DNA from: Arenicola marina
Taxonomy: Eukaryota; Annelida; Polychaeta; Arenicolidae
Direction of reading: 5' to 3'
NCBI GenBank assembly: GCA_964019135.1
Contig: OZ025261.1
Span: 33,434,738 to 33,498,737, forward strand
DNA length: 64,000 bases
Below are positions 1 through 64,000 of the stretch, piece after piece. Each line of letters starts with the position of its first letter. Within the stretch, counting starts at the first letter, position 1. Made by a program: the position numbers and the translations under genes. The notes below the pieces were generated by a model. The model was not told the DNA's origin. It did no database searches and saw only the letters and a program-made list of their open reading frames with translations.

Positions 1-470
1 ACGCTCCTTATATGGACTGAGCAGGTGAGGAAAATAGTGCTCCGTTTGTCGTAGAACTGTAAACATCGAAGATTTGGCTCAAAATACAACGCTTCCAACA
101 GTCTCATCGAACGGACCACATGCATTATGGAGAGATAAATGTCTTATCTTTAATTATATAATGATTTTATAGTTAGCCATGCCTGGACCAAAGCAACCAA
201 AAAATAGTTTCACACCCACTCGATTCTTCACGCACAAACCGCGCAGCCGGCCGGTTCCCAACACTAAAACGTTGACTACAATGAGTGCGAGTCACGCAGT
301 TGCAGCAAGGCACCAGCGTGATGCGCACTCGTTCCAAGAGCAGGTGTTTTTTTGTTGGTCCCCAAAAGACCTAAACCGGAAATAGAACCCGCGAGAACTG
401 TACAGCCCTATTGCTTTCAACATGTTCTGACAAGAGTGTAGGAAAAGAGTGTGAGAAAGGGGACCGCGGC
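1..470. other. Intron sequence downstream of exon 16
   Basis: I found no ORD exon here on the minus strand. It contains one copy of a dispersed repeat at about 300-415 and otherwise no recognisable feature. Confidence 0.5.
300..415 (+). repeat. Dispersed repeat family, copy 1
   Basis: Shares an ordered set of blocks with 9180-9262 (direct) and 8283-8400 (inverted): CTCGTTCC, a GT/T-rich block ending GTCCCCAAAA, ACCGGAA, and CGCGAGAACTGTA followed by AGCCCTAT. Spacing is similar. Probably a short non-autonomous transposon; its ends are not resolved. Confidence 0.5.
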
Positions 471-478
471 ATACTCAC

Positions 479-589
479 TTTTTCCTACCATAACAACTCC
501 TATGGACATGCCCATGAACTTGGACTTGGTCCAAATGGATGCGTTCATCGATATTTGCTTTTCAGGACATTCAAAGTAAAAGGCCGAGA
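479..589 (-). CDS. OSBPL10/11: OSBPL10/11 exon 16, ORD; last exon seen
   Basis: Acceptor ATTTCAG|TCTCG, donor AAAAA|GTGAGT. The two entry bases complete the Val of [12 protein letters not shown] across the join. It continues [20 protein letters not shown], the conserved ORD WTKSKF block. Later ORD exons must lie before base 1. Confidence 0.95.
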
Positions 590-2283
590 CTGAAATGTAA
601 AGTAATGAATATACAGTATACAGTATAGCCAGAATGGTGTAGATAAGACTATGTAATAGTTTTAGTCATGTGGCAGTCTTGCATCATGTACACAATGTGG
701 CGGAAATGTTGTTCCATTTCATGATCGCTTTATCATTCGTCAATGGAGAAATTCTCACATATCTGTATCTCATCCGGGGTTTGTGGTTAATAACTATGTG
801 TGGAGGTGGGTATTACATGGGGGTGGTGGTTACTAATCTCAGGAGTGGTGGTTATTAACCTGAGGAGTTGTGGTTACGAACCTGTGGAGTGGTGGTTATT
901 AACTCCAGGGGGGCTGGCGGTTACCTGGGGGGTGATGGTTCTTACCTGGGGGGGGGCGAAGGTTCTTACCAGGGGGGTGATGGTTCTTACCTGGGGGGTG
1001 ATGCGACACCTGCTCGGCACAGTATCGCAGTCGTATATCTTTAGAGACCGCGGTCGGGGATGTAGTGGAGGTCGTGACCTGGGTGGTCGTGAGCGGGGGA
1101 GTGGTGGACCCCGTGGCTGGGAGGGTGGCGCAGCTGGCCCCGTCCGTCCCTCCCGTCACCCCCTCCCCCTCCCCCTCCTCCTCCTCCCCCCGTGGCGGCG
1201 ACAACCTGTCCTCCCGCTCCGTGTCTGGCCGATCTCGCGTGGTACCAGCCACGTCATTGCTCAACTCGGGCTCTGATTGGCCGTCACCACCCGGGAATGT
1301 TTCTGATTGGCTATTTTGGACATCGGCGACGCTGGATGAGTCACGTGGTATAGACCATGAGCAGTGGAATGTCTCGCCGATAATTGGGTTAAAAGGTTTC
1401 TTCGCTATTGACCCCTGAAACACAACAGGCCATATATATGTACGTAATATATAATATTACGTAATAAATGCTACGAAGAGACAAATGATAAAAAATCAGT
1501 GGTAATAGTAATAGTAATAAGTAAAGACCGTCTGCTAATCGTGCTGTGTTTTGTCAAAGACAACATGAGCACGCTACAACGCGATCACCCACTGCATACT
1601 ACGTAGATAATAGTACATTGAGGAGCAGTAATTAAACTTCGCTATCAGTAGAAGATCTACGAGCAGAGAGAGGGAGAGGACCCGGGTCCGCTAGTCGGAA
1701 ACACAGTACGCTACCAGCTGAGGTACGGAGCCTCATTTCCTCCCTTACTATGCAGCGCGGCGCATACACTACTAACGCGGCCTTGACCTTGCGTCCCTCA
1801 CCTTGCGTCCCGCGTGGAATGACGTCAGGTACCACTCCACAACGGCCAACATCCGGGTCTCTGGAGTTGTCTGGTCGCTGATTCTGTAACACAACACAGG
1901 GCTTTAAATAACATCAGACTTGTGGTAGAACGTTAGTTCAACTTTGGTTAACTACAAGTAATCACACTACTGACTAACTTCACACCAGGTGTAGCCGATA
2001 TCAGTCACCCCCGACCCCAGTCAGTCTAGGGTTACATAAAGGCCCCCATCGTCACCATGGAAACATACACAGGTCGAACCCACGACGGTTGTTACACTAG
2101 ATAGTCCTGGTGTCACGACAGCCCTCTCGGAATCAGCAGTGGACAAAGTGTAACAGGGAGTCAAACTGGCCTCGGCTGGTGGGATCACTCCTTTAACCGA
2201 CTAGGTAGAGTGGCTGACTCGAGATCGGGAGGTCGTGGGTTCGACTCTCACCGGTGGCTAAACCGGCCCCCGCGGTTACATTT

Positions 2284-2317
<34 letters not shown>

Positions 2318-5300
2318 GAACAATAGTATTAATAATTACTTAATTATTATGCCCAGTATCAATAATATATTAATTATTATTATTACACACAGGTGATAAC
2401 CATAAATAGACCACCGTGAGGAGAGTTTGAGACAAAGACCACTGACCGCAGGAACAGGTCTGGGTGCGCCATACAGTCTGCAAACAACTCCAGCAGCGAT
2501 CGCTTCTCCAGGATAAACGTCGGCAAGACCACCTAGACAGGAAAAAAGATTAAATAATTCAAGACAGACACACGTGTCGCTTCGGCAACACAATGCGAAT
2601 ACGGGGCAACCGGCACGATACGGGCTGATGGTCGTAAGTGCTAGGTAGTGCAATGATGATGCCATATCGTGCATTGGCATATCATGACAAAAAGGGGATC
2701 TGTATCCTCCCCAAATATAGACATTTTCTGCACAGATGGGGCTCGAACCTGGGAAGACACGTTAGCGGGTTACTACCGGTATATCCTTTAAACATCTGTG
2801 ACGTTGTAAAGCGGTGTCGTTTCCGGGCGTCAGGATGAACCGAATCTGTGACCCGTTAAACCGCCGTTGAGTATGCGTATATTATGCCATGTGCAGTTGC
2901 AGGCCCCGGAAGGCCGGCCCCTGGAGTACCGTAGAACCGCCCGGGAGGTGGAGGATGACTTACCTTTGTCGGGTCCATGCCCAGCTTGAGCTGTGACCGG
3001 AGGTGGAGGATGACTTACCTTTGTCAGGTCCATGCCCAGCTTGAGCTGTGACGGGAGGTGGAGGATGACATACCTTTGTCAGGTCCATACCCAGCTTGAG
3101 CTGTGACAGGAGGTGGAGGATGACTTACCTTTGTCAGGTCCATGCCCAGCTTGAGCTGTGACGGGAGGTGGAGGATGACTTACCTTTGTCAGGCCCATAC
3201 CCAACTTGAGCTGTGACAGGAGGTGGAGGATGACTTACCTTTGTCAGGTCCATGCCCAGCTTGAGCTGTGACAGGAGGTGGAGGATGACTTACCTTTGTC
3301 AGGTCCATACCCAGCTTGAGCTGTGACAGGAGGTGGAGGATGACTTACCTTTGTCGGGCTCATGCCCAGCTTGAGCTGTGACAGGAGGTGGAGGATGACT
3401 TACCTTTGTCAGGTCCATACCCAGCTTGAGCTGTGACAGGAGGTGGAGGATGACTTACCTTTGTCAGGTCCATGCCCAGCTTGAGCTGTGACGGGAGGTG
3501 GAGGATGACTTACCTTTGTCAGGCCCATACCCAACTTGAGCTGTGACAGGAGGTGGAGGATGACTTACCTTTGTCAGGTCCATGCCCAGCTTGAGCTGTG
3601 ACAGGAGGTGGAGGATGACTTACCTTTGTCAGGTCCATGCCCAGCTTGAGCTGTGACAGGAGGTGGAGGATGACTTACCTTTGTCAGGTCCATACCCAGC
3701 TTGAGCTGTGACAGGAGGTGGAGGATGACTTACCTTTGTCAGGTCCATGCCCAGCTTGAGCTGTGACAGGAGGTGGAGGATGACTTACCTTTGTCAGGTC
3801 CATGCCCAGCTTGAGCTGTGACAGGAGGTGGAGGATGACTTACCTTTGTCAGGTCCATACCCAGCTTGAGCTGTGACAGGAGGTGGAGGATGACTTACCT
3901 TTGTCAGGCCCATACCCAGCTTGAGCTGTGACAGGAGGTGGAGGATGACTTACCTTTGTCAGGTCCATGCCCAGCTTGAGCTGTGACAGGAGGTGGAGGA
4001 TGACTTACCTTTGTCAGGTCCATGCCCAGCTTGAGCTGTGACAGGAGGTGGAGGATGACTTACCTTTGTCAGGTCCATGCCCAGCTTGAGCTGTGACAGG
4101 AGGTGGAGGATGACTTACCTTTGTCAGGTCCATGCCCAGCTTGAGCTGTGACAGGAGGTGGAGGATGACTTACCTTTGTCAGGTCCATGCCCAGCTTGAG
4201 CTGTGACAGGAGGTGGAGGATGACTTACCTTTGTCAGGTCCATGCCCAGCTTGAGCTGTGACAGGAGGTGGAGGATGACTTACCTTTGTCAGGTCCATGC
4301 CCAGCTTGAGCTGTGACAGGAGGTGGAGGATGGCTTACCTTTGTCAGGTCCATGCCCAGCTTGAGCTGTGGCAGGAGGTGGAGGATGACTTACCTTTGTC
4401 AGGTCCATGCCCAGCTTGAGCTGTGACGGGAGGTGGAGGATGACTTACCTTTGTCAGGTCCATGCCCAGCTTGAGCTGTGACAGGAGGTGGAGGATGACT
4501 TACCTTTGTCAGGTCCATGCCCAGCTTGAGCTGTGACAGGAGGTGGAGGATGACTTACCTTTGTCAGGTCCATGCCCAGCTTGAGCTGTGACAGGAGGTG
4601 GAGGATGACTTACCTTTGTCAGGTCCATGCCCAGCTTGAGCTGTGACAGGAGGTGGAGGATGACTTACCTTTGTCAGGTCCATGCCCAGCTTGAGCTGTG
4701 ACAGGAGGTGGAGGATGACTTACCTTTGTCAGGTCCATGCCCAGCTTGAGCTGTGACAGGAGGTGGAGGATGACTTACCTTTGTCAGGTCCATGCCCAGC
4801 TTGAGCTGTGACAGGAGGTGGAGGATGACTTACCTTTGTCAGGTCCATGCCCAGCTTGAGCTGTGACAGGAGGTGGAGGATGACTTACCTTTGTCAGGTC
4901 CATGCCCAGCTTGAGCTGTGACAGGAGGTGGAGGATGACTTACCTTTGTCAGGTCCATGCCCAGCTTGAGCTGTGACAGGAGGTGGAGGATGACTTACCT
5001 TTGTCAGGTCCATACCCAGCTTGAGCTGTGACAGGAGGTGGAGGATGACTTACCTTTGTCAGGTCCATGCCCAGCTTGAGCTGTGACAGGAGGTGGAGGA
5101 TGACTTACCTTTGTCAGGTCCATGCCCAGCTTGAGCTGTGACAGGAGGTGGAGGATGACTTACCTTTGTCAGGTCCATGCCCAGCTTGAGCTGTGACAGG
5201 AGGTGGAGGATGACTTACCTTTGTCAGGTCCATGCCCAGCTTGAGCTGTGACAGGAGGTGGAGGATGACTTACCTTTGTCAGGTCCATGCCCAGCTTGAG

Positions 5301-8300
5301 CTGTGACAGGAGGTGGAGGATGACTTACCTTTGTCAGGTCCATGCCCAGCTTGAGCTGTGACAGGAGGTGGAGGATGACTTACCTTTGTCAGGTCCATGC
5401 CCAGCTTGAGCTGTGACAGGAGGTGGAGGATGACTTACCTTTGTCAGGTCCATGCCCAGCTTGAGCTGTGACGGGAGGTGGAGGATGACTTACCTTTGTC
5501 AGGTCCATGCCCAGCTTGAGCTGTGACAGGAGGTGGAGGATAACTTACCTTTGTCAGGTCCATGCCCAGCTTGAGCTGTGACGGGAGGTGGAGGATAACT
5601 TACCTTTGTCAGGTCCATGTCCAGCTTGAGCTGTGACAGGAGGTGGAGGATAACTTACCTTTGTCAGGTCCATGCCCAGCTTGAGCTGTGACAGGAGGTG
5701 GAGGATAACTTACCTTTGTCAGGTCCATGCCGAGCTTGAGCTGTGACAGGAGGTGGAGGATGACTTACCTTTGTCAGGTCCATGCCCAGCTTGAGCTGTG
5801 ACAGGAGGTGGAGGATGACTTACCTTTGTCAGGTCCATGCCCAGCTTGAGCTGTGACAGGAGGTGGAGGATGACTTACCTTTGTCAGGTCCATGCCCAGC
5901 TTGAGCTGTGACAGGAGGTGGAGGATGACTTACCTTTGTCAGGTCCATGCCCAGCTTGAGCTGTGACAGGAGGTGGAGGATGACTTACCTTTGTCAGGTC
6001 CATGCCCAGCTTGAGCTGTGACAGGAGGTGGAGGATGACACTCTTGTGCTCCTCCACACCGCTCAGCTCCGTGTCCGAGAACTCCTTGATGTCCGCCACC
6101 TCGTCCTCGCTCCTCGGCATCTCTGCCAACCACAGAATAACTCTGGACTTGACTTTTGGGAACAAAACTGTTTACGCGTAAGGATGGCTGAACAAATTAA
6201 TTTGTTGGCAGTTTGCCAGTTATCGTCTCTTGAATTTAATTTATGAGCGATGAGCTCTTGTTACCTACCAATGCAGTCACTGCCGTCCGCCAAAGCGGCA
6301 CATGAATTTGGGGGCGGGAGAGGGGGTGGGTGGACTTCAGCCCCCTACCCGGCGCACTGGAAAGGGAGGGGTTGTTACCTAGTGAGACAGACAGTCTACC
6401 CAGGGAGTCGAAGAGGGGGGGGGCTGGTACCTACCCGTGATGTCACTGCCGTCCCTGACCGTCGCGCCGTTGTCACCCAAGGAGTAGGATGTCGCAGACA
6501 CGTAGCTCTCGGCGGGGGAGGCCGGGTCGGGCAGGGCACTCTGCTTGGTGTTGGGGCTGCAAGCAGACCGTCACAGACATCACGTGTCACATCACAATAT
6601 TACGTACCGTGGCTGTGTAAACATAATTCTAATTCTTCAATATACGTGACGCCCAAAATGCCTTCGACTATTTTATTTTTCCTCATATCGAAATCATGCA
6701 AATCGTGGGTGGTGGGCAACTTGAAGGTCATGTGTACATGAAGGTCAAAGTGAACCATGAAATGGGGTTAGATAAAATACGGCCCAAATACATGTATCAG
6801 GGTTCGACCCCACAACCTGTTGATCTGCAGCTCAGTCTTGATTGGCAACTGAGTGAGTTTGGCTGCCCCAGTTAGAATAAAACCCTGCACAACGCTACCA
6901 CAATTGTTAGCATTTTCCCGTAGTCTCATTTATTGTGTAGTTTCACCTCGACTCCTACTTTGTATTACTCCGCGAAGCAGCAAGCATTCTACTCGGCGTG
7001 ACTCCGCGAGGCATCAAGTCCCCCAGCATATATAAGCTATTACGTTACGCCGGTGCATGTATCACTGGTGGCCCGGGACCACACAGCCGAGTCCCCAGCA
7101 TTAGGGTCTAATGGGTATTCTGTCTTGGGTAATACTCACAGTCGGAGGGCTGGCAGGGGTCGTGGTGTTTCCAGCCACTCTATGCTACCCCCATTGGCGT
7201 GGATTGCACTGTTACTGGCAGCTTTCTGGGTGTGTTTTTTTTTTTTTGGGGGGGGGGGGGGGAGAGATAGGTAGTAATTTATACACAAGTAATAATGAAA
7301 GATGTTGTCCAAAATACCTAAGTAAAGTTATCTATTATTTATGTTATATTTGAAGATCCTTACACTGGAGACCTATTTTTAAAGGAACATAATTTAATAT
7401 TGTCCTAATTACGAAATAGTACAAATAAATCACGACGATAAGGCACCACATCAATCTAGATGTCTGTCTGCATCAAGCATTACATTAAAACTGCTGCACA
7501 ATGAATATGATTATAGAATGCAAGAATAACGCTGTCAAAAACAGATGAAGGATGTTAAACTAGTCTCTCTCAAAAATAAAAAAGTGGTGTTTTTGGCCAC
7601 TCTTGTTAAGATGGACATTGAAGTCTCCCGTGACAATGAAAGGGGGTTGGATGCGACGTGCCCCAGATACGGGTACCAGGACGCGAACCCACGACCTGTT
7701 GATCTACAGAGGTCCAGCCTTATTCCCATCGATAGCACCAGAGAGAAACAGTAATCGACTTCATGGCCAACAAACGAACAAGCAAAACAAGCAGTTTATG
7801 CCCAAGATAGTTTCTTTTCGGGTAGCGTCATAAATGTATTTTTCGTCTATACGTTTTTTGTTGTGTGGTGTAAAGCGTGGCCACTAGGGGCGCCACTGAC
7901 TGGTGAGGTCACCTGTTGCTGGTGCAGGATGGAGAGGCAGTGCTCCAGACAGCCCATGGTGGACATGGAGGTCGCCTTCAGCAGTAACAATTCCTGCAAC
8001 ACACACCACATAAATCACAAGATAGGATAACGTACGATCAAGCTTTATATAACGTCGGTGTAAAAAAGTTAACAATATAACAATAACTATTGAGCGAATT
8101 TTCATTTCATTTTCATATCGTAAGAAACGTGGCACGTCCAACTAGGCAACTAGGCTGCTAGGCGAGCCGTTTAAATCTATAACCACCATTTTCTTGTGTG
8201 ACGTCATGTTTCATTGTTCTATGCAACGTCACTATGGCAACGATTGTCGATTAAATGCGGTTGGGGTCAGATTACAGCTTCCCGCACTCTATAGGGCTAT

Positions 8301-11300
8301 AAAGTCTCGTTCGCTTAGACTTCCGGTTTACTCATTTTGGGGACAAACAAACGAAGCACGTGTTCGGAACGAGTTTAGAAGCTCTGCGCACACTGGTATG
8401 CTGACTATCTGTGACGTAGGCGTGACGTGTATGTTACGCAAAGAGAGAGACCGGGAACCAGACTACCTGCGCAAGAGTCAGGCGCCGAGGGGTGGGTCCA
8501 TTGCGGAAGGCCTAGCGATATGATTCAGAATATTTAAGAAATATAGCTTAACAAAACGGATAGACGACATATTTTTTATTCGTTTGCGCCATCACAATGA
8601 CGAATATTTGTTACGACGGGACAATACGACTGAGAAACTAACGTTTTTTTGTATTTCCTACGAAAACGAGGCATTATGACGTCACACGGATTCTCCCCGA
8701 GTGACAACGTTGGCGCAACGCTTCAAACAGAAAACTTACAGAAATGAAGACACTTGGTCTTTTCGTGACCCAAAAGTGATACGAAAACATCCAACTGGTC
8801 TTGTTTTATCTTTACCATGTGGTTTAATGACGCATCCGTGTGCTGTTACTCCATGCACTGCACATTTTGACAGCGGAATGGTTAAGTCGATCACTTGCTC
8901 TCGCCATTTTTGTTACCGCGGAGGCACGCGAAACTCTGTGACGTCACTCGCTGTGTGGTGAACTTGCGAAAGCCCGGGTGCAGGGCTAAATTTAGAACGT
9001 TATTTTTAGCTTTCGAGTATTTTGAAGACGGATTTTTCCTTGTATATTCCCAAAGTTCTGCGCTTCATCGCCTCCAAATATTTTAACGTATATCTCTCAT
9101 AGCCACGTTTAGTGAAATGGTACTCATAGTCTTTAGAATAAACCTGGAAAGAAATTGACTTATAGCTGCCTATACTTCAACATGGAGCACGTGTGTTTGT
9201 TTGTCCCCAAAACTGAAGTCTCGCGGCCCGATCGCGAGAACTGTATAGCCCTATTGTCAGTGGCCAATGTTGACCAGTTCCGGGAAAAACCCATCCCGGT
9301 ATACGTGTCCTCTTGTCACTCAGTGGTTACCGCGGCGTCAATGCGCGAAATATTTACATTTATAGTTCCAACAAAGCAACTGAACTAATTAGCTATAGAC
9401 GTCAATCATATGAACTCAAACTAAAGACCTAATAGTTACAATTTACGAAACAAAGTCGTAATAATAAACATTAGCATAAGTGCTTTGAACGACACGGAGA
9501 AAATAAAATGATCTACCGAGGTGTATATATACATATATATTAATGCCTATATGATAATAACAACCATTCCATCAACTCTGGTGAAAGGTTTGTGTTTTCG
9601 TGCGCATAAAGGCTAAAACAGGCATCTTCCCCAAAACAGGACAAAAAAAGTCTGCATAGCTCAATAACAAACAAAACGTTGATAATTGATCACTTTTTTC
9701 ATTGATTTTACATTATAGTGAACCAACCGATAGCGACCAATTAATAATGGCAGGTTCAGCAAATCACTTTATCTTTAAGCTCTTTTTGTATAAGCTACAG
9801 TGGCTTTCTGACCTTGTCTAATGAGCTGGCTGCTTCGCCAGACGACGGTAGATCCTGAAAGCACACAATGCAACGGAAATTATGCAATGGAACAAACAAC
9901 GGTGATTTTCAGCTAGCATACACCACTAACATATTACTAACGGCAGCAATGCAAATTCTACATTTGTATACAATACTTCATGATATATATAAACAGATAT
10001 CAATAAAAAATGTCCCGCCGTGACTCCGAGTACCTCGACTTTGCTGCACATGGACCGCTGATGACCTTGAACTTCGGTCAACATTTCCCTGACGTTGTGG
10101 ACGCTCTCGGCGTCTTGGCTGCGCGCCGGCTGCAGCTGCCCAGGTCCCGGATGTTGAGAGAGCGTCGAGGAGGTCGAGTGACTTCCGGATGCGTTTCGCT
10201 TGTTTAACGACCTGCGGCGTGACACAGAGGGCGATAAAAGGCCGCGTGAGAGGCAGTGGGTGGCCGGGATTTACTCTCCCTACTTCCGGTGCGTATGTGT
10301 AACGACTACCAGCATGATGCGGAGCGCAATATCTCGTCTTGGCGGTGTCATCTTTTTAGGAAATCAGCAGCTATTAGCTATTTCCACGTTAGAAGACGCA
10401 CGAAGTGGGGTTGGCTGCTAGCCGTTCCCTTTATTTGCGTCGTTTTCGAACACATCCCTATTTTCGCCCGCAAAAGAAAAGATTAATGGTTGAAACACGC
10501 CTCAGATTACGTGTCCAGGTTGGGATTCGAACCAAAGACCTGCGGTTCCGCGCGCTATCCACCACACCAGGCAGGCCCTGAGTAAACACCAGCCTATTAG
10601 TCACACGGTTTCAGATAGTCCAGCCACACTAGACTCCGTGTAGCCACGGAGGTGCGCGACATATCCGAGTTGGGAGCGCTCCGCGTTTAATTTGTTGAAC
10701 TAGGTCTGCCACCTAGTGGTAATAAGACACACCTAGTCTTTCTCAAATAACGACACTCGTACATACAGCATTTCAATACTTAGATAAGGGCGATAAAGAC
10801 GAAGACAAAAAACAATACATACTAGTGATGCCGACATGTTCCCAATAAGTGATTAGAGCATAAGTAAAGACATTGCGATGAAAGTCCAGATTATTTAAGC
10901 TTCAGTTCCTTAATCTACGTGAAAAAGCAATCTTTAGCATGTTAAAAGAAAGTACGGATTAACTAATTGGTGTTTTATGCCAAGTTTCTGCGCATGGCGT
11001 AACGACACAGCGTTATGTATCAGTATCAATCGTAGTATTCATACGGTTATCACACAATCATTGTGCGGACCGTAAGATTCAAAAACGATTTCTTATTTTG
11101 ATCATGTGGATCCTGGTATTGAAAGGGTTAATCACGACTATGTGAATGCCGTCTCCAAAGGGCTAAACTGTCTTTAGGGTTCGGGACAAGATAGCTTAAT
11201 ACATAAACACATTTGTGACATAATAACATCCAGCCGGAATTCCTTGTCGCAGACAATAGTTGACTTACGACCACACAAGATGTCCACAGTTGGTTCACCA

Positions 11301-14300
11301 ACCGTAACGCTGATATATACAGTCATATTTCAACTTAAACAGTAGTTTACAGCACGAGATTATAGGCCCACATCTAACCAAAACAACAGCAACGAAATGG
11401 CAGCAGTTGGAAAACCAACAGTGAATACTGTAGCAAGTAGAAACACTGAACCAAGTTTGGCAAGGAAAGAGAAATCAAACATAGAAAATAAGAAAAACAA
11501 AGAACACATAGCCTGGAAACAGAAGTGGCTGCTTCACACCAACCGCTTAGACTATGGCTTACGTCTGTGGAACTAGATGGAGGCCTCCACTCTTCAGTGC
11601 CCCCGATACCTCTGGTACCTCAGGTACATCAGATAGGCAACTGGATAACCCAGGCTCAGCAAGCCTTGGTTCAACCGTAGACGAAAACATGGCCCTTTAG
11701 TTTGACGAGATATACATGTGCTGTTATACATTGGTTTCCAATAGCAGAGAAACGCCGCGAGTGATACTGCCAGTAATTTAATTAAGGTCACGTGTGTAAG
11801 GTTACTCAACAATCAAGGCACAAACACGTGACATGACGCGTTTGTTCGCTTGTTGTACTTAAGTTAGTTAGCAAGGGACCTCAAGTCTCATTCAAGGTGG
11901 ACGGTTAAAGTTGAGAGCTATATCTGAGAAAGCAGCCTTCAATCAGGGTGAATGCCACCACGACAGAAGGAAAAATGTTCGCCGTAAATTAACCAGAACA
12001 AGAGAATGAGTGCCATCAGTGCGTGAACTGTTAGTAGGAAGCACGATTTACCTTCGTGAGACCAAAGGCCTGCGGTAGTCTGATAATTTCGACGGGAAGC
12101 GCTTTCTACCTTTAGTAGAAGCGGAGGGAACGACACTACCGAAGCTGGTTAGTGACGGCCTGCCCGTGGCGGAGGGATATGTGGCGCGAGTGTGAGGAGG
12201 CTCCGCGGAGGAAGACATATTAGGCACAGTGGCAGCTTTCAAGGCGAAGAGGTCGTTAATTCTTTAGGCAGCACAGGCGGGGAAAGGGCGGGCGGAAAGA
12301 CAATGACACAGCATCATGCATATGAAAAAAAAAGGATAAACAACACATAAAGGGATTATGAACATGCACACATGTTAACGGTGAGAAGCAGAAAGCTTCT
12401 ATTGCTGAGTAATCTACTATAGTACTGTAGCTATTTGTTAGTCTACTAATAATGATGGCTGAGAACCATGCACATAAAAAGGGCAGAATCACTAAGTCTC
12501 ATAGAAATGAAAAAGGGACAACAACATATGTAGCTATCAAACACAGGCTGTCACAAATGGTTTCTTCATTTATAAAACGTATTCCGTAGGTATCGGTTTG
12601 AACATTAGCATCCTACTAGTACCTTTTATAGACATAAACGACAGAGGGACAGACTTACTACGTTACTCAATATCACACATTTAAACTGACAACTTGACAC
12701 TTTTCTTTCACATGTTTAAACACTCAAAACACAGGAACTGGGAAGGCTACAATCATGCAATAAGCAAAAGTCATTATTGATATGTTTATCAGTTTCAATT
12801 AATCAGTCTTTAAGCAATGCAGGAAGCATTAACTGTGAATACTATTGAAACAATGATCCTTAAATCAAGTGGTCGGGACTACAGGGATTAGGAGCAAGGG
12901 TCTCTCATTGCAAGCGGTATTTGTAGTGATATATGTCTAGCCTTCAGTTCAAACTATACAGCCAATCGCTTGGTAGTGGAGTGATTTCAACATGGTAAAA
13001 CCAAGCAGCTTAGCCAAAGGTTGAATTTTCATAGTGTACCATCCTGTCTATAGCGCATCATGTGTGGTTGAATGTAATGTGGTGTGCTTAATTAATCCGC
13101 GTTTTATGACGGGGAGGGTACCTTATGTAATGCGTAACCAGAACTTCAGGCAATCCATGTGAAGGCGGAACATATGGGTCTGCGCATGTACTGATGGTAT
13201 AGCCACACCTGCTGCGCGCGGCATAGTCACAGTATAACATAACCCTGACACAGGTGTGGTTCAACCCCCTGACTAAGGGCCCGGCGCTTAGGCCAGTAGA
13301 GACAACCCTTCCGTATATATTACTGATAGCATTACTTTGTATTTTCTCAATATCTCCGAGCTTCACAAATTTTTTGGTTAACCGTATTGCGTTATTTACG
13401 GTCAATCCAAAAAAGATCTAAAGGCATAATCATGAAGACAAAAGTCCCTCCAGTTAATTTCGTTCCTTACATTTATCTTATCTTATTTCAACTATAACTC
13501 TATATAAGGATTTGAAATCAATGCCATGCTGATCGTCTGGTATAGCAAGGCAAAAACGTATAAAAAAACATTTAAAAAAGAAAAAAGAAACTATAACCTA
13601 GTAAACTTAGATATTATCAAATTTTCACATTACATTTTTTAACCAAAGTTGCCAGCTTCTCTAAAGAGGGAATCAGGACGCAATAAAACTTGTACAAGGA
13701 CTTTCAATCAATGATGACGGGAGGGAGTGAAGCGCTAAATACAATAATGCCGTCTTAACTACCATGAAACCTGCCAGCTGAGTGTACAGTCAAGAGGCCC
13801 ATAAAACGTGCACCTTATGCAACTGAGAAAACAAACACACTATAAACCGTCAATCAGCTGGCTGAGCCCTAGAATGCCAACCTTTGTCGCTCGGCAGTTT
13901 TCAGTTGAGGTAATATTGCGCTGAAATGATAATAGGCAGACTCTTCACTTAAAAATAACCAAAATTCTTATTTTAAACGAACATATCCGGAGACTTAGGA
14001 ATCGCCACTTCAGAGAGGCAGAGACAACGACAGGAAGCGATAAGAGGAATTAGACAAGCAAGAACAAAGATGGCGGAATTAAAACAAATTGAGATAGCAC
14101 TTTCATGTGTTCAGGTACTTCTTTATTCGCTACCTATATTATAAGTACTAGTTCAAAAATATTTATATATTTAGGGCATGAATTGTATATTTTGATTACA
14201 ATATCTGTATTGCTCGCATGGAAGAAAGCTGCACAAAGTTGCGCTTTATCAAAACAGATGCTTGTGCATCTTGGTTGTTTTCGTTATGATTAGTATTATA

Positions 14301-17300
14301 AACATGTAAATATAAAAAATTTACACCCCAATTATTTCAATGTATATGAATTAATTCTTATAATATAGGTATTCCAAGGAAAAAGATCATTCTAAAGCGT
14401 TAGTGGCAATAAGGCATAAAGTAGTCAGTTAGTGGCACTGCTCAGTGTATTTACACACACACCTGGTCACACTCAGTCAATAATAAGGCTGTATTGCGCC
14501 GACAAACACCCCGCGATTTATATATATACCCCAACCCACCACGTGTTGCGACCACGTGTCGAGATCCAACCTATCCAGCTGCCACCTGGGGGGACTAGGC
14601 GGATATAGCTTGGCCATGACGGGATCACTCCATAATGACGACATGATGATGTGTTATTTAGGTGGATCGCCGGGTGAGGCGCTCGCCTCTAAAGCGCCGT
14701 GCACGCTGCCCACCAGACCACCCGGGGGGCCCCTCACAACACATAGACCGGTCTCCCTCAGCGCCACACCTGACTATGTGGCCGACAAACCGCCAAATGC
14801 CCGTATAATTAAAACTCAATAAGCCACTATGTAAAGAGCTACTTATCATTAATAAGGCGGGCAGCTGATGTGGGAGTTAACGATAGTTTTATCCTGGTAA
14901 AGGAGACAAAAGGAGATTGACCGGATTGTCTCAAAGAACACCTCGTCACTTAGCAGTCTAATGTCCTAAATGTTATTTCACTAATTGCCTACTTAAAACA
15001 GTGAGCTGTGTACACAGTGGTATTACCAAGTCAATGCACAGAATGCACATCCATGCACAGGAAGGCAACTACTCCAGGGCTGAATCTTTACCACGTGCCA
15101 AAAATCATTGAATTAACGTGAACGGGCTTCGAAACGATAACTCCTTGGACCGTTTGAGCGGTTTATCAACATACGGGCACTCATCTCAGCCGCTGTTTAA
15201 AGTCATCGGAGAACATACAGAGACCACATCAAGGTTCTATGGTCTGAGCCTGCGATCACGAGACCCCTTGATCCATTCTCGAGGACCCGTACCCGACCAA
15301 CCTCTACCCTGTGGTAGTGCACCTCTGCGACCCTGAACCTTCGAACATTCACCCCGTAAACCGTGGTCCTCATTAAATATAAACCCTGCCTTACATCGTG
15401 TGAACCCTCATCAAGGCGAACAACTGTCCTTATGCGTCTTATTTGACGAGTCTTCATCTTGTCAAGTGTAAAAGCTATATATGTATTAGAATATAATCTA
15501 TTGTATTAATTATAACCAGACCCAACTAACTATTACTCGATGTGTGTTGTTTCTACGCGAAAACCTTGAAAACAAAATCATGTCGAGCGCAAACCCTGAC
15601 GCCGCGACCCCGTGACCCGAGACGTACCTGGTGCTGCTAGTTGAGTTCTGGAGGCTGTCGAGGGACCCGCTGCTGTCGCGAGACAACATGGGGGTGGGGC
15701 CGTACGGGTGGAGACGGGGCTCCTTGGGCGGCAGGGCGACGGGTGGCTGTGGGGGAGGGGGCGGGAGAAGGGGCGGGGGTGGGGGCACCAGAAAAAAGGA
15801 TACTTTAACAGATACATTTACTTGCATAGTACATCAAAAGGTAACATCAAAACAGTTTCAAATGAAGAATATTCCCCCATTACCCATCAAAATGATCTGT
15901 TGCCAAAGATAATAATGTCTGCATTGGATAGCCCCTAGACATAATTCAACGCGTTATAGTGGTGCTGTACAGTCACCATACCTCTGTCAGACCGTCATGG
16001 CGGTGTTCTACAGTCACTATACCTCTGTCAGACCGTCATGGTGGTGTTCTACAGTCACCATACCTCTGTCAGACCGTCATGGCGGTGTTCTACAGTCACC
16101 ATACCTCTGTCAGACCGTCATGGTGGTGTTCTACAGTCACCATACCTCTGTCAGACCGTCATGGCGGTGTTCTACAGTCACCATACCTCTGTCAGACCGT
16201 CATGGCGGTGTTCTACAGTCACTATACCTCTGTCAGACCGTCATGGTGGTGTTCTACAGTCACCATACCTCTGTCAGACCGTCATGGCGGTGTTCTACAG
16301 TCACCATACCTCTGTCAGACCGTCATGGCGGTGTTCTACAGTCACTATACCTCTGTCAGACCGTCATGGCGGTGTTCTACAGTCACCATACCTCTGTCAG
16401 ACCGTCATGGCGGTGTTCTACAGTCACCATACCTCTGTCAGACCGTCATGGTGGTGTTCTACAGTCACCATACCTCTGTCAGACCGTCATGGCGGTGTTC
16501 TACAGTCACTATACCTCTGTCAGACCGTCATGGTGGTGTTCTACAGTCACCATACCTGTGTCAGACCGTCATGGCGGTGTTCTACAGTCACCATACCTCT
16601 GTCAGACCGTCATGGCGGTGTTCTACAGTCACCATACCTCTGTCAGACCGTCATGGCGGTGTTCTACAGTCACCATACCTCTGTCAGACCGTCATGGCGG
16701 TGTTCTACAGTCACCATACCTCTGTCAGACCGTCATGGCGGTGTTCTACAGTCACCATACCTCTGTCAGACCGTCATGGCGGTGTTCTACAGTCACCATA
16801 CCTCTGTCAGACCGTCATGGCAGTGTTCTACAGTCACCATACCTCTGTCAGACCGTCATGGCGGTGTTCTACAGTCACCATACCTCTGTCAGACCGTCAT
16901 GGTGGTGTTCTACAGTCACCATACCTCTGTCAGACCGTCATGGCGGTGTTCTACAGTCACCATACCTCTGTCAGACCGTCATGGCGGTGTTCTACAGTCA
17001 CCATACCTCTGTCAGACCGTCATGGCGGTGTTCTACAGTCACCATACCTCTGTCAGACCGTCATGGCGGTGTTCTACAGTCACCATACCTCTGTCAGACC
17101 GTCATGGCGGTGTTCTACAGTCACCATACCTCTGTCAGACCGTCATGGCGGTGTTCTACAGTCACCATACCTCTGTCAGACCGTCATGGTGGTGTTCTAC
17201 AGTCACCATACCTCTGTCAGACCGTCATGGCGGTGTTCTACAGTCACCATACCTCTGTCAGACCGTCATGGCAGTGTTCTACAGTCACCATACCTCTGTC

Positions 17301-20300
17301 AGACCGTCATGGCGGTGTTCTACAGTCACCATACCTCTGTCAGACCGTCATGGCGGTGTTCTACAGTCACCATACCTCTGTCAGACCGTCATGGTGGTCA
17401 CCATACCTCTGTCAGACCGTCATGGCGGTGTTCTACAGTCAACATACCTCTGTCAGACCGTCATGGCGGTGTTCTACAGTCACCATACCTCTGTCAGACC
17501 GTCATGGCAGTGTTCTACAGTCACCATACCTCTGTCAGACCGTCATGGCGGTGTTCTACAGTCACCATACCTCTGTCAGACCGTCATAGCGGTGTTCTAC
17601 AGTCACCATACCTCTGTCAGACCGTCATGGCGGTGTTCTACAGTCACCATACCTCTGTCAGACCGTCATGGCGGTGTTCTACAGTCACCATACCTCTGTC
17701 AGACCGTCATGGCGGCGTTCTACAGTCACCATACCTGTCAGACCGTCATGGCGGTGTTCTACAGTCACCATACCTCTGTCAGACCGTCATGGCAGTGTTC
17801 TACAGTCACCATACCTCTGTCAGACCGTCATGGCGGTGTTCTACAGTCACCATACCTCTGTCAGACCGTCATGGCGGTGTTCTACAGTCACCATACCTCT
17901 GTCAGACCGTCATGGCGGTGTTCTACAGTCACCATACCTCTGTCAGACCGTCATGGCGGTGTTCTACAGTCACCATACCTCTGTCAGACCGTCATGGCGG
18001 TGTTCTACAGTCACCATACCTCTGTCAGACCGTCATGGCGGTGTTCTACAGTCACCATACCTCTGTCAGACCGTCATGGCGGTGTTCTACAGTCACCATA
18101 CCTCTGTCAGACCGTCATGGTGGTGTTCTACAGTCACCATACCTCTGTCAGACCGTCATGGCGGTGTTCTACAGTCACCATACCTCTGTCAGACCGTCAT
18201 GGCGGTGTTCTACAGTCACCATACCTCTGTCAGACCGTCATGGCGGTGTTCTACAGTCACCATACCTCTGTCAGACCGTCATGGTGGTGTTCTACAGTCA
18301 CCACACCTCTGTCAGACCGTCATGGCGGTGTTCTACAGTCACCATACCTCTGTCAGACCGTCATGGCGGTGTTCTACAGTCACCATACCTCTGTCAGACC
18401 GTCATGGCGGTGTTCTACAGTCACCATACCTCTGTCAGACCGTCATGGCGGTGTTCTACAGTCACCATACCTCTGTCAGACCGTCATGGCGGTGTTCTAC
18501 AGTCACCATACCTCTGTCAGACCGTCATGGTGGTGTTCTACAGTCACCACACCTCTGTCAGACCGTCATGGCGGTGTTCTACAGTCACCATACCTCTGTC
18601 AGACCGTCATGGCGGTGTTCTACAGTCACCATACCTCTGTCAGACCGTCATGGCGGTGTTCTACAGTCACCATACCTCTGTCAGACCGTCATGGCGGTGT
18701 TCTACAGTCACCATACCTCTGTCAGACCGTCATGGCGGTGTTCTACAGTCACCATACCTCTGTCAGACCGTCATGGCGGTGTTCTACAGTCACCATACCT
18801 CTGTCAGACCGTCATGGCGGTGTTCTACAGTCACCATACCTCTGTCAGACCGTCATGGCGGTGTTCTACAGTCACCATACCTCTGTCAGACCGTCATGGC
18901 GGTGTTCTACAGTCACCATACCTCTGTCAGACCGTCATGGCGGTGTTCTACAGTCACCATACCTCTGTCAGACCGTCATGGCGGTGTTCTACAGTCACCA
19001 TACCTCTGTCAGACCGTCATGGCGGTGTTCTACAGTCACCATACCTCTGTCAGACCGTCATGGCGGTGTTCTACAGTCACCATACCTCTGTCAGACCGTC
19101 ATGGCGGTGTCCTACAGTCACCATACCTCTGTCAGACCGTCATGGCGGTGTTCTACAGTCCCCATACCTCTGTCAGACCGTCATGGCGGTGTTCTACAGT
19201 CACCATACCTCTGTCAGACCGTCATGGTGGTGTTCTACAGTCACCATACCTCTGTCAGACCGTCATGGCGGTGTTCTACAGTCACCATACCTCTGTCAGA
19301 CCGTCATGGCGGTGTTCTACAGTCACCATACCTCTGTTAGACCGTCATGGCGGTGTTCTACAGTCACCATACCTCTGTCAGACCGTCATGGCGGTGTTCT
19401 ACAGTCACCATACCTCTGTCAGACCGTCATGGTGGTGTTCTACAGTCACCATACCTCTGTCAGACCGTCATGGCGGTGTCCTACAGTCACCATACCTCTG
19501 TCAGACCGTCATGGCGGTGTTCTACAGTCACCATACCTCTGTCAGACCGTCATGGCGGTGTTCTACAGTCACCATACCTCTGTCAGACCGTCATGGCGGT
19601 GTTCTACAGTCACCATACCTCTGTCAGACCGTCATGGCGGTGTTCTACAGTCACCATACCTCTGTCAGACCGTCATGGCGGTGTTCTACAGTCACCATAC
19701 CTCTGTCAGACCGTCATGGCGGTGTTCTACAGTCACCATACCTCTGTCAGACCGTCATGGCGGTGTTCTACAGTCACCATACCTCTGTCAGACCGTCATG
19801 GCGGTGTTCTACAGTCACCATACCTCTGTCAGACCGTCATGGCGGTGTTCTACAGTCACCATACCTCTGTCAGACCGTCATGGCGGTGTTCTACAGTCAC
19901 CATACCTCTGTCAGACCGTCATGGCGGTGTTCTACAGTCACCATACCTCTGTCAGACCGTCATGGCGGTGTTCTACAGTCACCATACCTCTGTCAGACCG
20001 TCATGGCGGTGTTCTACAGTCACCATACCTCTGTCAGACCGTCATGGCGGTGTTCTACAGTCACCATACCTCTGTCAGACCGTCATGGCGGTGTTCTACA
20101 GTCGCCATACCTCTGTCAGACCGTCATGGCGGTGTTCTACAGTCACCATACCTCTGTCAGACCGTCATGGCGGTGTTCTACAGTCACCATACCTCTGTCA
20201 GACCGTCATGGCGGTGTTCTACAGTCACCATACCTCTGTCAGACCGTCATGGTGGTGTTCTACAGTCACCACACCTCTGTCAGACCGTCATGGCGGTGTT

Positions 20301-23300
20301 CTACAGTCACCATACCTCTGTCAGACCGTCATGGCGGTGTTCTACAGTCACCATACCTCTGTCAGACCGTCATGGCGGTGTTCTACAGTCACCATACCTC
20401 TGTCAGACCGTCATGGCGGTGTTCTACAGTCACCATACCTCTGTCAGACCGTCATGGCGGTGTTCTACAGTCACCATACCTCTGTCAGACCGTCATGGCG
20501 GTGTTCTACAGTCACCATACCTCTGTCAGACCGTCATGGCGGTGTTCTACAGTCACCATACCTCTGTCAGACCGTCATGGCGGTGTTCTACAGTCACCAT
20601 ACCTCTGTCAGACCGTCATGGCGGTGTTCTACAGTCACCATACCTCTGTCAGACCGTCATGGCGGTGTTCTACAGTCACCATACCTCTGTCAGACCGTCA
20701 TGGCGGTGTTCTACAGTCACCATACCTCTGTCAGACCGTCATGGCGGTGTTCTACAGTCACCATACCTCTGTCAGACCGTCATGGCGGTGTTCTACAGTC
20801 ACCATACCTCTGTCAGACCGTCATGGTGGTGTTCTACAGTCACCATACCTCTGTCAGACCGTCATGGCGGTGTCCTACAGTCACCATACCTCTGTCAGAC
20901 CGTCATGGCGGTGTTCTACAGTCCCCATACCTCTGTCAGACCGTCATGGCAGTGTTCTACAGTCACCATACCTCTGTCAGACCGTCATGGCGGTGTTCTA
21001 CAGTCACCATACCTCTGTCAGACCGTCATGGCGGTGTTCTACAGTCACCATACCTCTGTCAGACCGTCATGGCGGTGTTCTACAGTCACCATACCTCTGT
21101 CAGACCGTCATGGCGGTGTTCTACAGTCACCATACCTCTGTCAGACCGTCATGGCGGTGTTCTACAGTCACCATACCTCTGTCAGACCGTCATGGCGGTG
21201 TTCTACAGTCACCATACCTCTGTCAGACCGTCATGGCGGTGTTCTACAGTCACCATACCTCTGTCAGACCGTCATGGCGGTGTTCTACAGTCACCATACC
21301 TCTGTCAGACCGTCATGGCGGTGTCCTACAGTCACCATACCTCTGTCAGACCGTCATGGCGGTGTTCTACAGTCACCATACCTCTGTCAGACCGTCATGG
21401 CGGTGTTCTACAGTCACCATACCTCTGTCAGACCGTCATGGCGGTGTTCTACAGTCACCATACCTCTGTCAGACCGTCATGGCGGTGTTCTACAGTCGCC
21501 ATACCTCTGTCAGACCGTCATGGCGGTGTTCTACAGTCACCATACCTCTGTCAGACCGTCATGGCGGTGTTCTACAGTCACCATACCTCTGTCAGACCGT
21601 CATGGCGGTGTTCTACAGTCACCATACCTCTGTCAGACCGTCATGGCGGTGTTCTACAGTCACCATACCTCTGTCAGACCGTCATGGCGGTGTTCTACAG
21701 TCACCATACCTCTGTCAGACCGTCATGGCGGTGTTCTACAGTCGCCATACCTCTGTCAGACCGTCATGGCGGTGTTCTACAGTCACCATACCTCTGTCAG
21801 ACCGTCATGGCGGTGTTCTACAGTCACCATACCTCTGTCAGACCGTCATGGCGGTGTTCTACAGTCACCATACCTCTGTCAGACCGTCATGGCGGTGTTC
21901 TACAGTCACCATACCTCTGTCAGACCGTCATGGCGGTGTTCTACAGTCACCATACCTCTGTCAGACCGTCATGGCGGTGTTCTACAGTCACCATACCTCT
22001 GTCAGACCGTCATGGCGGTGTTCTACAGTCACCATACCTCTGTCAGACCGTCATGGCGGTGTTCTACAGTCACCATACCTCTGTCAGACCGTCATGGCGG
22101 TGTTCTACAGTCACCATACCTCTGTCAGACCGTCATGGCGGTGTTCTACAGTCACCATACCTCTGTCAGACCGTCATGGCGGTGTTCTACAGTCGCCATA
22201 CCTCTGTCAGACCGTCATGGCGGTGTTCTACAGTCACCATACCTCGGTCAGACCGTCATGGCAGTGTTCTACAGTCACCATACCTCTGTCAGACCGTCAT
22301 GGCGGTGTTCTACAGTCACCATACCTCTATCAGACCGTCATGGCGGTGTTCTACAGTCACCATACCTCTGTCAGACCGTCATGGCGGTGTTCTACAGTCG
22401 CCATACCTCTGTCAGACCGTCATGGCGGTGTTCTACAGTCACCATACCTCTGTCAGACCGTCATGGCGGTGTTCTACAGTCACCATACCTCTGTCAGACC
22501 GTCATGGCGGTGTTCTACAGTCACCATACCTCTGTCAGACCGTCATGGTGATGCTCGGCTGTAGCTCGCAGCCGGTTCACCCAGTGCTGGCGTTCCTTGG
22601 CATCGTAAGCTGCAAAAATAAGAAGTAGGTTAAGACTACTGTGTGACTATATCTGACCACTGTGTGTGACTATCTGACCACTGTGTGTGACTATCTGACC
22701 ACTGTGTGTGACTATCTGACCACTGTGTGTGACTATCTGACCACTGCGTGTGACTATCTGACCACTGTGTGTGACTATCTGACCACTGCGTGTGACTATC
22801 TGACCACTGTGTGTGACTATCTGACCACTGTGTGTGACTATCTGACCACTGTGTGTGACTATCTGACCACTGTGTGTGACTATCTGACCACTGTGTGTGA
22901 CTATCTGACCACTGTGTGTGACTATCTGACCACTGTGTGTGACTATCTGACCACTGTGTGTGACTATCTGACCACTGTGTGTGACTATCTGACCACTGTG
23001 TGTGACTATCTGACCACTGTGTGTGACTATCTGACCACTGTGTGTGACTATCTGACCACTGTGTGTGACTATCTGACCACTGTGTGTGACTATCTGACCA
23101 CTGTGTGTGACTATCTGACCACTGTGTGTGACTATCTGACCACTGTGTGTGACTATCTGACCACTGTGTGTGACTATCTGACCACTGTGTGTGACTATCT
23201 GACCACTGTGTGTGACTATCTGACCACTGTGTGTGACTATCTGACCACTGTGTGTGACTATCTGACCACTGTGTGTGACTATCTGACCACTGTGTGTGAC

Positions 23301-26300
23301 TATCTGACCACTGTGTGTGACTATCTGACCACTGTGTGTGACTATCTGACCACTGTGTGTGACTATCTGACCACTGTGTGTGACTATCTGACCACTGTGT
23401 GTGACTATCTGACCACTGTGTGTGACTATCTGACCACTGTGTGTGACTATCTGACCACTGTGTGTGACTATCTGACCACTGTGTGTGACTATCTGACCAC
23501 TGTGTGTGACTATCTGACCACTGTGTGTGACTATCTGACCACTGTGTGTGACTATCTGACCACTGTGTGTGACTATCTGACCACTGTGTGTGACTATCTG
23601 ACCACTGTGTGTGACTATCTGACCACTGTGTGTGACTATCTGACCACTGTGTGTGACTATCTGACCACTGTGTGTGACTATCTGACCACTGTGTGTGACT
23701 ATCTGACCACTGTGTGTGACTATCTGACCACTGTGTGTGACTATCTGACCACTGTGTGTGACTATCTGACCACTGTGTGTGACTATCTGACCACTGTGTG
23801 TGACTATCTGACCACTGTGTGTGACTATCTGACCACTGTGTGTGACTATCTGACCACTGTGTGTGACTATCTGACCACTGTGTGTGACTATCTGACCACT
23901 GTGTGTGACTATCTGACCACTGTGTGTGACTATCTGACCACTGTGTGTGACTATCTGACCACTGTGTGTGACTATCTGACCACTGTGTGTGACTATCTGA
24001 CCACTGTGTGTGACTATCTGACCACTGTGTGTGACTATCTGACCACTGTGTGTGACTATCTGACCACTGTGTGTGACTATCTGACCACTGTGTGTGACTA
24101 TCTGACCACTGTGTGTGACTATCTGACCACTGTGTGTGACTATCTGACCACTGTGTGTGACTATCTGACCACTGTGTGTGACTATCTGACCACTGTGTGT
24201 GACTATCTGACCACTGTGTGTGACTATCTGACCACTGTGTGTGACTATCTGACCACTGTGTGTGACTATCTGACCACTGTGTGTGACTATCTGACCACTG
24301 TGTGTGACTATCTGACTACTGTGTGTGACTATCTGACCACTGTGTGTGACTATCTGACCACTGTGTGTGACTATCTGACCACTGTGTGTGACTATCTGAC
24401 CACTGTGTGTGACTATCTGACCACTGTGTGTGACTATCTGACTACTGTGTGTGACTATCTGACCACTGTGTGTGACTATCTGACCACTGTGTGTGACTAT
24501 CTGACCACTGTGTGTGACTATCTGACCACTGTGTGTGACTATCTGACTACTGTGTGTGACTATCTGACCACTGTGTGTGACTATCTGACTACTGTGTGTG
24601 ACTATCTGACCACTGTGTGTGACTATCTGACCACTGTGTGTGACTATCTGACCACTGTGTGTGACTATCTGACCACTGTGTGTGACTATCTGACCACTGT
24701 GTGTGACTATCTGACCACTGTGTGTGACTATCTGACCACTGTGTGTGACTATCTGACCACTGTGTGTGACTATCTGACCACTGTGTGTGACTATCTGACC
24801 ACTGTGTGTGACTATCTGACCACTGTGTGTGACTATCTGACCACTGTGTGTGACTATCTGACCACTGTGTGTGACTATCTGACCACTGTGTGTGACTATC
24901 TGACCACTGTGTGTGACTATCTGACCACTGTGTGTGACTATCTGACCACTGTGTGTACATTTACCAAATTACCATTAAAATAATAATATTATCCCATAAC
25001 GATATTGCGATATATTTCAAAGATGGAATTACTTTTAAATTATATTTTCATGTTATTTTCCACAATGAAGTAGATTTAAAATTAATAAAAAAAATAAAAT
25101 AGACACCTACAGACAGGAAACCACTTGCAACTTCATATGTGACATGCACGTGTACATGTCCGGGGATGAAGATAGCATGCGTGGACCGTTATTCGTCACA
25201 ACAACATAACCAGCGTGTTATACAACGTGTTAGACAGTATGTTATACAACGTCTTATACAGTATGTTATACAGCGTGTTATACAGTATGTTATACAGTAT
25301 GTTACACAACGTGTTATACAGTATGTTATACAGTATGTTATACAGTATGTTATACAACGTGTTATACAGTATGTTATACAACGTGTTATACAGTATGTCA
25401 TACAACGTGTTATACAGTATGTTATACAACGTGTTATACAGTATGTTATACAGCGCGTTACACATAAGCTGATTGACGCTTGACGCTGACCTCGCAGTCT
25501 GTAGATCTCCCCATTGGCGGCATTGACAGAAAACGTTTGAGAATCTTCATCGGACGGGCAAATCACAGATCCCTGTAAGGTAGAAAGACGTCATGTACCA
25601 TTATACATCCCGTACGCGTATCGCAGCTATTTCCTGGGACCAGCAATGACGTCAATTCCGGGGTCTGTTACAAATGAATAAAGTACACAGCAACATACGT
25701 ATGTACAGTATTTACGAACCGATAGTGGATAAATGTTTTTTCACAGTATCTAGAGATAAGACGGTATCCCAATTTTGACATAGAATGTGTCTCGTGGATA
25801 GATCTATTAACTACGGTCCATTTTCAACTTAAAGGTCGGCTAGAGGTGGTCATTCACATGTGCATTGATGCTTGACTGATTATTGATAACCTCTTGTAAT
25901 AAATAAGGGTTTTCAACAACAAAAACTCTCAAGGTAGCGTAGCACGAACATTATAAGGCAGAGAGAGAGAGCGGGACTCACCGAGAGTTGGACAGAGCCA
26001 CGTGCTTTCTGACCGTCCTTCCGGTGTTCCTCCTTCTGCAAGAGACAGAGGTAGTCCCAATAGCTATGGTGGTGATATCAAATAAGATGTTGGTGCCTTA
26101 GGCCGCTTTTGTTGACATTTTTGCGACACATTGGGCTAAACATTTAAACACAACTATAACTTTGCATTCGTCCCCTGCGAGTGTCAATCAAGCAGTTTCA
26201 ATATAATTTAATCGGTGACATTGCACCCAGCTTTCAGTACGATATACTCACCTCGAAGTAGTCGAGCCTGCCGACCTCAGGGTCGAGAGCAAACCAGCGG

Positions 26301-29300
26301 TACTGCCACCCTTTCATCACATTGGTGTACTTGAACAGCTGACCCTCGAGTGGCTGCCTATAACGATACAAAGCGCCATGAAGAGACGATAGGAGGGGTA
26401 AGGTCATACGGTGTTTCATGGAGACGGCTGTAGAGGTTAGGCCATCCAAAATGCTGTCATGGGGACCGCTGTAGGGGTGAGGCAACACAAAGTGCTGTCA
26501 TGGAGACGGCAGAGGGAGTGAGATAATACAAAGTGTTGTCATGGAGATGGCTGTAGGGGTGAGGTATTATAAAGTTTTTTTCATAGAGACGGCTGTAGGG
26601 GTGAGGCTATCGAACGTGCTGTCATGGAGACGGCTGTAGGGGTGAGGCTATCGAACGTGCTGTCATGGAGACGGCTGTAGGGGTGAGGCTATCGAACGTT
26701 CTGTCGTAGAGACTGCTGTAGGGGTGAGGCTATCGAACAGGCTGTCATGGAGACGGCTGTAGGGGTGAGGCTATCGAACGTGCTGTCATGTAGACGGCTG
26801 TAGGGGTGAGGCTATCGAACAGGCTGTCATGGAGACGGCTGTAGGGGTGAGGCTATCGAACGTGCTGTCATAGAGACTGCTGTAGGGGTGAGGCTATCGA
26901 ACGTACTGTCATAGAGACTGCTGTAGGGGTGAGGCTATCGAACGTACTGTCATAGAGACGGCTGTAAGGGTGAGGCTATCGAACGTGCTGTCATAGAGAC
27001 TGCTGTAGGGGTGAGGCTATCGAACGTGCTGTCATAGAGACGGCTGTAGGGGTGAGGCTATCGAACGTGCTGTCATAGAGACGGCTGTAGGGGTGAGGCT
27101 ATCGAACGTGCTGTCATGTAGACGGCTGTAGGGGTGAGGCTATCGAACGTGCTGTCATGGAGACGGCTGTAGGGGTGAGGCTATCGAACATGCTGTCATG
27201 GAGACGGCTGTAGGGGTGAGGCTATCGAACGTGCTGTCATAGAGACTGCTGTAGGGGTGAGGCTATCGAACGTGCTGTCATGTAGACGGCTGTAGGGGTG
27301 AGGCTATCGAACGTACTGTCATAGAGACGGCTGTGGGGGTGAGGCTATCGAACGTGCTGTCATGGAGACGGCTGTAGGGGTGAGACTATCGAACGTGCTG
27401 TCATGGAGACGGCTGTAGGGGTGAGGCTATCGAACGTTCTGTCATGTAGACGGCTGTAGGGGTGAGGCTATCGAACGTGCTGTCATAGAGACGGCTGTAG
27501 GGGTGAGGCTATCGAACGTGCTGTCATGTAGACGGCTGTAGGGGTGAGGCTATCGAACGTGCTGTCATAGAGACGGCTGTAGGGGTGAGGCTATCGAACG
27601 TGCTGTCATAGAGAAGGCTGTAGGGGTGAGGCTATCGAACGTGCTGTCATAGAGAAGGCTGTAGGGGTGAGGCTATCGAACGTGCTGTCATGGAGACGGC
27701 TGTAGGGGTGAGGCTATCGAACGTGCTGTCATGGAGACGGTTGTAGGGGTGAGGCTATCGAACGTGCTGTCATAGAGAAGGCTGTAGGGGTGAGGCTATC
27801 GAACGTGCTGTCATGTAGACGGCTGTAGGGGTGAGGCTATCGAACGTGCTGTCATGTAGACGGCTGTAGGGGTGAGGCTATCGAACGTGCTGTCATGGAG
27901 ACGGCTGTAGGGGTGAGGCTATCGAACGTGCTGTCATAGAGAAGGCTGTAGGGGTGAGGCTATCGAACGTGCTGTCATAGAGAAGGCTGTAGGGGTGAGG
28001 CTACTAAGCGTCGTCAAGGGGACAGCTGTATGGTATAACAATAACAAGCATAGTCATGGAGACAGCTATAGGAGCATGGTAACACAGTGTCGCCATAGAT
28101 ACGACTGCAGTGGTGTGACAATACGAAGTCAGAACATGATGTCGCCACGGAGGGTAAAACGGTGTGGCATCAGTCCATACAACCTATGGACGGAAGTTTT
28201 GGTATTAAACCCTATAAAGTGGTCACGGCGATACAAAGGGACAAAACAGATACGGATTGTCTGTTCCGAGTGCGGACCTGTGAGCAGTAGCCCAGATCAA
28301 GACTTGTTTTACTTCCCATGATCCACGTCCAGGCCATAATCCTCTTTACTTGTCGCCCCTGTACATGGATCAAGGTCTGCACATTGAGACGCCCTACCGA
28401 GTCTCCAAACATCCCCGACAAGTGCTTCGTTCTAAACGAGGTCGATGAGGTTATATAGCCAAGTGCCACTCGATGTTACTAAACGATGCATTATCTCAGT
28501 CATAGCGAGCTCGTCGAGGGATTCAGGTAATTATATTGACTGCGATTTACCGGCTGTAGCCATAACATAGGGCGCCACATATGTATATTGCAGACAACGG
28601 TAGGGCATCAGTGCTACACTAGGACTCGATGACGTGACGTCACAGGGCAGTGCGCGACGGCAGTGAGGGCGATGACGTCAAAGGGCGGTGAGATCGGCAG
28701 TGAGGGCGATGACGTCAAAGGGCGGTGAGATCGGCAGTGAGGGCGATGACGTCAAAGGGCGGTGAGATCGGCAGTGAGGGCGATGACGTCAAAGGGCGGT
28801 GAGATCGGCAGTGAGGGCGATGACGTCAAAGGGCGGTGAAATCGGCAGTGAGGGCGATGACGTCAAAGGGCGGTGAGATCGGCAGTGAGGGCGATGACGT
28901 CAAACGGCGGTGAGATCGGCAGTGAGGGCGATGACGTCAAAGGGCGGTGAGATCGGCAGAGGTAGGATAATGACGCCACAGGGCGGCGGGGGTCATTGTG
29001 AGTGTAATGACGTCATAGGGTTATGGCGTTAAAATGCATTTAACGGAGGCTCAGTAGACAACAGGAGGATAGTTGACCTGGAGACCAATAATAAAAAAAG
29101 AACGAAATGCAGCACAACAGGAATCTACGTACTTCAGCCATTGTCTTCTGGTCGCTAGGTATGGGTGTGTGTGGGTAGGTATGTGGGGGTGGGGGGTGGG
29201 GGGGGCGGGGACACTCGGCTCAGGCTACAGACAATTCGCCCCATCAAAGTTGTCCACGATCCATAGATACTGAGGTTCCTCCATCAAATAACTTACAACG

Positions 29301-29671
29301 GCTACGCACTGTTTTCTGCCGCACGCTTACCGCAACAGAAGCGCCCTGGTATCAGCAATGACGTCACTTCCGTTATCCAAGGGTGCGATGCTGTTTGAGT
29401 TGCTGTCGGTGAAGGAACGGTGGTAGGAGTCGAGTGAATGACTCCGCTGCATTGACGGGATCCGCTTCCCTCGCCCGAGAGCGCCCTTCAGAGCCCAGTG
29501 CACCTGCGAACCCACGCGGCGCAGGCTCAACAGCCGTTTCCGGTGAGGTTGTTTATCGGCCTGCGGGATCGGGGACTCGACCGGGATCGGGTACAAGCGA
29601 CTCCGGTATCCGGTCGGCGGGACGCCCCAGGTCGCCGAGGCCGACTTTCGGAAAGAATCCCGTGATGTCAT
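479..29671 (-). CDS. OSBPL10/11: ORP10/ORP11-type oxysterol-binding-protein-related protein, 16 exons, 3' end outside window
   Basis: The family moves phosphatidylserine and PI4P at contacts between the ER and the Golgi or endosomes; ORP10 and ORP11 act with ORP9 (family knowledge). I assembled 16 exons by translation and GT/AG borders. Every junction keeps phase and gives about 709 codons. Order: Ser/Arg-rich N-terminus (1-113), PH domain (about 115-220, with [14 protein letters not shown]), Pro/Ser linker, helical segment (KATSMSTM near 340), acidic linker, then the ORD from about 450. ORD marks are [25 protein letters not shown] (537-545), EQVSHHPP (665-672) and [15 protein letters not shown] and DAKERQHWV match ORP10/11; ISDQ and [11 protein letters not shown] resemble ORP9. 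About 240 C-terminal residues should lie before base 1. The insert between HCSW and EQVSHHPP is longer than I recall in vertebrates. It is probably a pro-orthologue of vertebrate OSBPL10 and OSBPL11. Confidence 0.93.
800..1003 (-). repeat. Donor-region tandem repeat of exon 15
   Basis: On the sense strand the unit is CATCACCCCCCAG followed by GTAAGAAC, about 21 bp. The first copy straddles the exon 15 donor; three further clear copies follow, then decayed ones in which GTAAGAACC becomes GTTAATAACC or GTAACCGCC. At least four donor-like GTAA sites are present. Confidence 0.85.
991..1414 (-). CDS. OSBPL10/11: OSBPL10/11 exon 15, ORD with the PI4P-site lysine and EQVSHHPP
   Basis: Acceptor TTTCAG|GGGTC, donor CCCCCAG|GTAAGA. 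It starts [20 protein letters not shown] and ends AEQVSHHPP, the diagnostic ORP signature whose two His residues bind PI4P phosphate in characterised family members. Between them is a roughly 100-residue acidic, Thr/Ser-rich insert with a Glu/Gly run from a GGA-type repeat. The codons for HHPP and the donor lie inside the local tandem repeat. Confidence 0.97.
1415..1801 (-). other. Intron between exons 14 and 15
   Basis: Apart from the second copy of the 14-bp donor duplication at 1784-1797, I see only unremarkable sequence, with an AT-rich stretch near 1430-1520. Confidence 0.6.
1802..1883 (-). CDS. OSBPL10/11: OSBPL10/11 exon 14, ORD; donor lies in a 2-copy tandem duplication
   Basis: Acceptor GTTACAG|AATC, donor CGCAAG|GTGAGG. 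It encodes [20 protein letters not shown] and then SFHAGRK, close to ORP9 and ORP10/11. A 14-bp segment spanning the donor (1798-1811) is tandemly repeated at 1784-1797, giving a second donor-like GCAAG|GTCAAG 14 bases into the intron. Confidence 0.95.
2180..2318 (+). mobile_element. tRNA-derived SINE with (TAA)n tail
   Basis: An A-box-like CTAGGTAGAGTGGC at 2201 and a B box GGTTCGACTCTC at 2238 are spaced as in a tRNA. The head is followed by a GC-rich body and a TAA/AAT microsatellite from about 2284. This is a SINE head rather than a functional tRNA. It lies in the intron between exons 13 and 14. Confidence 0.7.
2447..2532 (-). CDS. OSBPL10/11: OSBPL10/11 exon 13, ORD core
   Basis: Acceptor TGTCTAG|GTGG, donor [30 protein letters not shown] and then MAHPDLF is the most conserved early ORD block of the ORP9/10/11 group. 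Phase 0 in, phase 2 out. Confidence 0.96.
2941..6038 (-). repeat. 55-bp minisatellite spanning the exon 12 donor, about 56 copies
   Basis: The unit equals 51 bases of exon 12 plus the first four intron bases (GTAA). Each unit carries a near-consensus donor AAAG|GTAAGT and a pyrimidine-rich stretch ending CACAG. Units are nearly identical; variants (CATACCC, GTCGGG, GATAACTT) are clustered, which fits homogenisation by unequal exchange or slippage. The exon end lies at the high-coordinate edge of the array. Confidence 0.97.
5989..6122 (-). CDS. OSBPL10/11: OSBPL10/11 exon 12, entry to the ORD; donor inside a 55-bp minisatellite
   Basis: Acceptor TTGGCAG|AGATG, donor GACAAAG|GTAAGT. It encodes an acidic run ([18 protein letters not shown]) and then [14 protein letters not shown] and LKLGMDLTK, the start of the ORD. 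The last 51 exonic bases plus GTAA form the 55-bp unit repeated about 56 times downstream. Only the first donor gives the in-frame join to VVLPTF; donors one or two units later shift the frame. Confidence 0.96.
6123..6434 (-). other. Intron between exons 11 and 12
   Basis: GC-rich near 6300-6430 with short G runs on the plus strand; nothing else recognised. Confidence 0.5.
6435..6556 (-). CDS. OSBPL10/11: OSBPL10/11 exon 11, acidic/Ser linker
   Basis: Acceptor CTTGCAG|CCCC, donor ACGG|GTAGGT. It encodes [20 protein letters not shown] and then [16 protein letters not shown]. Phase agreement with exons 10 and 12 fixes the frame; another open frame over the same bases gives a Pro/Arg-rich peptide that does not fit. 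Confidence 0.82.
6735..6862 (-). mobile_element. tRNA-derived SINE, copy 1 of a shared family
   Basis: The minus strand has an A-box-like CTCAGTTGCCAATCAAG, a B-box-like GGGGTCGAACCCTG, and a downstream block AACCCCATTTCAT shared with copies near 7600 and 53850. Confidence 0.6.
7140..7225 (-). CDS. OSBPL10/11: OSBPL10/11 exon 10, linker with IEWLE motif
   Basis: Acceptor CACCCAG|AAAG, donor GACT|GTGAGT. It encodes [18 protein letters not shown], matching the TIEWLE motif of ORP11. It was found because exons 9 and 11 do not join in phase without it; its phases (0 in, 2 out) repair the join. Upstream of the acceptor, on the sense strand, a long C run followed by a long A run replaces a normal polypyrimidine tract. 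Confidence 0.86.
7226..7262 (+). repeat. Homopolymer T/G tract at the exon 10 acceptor
   Basis: About 13 T followed by about 17 G on the plus strand. On the gene's sense strand this is a C run then an A run ending 8-10 bases before the CAG acceptor. Confidence 0.9.
7585..7740 (-). mobile_element. tRNA-derived SINE, copy 2
   Basis: The minus strand carries TGTAGATCAACAGGTCGTGG, then the B box GGTTCGCGTCC, then CATCCAACCCCCTTTCATTG. The same blocks occur at 6735-6862 and 53785-53966. The A-box side is degraded. Confidence 0.6.
7913..7993 (-). CDS. OSBPL10/11: OSBPL10/11 exon 9, conserved helix
   Basis: Acceptor TTGCAG|GAAT, donor CAACAG|GTGACC; 27 codons. [20 protein letters not shown] matches the DLLMLKATSMATMNCLNDC helix of ORP11 closely. 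Phase 0 on both sides. Confidence 0.94.
8283..8400 (-). repeat. Dispersed repeat family, copy 2 (inverted)
   Basis: The reverse complement carries CTCGTTCCGAACACGTG, TTTGTCCCCAAAATGAG, AAACCGGAAGTC and TATAGCCCTATAG in the same order as the copies near 300 and 9180. Confidence 0.5.
9180..9262 (+). repeat. Dispersed repeat family, copy 3
   Basis: Carries GAGCACGTGTGTTTGTTTGT, CCCCAAAACTGAAGTC and CGCGAGAACTGTATAGCCC, matching the copies near 300 (direct) and 8283 (inverted). Confidence 0.5.
9813..9854 (-). CDS. OSBPL10/11: OSBPL10/11 exon 8, 42-nt small exon
   Basis: Acceptor TTTCAG|GATC, donor AAG|GTCAGA; 14 codons reading [14 protein letters not shown]. This matches the LPTSGHLSSLDQ segment of ORP11 as I recall it. 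It is phase 0 on both sides. Confidence 0.88.
10034..10211 (-). CDS. OSBPL10/11: OSBPL10/11 exon 7, linker and start of helical segment
   Basis: Acceptor CGCCGCAG|GTCG, donor GTCGAG|GTACTC. The entry base completes an Arg codon begun in exon 6. It encodes a Ser-rich stretch and then [18 protein letters not shown], which aligns with the VREMM...EGQQ segment of ORP10 and ORP11. Confidence 0.88.
10212..15627 (-). other. 5.4-kb intron between exons 6 and 7
   Basis: Mostly AT-rich unique DNA with a tRNA-like SINE at 10497-10577. A weak exon-like stretch at about 12050-12240 was rejected on phase. A GC-rich 14600-14760 stretch with GGCGCT/AGCGCC inverted matches is unexplained. Confidence 0.6.
10497..10577 (-). 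mobile_element. tRNA-like SINE head
   Basis: The minus strand reads TGGTGTGGTGGATAGCGCGC (A-box region), then GGTTCGAATCCC (perfect B box). No cloverleaf acceptor stem is evident, so a SINE or tRNA pseudogene is more likely than a tRNA gene. Confidence 0.5.
15628..15746 (-). CDS. OSBPL10/11: OSBPL10/11 exon 6, Pro/Ser linker
   Basis: The acceptor is CCCCCACAG|CCACC behind a long C-rich tract; the donor is CACCAG|GTACGT. It encodes [16 protein letters not shown] and then a Ser-rich run ([14 protein letters not shown]). It is phase-compatible with both neighbours. It sits where ORP11 has its Pro/Ser-rich linker after the PH domain. Confidence 0.82.
15960..22548 (-). repeat. 41-bp minisatellite spanning the exon 5 donor, about 160 copies
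   Basis: The plus-strand unit contains CACCATACCTCTGTCAGACC, then GTCATGGCGGTG and TTCTACAGT. On the sense strand each unit carries GACAGAG|GTATGG, identical to the exon 5 donor. One unit near 17395 lacks about 12 bases and one near 17730 lacks 3. Variants are mostly C/T at GGCGGT. The exon-proximal end is at 22548; the far end decays into intron at 15960. Confidence 0.97.
22530..22609 (-). CDS. OSBPL10/11: OSBPL10/11 exon 5, end of PH domain; donor inside a 41-bp minisatellite
   Basis: Acceptor TTTTTGCAG|CTTAC, donor GACAGAG|GTATGG. It encodes [20 protein letters not shown] and then HDGLTE. The last 18 or more exonic bases and the donor form part of the 41-bp unit repeated about 160 times into the intron, so the donor sequence recurs every 41 bases. 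Splicing at the exon-proximal copy gives phase 0 and joins exon 6 in frame. Confidence 0.94.
22633..24956. repeat. 21-bp minisatellite, about 110 copies
   Basis: Unit contains GTGTGACTATC and TGACCACTGT. Because 21 is a multiple of three it stays open and would read CDYLTTV in series. Most of the central copies are identical; CTGACTACT variants cluster at 24310-24590 and GCGTG variants at 22745-22790. It ends about 25 bases from the exon 5 acceptor. Confidence 0.97.
24957..25204. other. AT-rich intron segment between two arrays
   Basis: AT-rich unique sequence with A runs near 25085; nothing coding recognised. Confidence 0.5.
25205..25466. repeat. 12-bp minisatellite, about 21 copies
   Basis: Unit GTTATACARYRT, alternating between AACGT and AGTAT endings, so a 24-bp pattern is visible in part. 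It lies in the intron just after the exon 4 donor but does not include exonic sequence. Confidence 0.95.
25491..25572 (-). CDS. OSBPL10/11: OSBPL10/11 exon 4, PH domain
   Basis: Acceptor TTACAG|GGAT, donor GAG|GTCAGC. It encodes [20 protein letters not shown], a close match to the ORP10/11 PH domain (ISPSDEDSHTFTVNA as I recall for human ORP11). Phase 0 in, phase 1 out. A 12-bp tandem array begins about 25 bases into the downstream intron. Confidence 0.96.
25982..26035 (-). CDS. OSBPL10/11: OSBPL10/11 exon 3, PH domain
   Basis: Acceptor TTGCAG|AAGG, donor TCG|GTGAGT; 18 codons reading [18 protein letters not shown]. The (K/A)-R-G-(T/S)-(L/V)-Q-L core is the PH beta-strand seen in ORP10 and ORP11. 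Confidence 0.95.
26086..26150 (-). repeat. Likely SINE tail fragment
   Basis: GTTGGTGCCTTAGGCCGCTT followed by TTGT and a related GCTAA block matches the stretch at 53789-53850, which directly abuts a tRNA-derived SINE head. It lies in the intron between exons 2 and 3. Confidence 0.4.
26252..26357 (-). CDS. OSBPL10/11: OSBPL10/11 exon 2, first half of PH domain
   Basis: Acceptor TATAG|GCAG, donor GAG|GTGAGT. It encodes [19 protein letters not shown] and the ORP9/10/11 PH pattern of Leu-Asp-Tyr-Phe at the exon end. Phase 2 in, phase 0 out. A 41-bp minisatellite begins about 18 bases upstream of the acceptor. Confidence 0.95.
26375..28170 (-). repeat. 41-bp minisatellite upstream of the exon 2 acceptor, about 43 copies
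   Basis: Plus-strand unit: TGCTGTCATGGAGACGGCTG, then TAGGGGTGAGGCTATCGAACG. The core 26600-27990 is homogeneous; copies at both edges (26375-26600 and 28000-28170) are degraded. It is unrelated in sequence to the 41-bp array at 16-22.5 kb. On the sense strand each unit contains CTCACCCCTACAG, which resembles a 3' splice site. Confidence 0.96.
28171..28625. other. Unique intron segment
   Basis: No exon or repeat family recognised. It separates the 41-bp and 37-bp arrays. Confidence 0.4.
28626..28985 (+). repeat. 37-bp minisatellite with a CRE palindrome, about 9 copies
   Basis: Unit contains GGGCGATGACGTCAAAGGGC, then GGTGAGATCGGCAGTGA. Each copy has a perfect TGACGTCA. It is related to the 38-bp array at 41.6-44.7 kb (shared GGCAGTGAGGGCGATGACGT). 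Confidence 0.95.
28990..29095 (+). repeat. Duplicated flank, copy A
   Basis: Matches 44697-44812 in order: GTAATGACGTCA, ATGGCGTTA, AACGGAG, CTCAGT, GACA, CAGGAGGA and TGGAGACCA. Both copies directly follow TGACGTCA-bearing arrays. Confidence 0.75.
29331..29671 (-). CDS. OSBPL10/11: OSBPL10/11 exon 1, likely start exon
   Basis: An ATG at 29671-29669 opens 113 codons plus two bases, ending at the strong donor GCG|GTAAGC. The peptide is basic and Ser-rich (RSHSLDS, SNSNS), as expected for a disordered ORP N-terminus. The two leftover bases fit exon 2 exactly, giving [12 protein letters not shown], which resembles the PALEG run before the ORP10 PH domain as I recall it. The frame stays open a little upstream of the ATG, so a further 5' exon cannot be excluded. 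Confidence 0.65.
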
Positions 29672-29673
29672 CG

Positions 29674-29681
29674 TGACGTCA
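29674..29681. promoter_or_regulatory. CRE-like palindrome TGACGTCA just upstream of the candidate start codon
   Basis: A perfect CREB/ATF half-site palindrome lies 3 bases from the ATG of exon 1. The same octamer is frequent across the window, so a regulatory role is unproven. Confidence 0.3.
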
Positions 29682-31055
29682 ATGTGATCTCGCGGGCAGA
29701 GAGGTCGTCGTCAGGCTCGACACGTGTGATGTCACATTCATCGCTCCACAATAATGCCAAGATTGGGAATCCGTAACCCATCCTATTATCGCCCATCTCG
29801 GCGACATTTCCGGCCGAAGCGTTTGTCAACGACGGGCCCTCAGACCGCGGCTACACAGGACGCGACGATCACCAGCCACCCAGTCAGCCAGTGGGCCGCG
29901 CAACACAGGCGGAAAGATGTCCCCAACTTCAAGTTTTGAAGCACGAGTGAGAGACAGAAGAGGAGGGGCGAGCCCAGAGGTACATCAATACATCTGGAGA
30001 GAAAAACCCCAGATCGCAGCAGCCCACCTGTTCGTTTGACGAACGACCAACTACCTGTCCGAGCGGGGCGACCCCGTTTTTTTGCCATAATCTACGCTGA
30101 GCAAGATGGGCGATCGTCCTCCTTATGCTGAGGCACGTCACCCCCCCCCCCCCCCCCCAGACACCTAACCCCTCCGACCGCCGACGCCTCACCCCGACGT
30201 AACCATCCACCCCTCCACCTCTCCTCCCAATATGCGCGGCATGCGCAGGTCCGAAGTGCGAAGATTGCGGGAGGGGGCCTTATCACGCACGTGACGTCAC
30301 CATGACGCCCCGCCCCTGGACGCGTCACCCCCGGGGGGTGCTGATCACACACCATCAGTGTAGTAGTCAGTAATCCCCCCCCCCCCACCCATGCAATCAG
30401 TGAGCCCCTCCATCTTATTAGCCTTCAACCGCCCCGCCCAAAACTCCTTCACCTTTCGCCTTGTGGATATTTTCCCATCATGGTTTAATTAGCGCACATG
30501 GCTTAAGACCAAAGAGAAACAAAGTTCACTCATCGCTACTCCGTTCGCGGCGAAGACTATAAATAGTAACCAACAATGAACAAAATGATCTTCCAGATAA
30601 TATGCGTACATGGCAACTAAACCGTGGGGGGGGGGGCACACTGGGACAAGAAAATGAGTTTTAATAAAACATGGGCCAGAGTTCAATGGTAACTGGCGAC
30701 GATCCCATCCATGCAGGAATAGCCGCAGAGAGGAGTGTGTACATGCACAGCGGGGCACTCAGGTGTAACATCCTTCCGTCCATATGCTGAAGGCTCGTCC
30801 GTAGTACAATGACGAGGTCTCGGGAAGTCTCGTAAAACTCTCAGCCACCATCCCTAGACATAGGCATGTCACTATATAATCATACACCACAAAAAAGCCG
30901 AAAATTACCTACATGGGGTGTGGTGGCGTGTGGAGGGTGGGGGGGCCGGGGCTCTAGAGGTGTACCATTATGTCAACTCTACAGCAGCTAAACGATCGGG
31001 TGACAGCGAAGAGGAAGTATGGTCGGCTTATTAGCAGGTATTCGCTAGAAATCAT
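29682..31055. other. GC-rich region upstream of exon 1
   Basis: CpG-containing DNA with C runs at 30130-30160 and 30375-30388 and a G run near 30627. Possible promoter region of the minus-strand gene, but no TATA box or initiator is convincing. Short open frames here look accidental. Confidence 0.4.
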
Positions 31056-34000
31056 CAAACTGCGACCCCACTACGGGTCTAGCTGTAGATAGATCACCCA
31101 ATCTCGACCCCACTACGGGTCTAGCTGTAGATAGATCCACGAACCACTATCCCACTACGGGTCTCGCTGTAGATAGATCATCAAATCTCGACCCCACTAC
31201 GGGTCTAGCTGTAGATAGATCATCGAACCACTATCCCACTACGGGTCTCGCTGTAGATGGATCATCAAATCACGACCCCACTACGGGTCTCGCTGTAGAT
31301 AGATCACCCAATCTCGACCCCACTACGGGTCTCGCTGTAGATAGATCCACGAACCACTATCCCACTACGGGTCTCGCTGTAGATAGATCATCAAATCACG
31401 ACCCCACTACGGGTCTCGCTGTAGATGGATCATCAAATCACGACCCCACTACGGGTCTCGCTGTAGATAGATCACCGAACCACTATCCCACTACGGGTCT
31501 CGCTGTAGATAGATCCACGAACCACTATCCCACTACGGGTCTCGCTGTAGATAGATCATCAAATCACGACCCCACTACGGGTCTCGCTGTAGATGGATCA
31601 TCAAATCACGACCCCACTACGGGTCTCGCTGTAGATAGATCACCGAACCACTATCCCACTACGGGTCTCGCTGTAGATGGATCATCAAATCACGACCCCA
31701 CTACGGGTCTAGCGGTAGATAGATCATCGAACCACGACCCCACTACGGGTCTCGCTGTAGATGGATCATCAAATCTCGACCCCACTACGGGTCTCGCTGT
31801 AGATAGATCATCGAACCACGACCCCACTACGGGTCTCGCTGTAGATGGATCATCAAATCACGACCCCACTACGGGTCTAGCTGTAGATAGATCATCGATC
31901 CACGACCCCACTACGGGTCTCGCTGTAGATGGATCATCAAATCACGACCCCACTACGGGTCTAGCTGTAGATAGATCATCAAATCACGACCCCACTACGG
32001 GTCTAGCGGTAGATAGATCATCGAACCACTATCCCACTACGGGTCTCGCTGTAGATAGATCATCAAATCTCGACCCCACTACGGGTCTCGCTGTAGATAG
32101 ATCATCAAATCACGACCCCACTACGGGTCTAGCGGTAGATAGATCATCGAACCACTACCCCACTACGGGTCTCGCTGTAGATAGATCATCAAATCTCGAC
32201 CCCACTACGGGTCTCGCTGTAGATAGATCATCAAATCACGATCCCACTACGGGTCCAGCGGTAGATAGATCATCGAACCACTACCCCACTACGGGTCTCG
32301 CAGTAGATAGATCATCAAATCTCGACCCCACTACGGGTCTCGCTGTAGATAGATCATCAAATCACGATCCCACTACGGGTCTCGCTGTAGATAGATCATC
32401 GAACCACTACCCCACTACGGGTCTCGCTGTAGATAGATCATCAAATCACGACCCCACTACGGGTCTCGCTGTAGATGGATCATCAAATCACGACCCCACT
32501 ACGGGTCTCGCTGTAGATAGATCACCGAACCACTATCCCACTACGGGTCTCGCTGTAGATAGATCCACGAACCACTATCCCACTACGGGTCTCGCTGTAG
32601 ATAGATCATCAAATCACGACCCCACTACGGGTCTCGCTGTAGATGGATCATCAAATCACGACCCCACTACGGGTCTCGCTGTAGATAGATCACCGAACCA
32701 CTATCCCACTACGGGTCTCGCTGTAGATGGATCATCAAATCACGACCCCACTACGGGTCTAGCGGTAGATAGATCATCGAACCACGACCCCACTACGGGT
32801 CTCGCTGTAGATGGATCATCAAATCACGACCCCTCTACGGGTCTCGCTGTAGATGGATCATCAAATCTCGACCCCACTACGGGTCTCGCTGTAGATAGAT
32901 CATCGAACCACGACCCCACTACGGGTCTCGCTGTAGATGGATCATCAAATCACGACCCCACTACGGGTCTAGCTGTAGATAGATCATCGATCCACGACCC
33001 CACTACGGGTCTCGCTGTAGATGGATCATCAAATCACGACCCCACTACGGGTCTAGCTGTAGATAGATCATCAAATCACGACCCCACTACGGGTCTAGCG
33101 GTAGATAGATCATCGAACCACTATCCCACTACGGGTCTCGCTGTAGATAGATCATCAAATCTCGACCCCACTACGGGTCTCGCTGTAGATAGATCATCAA
33201 ATCACGACCCCACTACGGGTCTAGCGGTAGATAGATCATCGAACCACTACCCCACTACGGGTCTCGCTGTAGATAGATCATCAAATCTCGACCCCACTAC
33301 GGGTCTCGCTGTAGATAGATCATCAAATCACGATCCCACTACGGGTCTAGCGGTAGATAGATCATCGAACCACTACCCCACTACGGGTCTCGCTGTAGAT
33401 AGATCATCAAATCTCGACCCCACTACGGGTCTCGCTGTAGATAGATCATCAAATCACGATCCCACTACGGGTCTCGCTGTAGATAGATCATCGAACCACT
33501 ACCCCACTACGGGTCTCGCTGTAGATAGATCATCAAATCTCGACCCCACTACGGGTCTCGCTGTAGATAGATCATCAAATCACGATCCCACTACGGGTCT
33601 AGCGGTAGATAGATCATCGAACCACTACCCCACTACGGGTCTCGCTGTAGATAGATCATCAAATCTCGACCCCACTACGGGTCTCGCTGTAGATAGATCA
33701 TCAAATCTCGACCCCACTACGGGTCTCGCTGTAGATGGATCATCAAATCACGACCCCTCTACGGGTCTAGCTGTAGATAGATCATCCAACCACGACCCCA
33801 CTACGGGTCTCGCTGTAGATGGATCATCAAATCACGACCCCACTACGGGTCTCGCTGTAGATAGATCATCAAATCTCGACCCCACTACGGGTCTCGCTGT
33901 AGATAGATCATCAAATCACGACCCCACTACGGGTCTAGCGGTAGATAGATCATCGAACCACTACCCCACTACGGGTCTCGCTGTAGATAGATCATCAAAT

Positions 34001-34930
34001 CTCGACCCCACTACGGGTCTCGCTGTAGATAGATCATCAAATCACGATCCCACTACGGGTCTAGCGGTAGATAGATCATCGAACCACTACCCCACTACGG
34101 GTCTCGCTGTAGATAGATCATCAAATCTCGACCCCACTACGGGTCTCGCTGTAGATAGATCATCAAATCACGATCCCTCTACGGGTCTCGCTGTAGATAG
34201 ATCATCAAATCTCGACCCCACTACGGGTCTCGCTGTAGATAGATCATCAAATCACGACCCCACTACGGGTCTAGCGGTAGATAGATCATCGAACCACTAC
34301 CCCACTACGGGTCTCGCTGTAGATAGATCATCAAATCTCGACCCCACTACGGGTCTCGCTGTAGATAGATCATCAAATCACGATCCCACTACGGGTCTAG
34401 CGGTAGATAGATCATCGAACCACTACCCCACTACGGGTCTCGCTGTAGATAGATCATCAAATCTCGACCCCACTACGGGTCTCGCTGTAGATAGATCATC
34501 AAATCACGATCCCACTACGGGTCTCGCTGTAGATAGATCATCGAACCACTACCCCACTACGGGTCTCGCTGTAGATAGATCATCAAATCTCGACCCCACT
34601 ACGGGTCTCGCTGTAGATAGATCATCAAATCACGATCCCACTACGGGTCTAGCGGTAGATAGATCATCGAACCACTACCCCACTACGGGTCTCGCTGTAG
34701 ATAGATCATCAAATCTCGACCCCACTACGGGTCTCGCTGTAGATAGATCATCAAATCTCGACCCCACTACGGGTCTCGCTGTAGATGGATCATCAAATCA
34801 CGACCCCTCTACGGGTCTAGCTGTAGATAGATCATCGAACCACGACCCCACTACGGGTCTCGCTGTAGATGGATCATCAAATCACGACCCCACTACGGGT
34901 CTCGCTGTAGATAGATCATCAAATCTCGAC
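31056..34930. repeat. 42-bp satellite-like array, left part, about 92 copies
   Basis: Unit contains CCCCACTACGGGTCT, then CGCTGTAGATAGATCATC and a variable AAATCACGA, AAATCTCGA or GAACCACTA spacer. Unit types alternate in ordered blocks (higher-order structure). Every unit has stops, so no open frames arise. Confidence 0.97.
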
Positions 34931-34942
34931 GAAAGTGCCGTG

Positions 34943-36022
34943 ATGCGTAACGACCTCTATGACTCGGGAGGGGTTATTGAAAGACTAAATGCAGTTGAAG
35001 ATTTACCAGCTGCTAATGCAGAATTGAATACAGAATTATCACGAGTAAGGTACGAACTAAGACTGGTCAAAGAACTCGTGTTACGACAGCACGACACCAT
35101 GACACACCTCCAGGAACGGGTCCTCGATCTGACCGCGAGATCAATGAGGGAAAACATTTTAATTCATGGAAAAACTGAAAGCGCAGGCGAAAACCCAGAA
35201 GCCATAGTGCGGGCCGCCTTGGAAGACATGAAGATTCCGGACGCGTCCACAATCCCTATTGATAGGGCCCACCGCCTCGGCGGCACGGTCGGCAGGTCGC
35301 CACGTCCAATAGTGGCCAAGCTTACACGTGCGGCCGACGCCGATAGAATATTGAATGTTGGCCGAAAGTCCAAACAACCCACCCAACGACCCACGATTAC
35401 GCCTCAGACCCCCCGGGAGTTACTGGAACAGCGTCGCGCTCTCTTCACTGAGGCCGATCGCATCAAGCGATCTGATCCTAGTGCAAAATCAAGAGTGGTC
35501 AACCACACATTATACGTGAACAACGAACGTCGTCAGCACCCACTGTTGCCCCCCCACCCTCGCGACATCCTGACCATGTCGCCCACCGACCAAGCTGAAG
35601 TTGGCAAAGTGTCCATTATTCAGGGCAAACTGACCAGTGATGGGCCGTTCCAGACTACAGCCTTCGTTGCGGCCACCGACTCAATCGACTCAGCCAGGAT
35701 GGCATTCAAGAAACTTATGCTCCACCCCGACTGTTTCGGTGCTGCTCACAGAGTTGCCGTGTCACGATTACACTCTTCCCCGAGCGAGGCAGTGACGGAG
35801 TACACACAGGATGACAATGCATTCGGGGCAAGCCACTGCGTCGCCAAGCACCTCCAAAAGAAATATCCATCCGCCCATAACTTAACTGTCTTCATTACGA
35901 CCAACATGCCCCCACTGAGAAACTCATCCGATGCCATCCAAGCCGCGGTGGACGATGTGATGACTCTATGGGACAAAATGTCCAACTTACAAATAGCGCC
36001 AAAGAACAATCGATCCGCGTGA
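34943..36022 (+). CDS. LINE ORF1 protein
   Basis: About 360 residues. An N-terminal heptad-like stretch (LNTELSRVRYELRLVKELV) suggests a coiled coil. It is followed by SMRENILIHGK and IDRAHRLGG...RPIVAKL, the RRM-like nucleic-acid-binding pattern of L1-type ORF1 proteins also found in some CR1/L2-group elements. The reading frame is open back to the insertion joint at 34931, so the native start is lost and this ATG may be internal. Confidence 0.8.
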   Translation: MRNDLYDSGGVIERLNAVEDLPAANAELNTELSRVRYELRLVKELVLRQHDTMTHLQERVLDLTARSMRENILIHGKTESAGENPEAIVRAALEDMKIPDASTIPIDRAHRLGGTVGRSPRPIVAKLTRAADADRILNVGRKSKQPTQRPTITPQTPRELLEQRRALFTEADRIKRSDPSAKSRVVNHTLYVNNERRQHPLLPPHPRDILTMSPTDQAEVGKVSIIQGKLTSDGPFQTTAFVAATDSIDSARMAFKKLMLHPDCFGAAHRVAVSRLHSSPSEAVTEYTQDDNAFGASHCVAKHLQKKYPSAHNLTVFITTNMPPLRNSSDAIQAAVDDVMTLWDKMSNLQIAPKNNRSA

Positions 36023-36517
36023 AATACCCACATCTCTCAACTCTGCGAGAATTGCTATTCATGAGCAAATTTTGTTTGGGTTGAGCGGATCAATTTGGTC
36101 TTTCTTTTTGGCGCCTGCCCTTTTATTTGAACTCAGCCAGGTTCAATCTCAGTGCGACGGTAACGAGGAGTTATACTGAGGCTGAGCACGGCCCTTTGTT
36201 TATGTTATTGTTGTGGCGGGCGATTGCACTTTTATGTTTATGTTGGTTCATTACAGCGTAATTAACTTTGTTCTAATAATGATTGGCCTAAACGTCCCAT
36301 CACGTCTGACAACTTAATATGTCCTTGCGCATATTCTTGATGTGCACTCATTGCACACCTCGTGCCATCCTTCTTATCATACTCATGTCGATGAAGCCTG
36401 AAATTTGTTCATGTTCCGGTGATAACTGTATATTACTTGTATTTGTCCCTGATCCAAGAGCCCAATATGTACCCATTGCCCTGATTAGTCCTGGTAAAAC
36501 CGTAAACGAACTAATAT
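36023..36517 (+). other. LINE spacer between ORF1 and ORF2
   Basis: About 495 bases with a 71-codon open frame at 36319-36534 that overlaps the ORF2 start; no family recognised. It may be the inter-ORF linker or part of an ORF2 leader. Confidence 0.4.
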
Positions 36518-38287
36518 TTGATAGCTATGATTAGCATATCCCAGTACAGAGCAGCAGTTGGATTATGGCACGGTTATTGTTATATGAGAGACCTTGTAAA
36601 CAACCCATGCTGGCAACTGTTGATCACTTATATTCTCATTTACCGATTGGTCACATATCTCTCCTTGGGTGACATGATATGTGGTCTTGTGTTTAGAAAA
36701 ACACTAATAACTCTGCTTGTGACTAAATTAGCGGCATCAGTCTTCTTACACCCCTTGATAGAAAATCCCACAACCCCCAAAAGTTACAACAAATACGATA
36801 ATTCACTATACATTCCAAACATGGTCCTTAGGTATGACGTCATCTTGCCCTGCATCGCTTGGCTTTCTATTCTCCTTCTCTGCTCCGGTGATATCCATCC
36901 CAATCCAGGTCCCAACCCAGGTCCGATCTTACGTATCAGCCATGTGAATGTTCGTAGTTTGTTGAGCGAGGTGTCACCCTGTCCTGTCCTCCATGGCGAC
37001 AAATATATCAAGGTTGATGAGATTTATAAGCAGCAGGTTCTCGATCTAAAGACTGACATAATCACTATTTCTGAGTCGTGGCTCGATCACACCATACCAG
37101 ACTCAGCCATACATATTGAAAATTACGTTATACATCGGCGCGATCGGCAGCGGCACGGTGGTGGTGTCATGGCCTATATTAGAGGTGACTTAGCTGTTTT
37201 GCGTCGAACTGATCTTGAACACAATGATATTGAATCTCTATGGTTTGAAGCGCAATTGCCCAGTGGCAAAGTTCTTATTGGTGCTTATTACAGACCTAAT
37301 GGGGCGAACGAGAGGGAAAAGGCAGTTTTCCTATCCTCGCTGGAAAATTCTATAGCCCTGGCTTCGTCAGAAAGCACTAAAGCCATAGTGTTGACAGGTG
37401 ACTTCAACGACAGGTGCAGAACGTTTTACTCTAATCACACTGATAGTGAGCTTCACAATCGTCTAGTCAACATCCTCAAGTGTAACGCCTTTGAACAACT
37501 TATCAATGAGCCAACTAGGATCACGGCCACTACAGAAACTCTGCTGGATTTGGTCATCACTGACTCGCCCGGGTATGTTGCCAACTCTGGCACCTCTATG
37601 CCTATTGGCAATAGCGACCATCATGGAGTCTTCTGCGACCTAAACTTTTCTGTACCTCGCCTGAAAGCCTTTAAGCGGTCTATCTTTAATTACTATGCCG
37701 CCGACTATATTTCCCTGCGCTATGCCCTGTCTTTGGCCCCGTGGGATGTTGGGAGTCGTTACGATGATGTTAACGATTGCGCTGACTACTGCCTGGGACT
37801 CTTCATGGAATTGGTAACCACACACATCCCAAACAAACAAATCACTGTTAGACCTAGTGATAAACCATGGATGTCTACACATATAAGGTTTTTACTAAGC
37901 AAACGTGATAAACTGTATAAAAGACACAAGCAATCGCCATCCTCTGTACTGTATGAAGAATATCGCCACGTGCGTACAGAAGCTAGGGCCAGTATTAATG
38001 AAGCTAAAACATTGTATCACTCAAGACTTTTGGGTAGACTACAGGATCCCAGCCTATCTGGAAAAGAGTATCATAAACTGTGTAAATGTTTCCTCTTTGG
38101 GAAAACTATAACCGGGATACCTCCTATTATTGACCAAGGGGTAGTCCACGCCTCCCCGCTGGCAAAGGCATCTGCCCTCAATGAATACTTCGCGGGAAAT
38201 TCCACTCTAGCCGAACCCCCAGAGGGGTTTGCGTTGCCTCCTTTGTCTTTTAAAACCGATTATCTGAAATTTGCTTCACCCCTGTGA
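36518..38287 (+). CDS. LINE ORF2, N-terminal part: hydrophobic leader, 2A-like motif, endonuclease
   Basis: 589 codons. Residues 1-123 are hydrophobic with several possible membrane segments. GDIHPNPGP at 124-132 is a 2A-like ribosome-skipping motif, directly followed by a second NPGP. Then comes an AP endonuclease: HVNVRSLL, ISESWLD, GGGVMAYIRGDL, GAYYRPN, LTGDFND and GNSDHHG (catalytic SDH). The frame ends just before the RT domain, which continues one frame over. Confidence 0.9.
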   Translation: MIAMISISQYRAAVGLWHGYCYMRDLVNNPCWQLLITYILIYRLVTYLSLGDMICGLVFRKTLITLLVTKLAASVFLHPLIENPTTPKSYNKYDNSLYIPNMVLRYDVILPCIAWLSILLLCSGDIHPNPGPNPGPILRISHVNVRSLLSEVSPCPVLHGDKYIKVDEIYKQQVLDLKTDIITISESWLDHTIPDSAIHIENYVIHRRDRQRHGGGVMAYIRGDLAVLRRTDLEHNDIESLWFEAQLPSGKVLIGAYYRPNGANEREKAVFLSSLENSIALASSESTKAIVLTGDFNDRCRTFYSNHTDSELHNRLVNILKCNAFEQLINEPTRITATTETLLDLVITDSPGYVANSGTSMPIGNSDHHGVFCDLNFSVPRLKAFKRSIFNYYAADYISLRYALSLAPWDVGSRYDDVNDCADYCLGLFMELVTTHIPNKQITVRPSDKPWMSTHIRFLLSKRDKLYKRHKQSPSSVLYEEYRHVRTEARASINEAKTLYHSRLLGRLQDPSLSGKEYHKLCKCFLFGKTITGIPPIIDQGVVHASPLAKASALNEYFAGNSTLAEPPEGFALPPLSFKTDYLKFASPL

Positions 38288-40185
38288 AAGTATATTCTGT
38301 CCTGAAGCAGCTCCAGATTAATAAGGCTTGTGGTCCAGATCTAATTGGTAATAGAATTCTCAAGGAAACTGCTGAGGTAATGGCCAAACCGCTTTCCGAC
38401 TTATTTAACAAGTCGATGCAATCCTGTTCTTTTCCTTCTACCTGGAAGATCGCCAACGTAATACCGGTCTTTAAGAAATCTAACAGACAACATAAAGAAA
38501 ATTATCGTCCTATATCGTTACTGTCTTGTGTCGGTAAAGTTATGGAGAGGATTATATTTAACGAATTGTATGAATACTGTGTGGCTTGCGGGCTCCTAAC
38601 ATGGCGTAACGCCGGGTTTAAAAAGAACGAGTCCACAACTAATCAGCTGCTTTACCTGGTGCAACAGATTTATAAGGGCCTAGAAGCCAACGAAGATGTC
38701 CTCCTAGTGTTTTTAGATGTATCCAAAGCTTTCGACAGAGTGTACCACTATGGACTATTACACAAGCTGGAGTCTTTTGGAATCTGCGGAACACTGTTAC
38801 AATGGTTCCACAGCTATCTTACTGGTCGATCGCAAAGGGTGGTAATTAGCGGGACTCATTCAGAATGGAAAGAAATTAACTCGGGTGTTCCCCAAGGTTC
38901 GATTTTGGGACCTCTTCTGTATCTTATATTTGCTAACGATCTCGTGGACGATTTGAAGTCTGACCCATTCCTATTCGCAGACGACACTTCTTTGCTCAAG
39001 GCTCTTCAGACCCCTGCTGATGTAGACCTGGTTAACGAAGACTTGCGTCGCATTGCAAATTGGGGAGCTCAGTGGCGTGTTCAGTTCAATGCTAGTAAAA
39101 CGAAATACATGCTAATAAGCAAAAAGATTGACACACCGACTGACATTGCTTTACTCTTCGATGGAACCCCCATTGAGCGAGTGTCTAGCCACTGCCACTT
39201 AGGCATGTGGCTAACCGATACCATGTCATGGGGGAAGCATATCTTGGAAGTAACTGCCAAAGCTTCAAGGGCTGCGAATCTCTTGAGCAAAATATCTCGA
39301 ACTGTTGATAGAAAGGCTAAGCTCCTCATGTACAAATCCTATGTAAGACCCCAGCTTGAATATAGCTGCGCTGTCTATGGAGGGAATTTGACAAAAGATC
39401 AGGCGAACTTGCTCGAACAGGTCCAGCGCCACTGTCTACTTGGCGTCACGAACGCCTATCGTCATACATCTCAGGAAAAGTTGCTCCATGAAACGGGAAT
39501 CGAACCTATGTCCATTCGACGTCGATACTTTGCTCTCTGCCATCTGCACAAAATAATTCATGGCTCAACCCCCCCATATCTCCGAAGCCTATTGCCGCCC
39601 TTTGTCAGAGATGTCTCTTCACATTTCTTGCGCAACACAAACGATCTCGCTATTCCTAGGACCACCAAGACTTATGTCAAACAATCGTTTTTCTGGTATG
39701 CGTCCAGCCTTTGGAACTCTCTCCCAAGCGATACGAAACATTTAGTTACCCATGATGCATTCAGAACCAAGCTTAAACGCTCCCATCCTTACAAACATAA
39801 CAAACTGTATGATATCACCAATAACCGCGGTTCGGTGCAGCATGCCCGCATGAGGATGGGACTCAGTGCTCTAAACTCCCATCGCAAGAAATTTAATTTT
39901 ATTGACTTTGACGATTGCCCTCTATGTGGAACGAAACCTGAAAATTCGGTTCATTTCTTTCTGAAGTGTCCCCAACTTGTTGCTCAACGTGCCAGGCTAT
40001 TGGGAGCGATGGGTCCACTGTTCTCGGATTCAAACTTGCATATTACTCTACCACCTTTGTCAAAACGCGACACCAATGATCTCGATTTAATACTTTTGCA
40101 TGGAAGTGACCTCCTCCCGTATGAATGTAATGTTGAACTGTTTGAATTAATCCATACTTACATACTCGACAGCAAGCGTTTTTGA
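38284..40185 (+). CDS. LINE ORF2, C-terminal part: reverse transcriptase and zinc-knuckle-like tail
   Basis: RT motifs in order: KACGPD, VIPVFKK, NYRPISLLS, FLDVSKAFDRV, SGVPQGSILGPLLY, FADDTSLL (catalytic Asp pair) and NASKTKYM. The tail has MRMGLSALNSHR and CPLCGTKPENSVHFFLKCP, a Cys/His cluster typical of CR1/L2-group C-termini. The apparent GTG start at 38284 only marks the frame change from the endonuclease part. No RNase H domain is seen. Confidence 0.93.
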   Translation: MKVYSVLKQLQINKACGPDLIGNRILKETAEVMAKPLSDLFNKSMQSCSFPSTWKIANVIPVFKKSNRQHKENYRPISLLSCVGKVMERIIFNELYEYCVACGLLTWRNAGFKKNESTTNQLLYLVQQIYKGLEANEDVLLVFLDVSKAFDRVYHYGLLHKLESFGICGTLLQWFHSYLTGRSQRVVISGTHSEWKEINSGVPQGSILGPLLYLIFANDLVDDLKSDPFLFADDTSLLKALQTPADVDLVNEDLRRIANWGAQWRVQFNASKTKYMLISKKIDTPTDIALLFDGTPIERVSSHCHLGMWLTDTMSWGKHILEVTAKASRAANLLSKISRTVDRKAKLLMYKSYVRPQLEYSCAVYGGNLTKDQANLLEQVQRHCLLGVTNAYRHTSQEKLLHETGIEPMSIRRRYFALCHLHKIIHGSTPPYLRSLLPPFVRDVSSHFLRNTNDLAIPRTTKTYVKQSFFWYASSLWNSLPSDTKHLVTHDAFRTKLKRSHPYKHNKLYDITNNRGSVQHARMRMGLSALNSHRKKFNFIDFDDCPLCGTKPENSVHFFLKCPQLVAQRARLLGAMGPLFSDSNLHITLPPLSKRDTNDLDLILLHGSDLLPYECNVELFELIHTYILDSKRF

Positions 40186-40334
40186 ATATAAATAGGGAAA
40201 TCTGTTCATCAATAACATGTATATTTTTTCCAGGCTTCATCACTTTTGTACATTTACCAAGAGGTGAGCATTCGCATGTTTTGTACGTTGTTGCAAACCT
40301 CTATAAAGAAATAAAGCTTATATAAAAAAAAAAA

Positions 40335-41640
40335 AAATCTCGACCCCACTACGGGTCTCGCTGTAGATAGATCATCAAATCACGACCCCACTACGGGTCT
40401 AGCGGTAGATAGATCATCGAACCACTACCCCACTACGGGTCTCGCTGTAGATAGATCATCAAATCTCGACCCCACTACGGGTCTCGCTGTAGATAGATCA
40501 TCAAATCACGATCCCACTACGGGTCTAGCGGTAGATAGATCATCGAACCACTACCCCACTACGGGTCTCGCTGTAGATAGATCATCAAATCTCGACCCCA
40601 CTACGGGTCTCGCTGTAGATAGATCATCAAATCACGATCCCTCTACGGGTCTCGCTGTAGATAGATCATCAAATCTCGACCCCACTACGGGTCTCGCTGT
40701 AGATAGATCATCAAATCACGACCCCACTACGGGTCTAGCGGTAGATAGATCATCGAACCACTACCCCACTACGGGTCTCGCTGTAGATAGATCATCAAAT
40801 CTCGACCCCACTACGGGTCTCGCTGTAGATAGATCATCAAATCACGATCCCACTACGGGTCTAGCGGTAGATAGATCATCGAACCACTACCCCACTACGG
40901 GTCTCGCTGTAGATAGATCATCAAATCTCGACCCCACTACGGGTCTCGCTGTAGATAGATCATCAAATCACGATCCCACTACGGGTCTCGCTGTAGATAG
41001 ATCATCGAACCACTACCCCACTACGGGTCTCGCTGTAGATAGATCATCAAATCTCGACCCCACTACGGGTCTCGCTGTAGATAGATCATCAAATCTCGAC
41101 CCCACTACGGGTCTCGCTGTAGATAGATCATCAAATCTCGACCCCACTACGGGTCTCGCTGTAGATAGATCATCAAATCTCGACCCCACTACGGGTCTCG
41201 CTGTAGATGGATCATCAAATCACGACCCCTCTACGGGTCTAGCTGTAGATAGATCATCGATCCACGACCCCACTACGGGTCTCGCTGTAGATGGATCATC
41301 AAATCACGACCCCACTACGGGTCTAGCTGTAGATAGATCATCAAATCACGACCCCACTACGGGTCTAGCGGTAGATAGATCATCGAACCACTATCCCACT
41401 ACGGGTCTCGCTGTAGATAGATCATCAAATCTCGACCCCACTACGGGTCTCGCTGTAGATAGATCATCAAATCACGACCCCACTACGGGTCTCGCTGTAG
41501 ATAGATCATCGAACCACTATCCCACTACGGGTCTCGCTGTAGATAGATCACCCAATCTCGACCCCACTACGGGTCTAGCTGTAGATAGATCATCAAATCA
41601 CGATCTCAATACGGGTCTAGCTGAAGATAGATCATCAAAT
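40335..41640. repeat. 42-bp satellite-like array, right part, about 31 copies
   Basis: Continuation of the array interrupted by the LINE, with the same unit types. It ends in degraded units (ATCTCAATACGGG, GCTGAAGATAG) just before the 38-bp array. Confidence 0.96.
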
Positions 41641-44600
41641 AGATCACAGGGTGGTGCGCGTCGGCAGTAAGAGCGATGACGTCACAGGGCGGTGCGCATC
41701 GGCAGTGAGGGCGATGACGTCACAGGGGGTTAAGCATCGGCAGTGAGGGCGATGACGTCACAGGGCGTTAAGCGTCGGCATTGAGGGCGATGACGTCACA
41801 GGGCTGGGCTCGTCGACAGTGAGGGCGATGACGTCACAGGGCGGTGCGCGTCGGCAGTGAGGGCGATGACGTCACGTCACAGGGCTGAGCTCGTCGGCAG
41901 TTAGGACGATGACGTCACAGGGCGGTGCGCGTCGGCAGTGAGGGCGATGACGTCACAGGGCGGTGCGCGTCAGCAGTGAGGGCGATGACGTCACAGGGCG
42001 GTGCGCGTCGGCAGTAAGAACTATGTCGTCACAGGGCGGGGCGCTTCGGCAGTGAGGGCGATGACGTCACGTCACAGGGCGGTGCGCGTCGGCAGTGAGG
42101 GTGATAACGTCACAGAGCGGTAAGCGTCGGCAGTGAGGGTGTATGACGTCACAGAGCGGTAAGCGTCGGCAGTGAGGGTGATGACGTCACAGAGCGGTAA
42201 GCGTCGGCAGTGAGGGTGTATGAGGTCACAGGGTGGCAAGCGTCTGTAATGAGGGCGATGACGTCACAGAGCGGTAAGCGTCGGCAGTGAGGGTGTATGA
42301 CGTCACAGAGCGGTAAGCGTCGGTAGTGAGGGTATATGAGGTCACAGGGCGGCAAGCGTCTGTAGTGAGGGCGATGACGTCACAGAGCGGTAAGCGTCGG
42401 CAGTGAGGGTGTATGACGTCACAGAGCGGTAAGCGTCGGCAGTGAGGGTGTATGACGTCACAGAGCGGTAAGCGTCGGTAGTGAGGGTATATGAGGTCAC
42501 AGGGCGGCAAGCGTCGGCAGTGAGGGCGATGACGTTACAGTGCGGTAAGCGTCGGTAGTGAGGGTATATGAGGTCGCAGGGCGGCAAGCGTCTGTAGTGA
42601 GGGCGATGACGCTACAGAGCGGTAAGCGTCGGCAGTGAGGGCGATGACGTTACAGTGCGGTAAGCGTCGGTAGTGAGGGTATATGAGGTCACAGGGCGGC
42701 AAGCGTCTGTAGTGAAAGCGATGACGTTACAGTGCGGTAAGCGTCGGCAGTGAGGGCGTATGAGGTCACAGGGCGGCAAGCGTCTGTAGTGAGGGCGATG
42801 ACGCTACAGAGCGGTAAGCGTCGGCAGTGAGGGCGTATGAGGTCACAGGGCGGCAAGCGTCTGTAGTGAGGGCGATGACGTTACAGTGCGGTAAGCGTCG
42901 GCAGTGAGGGCGTATGAGGTCACAGGGCGGCAAGCGTCGGTAGTGAGGGCGATGACGTTACAGAGCGGTATGCGTCGGCAGTGAGGGCGATGACGTCACA
43001 GAGCGGTAAGCGTCGGCAGTGAGGGCGATGACGTCACAGAGCGGTAAGCGTCTGTAGTGAGGGCGATGACGTCACAGGGCGGCAAGCGTCTGTAGTGAGG
43101 GCGATGACGTCACAGAGCAGGTAAGCGTCGGCAGTGAGGGCGATGACGTCACAGGGCGGCAAGCGTCTGTAGTGAGGGCGATGACGTCACAGAGCGGTAA
43201 GCGTCGGCAGTGAGGGCGATGACGTCACAGAGCGGTAAGCGTCGGCAGTGAGGGCGATGACGTTACAGAGCGGTAAGCGTCGGCAGTGAGGGCGATGACG
43301 TTACAGAGCGGTAAGCGTCGGCAGTGAGGGCGATGACGTTACAGAGCGGTAAGCGTCGGCAGTGAGGGCGATGGCGTTACAGAGCGGTAAGCGTCGGCAG
43401 TGAGGGCGATGACGTTACAGAGCGGTAAGCGTCTGCAGTGAGGGCGATGACGTCACAGAGCGGTAAGCGTCGGCAGTGAGGGCGATGACGTTACAGAGCG
43501 GTAAGCGTCTGCAGTGAAGGCGATGACGTCATAGGGCGGTAAGCGTCGGCAATGAGCGTGTATGAGGTCACAGTGCGGCAAGCGTCGGCAGTGAGGGCGA
43601 TGACGTCACAGAGCGGTAAGCGTCAGCAGTGTGGGCGATGACGTTACAGAGCGGTAAGCGTCGGCAATGAGGGCGATGACGTTACAGAGCGGTAAGCGTC
43701 TGCAGTGAAGGCGATGACGTCATAGGGCGGTAAGCGTCGGCAATGAGCGTGTATGAGGTCACAGTGCGGTAAGCGTCGGCAGTGAGGGCGATGACGTCAC
43801 AGAGCGGTAAGCGTCGGCAGTGAGGGCGATGACGTTACAGAGCGGTAAGCGTCTGCAGTGAGGGCGATGACGTCATAGGGCGGTAAGCGTCGGCAGTGAG
43901 GGCGATGACGTTACAGAGCGGTAAGCGTCTGCAGTGAGGGCGATGACGTTACAGAGCGGTAAGCGTCTGCAGTGAGGGCGATGACGTCACAGAGCGGTAA
44001 GCGTCTGCAGTGAGGGCGATGACGTCATAGGGCGGTAAGCGTCGGCAGTGAGGGCGATGACGTTACAGAGCGGTAAGCGTCTGCAGTGAGGGCGATGAGG
44101 TTACAGGGCGGCAAGCGTCTGCAGTGAGGGCGATGACGTTACAGAGCGGTAAGCGTCTGCAGTGAGGGCGATGACGTCACAGAGCGGTAAGCGTCGGCAG
44201 TGTGGGCGATGACGTTACAGAGCGGTAAGCGTCTGCAGTGAGGGCGATGACGTCATAGGGCGGTAAGCGTCGGCAGTGAGGGCGATGACGTTACAGAGCG
44301 GTAAGCGTCTGCAGTGAGGGCGATGACGTCACAGAGCGGTAAGCGTCGGCAGTGAGGGCGATGACGTTACAGAGCGGTAAGCGTCGGCAGTGAGGGCGAT
44401 GACGTTACAGAGCGGTAAGCGTCTGCAGTGAAGGCGATGACGTCATAGGGCGGTAAGCGTCGGCAATGAGCGTGTATGAGGTCACAGTGCGGTAAGCGTC
44501 GGCAGTGAGGGCGATGACGTTACAGAGCGGTAAGCGTCTGCAGTGAAGGCGATGACGTCATAGGGCGGTAAGCGTCGGCAATGAGCGTGTATGAGGTCAC

Positions 44601-44696
44601 AGTGCGGTAAGCGTCTGTAGTGAGGGCGATGACGTCACAGAGCGGTAAGCGTCGGCAGTGAGCGTGTATGAGGTCACAGTGCGGTAAGCGTCTGCA
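41641..44696 (+). repeat. 38-bp minisatellite with CRE palindromes, about 80 copies
   Basis: Unit contains GCGGTAAGCGTCGGCAGTGA, then GGGCGATGACGTCACAGA. Many copies hold TGACGTCA; others have TGACGTTA or TGAGGTCA. Mixed unit types (CGGCAG, CTGCAG, CTGTAG) occur in blocks. Confidence 0.96.
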
Positions 44697-44812
44697 GTCG
44701 GCAATGTTAGAGTAATGACGTCACACGGATATGGCGTTACATTGCGTATAACGGAGCCTCAGTGGACAGCAGGAGGAGAGAGTTCACATGGAGACCAGTA
44801 ATCACAAAGAAG
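44697..44812 (+). repeat. Duplicated flank, copy B
   Basis: Partner of 28990-29095, in the same orientation, also directly after a TGACGTCA-rich array. Confidence 0.75.
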
Positions 44813-44838
44813 CTGTTTTGATGCTTTGCCTTGCAGCA

Positions 44839-44927
44839 TCACCACTGGCACGAACACCCAACCTCGCGGTCTTCCATAGAAAACGGAGTAAACATTAAAC
44901 CCGTTCATCGCCGCACCTCTGAAAGGT
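44839..44927 (+). CDS. Weak candidate exon of an unidentified plus-strand gene
   Basis: TTTGCCTTGCAG|CATC is a good acceptor and TGAAAG|GTACCC a possible donor. The open frame reads HHHWHEHPTSRSSIENGVN and on to RRTSE. It also stays open past the donor (SVESLPHRSSSNPSPRAKT). No family recognised and no partner exon found. Confidence 0.25.
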
Positions 44928-45119
44928 ACCCACGGGACCCCGTCTTATCTGTCGAAAGTCTACCTCATCGTTCCTCCTCGAACCCATCGCCTCGTGCAAA
45001 AACAGAAGCAGTCCAAGACACAATACACAGTGACTATCGGTCTACTATTTGTGAATGCATCACACAGCGAAGACACCCTCCCCTCATTACGTGCAGAACT
45101 CATCGGATCACAGAGTACA

Positions 45120-45350
45120 GGAGGACCAGCTCTGGGGACAAGGGACCAGCCACAAACTGGGGACAAGGAGCCAGCCACAAACTGGGGACAAGGGACCCGC
45201 CACAAACTGGGGACAAGGAGCCAGCCAGAAACTGGGGACAAGGGACCAGCCACAAGCTGGGGACAAGGAGCCAGCCAGAAACTGGGGACAAGGGACCAGC
45301 CACAAACTGGGGACAAGGAGCCAGGCAGAATGTCGGGTCAAGGGACCAGC
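45120..45350 (+). repeat. 25-bp minisatellite, about 9 copies
   Basis: Unit CTGGGGACAAGGGACCAGCC plus ACAAA, with GGAGCCAGCC variants. Confidence 0.93.
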
Positions 45351-45559
45351 AATAATATGAGAACATGCGAACCAGCCATAAATTGTGAGTACATGTGAGA
45401 TCAAGGGAATCAGACCAAATCTGAAGACATTTAACGAACTAGAAATTTAGGAATGAGGTTTAAACGTATAGTCACACAATTCGAGTAAAAAATAAAACGG
45501 CGATAAACTTAGCGCCAGTGACTTTAAACTGTGAGTATAAGGGACAAGCCATAATCTGA
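45351..45559. other. Short gap between related arrays
   Basis: Begins with decayed units (ACCAGCCATAAATTGTGAG) and then unique sequence. Confidence 0.5.
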
Positions 45560-46296
45560 GAATATCGGACCAGCCATAAACTGTGAGAATATGGGATGGG
45601 ACCAGCCATAAACTGTGAGTATACGGGACCAGCCATAAACTGTGAGAATATGGGACCATGCAGCCATAAATATGAACACATCGGAAAAGCCATAAACAAT
45701 GAACACGTGAGACCTGCCATAAACTATGAACACATGGGACCAGCCATAAACTATGAACACATGAGACCAGACATAAAGCGAGTGAACATGGGGCCAGCCA
45801 TAAACTATGAACACATGGGGACCAACCATAAACTATAAACACATGGGACCAGCCATAAACTATGAACACATGGGACCAGCCATAAACTGTGAGAATATGG
45901 GACCATACAGCCCTAAATATGAACACATGGGACCAGTCATAAACTATAAACACATGGGACCAGCCATAAACTATAAACAAATGGGGACCAACCATAAACT
46001 ATAAACACATGGGACCAGCCATAAACTATGAACACATGGGACCAGCCATAAACTATGAACACGTGGGACCAGCCATAAAGTGAGTGAACATGGGACCAGC
46101 CATAAACTATAAACAAATGGGGACCAACCATAAACTATAAACACATGGGACCAGCCATAAACTATGAACACATGGGGACCAACCATAAACTATAAACACA
46201 TGGGACCAGCCATAAACTATGAACACATGGGACCAGCCATAAACTATGAACACATGGGACGAGCCATAAAGTGAGTGAACATGGGGCCAGCCATAT
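45560..46296 (+). repeat. 27-bp minisatellite, about 27 copies
   Basis: Unit GGGACCAGCCATAAACTATG plus AACACAT, shorter or longer in some copies. The GGGACCAGCCAyAAACT core is shared with the 25-bp array, so one probably derives from the other. Confidence 0.93.
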
Positions 46297-46720
46297 GACC
46301 ACTGATGGTCACATAAGTTATATACTGGTTTTAAGATCGGGCATTTCTTAATATAGGCGGAAGGCAGAACAAATATCGCTGTTGACGATACATCGTGAAC
46401 CAAAACGCAGCCTCTGAGGAATGCGCCAGGTCTCCATGGTTACCTGGGGGTGGTCACCACGTCCACCTCCGTCATAGTCACGGAGTCCATTAATAACCAG
46501 CGACCGGTATAACCGGGCGGAGATAAAACACGCCGCGGACGAGATGTCCACGAGATGTCCACGTGTATCATGCACACCCCCCCCCCCTCCCCCGAGCCTC
46601 TCAGCCGTTCATCTATACCTACCAAGCCATCTTTCAGTCAGTCGGCACAGATATTGCAATCACATTCACATCGAGCCACCCAATGGTCTGGTGGTTTTGG
46701 AGTGAGTTGTGCCAGGCCAG
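46297..46720. other. Unique sequence between the 27-bp and 48-bp arrays
   Basis: A minus-strand frame near 46440-46500 reads DSVTMTEVDVVTTPR before CCCAG|GTAACC, but no acceptor or family supports an exon. Confidence 0.35.
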
Positions 46721-46729
46721 CGAGGGGCC

Positions 46730-49700
46730 CCTAATAATAGACCTTCTAATAATAGACCACATCGGTCGGGGTCACCCCCACCCCAACTCACCCCTAATAA
46801 TGGACCACATCGGTCGGTGTCACCCCCACCCCAACCCACCCCTAATAATGGACCACATCGGTCGGTGTCACCCCCACCCCAACTCACCCCTAATAATAGA
46901 CCACATCGGTCGGTGTCACCCCCACCCCAATCCACCCCTAATAATAGACCACATAGGTCGGTGGGACCCCCAACCCAACTCACCCCTAATAATAGACCAC
47001 ATCGGTCGGTGTCACCCCCACCCCAACCCACCCCTAATAATAGACCACATCGGTCGGTGTCACCCCCACCCCAACCCACCCCTAATAATAGACCACATAG
47101 GTCGGTGGGACCCCCACCCCAACTCACCCCTAATAATAGACCACATCGGTCGGTGTCACCCCCACCCCAACCCACCCCTAATAATAGACCACATAGGTCG
47201 GTGGGACCCCCAACCCAACTCACCCCTAATAATAGACCACATCGGTCGGTGCCACCCCCACCCCAACTCACCCCTAATAATGGACCACATCGGTCCGTGT
47301 CACCCCCACGCCCAACCCACCCCTAATAATAGACCACATCGGTCGGTGTCACCCCCATCCCAACCCACCCCTAATAATAGACCACATCGATCGGTGTCAC
47401 CCCCACCCCAACTACCCTCTAATAATAGACCACATCGGTCGGTGCCACCCAAACCCCAACTCACCCCTAATAATAGACCACATCGATCGGTGTCACCCCC
47501 ACCCCAACCCACCCCTAATAATAGACCACATCGATCGGTGTCACCCTCACCCCAACACACCCCTAATAATAGACCACATCGGTCGGTGTCACCCCCACCC
47601 CAACCCACCCCTAATAATGGACCACATCGATCGGCGTCACCCCCACCCCAACCCACCCCTAATAATGGACCACATCGATCGGTGTCACCCCCACCCCAAC
47701 CCACCCCTAATAATAGACCACATCGGTCGGTGTCACCCCCACCCCAACTCACCCCTAATAATAGACCACATCGGTCGGTGCCACCCTCACCCCAACCCAC
47801 CCCTAATAATAGACCACATCGGTCGGTGTCACCCCCACCCCAACCCACCCCTAATAATAGACCACATAGGTCGGTGCCACCCCACCCCAACCCACCCCTA
47901 ATAATAGACCACATCGATCGGTGCCACCCCCACCCCAACTCACCCCTAATAATAGACCACATCGATCGGTGCCACCCCCACCCCAACACACCCCTAATAA
48001 TGGACCACATCGGTCGGTGTCACCCCCACCCCAACCCACCCCTAATAATAGACCACATCGGTCGGTGTCACCCTCACCCCAACCCACCCCTAATAATAGA
48101 CCACATCGATCGGTGTCACCCCCACCCCAACACACCCCTAATAATGGACCACATCGGTCGGTGCCACCCCCACCCCAACACACCCCTAATAATGGACCAC
48201 ATCGGTCGGTGCCACCCCCACCCCAACACACCCCTAATAATGGACCACATCGGTCGGTGTCACCCTCACCCCAACCCACCCCTAATAATAGACCACATCG
48301 ATCGGTGCCACCCCCACCCCAACTCACCCCTAATAATAGACCACATCGATCGGTGCCACCCCCACCCCAACACACCCCTAATAATGGACCACATCGGTCG
48401 GTGTCACCCCCACCCCAACCCACCCCTAATAATAGACCACATCGGTCGGTGTCACCCTCACCCCAACCCACCCCTAATAATAGACCACATCGATCGGTGT
48501 CACCCCCACCCCAACACACCCCTAATAATGGACCACATCGGTCGGTGCCACCCCCACCCCAACACACCCCTAATAATGGACCACATCGGTCGGTGCCACC
48601 CCCACCCCAACACACCCCTAATAATGGACCACATCGGTCGGTGTCACCCTCACCCCAACCCACCCCTAATAATAGACCACATCGATCGGTGTCACCCCCA
48701 CCCCAACGCACCCCTAATAATAGACCACATCGATCGGTGTCACCCTCACCCCAACCCACCCCTAATAATAGACCACATCGGTCGGTGCCACCCTCACCCC
48801 AACACACCCCTAATAATGGACCACATCGGTCGGTGCCACCCCCACCCCAACCCACCCCTAATAATAGACCACATCGGTCGGTGTCACCCCCACCCCAACT
48901 CACCCCTAATAATGGACCACATCGATCGGTGTCACCCTCACCCCAACCCACCCCTAATAATAGACCACATCGGTCGGTGCCACCCCCACCCCAACACACC
49001 CCTAATAATGGACCACATCGGTCGGTGTCACCCTCACCCCAACCCACCCCTAATAATGGACCACGTCGATCGGTGTCACCCTCACCCCAACCCACCCCTA
49101 ATAATAGACCACATCGGTCGGTGCCACCCCCACCCCAACACACCCCTAATAATGGACCACATCGGTCGGTGCCACCCCCACCCCAACACACCCCTAATAA
49201 TGGACCACATCGATCGGTGTCACCCTCACCCCAACCCACCCCTAATAATAGACCACATCGGTCGGTGTCACCCCCACCCCAACTCACCCCTAATAATAGA
49301 CCACATCGATCGGCGTCACCCCCACCCCAACCCACCCCTAATAATGGACCACATCGATCGGTGTCACCCCCACCCCAACCCACCCCTAATAATAGACCAC
49401 ATCGGTCGGTGCCACCCCCACCCCAACCCACCCCTAATAATGGACCACATCGATCGGAGTCACCCTCACCCCAACCCACCCCTAATAATGGACCACATCG
49501 GTCGGTGTCACCCTCACCCCAACCCACCCCTAATAATAGACCACATCGATCGGTGTCACCCTCACCCCAACCCACCCCTAATAATAGACCACATCGGTCG
49601 GTGTCACCCCCACCCCAACCCACCCCTAATAATAGACCACATCGGTCGGTGTCACCCCCACCCCAACCCACCCCTAATAATAGACCACATCGATCGGCGT

Positions 49701-51935
49701 CACCCCCACCCCAACTCACCCCTAATAATAGACCACATCGATCGGCGTCACCCCCACCCCAACCCACCCCTAATAATAGACCACATCGATCGGTGTCACC
49801 CTCACCCCAACTCACCCCTAATAATAGACCACATCGATCGGTGTCACCCTCACCCCAACACACCCCTAATAATAGACCACATCGATCGGTGTCACCCTCA
49901 CCCCAACCCACCCCTAATAATAGACCACATCGGTCGGTGTCACCCCCACCCCAACTCACCCCTAATAATAGACCACATCGATCGGCGTCACCCCCACCCC
50001 AACCCACCCCTAATAATAGACCACATCGATCGGTGTCACCCTCACCCCAACCCACCCCTAATAATAGACCACATCGATCGGTGTCACCCTCACCCCAACC
50101 CACCCCTAATAATGGACCACATCGGTCGGTGTCACCCCCACCCCAACTCACCCCTAATAATAGACCACATCGATCGGCGTCACCCCCACCCCAACTCACC
50201 CCTAATAATAGACCACATCGGTCGGTGTCACCCTCACCCCAACCCACCCCTAATAATAGACCACATCGATCGGTGCCACCCCCACCCCAACTCACCCCTA
50301 ATAATAGACCACATCGATCGGTGTCACCCCCACCCCAAACCACCCTAAATAATAGACCACATCGATCGGTGTCACCCCCACCCCAACCCACCCCTAATAA
50401 TAGACCACATCGGTCGGTGCCACCCCCACCCCAACCCACCCCTAATAATAGACCACATCGGTCGGTGCCACCCCCACCCCAACACACCCCTAATAATGGA
50501 CCACATCGGTCGGTGTCACCCTCACCCCAACGCACCCCTAATAATAGACCACATCGGTCGGTGCCACCCCCACCCCAACCAGCCCCTAATAATGGACCAC
50601 ATCGGTCGGTGTCACCCCCACCCCAACCCACCCCTAATAATGGACCACATCGGTCGGTGTCACCCCCACCCCAACCCACCCCTAATAATGGACCACATCG
50701 GTCGGTGTCACCCTCACCCCAACTCACCCCTAATAATAGACCACATCGGTCGGTGCCACCCCCACCCCAACCCACCCCTAATAATAGACCACATCGATCG
50801 GTGTCACCCTCACCCCAACCCACCCCTAATAATGGACCACATCGGTCGGTGTCACCCCCACCCCAACCCACCCCTAATAATGGACCACATCGGTCGGTGT
50901 CACCCTCACCCCAACTCACCCCTAATAATAGACCACATCGGTCGGTGCCACCCCCACCCCAACCCACCCCTAATAATGGACCACATCGGTCGGTGTCACC
51001 CTCACCCCAACCCACCCCTAATAATGGACCACATCGGTCGGTGTCACCCTCACCCCAACCCACCCCTAATAATGGACCACATCGGTCGGTGTCACCCCCA
51101 CCCCAACCCACCCCTAATAATGGACCACATCGGTCGGTGTCACCCTCACCCCAACCCACCCCTAATAATGGACCACATCGGTCGGTGTCACCCCCACCCC
51201 AACCCACCCCTAATAATGGACCACATCGGTCGGTGTCACCCTCACCCCAACTCACCCCTAATAATAGACCACATCGGTCGGTGCCACCTCACCCCAACCC
51301 ACCCCTAATAATAGACCACATCGGTCGGTGCCACCCCCACCCCAACCCACCCCTAATAATAGACCACATCGGTCGGTGTCACCCCCACCCCAACCCACCC
51401 CTAATAATGGACCACATCGGTCGGTGCCACCCCCACCCCAACTCACCCTAATAATAGACCACATCGATCGGAGTCACCCTCACCCCAACCCACCCCTAAT
51501 AATAGACCACATAGGTCGGTGCCACCCCACCCCAACCCACCCCTAATAATAGACCACATCGGTCGGGGTCACCCCCACCCCAACCCACCCCTAATAATAG
51601 ACCACATCGGTCGGGGTCACCCCAACTCACCCCTAATAATAGACCACATCGGTCGGTGCCACCCCCACCCCAACTTACCCCTATTAATGGACCACATAGG
51701 TCGGTGGGACCCCCAACCCAACTCACCCCTAATAATAGACCACATCGTTCGGTGCCACCCCCACCCCAACTCACCCCTAATAACACACCACATCGGTCGG
51801 TGCCACCCCCACCCCAACTCACCCCTAATAACAGACCACATCGGTCGGTCCCACCCCCACCCCAACTCACCCCTAATAATAGACCGCATCGGTCTGCCCA
51901 TCCCCACCCCAACCAGCCCCTAATAATTGCTGATA
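46730..51935. repeat. 48-bp minisatellite, about 108 copies
   Basis: Unit contains CACCCCTAATAATAGACCAC, then ATCGGTCGGTGTCACCC and a C-rich end. The 48-bp period is divisible by three, so long frames stay open on both strands (for example NNRPHRSVSPPPQPTP in series). Left-edge units are degraded; so are units after 51440. Confidence 0.97.
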
Positions 51936-52754
51936 GATCCTCATATCAGACGTCATTTTACATCACACTAGGGGTTCGCTCCCCACTCGTGCGAATGCCA
52001 GGAGAACAATTCCATATTCTTATCGTAACCCCCAGGATATGGATCCCTTGCACCCTTCATGTCTGACCTGATATGCCCCCACAGCACACACCAACAGACA
52101 TCGGTTATATCAAACCACCAGCATGACCAAACAATATCCCAAACCTTGATCTAAAGGGAGGTCAAGGGTCAACTAACCTTGTACATAGGGCCGGAAATTA
52201 CAACTTGCTTATCGCGAGAGGACGGTCAAGTTGCTCTTCAACGAGATCATGGTGGGATTGGAGTATGAAGTATACAAAGGGGTGGTGGGAGGGGGGGGGA
52301 GGCTTGCAGCACAGTGACGGTCTATATACTGCATTGGTCCACGCGTCAGGAATAACTATTGACAGCGGGGCAGGGCAGGTGGGGAGGGGCGTGCATAGCT
52401 TGTCAAGCTATTATCTACCGAGTGATCTGCCAGCAAGGTGCGCTGGGCCGGTAGGTGAGGGTAGGTGCGGGAGGGTCGACGCTGTAGCTGTGATGCGTTC
52501 ACCAGTTAGACGCATATCAATGAGAGTCGCACGGTACGACATACACCAAGGTGCGTGTATGGGTGGGGGGCGGGGGGGGGGGGGGGGGGTCACAAACACG
52601 GTGACACATTGATAGCCAGAAAGTAGGCGAACAAAGACAGATAAAGCATCACTCATACTGGTTATGTTATGTGACGTCCCGATATACAAGTCATCACAGA
52701 AAAATGGTGATGTATTGGATACACAAGGCGACAGATTCCCAGGACATGTAATAC
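51936..52754. other. Unique and G-rich sequence
   Basis: G runs at 52290 and 52564-52590; no coding family recognised. Confidence 0.4.
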
Positions 52755-53035
52755 ATGGTAGACCGACCACCTCTCGACAGACCTATCCTTGCAGACCACC
52801 TCTCCTTGCAGACCACCTCTCGACAGACCTATCCTTGCAGACCACCTCTCCTTGCAGACCACCTCTCCTTGCAGACCACTTCTCCTTGCAGACCAACTCT
52901 TGACAGACCTATCCTTGCAGACCACCTCTCGACAGACCTGTCCTTGCAGATCACCTCTCTGTGCAGATCACATCCCCTTGCAGGTCACCTGTCCTTGCAG
53001 ACCACCACTGTTGCAGGCCATCACTGTTGGCAGTC
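52755..53035 (+). repeat. 17-bp irregular minisatellite
   Basis: Unit CTCTCCTTGCAGACCAC alternating with CTCTCGACAGACCTATCC. Each unit carries TCTCCTTGCAG, which resembles a 3' splice site on the plus strand. Confidence 0.9.
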
Positions 53036-53049
53036 CACCTTTCTTAGCG

Positions 53050-53228
53050 TAATCATGGTATCTCTAACGTTTCCTTGGTATCTTCAGCGTTTCCCTGGTT
53101 TCTTCAAGGTTTCCCTGGTATCTTCAAGGTTTCCCTGGTATCTTCAAGGTTTCCCTGGAGTCTTCAACGTTTCCATGGTATCTTCAACGTTTCTATGTGT
53201 CTTCAACGTTTCGCTGGTGTCTACAACG
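53050..53228 (+). repeat. 21-bp minisatellite, about 9 copies
   Basis: Units of TATCTTCAACGTTTCCATGG type, with CTGG and AAGG variants. Confidence 0.88.
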
Positions 53229-53405
53229 TTTCCATGGTGTCTGGAACGTACGTTTCCATGGTGTCTGGAACGTACGTTTCCATGGTGTCTGGAACGTACG
53301 TTTCCATGGTGTCTGGAACGTACGTTTTCATGTTGTCTGAAACGTACGTTTCCATGTTGTCTGGAACGTACGTTTCCATGGAGTCTGGAACGTACGTTTC
53401 CATTG
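53229..53405 (+). repeat. 24-bp minisatellite, about 7 copies
   Basis: Unit TCCATGGTGTCTGGAACGTA plus CGTT. Each copy holds the palindrome AACGTACGTT. It grades out of the 21-bp array. Confidence 0.9.
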
Positions 53406-53589
53406 TATCTTCAAAGCTCCCAAGGCCCAGTTTAGCCAACGTGCGTACAGATAACGAAAGGCATCCACCCATCGATCCCGCCATCATTTGCAACGTTTGT
53501 CGCGTGGCCATCATAACGCCATCGTCGAGAGCGACACGTTTCATTCACCATAGACACGTTAAAGACACCATGGAAACTGATAAAACACC

Positions 53590-53715
53590 ATCATGAGGGA
53601 AACATTGAAGACATCAAGGAAACATTGAAGACATCAAGGAAACATTGAAGACATCAAGGAAACATTGAAGAAACATTGAAGACATCTAGGAAACGTTGAA
53701 GACATCAATTAAACG
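53590..53715 (+). repeat. 20-bp minisatellite, inverted relative to the 21-bp array
   Basis: Unit GAAACATTGAAGACATCAAG, about 6 copies; the reverse complement matches the CTTCAACGTTTCC core of the array at 53050-53228. Confidence 0.85.
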
Positions 53716-53784
53716 TTTGACACCATGGTTGGTGATGAACTTGAGATGAAATGAAAGCTTAACATTGACTTTAGCGCTTTTGAA

Positions 53785-53966
53785 AAGAAATGTTGGTGCT
53801 TTAGACCGCTTTTGTGCACATTAAGGCTAACATGGCCCAAAAAAAACTCTCGGGACAATGAAATGGGGTTGGATGAAACTTGCTCGTGATGCAGGTGACA
53901 GGGTTCGGGTCCATGACATGTTGTTCAGCAGCTCAGCCTGCTTACCAACTGAGCTAACGAGGCTCC
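53785..53966 (-). mobile_element. tRNA-derived SINE, copy 3 (best preserved)
   Basis: The minus strand shows the A box TTAGCTCAGTTGGTAAGC, a B-box-like GGACCCGAACCCTG, the shared CATCCAACCCCATTTCATTG block, an A-rich stretch complement and the tail fragment also seen at 26086. Confidence 0.7.
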
Positions 53967-54262
53967 CTTCAGCGCTTTCGAATCGAGAGGTTATTGACAC
54001 CAACACCTTTCAATGAGCGCCATGACATCTGAGGCGAGATACTAGTGAACAGTATTGATCTCGGGGTAAGGCAAGGTGACGTATGAACTCGTCGGCGCCA
54101 ATAGCCGGCGAGTTTTACTTCGCCGACATAAATCAGGAAAGTGACACCTCCATTATGAACAGCTATATTCACGTGTATACGGCATGAAGTGCAAACGTGA
54201 TGTACCGTGCCGCCGCACACCGGCAGCATCCATGAATAAGACAAGATAGGTAGACATGGCAT
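53967..54262. other. Unique sequence before the 29-bp array
   Basis: Nothing recognised. Confidence 0.4.
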
Positions 54263-54728
54263 ATCACCGACATCTGTGCAGCCAATGTTATATCACTGAA
54301 CTCAATGCCAACAATGCTAGATTACTGAAATCAATGCAACCAATGATACATCACTGACGTTAATGCCAACAATGCTAGATCACTGACGTCAATGCCAACA
54401 ATGGTACATCACTGACGTTAATGCTAACAATGGTAGATCACTGACGTCAATGCCAACAATGGTAGATCACTTACATCAATGTAACCAATGGTAGATCACT
54501 GACGTCAATGCCAACAATGGTAGATCACTGACGTTAATGTTAACAATGGTAGATCACTGACGTTAATGCTAACAATGGTAGATCACTGACGTCAATGCCA
54601 ACAATGGTAGATCACTGACGTCAATGCCAACAATGCTAGTTCAGTGACATCAATCCCAACAATGCTAGATCACTGACGTTAATGCCAACAATGCTAGATC
54701 ACTGCCGTCACTATCAACGAGTATAGAT
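54263..54728 (+). repeat. 29-bp minisatellite with CRE palindromes, about 16 copies
   Basis: Unit AATGGTAGATCACTGACGTC plus AATGCCAAC. TGACGTCA occurs in many copies, TGACGTTA in others. Confidence 0.94.
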
Positions 54729-55800
54729 CACGGGACACGCACTGCACATTACATCACAGACCTGCTATGCCTCCGTGAGCGGGATTCCATAGCTGGCGCC
54801 CGTACCGTATCACGTGACCTGTGTACAGACGTCTGAGTCCACATTGATACAGAGGGTCAATCAATAGTTATCCCGGGCGGAATAGGCAGACCTATGTAGA
54901 CCGGGTGTCTTCCCGGCCTCAGCGGGGGACTTGGCGCCGTGGAAGGACACTCTCCATTGATCGCGACTGGGGTCAGGGTGGCGGGGAGGGGAGGGGAGGA
55001 GAGTGGAGGAGGCTGGGGGTGGGAGTGGGGATGGTGGGGAGAGAGATGTTGCTGCATAGAGGGGTTTTGGGTCAACGTGGGGTGTTGGGGGCGGGGAGGA
55101 CTCGCTATTGCCGGGGTGTTGGGGGGGGGGGGTCTGGGCGGCCATGTGCAGAGAGGACTCGTCCTTACTAAGGTGGGGGGTGGTTGTGGGTGCCGCGTGG
55201 TGCTGGTGGGGGCTAGTCCTTGTCGGGGAGGGAGTGGGTATGGGTGGCCATGGGTGAGGCGTAGAGAGAGAGATGAGGGGGCACTTGTCCTTGTCATAGG
55301 GTTCTTGGGCGGCCGGGGGCGAGAGTTCTTGCACCAGAGAGGGTGAGTTAGGGGGGTTAGGGGGCGGGCACTGGATCAGCGATGGCGTACAGTTGGTGGT
55401 GGGGGCTGTGGGGCGTGCCGCTGGGGTGGAATGGGTTTAAGTGGGAGAAGTGGATACGGCTGCCATCGTGTGGGAGCGGTGTGGAGAGGAGGGTGGGGGG
55501 GGGGGACGCGTGGCAGTGCCAGAGGGGTAGGAAGGACTACGGCGTGGCCGCGGGCCTGTCGTGGCCATGGCAATGTGGGCTTCGGGGGCACATTTTTTTT
55601 TTGTTAGTCCTTAGACAGGAAATTGTCGGAGCAGGATGCGGATGTAAGGTGGGCGGGAGGGGGTGGGAATGAACCAGGGATGGGGAAGGCGGTATGGATC
55701 ATGAACATGGAGTATTGGTATAGCCCGGGGCGGGCCAGGGTTAGCCTGTCAGAGACGTGGCTGGTTATCTCCCCCTTCCTTACGTCCGGGGCCACCAACC
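54729..55800. other. G-rich stretch with a proline-rich minus-strand frame
   Basis: The plus strand is strongly G-rich. The complementary frame 55334-54861 is Pro-rich but ends in a more complex stretch (WRVSFHGAKSPAEAGKTPG). No convincing acceptor, start codon or family, so I do not call it coding. Confidence 0.4.
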
Positions 55801-57010
55801 AGCCTTAGGGGGGGGGAGGGGGGAGGGGATGCAGGCTGCAAGGGGGTGGGCGATCCAGGGGGCTACCCGCCAGCCCTAGGAAGGGTGCAGGCAGCGAGGG
55901 TGTGGGCGATCCTGGGGGCCACCCGCCAGCCTTAGGGGGGGTGCAGGCTGCGAGGGGGTGGGCGATCCAGGGCGCCACACGCCAGGCTTAGGGAGGGTGC
56001 AGGCAGCGAGGTGGTGGGCGATCCAGGGGGCCACCCACCAGCCTTCGGGGGGGGTGCAGGCTGCGAGGGTGTGGGCGATCCAGGGGGCCACCCACCAGCC
56101 TTAGGGGGGGTGCAGGCTGCGAGGGTGTGGGCGATCCTGGGGGCCACCCGCCAGCCTTAGGGGGGGGGGGTGCAGGCTGCGAGGGTGTGGGCGATCCAGG
56201 GGGCCACCCACCAGCCTTAGGGGGGGTGCAGGCTGCGAGGGGGTGGGCGATCCAGGGGGCCACCCACCAGCCTTAGGGGGGGTGCAGGCTGCGAGGGTGT
56301 GGGCGATCCTGGGGGCCACCCGCCAGCCTTAGGAGGGGGGGTGCAGGCAGCGAGGGGGTGGGCGATCCAGGGGGCAACCCACCAGCCTTAGGGGGGGTGC
56401 AGGCTGCGAGGGTGTGGGCGATCCTGGGGGCCACCCGCCAGCCTTAGGGGGGGGGGTGCAGGCTGCGAGGGGGTGGGCGATCCAGGGGGCCACCCGCCAG
56501 CCTTAGGGAGGGTGCAGGCTGCGAGGGGGTGGGCAATCCAGGGGGCCACCCGCCAGCCTTAGGGGGGGTGCGGGCAGCGAGGGGGTGGGCAATCCAGGGG
56601 GCCACCCGCCAGCCTTAGTGGGGGTGCGGGCAGCGAGGGTGTGGGCGATACAGGGGGCCACCCGCCAGCCTTAGGGGGGGTGAAGGCTGCGAGGGTGTGG
56701 GCGATCCAGGGGGCCACCCGCCAGCCTTAGGGGGGGGGGTGCAGGCAGCGAGGGGGTGGGCGATCCAGGGGGCCACCCACAGCCTTAGGGGGGGTGCAGG
56801 CTGCGAGGGTGTGGGCGATCCTGGGGGCCACCCGCCAGCCTTAGGGGGGGTTGCAGGCTGCGAGGGTGTGGGCGATCCAGGGGGCCACCCGCCAGCCTTA
56901 GGGAGGGTGCAGGCAGCGAGGGGGTGGGCGATCCAGGGGGCCACCCGCCAGGTTAGAGGGGGGGTGGGGTGCAGGCAGCGAGGGGGTGTGCGATCCAGGG
57001 GGTTCCCCCT
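55801..57010 (+). repeat. 56-bp G-rich minisatellite, about 22 copies
   Basis: Unit contains GTGCAGGCTGCGAGGGTGTG, then GGCGATCCAGGGGGCCACCC and GCCAGCCTTAG plus a G run of variable length (about 5-10). G4-forming potential is high. Confidence 0.95.
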
Positions 57011-57154
57011 GGGGGTTCGTTTGTTCTGCGTGTGATTAAGTTACTCGTTGCTATATTAGGAAAACAGAGACAGAAAAGACAAACCTGGCCAAAGCCATAC
57101 ACCAACCGGGTTCCTGTTCATTCTGACGGCTAAGGACAATTCCCGTGAGATGTG

Positions 57155-59498
57155 CCAGCAGCGCATAGCCCTACAGCCGGCAGCGTGGCTCTAACATGAA
57201 CCACGTGTGTCACTGTGACCCAGCGCATAGCCCTACAGCCGGCAGCGTGGCTCTAACATGGGCCACGTGTGTCACTGTGACCCATCGCATAGCCCTACAA
57301 CCGGCAGCGTGGCTCTAACATGGACCACGTGTGTCACTGTGACCCAGCGCATGGCCATAAGGCCGGCAGCCTGGCTCTAACATGGACCACGTGTGTCACT
57401 GTGACCCATCGCATAGCCCTACAACCGGCAGCGTGGCTCTAACATGGACCACGTGTGTCACTGTGACCCAGCGCATGGCCATAAGGCCGGCAGCCTGGCT
57501 CTAACATGGACCACGTGTGTCACTGTGACCCAGCGCATGGCTATAAAGCCGGCAGCCTGGCTCTAACATGGACCACGTGTGTCACTGTGACCCAGCGCAT
57601 GGCCATAAGGCCGGCAGCCTGGCTCTAACATGGACCACGTGTGTCACTGTGACCCAGCGCATGGCTATAAAGCCGGCAGCCTGGCTCTAACATGGACCAC
57701 GTGTGTCACTGTGACCCAGCGCATAGCCCTACAACCGGCAGCGTGGCTCTAACATGGACCACGTGTGCCACTGTGAGCCAGCGCATGGCCCTACAGCCGG
57801 CAGCGTGGCTCTAACATGGACCACGTGTGTCACTGTGAGCCAGCGCATGGCCATAAAGCCGGCAGCGTGGCTCTAACATGGGCCACGTGTGTCACTGTGA
57901 GCCAGCGCATAGCCCTACAGCCGGCAGCGTGGCTCTAACATGGGCCACGTGTGTCACTGTGAGCCAGCGCATGGCCATAAAGCCGGCAGCCTGACTTTAA
58001 CATGGGCCACGTGTGTCACTGTGATCCAGCGCATAGCCCTACAGCCGGCAGCGTGGCTCTAACATGGACCACGTGTGTCACTGTGACCCAGCGCATGGCC
58101 ATAAAGCCGGCAGCCTGACTCTAACATGGACCACGTGTGTCACTGTGACCCAGCGCATGGCCATAAAGCCGGCAGCATGACTCCAACATGGACCACGTGT
58201 GTCACTGTGACCCATCGCATGGCCCTACAACCGGCAGCGTGGCTCTAACATGGACCACGTGTGTCACTGTGACCCATCGCATGGCCCTACAGCCCGCAGC
58301 GTGGCTCTAACATGGACCACGTGTGTCACTGTGACCCAGCGCATGGCCATAAAGCCGGCAGCCTGACTCTAACATGGGCCACGTGTGTCACTGTGACCCA
58401 GCGCATAGCCCTACAACCGGCAGCGTGGCTCTAACATGGACCACGTGTGTCACCGTGACCCAGCGCATAGCCCTACAACCGGCAGCGTGGCTCTAACATG
58501 GACCACGTGTGTCACTGTGACCCAGCGCATGGCCCTACAGCCGGCAGCGTGGCTCTAACATGGACCACGTGTGTCACTGTGACCCAGCGCATGGCCATAA
58601 GGCCGGCAGCCTGGCTCTAACATGGACCACGTGTGTCACTGTGACCCAGCGCATGGCCATAAAGCCGGCAGCCTGACTCTAACATGGACCACGTGTGTCA
58701 CTGTGACCCAGCGCATGGCCATAAAGCCGGCAGCCTGACTCTAACATGGACCACGTGTGTCACTGTGACCCAGCGCATGGCCATAAAGCCGGCAGCCTGA
58801 CTCTAACATGGACCACGTGTGTCACTGTGACCCATCGCATAACCCTACAACCGGCAGCGTGGCTCTAACATGGACCACGTGTGTCACTGTGACCCAGCGC
58901 ATGGCCATAAAGCCGGCAGCCTGACTCTAACATGGACCACGTGTGTCACTGTGACCCAGCGCATGGCCATAAAGCCGGCAGCCTGACTCTAACATGGACC
59001 ACGTGTGTCACTGTGACCCAGCGCATGGCCATAAAGCCGGCAGCCTGACTCTAACATGGACCACGTGTGTCACTGTGACCCAGCGCATGGCCATAAAGCC
59101 GGCAGCCTGACTCTAACATGGACCACGTGTGTCACTGTGACCCAGCGCATGGCCATAAAGCCGGCAGCCTGACTCTAACATGGACCACGTGTGTCACTGT
59201 GACCCAGCGCATGGCCATAAAGCCGGCAGCCTGACTCTAACATGGACCACGTGTGTCACTGTGACCCAGCGCATGGCCATAAAGCCGGCAGCCTGACTCT
59301 AACATGGACCACGTGTGTCACTGTGACCCATCGCATAACCCTACAACCGGCAGCGTGGCTCTAACATGGACCACGTGTGTCACTGTGACCCAGCGCATGG
59401 CCATAAAGCCGGCAGCCTGACTCTAACATGGACCACGTGTGTCACTGTGACCCAGAGCATGGCCATAAAGCCGGCAGCCTGACTCTAACATGGACCAC
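57155..59498 (+). repeat. 62-bp minisatellite with an E-box in nearly every unit, about 38 copies
   Basis: Unit contains GGACCACGTGTGTCACTGTG, then ACCCAGCGCATGGCC and GCCGGCAGCCTG. Two unit types (AGCCCTACAGCC and GGCCATAAAGCC) are mixed on the left and more uniform on the right. The palindrome CACGTG is kept in nearly all copies. Confidence 0.96.
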
Positions 59499-59522
59499 GT
59501 AGTACTGATGTTTATCATTTAC

Positions 59523-59580
59523 AATAATCGATCTAGGGGACCCCAAGAGACTATCGGAGCTATCGGACCGAAAACTACAG
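59523..59580 (-). CDS. Weak candidate exon, neighbouring minus-strand gene (part b)
   Basis: Acceptor GACAACAG|CTGT, possible donor TTATT|GTAAAT. The frame reads CSFRSDSSDSLLGSPRSII. It is phase-compatible with the candidate at 60224-60258. No family recognised. Confidence 0.3.
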
Positions 59581-59745
59581 CTGTTGTCAGTTGATATGCA
59601 ATACATATACAGGAAGATCAAAACTACAGCCATTTTGAGTTGATATGTGGTACATATACAGCAGGGTCTTAGCCAGAATGTTTTTATTGCCAGCCAACAT
59701 TGTGGCTGGTAGAAGAAAGTGTTCATATGAAACTGTGAGCGTCAT

Positions 59746-60056
59746 CAGGGTCGGATCTAGGAATTTGCCAAGGGGGAGGGTTGCTCTCTGAAGACTTGTG
59801 ACCGGGGGGGGGTTTGCTCTGTGCTCTGAAAACTGGCGACGGGGGAAGCGGCTCCAAAGATTTGTGACTGGTGGGGGGGGGCGGTTAGAGAACCTGACTT
59901 TAACAGTGTATGTTGAGTTTCCCAAGCGGGGGGGGGGGTGCTCTCTGACCAATCGGGACTTTAACATGTATGTTAACATGTTTGTTGTATGTTCTGGTTC
60001 CCAAGGGGGGGGGGGGGGCAACCCCCCTACCCCCCCCCCCCCCAGATCCGCCCCTG
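59746..60056. mobile_element. Short terminal-inverted-repeat element (MITE-like)
   Basis: The left end CAGGGTCGGATCTAGG mirrors the right end (reverse complement CAGGGGCGGATCTGGG). It is flanked by GTCAT on both sides (59741-59745 and 60057-60061). Its interior is a series of degraded 'accession-like' G-run segments with no open frame. The ends resemble the CAGGGGCGGATC type common among hAT-like elements, though the 5-bp repeat does not fit the usual 8-bp hAT duplication. Confidence 0.65.
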
Positions 60057-60223
60057 GTCATGATTAGGTTCTAAACCTCCTGACCAAAAGACCATTTTTT
60101 GGGCGGGTAAACAGCGCCTGAGTGTCCGCCAAACTGAAAATCTGCCCGCTAAAATTAAAACTAAGACACAGGCGGGTCTCTGGCTAATACCCTGATATAC
60201 AGCAAGATAGATGTCATACTTAC

Positions 60224-60258
60224 AACATAAGATTCTTCTCCTCCTGAGCCTCGAAGTC
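60224..60258 (-). CDS. Weak candidate 35-nt microexon, neighbouring minus-strand gene (part a)
   Basis: Acceptor TTCATTGCAG|GACT and strong donor ATGTT|GTAAGT; the frame reads DFEAQEEKNLM. Its two leftover bases fit the candidate exon at 59523-59580. The gene is not identified. Confidence 0.3.
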
Positions 60259-61649
60259 CTGCAATGAAGACATTGAAATGAAGTCATCGCAAATGAAGTA
60301 TGAGTTTCTATCAATCAGTCAATTGGTGTTTTGGGCCATTTTTTTGCATACAAGGGATGATGAAAGATGAATGGAAGAAACAAGCCCCAGATTAGGTGCC
60401 GGCTTTATCAGATAATTATCTGTGTATTATTAGACACCAACATTGTTTTCTCATTTATCTATATACCGGTAACAAATATAATTTACAAACATTTACATCT
60501 GATGAATGGCCTAGTGCATTTCCCAAGGGTAGTGCCTATTTTTTGTACAACTACATTTTGATTTGAATATTCCTCTTTTCTCTCATAATGAAAAGTTTGC
60601 ATGTTGTTCAAGCTATTTTATATGCCTTTATCTATATCTACGCAGTATTTAGCATGGATAACATTGAACTACCTTATAACTTTCATGTCTGAATTGTGCT
60701 GTGGTGATAAATGTCTGCAGTGTTCAGGTGTTATGCAATGAGTAATCATCCAACCACCATGACACAGCAAGTGAATCAAAGTTTACATTCCTTCCCCCAC
60801 ATATATAGATTCTCAGGATATGTCTTCAGTAGTGGTCTATGAGATGTTAGTTAGCTGATGAACAATGTTGTACAATGTTCAGTCTAAAGCTGCTAAATCC
60901 TTTGCTTTTTTTAATTGCACAGTATTCATACATAATACTGTACTAAGATTTCTTATTACAGATAACAAAATACTACATATATCACGTCAATTTCCTTTAG
61001 TGGATTAGGGCCAGAGATATATAGTACTGCTCAGTGCAGATATGTATCACTCGCTACTCCCATTGTCAGTGAACACAACAGTGAAATATATAAGTATATA
61101 AACAATTATATATATCCACCATGGCCTTGAAGATGTCAATTGTAAGCACAGTCTCTCATCATTATCGGTACTTCAGCAATGCGACGATCTCTGGCACTTT
61201 AACATACAACAATATTCGATCATGGTGAGCTGTATAATTGTAGGAGTCGTATTAAGGAGTAAGATAATGTACAGACCACTGCAGCAGGAACATCAGACAG
61301 GCATGTCACCTGAGAGAACATATGTCAATAGGTAAATAACAAATTCTTATATATTATATCTACATCAGTTTGCTAGACCTTTTGTATAGACTAATCCCTT
61401 AGCTATCAAGTTCATCCCAATAATCTGAATATTTCTCACTTGTATCTGTTTTTGCAAGACATATTTGGAGCATCGACCTGATGCTATATGTGGTTTTGGT
61501 GCTTGCTGGTGCCTATGCAAATGAATGCAAATTGGTTCCCATTCTTCTGTTAGCATATGACATAAACTATAATATACATGCTTAGCCAATCAAACTCTCT
61601 TCTCCCACATGTGATGCATTGTTTACTGGTTTAATTACTCAAACAGAGC
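60259..61649. other. AT-rich unique sequence
   Basis: No exon, RNA gene or repeat family recognised. Confidence 0.4.
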
Positions 61650-61651
61650 TA

Positions 61652-62664
61652 CCGTATTTCACGTATATTTTCGGACACTGTATGTTTTCGGACACCCCCT
61701 CAAAGGCAGAAATAGGATAAATTTAGCGTACTGTAAGTTTTCGGACACCCAACGCAGATAATTTTTCAAGTGTATGTATATTTTCGGACACTATCGGACC
61801 TTAATTAACAATGCGTCTAGGCTCCTTTGTTATTGCGTAGTGCCGGCCCCCATGATTGCACTTCACTGCTTGTGATTGCAGGCTTTCGGCGAGAGGGGCA
61901 AGTCGCTGTCTAGGGGGTTATTTGTGCCGTGTATCAGGTGTGAAAGAGCAACACCTTGGTTGCTAAGTAATGAGCTGGGCTTTGGTCTTCATTGTGCTGG
62001 CCGGCGGACGAGTCAGTCGGCGGATGAGTTGTTTATAAACCGCGAAAGTAAACAAGCCTTAAATCACGGAATGCATGAAAGTATTTGATTAATTTATTTT
62101 ACCGAAGACTGCAGCACGTCGGCTGCAGAATCAAAGTTTCTCAAGAATTGATCCATGCTCTATATCGTTTTCCGAACAACTGTCATAGGATCGACTGCGC
62201 AGCTATATATATGGCACCTCTCGGATGGGAATTAATCCTCTTTGTTCTTGTAACCGTGTTTTATCTCTCAGAAGTTACCGTTATATTTGGCACAATGATT
62301 GCAGTTCATTGTCACTGATTGCAATTCATAACCACTGTTTGCCTAAAGCCATATCTTCATTGACATTAAAGTTATCGAGTATATTTTATCTCCTGTAACA
62401 GATGAGAGATCTGACGCAAGCAAATTGCACTCCGAGTATCTTCAAAACAATATTATACTCTTGATCACCTTGCCCGCTGTTAAGGTGTGAAGCAGCAACA
62501 CCTGGGTGTTGTCGACTCGCAATGTAGTAATTCTTAATCGATATTTTGTTATGTATGTATGTTTTCGGACAGTGGATGCGGGAGTCCATTTTATTGACTG
62601 TAAATATTCGGACAGCCAGAAAAACAATTATTTTTAAGTGTCCGAAAACATACGTGAAATACGG
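61652..62664. mobile_element. Non-autonomous DNA transposon with 28-bp inverted ends and TA duplication
   Basis: The left end CCGTATTTCACGTATATTTT (then CGGACACT) and the inverted right end agree at 27 of 28 bases, with TA on each side (61650-61651, 62665-62666), as in Tc1/mariner-type elements. TTTTCGGACA or near-matches recur several times near both ends. Two internal direct repeats (GTGTGAAAGAGCAACACC at about 61937, GTGTGAAGCAGCAACACC at about 62484) are present. No transposase was recognised in its two short open frames. Confidence 0.8.
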
Positions 62665-62666
62665 TA

Positions 62667-64000
62667 CTTGACAAATACACATATACTATTACACCTGTAT
62701 CTTAACAGCCAGTCAGATTGCATAAGGTGTTGTTTGCTCAGAGGCTATTATTTGTAACTTGATGGCCTAACCATAGTTCCATAATAACTAGGGTTTAACA
62801 TGTAATTCTGCATATGGCAAAAGGCTTTTATGACAGAGGGAGTCATTAATAAGACCATATAATGCCAGGACTACTGTACCCTCTCTGGTATATACCATAG
62901 GTTGATCTATAGATTTTATTTCAGAAATACTTTCTATATAAACTGTATGCTATACAGAAGAAATTCATCAAGCAACTCAAGTTACAGAGCTTACATATGC
63001 ACTTTACCGCTGCATAAAAATTGTTTCTTAAAATAATCAATAAATTCATTATGCATAGCTAGATCGAAATCATATTTAATAAATATAGAATATGTTTGAC
63101 CGTGTTGAAGGGCCTTTGACAAATATTTTCTTAAAATATATATTTAATCGACCAATACAGAGGTGGAATACTCAGCAGCATCCATACTTAATACCTAATT
63201 AAGGAGCACAGTGACATAATTTAGTTAAGCCTAATTGATAAGTTTTTAAACTGTTAAGCAGCTTAACATTCTAGGCTATCAGCCAGCCCGCATATACCCA
63301 GCCATGGGTACCATCAATATCCATCCACAATTTGCACAAAGCTCATCAATGACATCATATTCTACCAGATTGCTGCTCTAGATGACTAGAATTCTCCTAA
63401 ATTATATTATATGTTGAAATCCCAACGAGGGATTTCTTATTGCTCTGTGATCAACAACATATGTACAAAACGGTATATTTACTTTTCTGGCAAATGACAA
63501 CAATGACTGCATTAGAATGAGTTGCGTCGCCTGACCTGTCAGTGTGCTGGAATGAGATGTCTAATGGCTGAACGGCATAACAGCCGAGTCGCTCTCACCA
63601 CCCCTTACCATAGGTGGAGGAGAAAGCAGAGGGTGGTGACAAAGATTTCTGGATTCCACAAAAATGTGATGGAGACGGCACATATCGTTCACATATTCAT
63701 GTCCAGTATACATTTATGAAGCCTTAGGCACAAAGATTGAAGACCCCATGCGCTACACGCGAATTCATCAGTCCCCCAAATTTCAACCAAAACAAACCTT
63801 CTGCCGCTCACCGCCATTTGAAAAAAGCGCTCATTCCCGGACTCCTTAAAAACAAGGTTGGTTCCACTCTCACAGCAACGGGCACTCAGCTGCTTGTATG
63901 GCTTTAGTGACGCAAGGATGAGCACCCTCTGGCGTGAGAGTAAGCGTTCAGTGGCACTAGCCTTATTTTTGGTGAGTCCAGGAACAAGCCATATTTTTGA
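62667..64000. other. AT-rich sequence to the window end
   Basis: I recognise no gene or repeat family here. Confidence 0.4.

Follow-up and report, generated by a model that had tools for sequence, protein, structure and literature searches.

Junction-spanning minisatellites at splice donors of an annelid oxysterol-binding-protein-related gene

The closest described counterparts of the arrays reported here are the mirages of amphioxus, which are repeats at exon-intron boundaries, named in the gene Adh3 and described in the globin genes BflGb6 and BflGb9 (PMC3087553), with PGBD5 and troponin C as further lancelet examples (PMC3902484). According to the authors of the former paper, the Adh3 data and RT-PCR on the globin genes suggest that regular splicing is undisturbed; mirages display length instability, which for Adh3 includes somatic instability (PMC3087553). 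A preliminary description of the DNA analysed here, a window of 64,000 nucleotides, had placed four 5' splice sites of one gene inside tandem duplications of their own exon-intron junction and had pointed to the mirages of amphioxus Adh as a precedent, which is a real one (PMC3087553, PMC3902484).

The mitochondrial contig, comprised of 15,942 bases, has its genes on a single strand, arranged as F-E-P-T-nad4L-nad4-C-M-rrnS-V-rrnL-L-A-S-L-nad1-I-K-nad3-S-nad2-cox1, continuing after cox1 with N-cox2-D-atp8-Y-G-cox3-Q-nad6-cytb-W-atp6-R-H-nad5. The protein and rRNA genes were named by reading, which for the protein genes other than cox1 meant their translations, and by position; two reverse-strand tRNA calls overlap other genes and look spurious. 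This order corresponds to the putative ancestral order of the Sedentaria, which is known in oligochaetes, leeches and Siboglinidae (PMC8924214), and mitochondrial genes of annelids are transcribed from one strand (PMC4505326). An amphioxus (cephalochordate) origin is ruled out by this sedentarian annelid gene order. The taxon is not a mechanistic criterion for what belongs to the mirages.

Anatomy of the arrays in the ORP gene

The minus strand of the window carries an oxysterol-binding-protein-related (ORP) gene, in which a PH domain and an Oxysterol_BP domain were found, and whose second half aligns with the structures of ORP8 and of oxysterol-binding protein homolog 6. The gene was modelled with 18 internal exons, running from position 26353 of the window to position 7108 of locus L012, which lies to the left of the window; exon numbers are those of the preliminary description, with uncertainty over exon 7 and over whatever exon or exons precede the modelled 18. 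Comparison with solved ORP structures showed continuity of the protein over the joins LTK/VVLPTF, GRK/GSIAKKP, SHHPP/VSAFY and GK(M)/RLRLLA (here and below, the slash within a motif marks the junction), with gaps of at most two residues. Since the ORP fold is continuous over the joined exons, the modelled donors and acceptors are those that a normal protein needs; this would also fit with normal splicing despite the repeated sites. Exon 6 was found at a single place in the genome, so a second haplotype for comparison is absent from the assembly (867 Mb).

Four of the 18 modelled donors, those of exons 5, 12, 14 and 15, are held in tandem repeats of their own junction, with units comprised of exon-end and intron-start bases. 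Their positions are as the preliminary description had them, and the junctions are backed by the continuity of the ORP protein and by its domains. Exon 5 (22530..22609, minus strand, as are all features of the window below) holds the end of the PH domain, closes with the protein sequence ...HHHDGLTE and has its donor, GAG/gtatgg, at 22530/22529. This donor is covered by a 41-bp array of approximately 161 copies (15961..22548, TRF), of which about 19 bases are exonic and the rest belong to intron 5. When copies were anchored by allowing at most three mismatches to a 24-base anchor containing the donor, 159 were recovered, and the GT was intact in 159 of 159. Exon 12 (5989..6120; protein end ...LGMDLTK, continuous over LTK/VVLPTF) has its donor, AAAG/gtaagt, at 5989/5988, within a 55-bp array of 56 copies (2944..6039, TRF), each unit containing about 50 exonic bases plus gtaag; here too the GT is intact in all copies (56/56). 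At exon 14 (1802..1883; protein end ...FHAGRK), the donor GCAAG/gtgagg at 1802/1801 lies in a duplication of 14 bp (1784..1811), whose two copies are identical at 13 of 14 positions; this duplication was read from the sequence and is absent from the TRF table. The donor of exon 15 (991..1414; protein end ...VSHHPP, continuous over SHHPP/VSAFY), CCCAG/gtaaga at 991/990, is covered by a 21-22 bp array (823..1003) with 13 exonic bases, which TRF reports as two rows, 921-1003 and 823-903, the copies in 823-903 being more degenerate than those in 921-1003.

The unit sequences (41, 55, 14 and about 21 bp) are unrelated by inspection, and copy numbers, which rest on one assembly, extend from two copies of 14 bp to about 161 copies of 41 bp; on both points we agree with the preliminary description. 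Together, arrays make up 53% of the window. They include a 21-bp array of 110 copies (22640..24956), which stops about 30 bp before the acceptor of exon 5 and does not cross it. Among the 18 acceptors of the ORP gene, one is touched by an array: at exon 17, left of the window, a 31-bp array of approximately 34 copies (L012:8416-9438) ends at the acceptor, with two exonic bases inside. This array is a feature that the preliminary description did not contain.

The homogeneity of the two long donor arrays limits what can be read from them. The intact GTs speak neither for nor against selection on the donor copies, mean site variability being only about 1% and the anchor favouring intact copies; among windows, the donor 9-mer ranked 15 of 41 in the 41-bp array and 14 of 55 in the 55-bp array. 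A growth polarity specific to junctions, with distal copies more diverged, was considered and rejected: both long donor arrays display it, but so do several of nine others, and in the 41-bp array the splitter used for this test was apparently out of register.

In the AGGT model, introns are gained by tandem genomic duplication carrying AG/GT. The arrays might accordingly be taken as marks of recent intron birth through tandem duplication of exon sequence bearing AGGT, a reading encouraged by the AG/GT present in the units and by the acceptor-like stretch that is also found in the units of the 55-bp array and of L042, one of the sampled loci described below. All four repeats of the window, however, end in the intron before the next acceptor is reached, the distance being 214 bp in intron 5, 411 bp in intron 12 (exon 13, 2447..2532, has its acceptor that far past the end of the 55-bp array), 369 bp in intron 14 and 233 bp in intron 15. 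The next acceptor thus lies outside the repeat in four of four cases, so the window does not follow the AGGT intron-birth model, and we consider recent intron birth a very improbable origin of these arrays.

Array crossings and array starts in sampled exons

The preliminary description had proposed to compare tandem repeats at donors, acceptors and random positions. This comparison was run on 100 exons of one genome, matched by four Pfam families and chosen with repeats ignored. With 300 bp of flank on each side, 41 of 77 myosin-head matches and all of the Oxysterol_BP (26) and aldehyde dehydrogenase (13) matches were taken; for kinesin, 20 of 133 matches were used with flanks of 120 bp, hand-picked among the higher entries of the list as lying inside the domain and off three odd contigs. 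Donors and acceptors were then assigned beside each match by scoring against a simple consensus, which succeeded for 89 of 100 donors and 92 of 100 acceptors, the remainder being dropped. An array detected by the lag method was counted as crossing when it extended over the junction by at least 6 bp.

Arrays cross 11 of the 89 donors (L035, L042, L055, L056, L058, L060, L071, L083, L087, L112 and L115), and TRF recovers the identical 11; in L035, for example, an array with a 62-bp unit contains 49 exonic myosin bases. At acceptors the lag method finds five crossings in 92 (L069/L070, L080/L081 and L072), which are three independent events, L069/L070 and L080/L081 being pairs of paralogous copies; L069 has a 51-bp unit with 39 exonic bases at the acceptor. 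TRF also finds five: L080 is not among them, but L057 is, a 15-bp repeat with a total length of 40 bp that crosses the acceptor by TRF only and stands outside the 5/92; the union of the methods is six, or four independent. The array of L100 enters the exon by only 2 bp, and L052, with a tandem repeat near the end of the match and its donor unplaced, was left uncounted. Within the 100 sampled exons, the lag method found no array lying wholly inside an exon and TRF found two short ones of 2.2-2.6 copies (L051, L083), while Markov-shuffled loci gave 0 arrays in 300.

The 11 donor crossings exceed the 1.3-4.7 that four background rates predict (p 2e-7 to 0.009). For acceptors, the five crossings compare with 1.4-4.9 expected (p 0.014-0.54), or p 0.16-0.86 when the three independent events are taken. 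The contrast between donors and acceptors is not firm, since it depends on counting: Fisher's test gives p 0.12 on all copies and 0.026 once paralogues are collapsed, and with L057 counted these values become 0.21 and 0.061. The proposed comparison consequently set donors above background, but with p between 0.026 and 0.21 did not firmly separate them from acceptors. Unit lengths that are a multiple of three occur in 2-4 of the 15 donor-crossing repeats (four in the window and 11 in the sample) versus about five by chance, a count that varies by method (21 and 42, with 99/100 and 119/126 doubtful). Such units are not in excess, which fits with downstream donors being unused and extra copies never entering the mRNA.

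The genome is rich in tandem repeats: in 14 spaced stretches of 10 kb each, arrays take up 27% of the sequence (28% when the threshold is lowered), with single stretches ranging from 0 to 90%, and they take up about 30% of the intron sequence flanking the sampled exons, so arrays near exons are to be expected. Coverage climbs smoothly from exon to intron. At donors, it rises from about 1% at -60 to -50 to 13% at the junction and about 30% beyond +30, with no peak at the donor in the sampled exons; near acceptors it is lower than near donors, amounting to 7% at the junction itself and reaching 29-30% between 150 and 250 bp upstream. Ordinary minisatellites may thus have landed on junctions by chance, with tolerance alone differing between sites and no bias toward donors, and the abundance of arrays, the smooth cline and the uncollapsed Fisher values would be in keeping with this; we nevertheless find it doubtful in view of where arrays begin.

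Coverage reflects both how long arrays are and how often they arise; the density of array starts in unique sequence was therefore determined as well, using TRF on the long-flank exons with five paralogous copies dropped, which left 65 donors. Starts per kb of unique sequence amounted to 2.5 over the final 60 bases of the exon, 5.0 at 0 to +40, 1.1 at +40 to +100 and 0.9 at +100 to +200 of the donor; the corresponding bins at acceptors gave 1.0, 2.9, 2.6 and 1.2, and the 14 spaced stretches 0.93, or 0.43 for arrays of at least 100 bp. When arrays showing 100 bp or more were taken, 18 starts fell at -60 to +40 of a donor versus 2 at +40 to +200 (binomial p 3.5e-5, KS p 1.9e-4), and for all array lengths 19 versus 7 (p 0.005, KS 0.012), the -60 to +40 bin having been chosen after a first look at the data and the sample comprising four gene families. 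The lag method agrees with TRF on the start pattern at donors, and acceptor starts in the sampled exons displayed no significant trend (p 1.0 and 0.30; KS 0.29-0.34). Short introns would thin out the far bins; the spacing of those neighbouring matches that were inspected ranges from 142 bp, in one myosin gene, to about 1-2 kb. The spaced stretches contained a handful of exons, too few for a held-out test. The bias of arrays toward donors accordingly has post hoc support. Near-donor start densities of 2.5-5 per kb, against about 1 deeper in the intron and a similar value in the spaced stretches, speak against chance landing, as tolerance alone cannot make donor-proximal starts outnumber deep-intron starts.

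The preliminary description had attributed the series in the ORP gene to a process that duplicates active donors rather than to chance. Active 5' splice sites would then be mutational hot spots, at which something linked to transcription or splicing, such as R-loops, breaks or polymerase template switching at exon ends, gives rise to duplications. The excess of donor crossings and the clustering of long-array starts at donors, with acceptor starts lacking a significant trend, favour such a process and lend the interpretation partial support. Against it, 10 of the 19 donor-proximal arrays begin in the intron, between +4 and +39, and so leave the donor unduplicated; coverage has no donor peak, acceptors are also affected, the difference between donors and acceptors varies with counting, and the bins are post hoc. 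We therefore judge hot spots of this kind unlikely. A broader form of the proposal, in which tandem duplications are born at 5' splice sites, roughly every eighth donor has a minisatellite made from its own junction and, in many genes, introns grew from their donors, appears similarly improbable.

A clustering of array edges on the intronic side of both junctions could also stem from deletions that removed the unconstrained unique sequence separating an array from its exon. Such erosion would not be the whole account, since deletion cannot make arrays begin inside exons, as they do at 9 of the 65 donors.

Probable tolerance, apparent exon-end bias and comparison with known systems

The explanation that we hold to be probable, with moderate confidence, is that these are mirage-type minisatellites spanning junctions, which are tolerated through use of the exon-proximal donor and which in addition have a bias of birth or persistence toward exon ends. 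Duplication of the exon end together with the donor and the first bases of the intron would add intronic sequence only, provided that the exon-proximal donor is still used, after which the copy number could grow in the usual manner of minisatellites. Selection would mostly purge those duplications that lie entirely within an exon. Duplications at acceptors would probably persist less often, because they would create competing AGs or polypyrimidine tracts upstream. In addition to being tolerated, arrays seem to arise or persist more readily in the 60 bp or so around exon ends, and this is clearest for donors. General knowledge of splicing and of minisatellites is the basis for the roles given here to the first donor, to selection as a filter and to any mutational bias.

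If mirages are indeed common in an annelid, they are not an oddity of lancelets. Genes with dozens to 160 consecutive, nearly identical donors represent natural tests of how the spliceosome chooses among equal 5' splice sites, and the peak of starts near donors, if true, would tie transcription or splicing to tandem duplication and intron growth.

A search of titles and the beginnings of abstracts in the open-access literature found no report of junction-spanning arrays in annelids. Minisatellite arrays have been described in introns of the earthworm metallothionein gene, similar to those found here; they are described as lying within the first intron and, unlike the present arrays, not over a splice junction (PMC12783039). 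Human genes in segmental duplications likewise have repeats of minisatellite length at exon-intron boundaries, but these belong to recent paralogues, average about four copies, are variable, alter splicing and can form new introns (PMC2812944). Intron gain under the AGGT model shares with our arrays the tandem duplication bearing AG/GT and differs in the position of the next acceptor, which here is located outside the repeat.

The amphioxus mirages show the greatest likeness: they are minisatellite-like, span 5' or 3' boundaries and have units of approximately 10-160 bp (PMC3087553, PMC3902484). In the annelid, units holding exon-end and intron-start bases of a real junction were found at the four donors of the window and, in the sample, at the 11 donors and five acceptors crossed by arrays. 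Unlike the amphioxus cases, the present ones come from an annelid, with four donors in one gene and up to about 161 copies, and were sampled over four gene families, in which array starts cluster near donors. The arrays are thus of a known kind, the mirage, found in a new phylum, where they are apparently common and apparently biased toward the vicinity of donors.

Repeats and dispersed elements in the window

Tandem Repeats Finder delimits two arrays of a common 42-bp unit in the window, the left one at 31051-34930 and the right one at 40335-41640, and between them lie three long open frames on the plus strand (34940-36022, 36518-38287 and 38284-40185). Judged by eye, these frames read like those of a LINE-type retrotransposon, with a putative endonuclease and a reverse transcriptase, and this candidate element seems to have inserted into the 42-bp array, which now flanks it on both sides. 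Two further arrays, at 28635-28959 and 41644-44698, consist of related 37-38 bp units with the core TCGGCAGTGAGGGCGATGACG in common (also TRF) and are spaced 13 kb apart. Positions 1-400 are occupied by a dispersed element having at least 42 matches genome-wide at 83-100% identity.

Repeat units at acceptors and with acceptor-like sequence

At the sampled exon loci L069 and L070, in an oxysterol-binding-protein-related gene on contig C11, the acceptor lies in an array with a 51-bp unit. This length is a multiple of three and the frame is open; upstream acceptors, if used, could therefore insert 17-residue repeats. L069 and L070 seem to be duplicates of each other, reflecting a duplicated segment either of this gene or of the assembly. 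In the donor region of another sampled locus, L042, the unit of about 37 bp reads, in order, as a polypyrimidine-AG stretch, 12-13 exonic bases and a donor, an arrangement that would make the repeat a potential string of micro-exons. An acceptor-like stretch is also present inside the 55-bp unit of the array crossing the exon 12 donor in the window.

Contigs with interrupted kinesin matches

On contigs C390, C504 and C536 of this assembly, TAG and TAA, never TGA, break up all five matches to the Pfam kinesin family. These contigs are perhaps derived from a contaminant or symbiont. A comparable pattern, with TAG and TAA but no TGA interruptions, is seen with ciliate nuclear codes.
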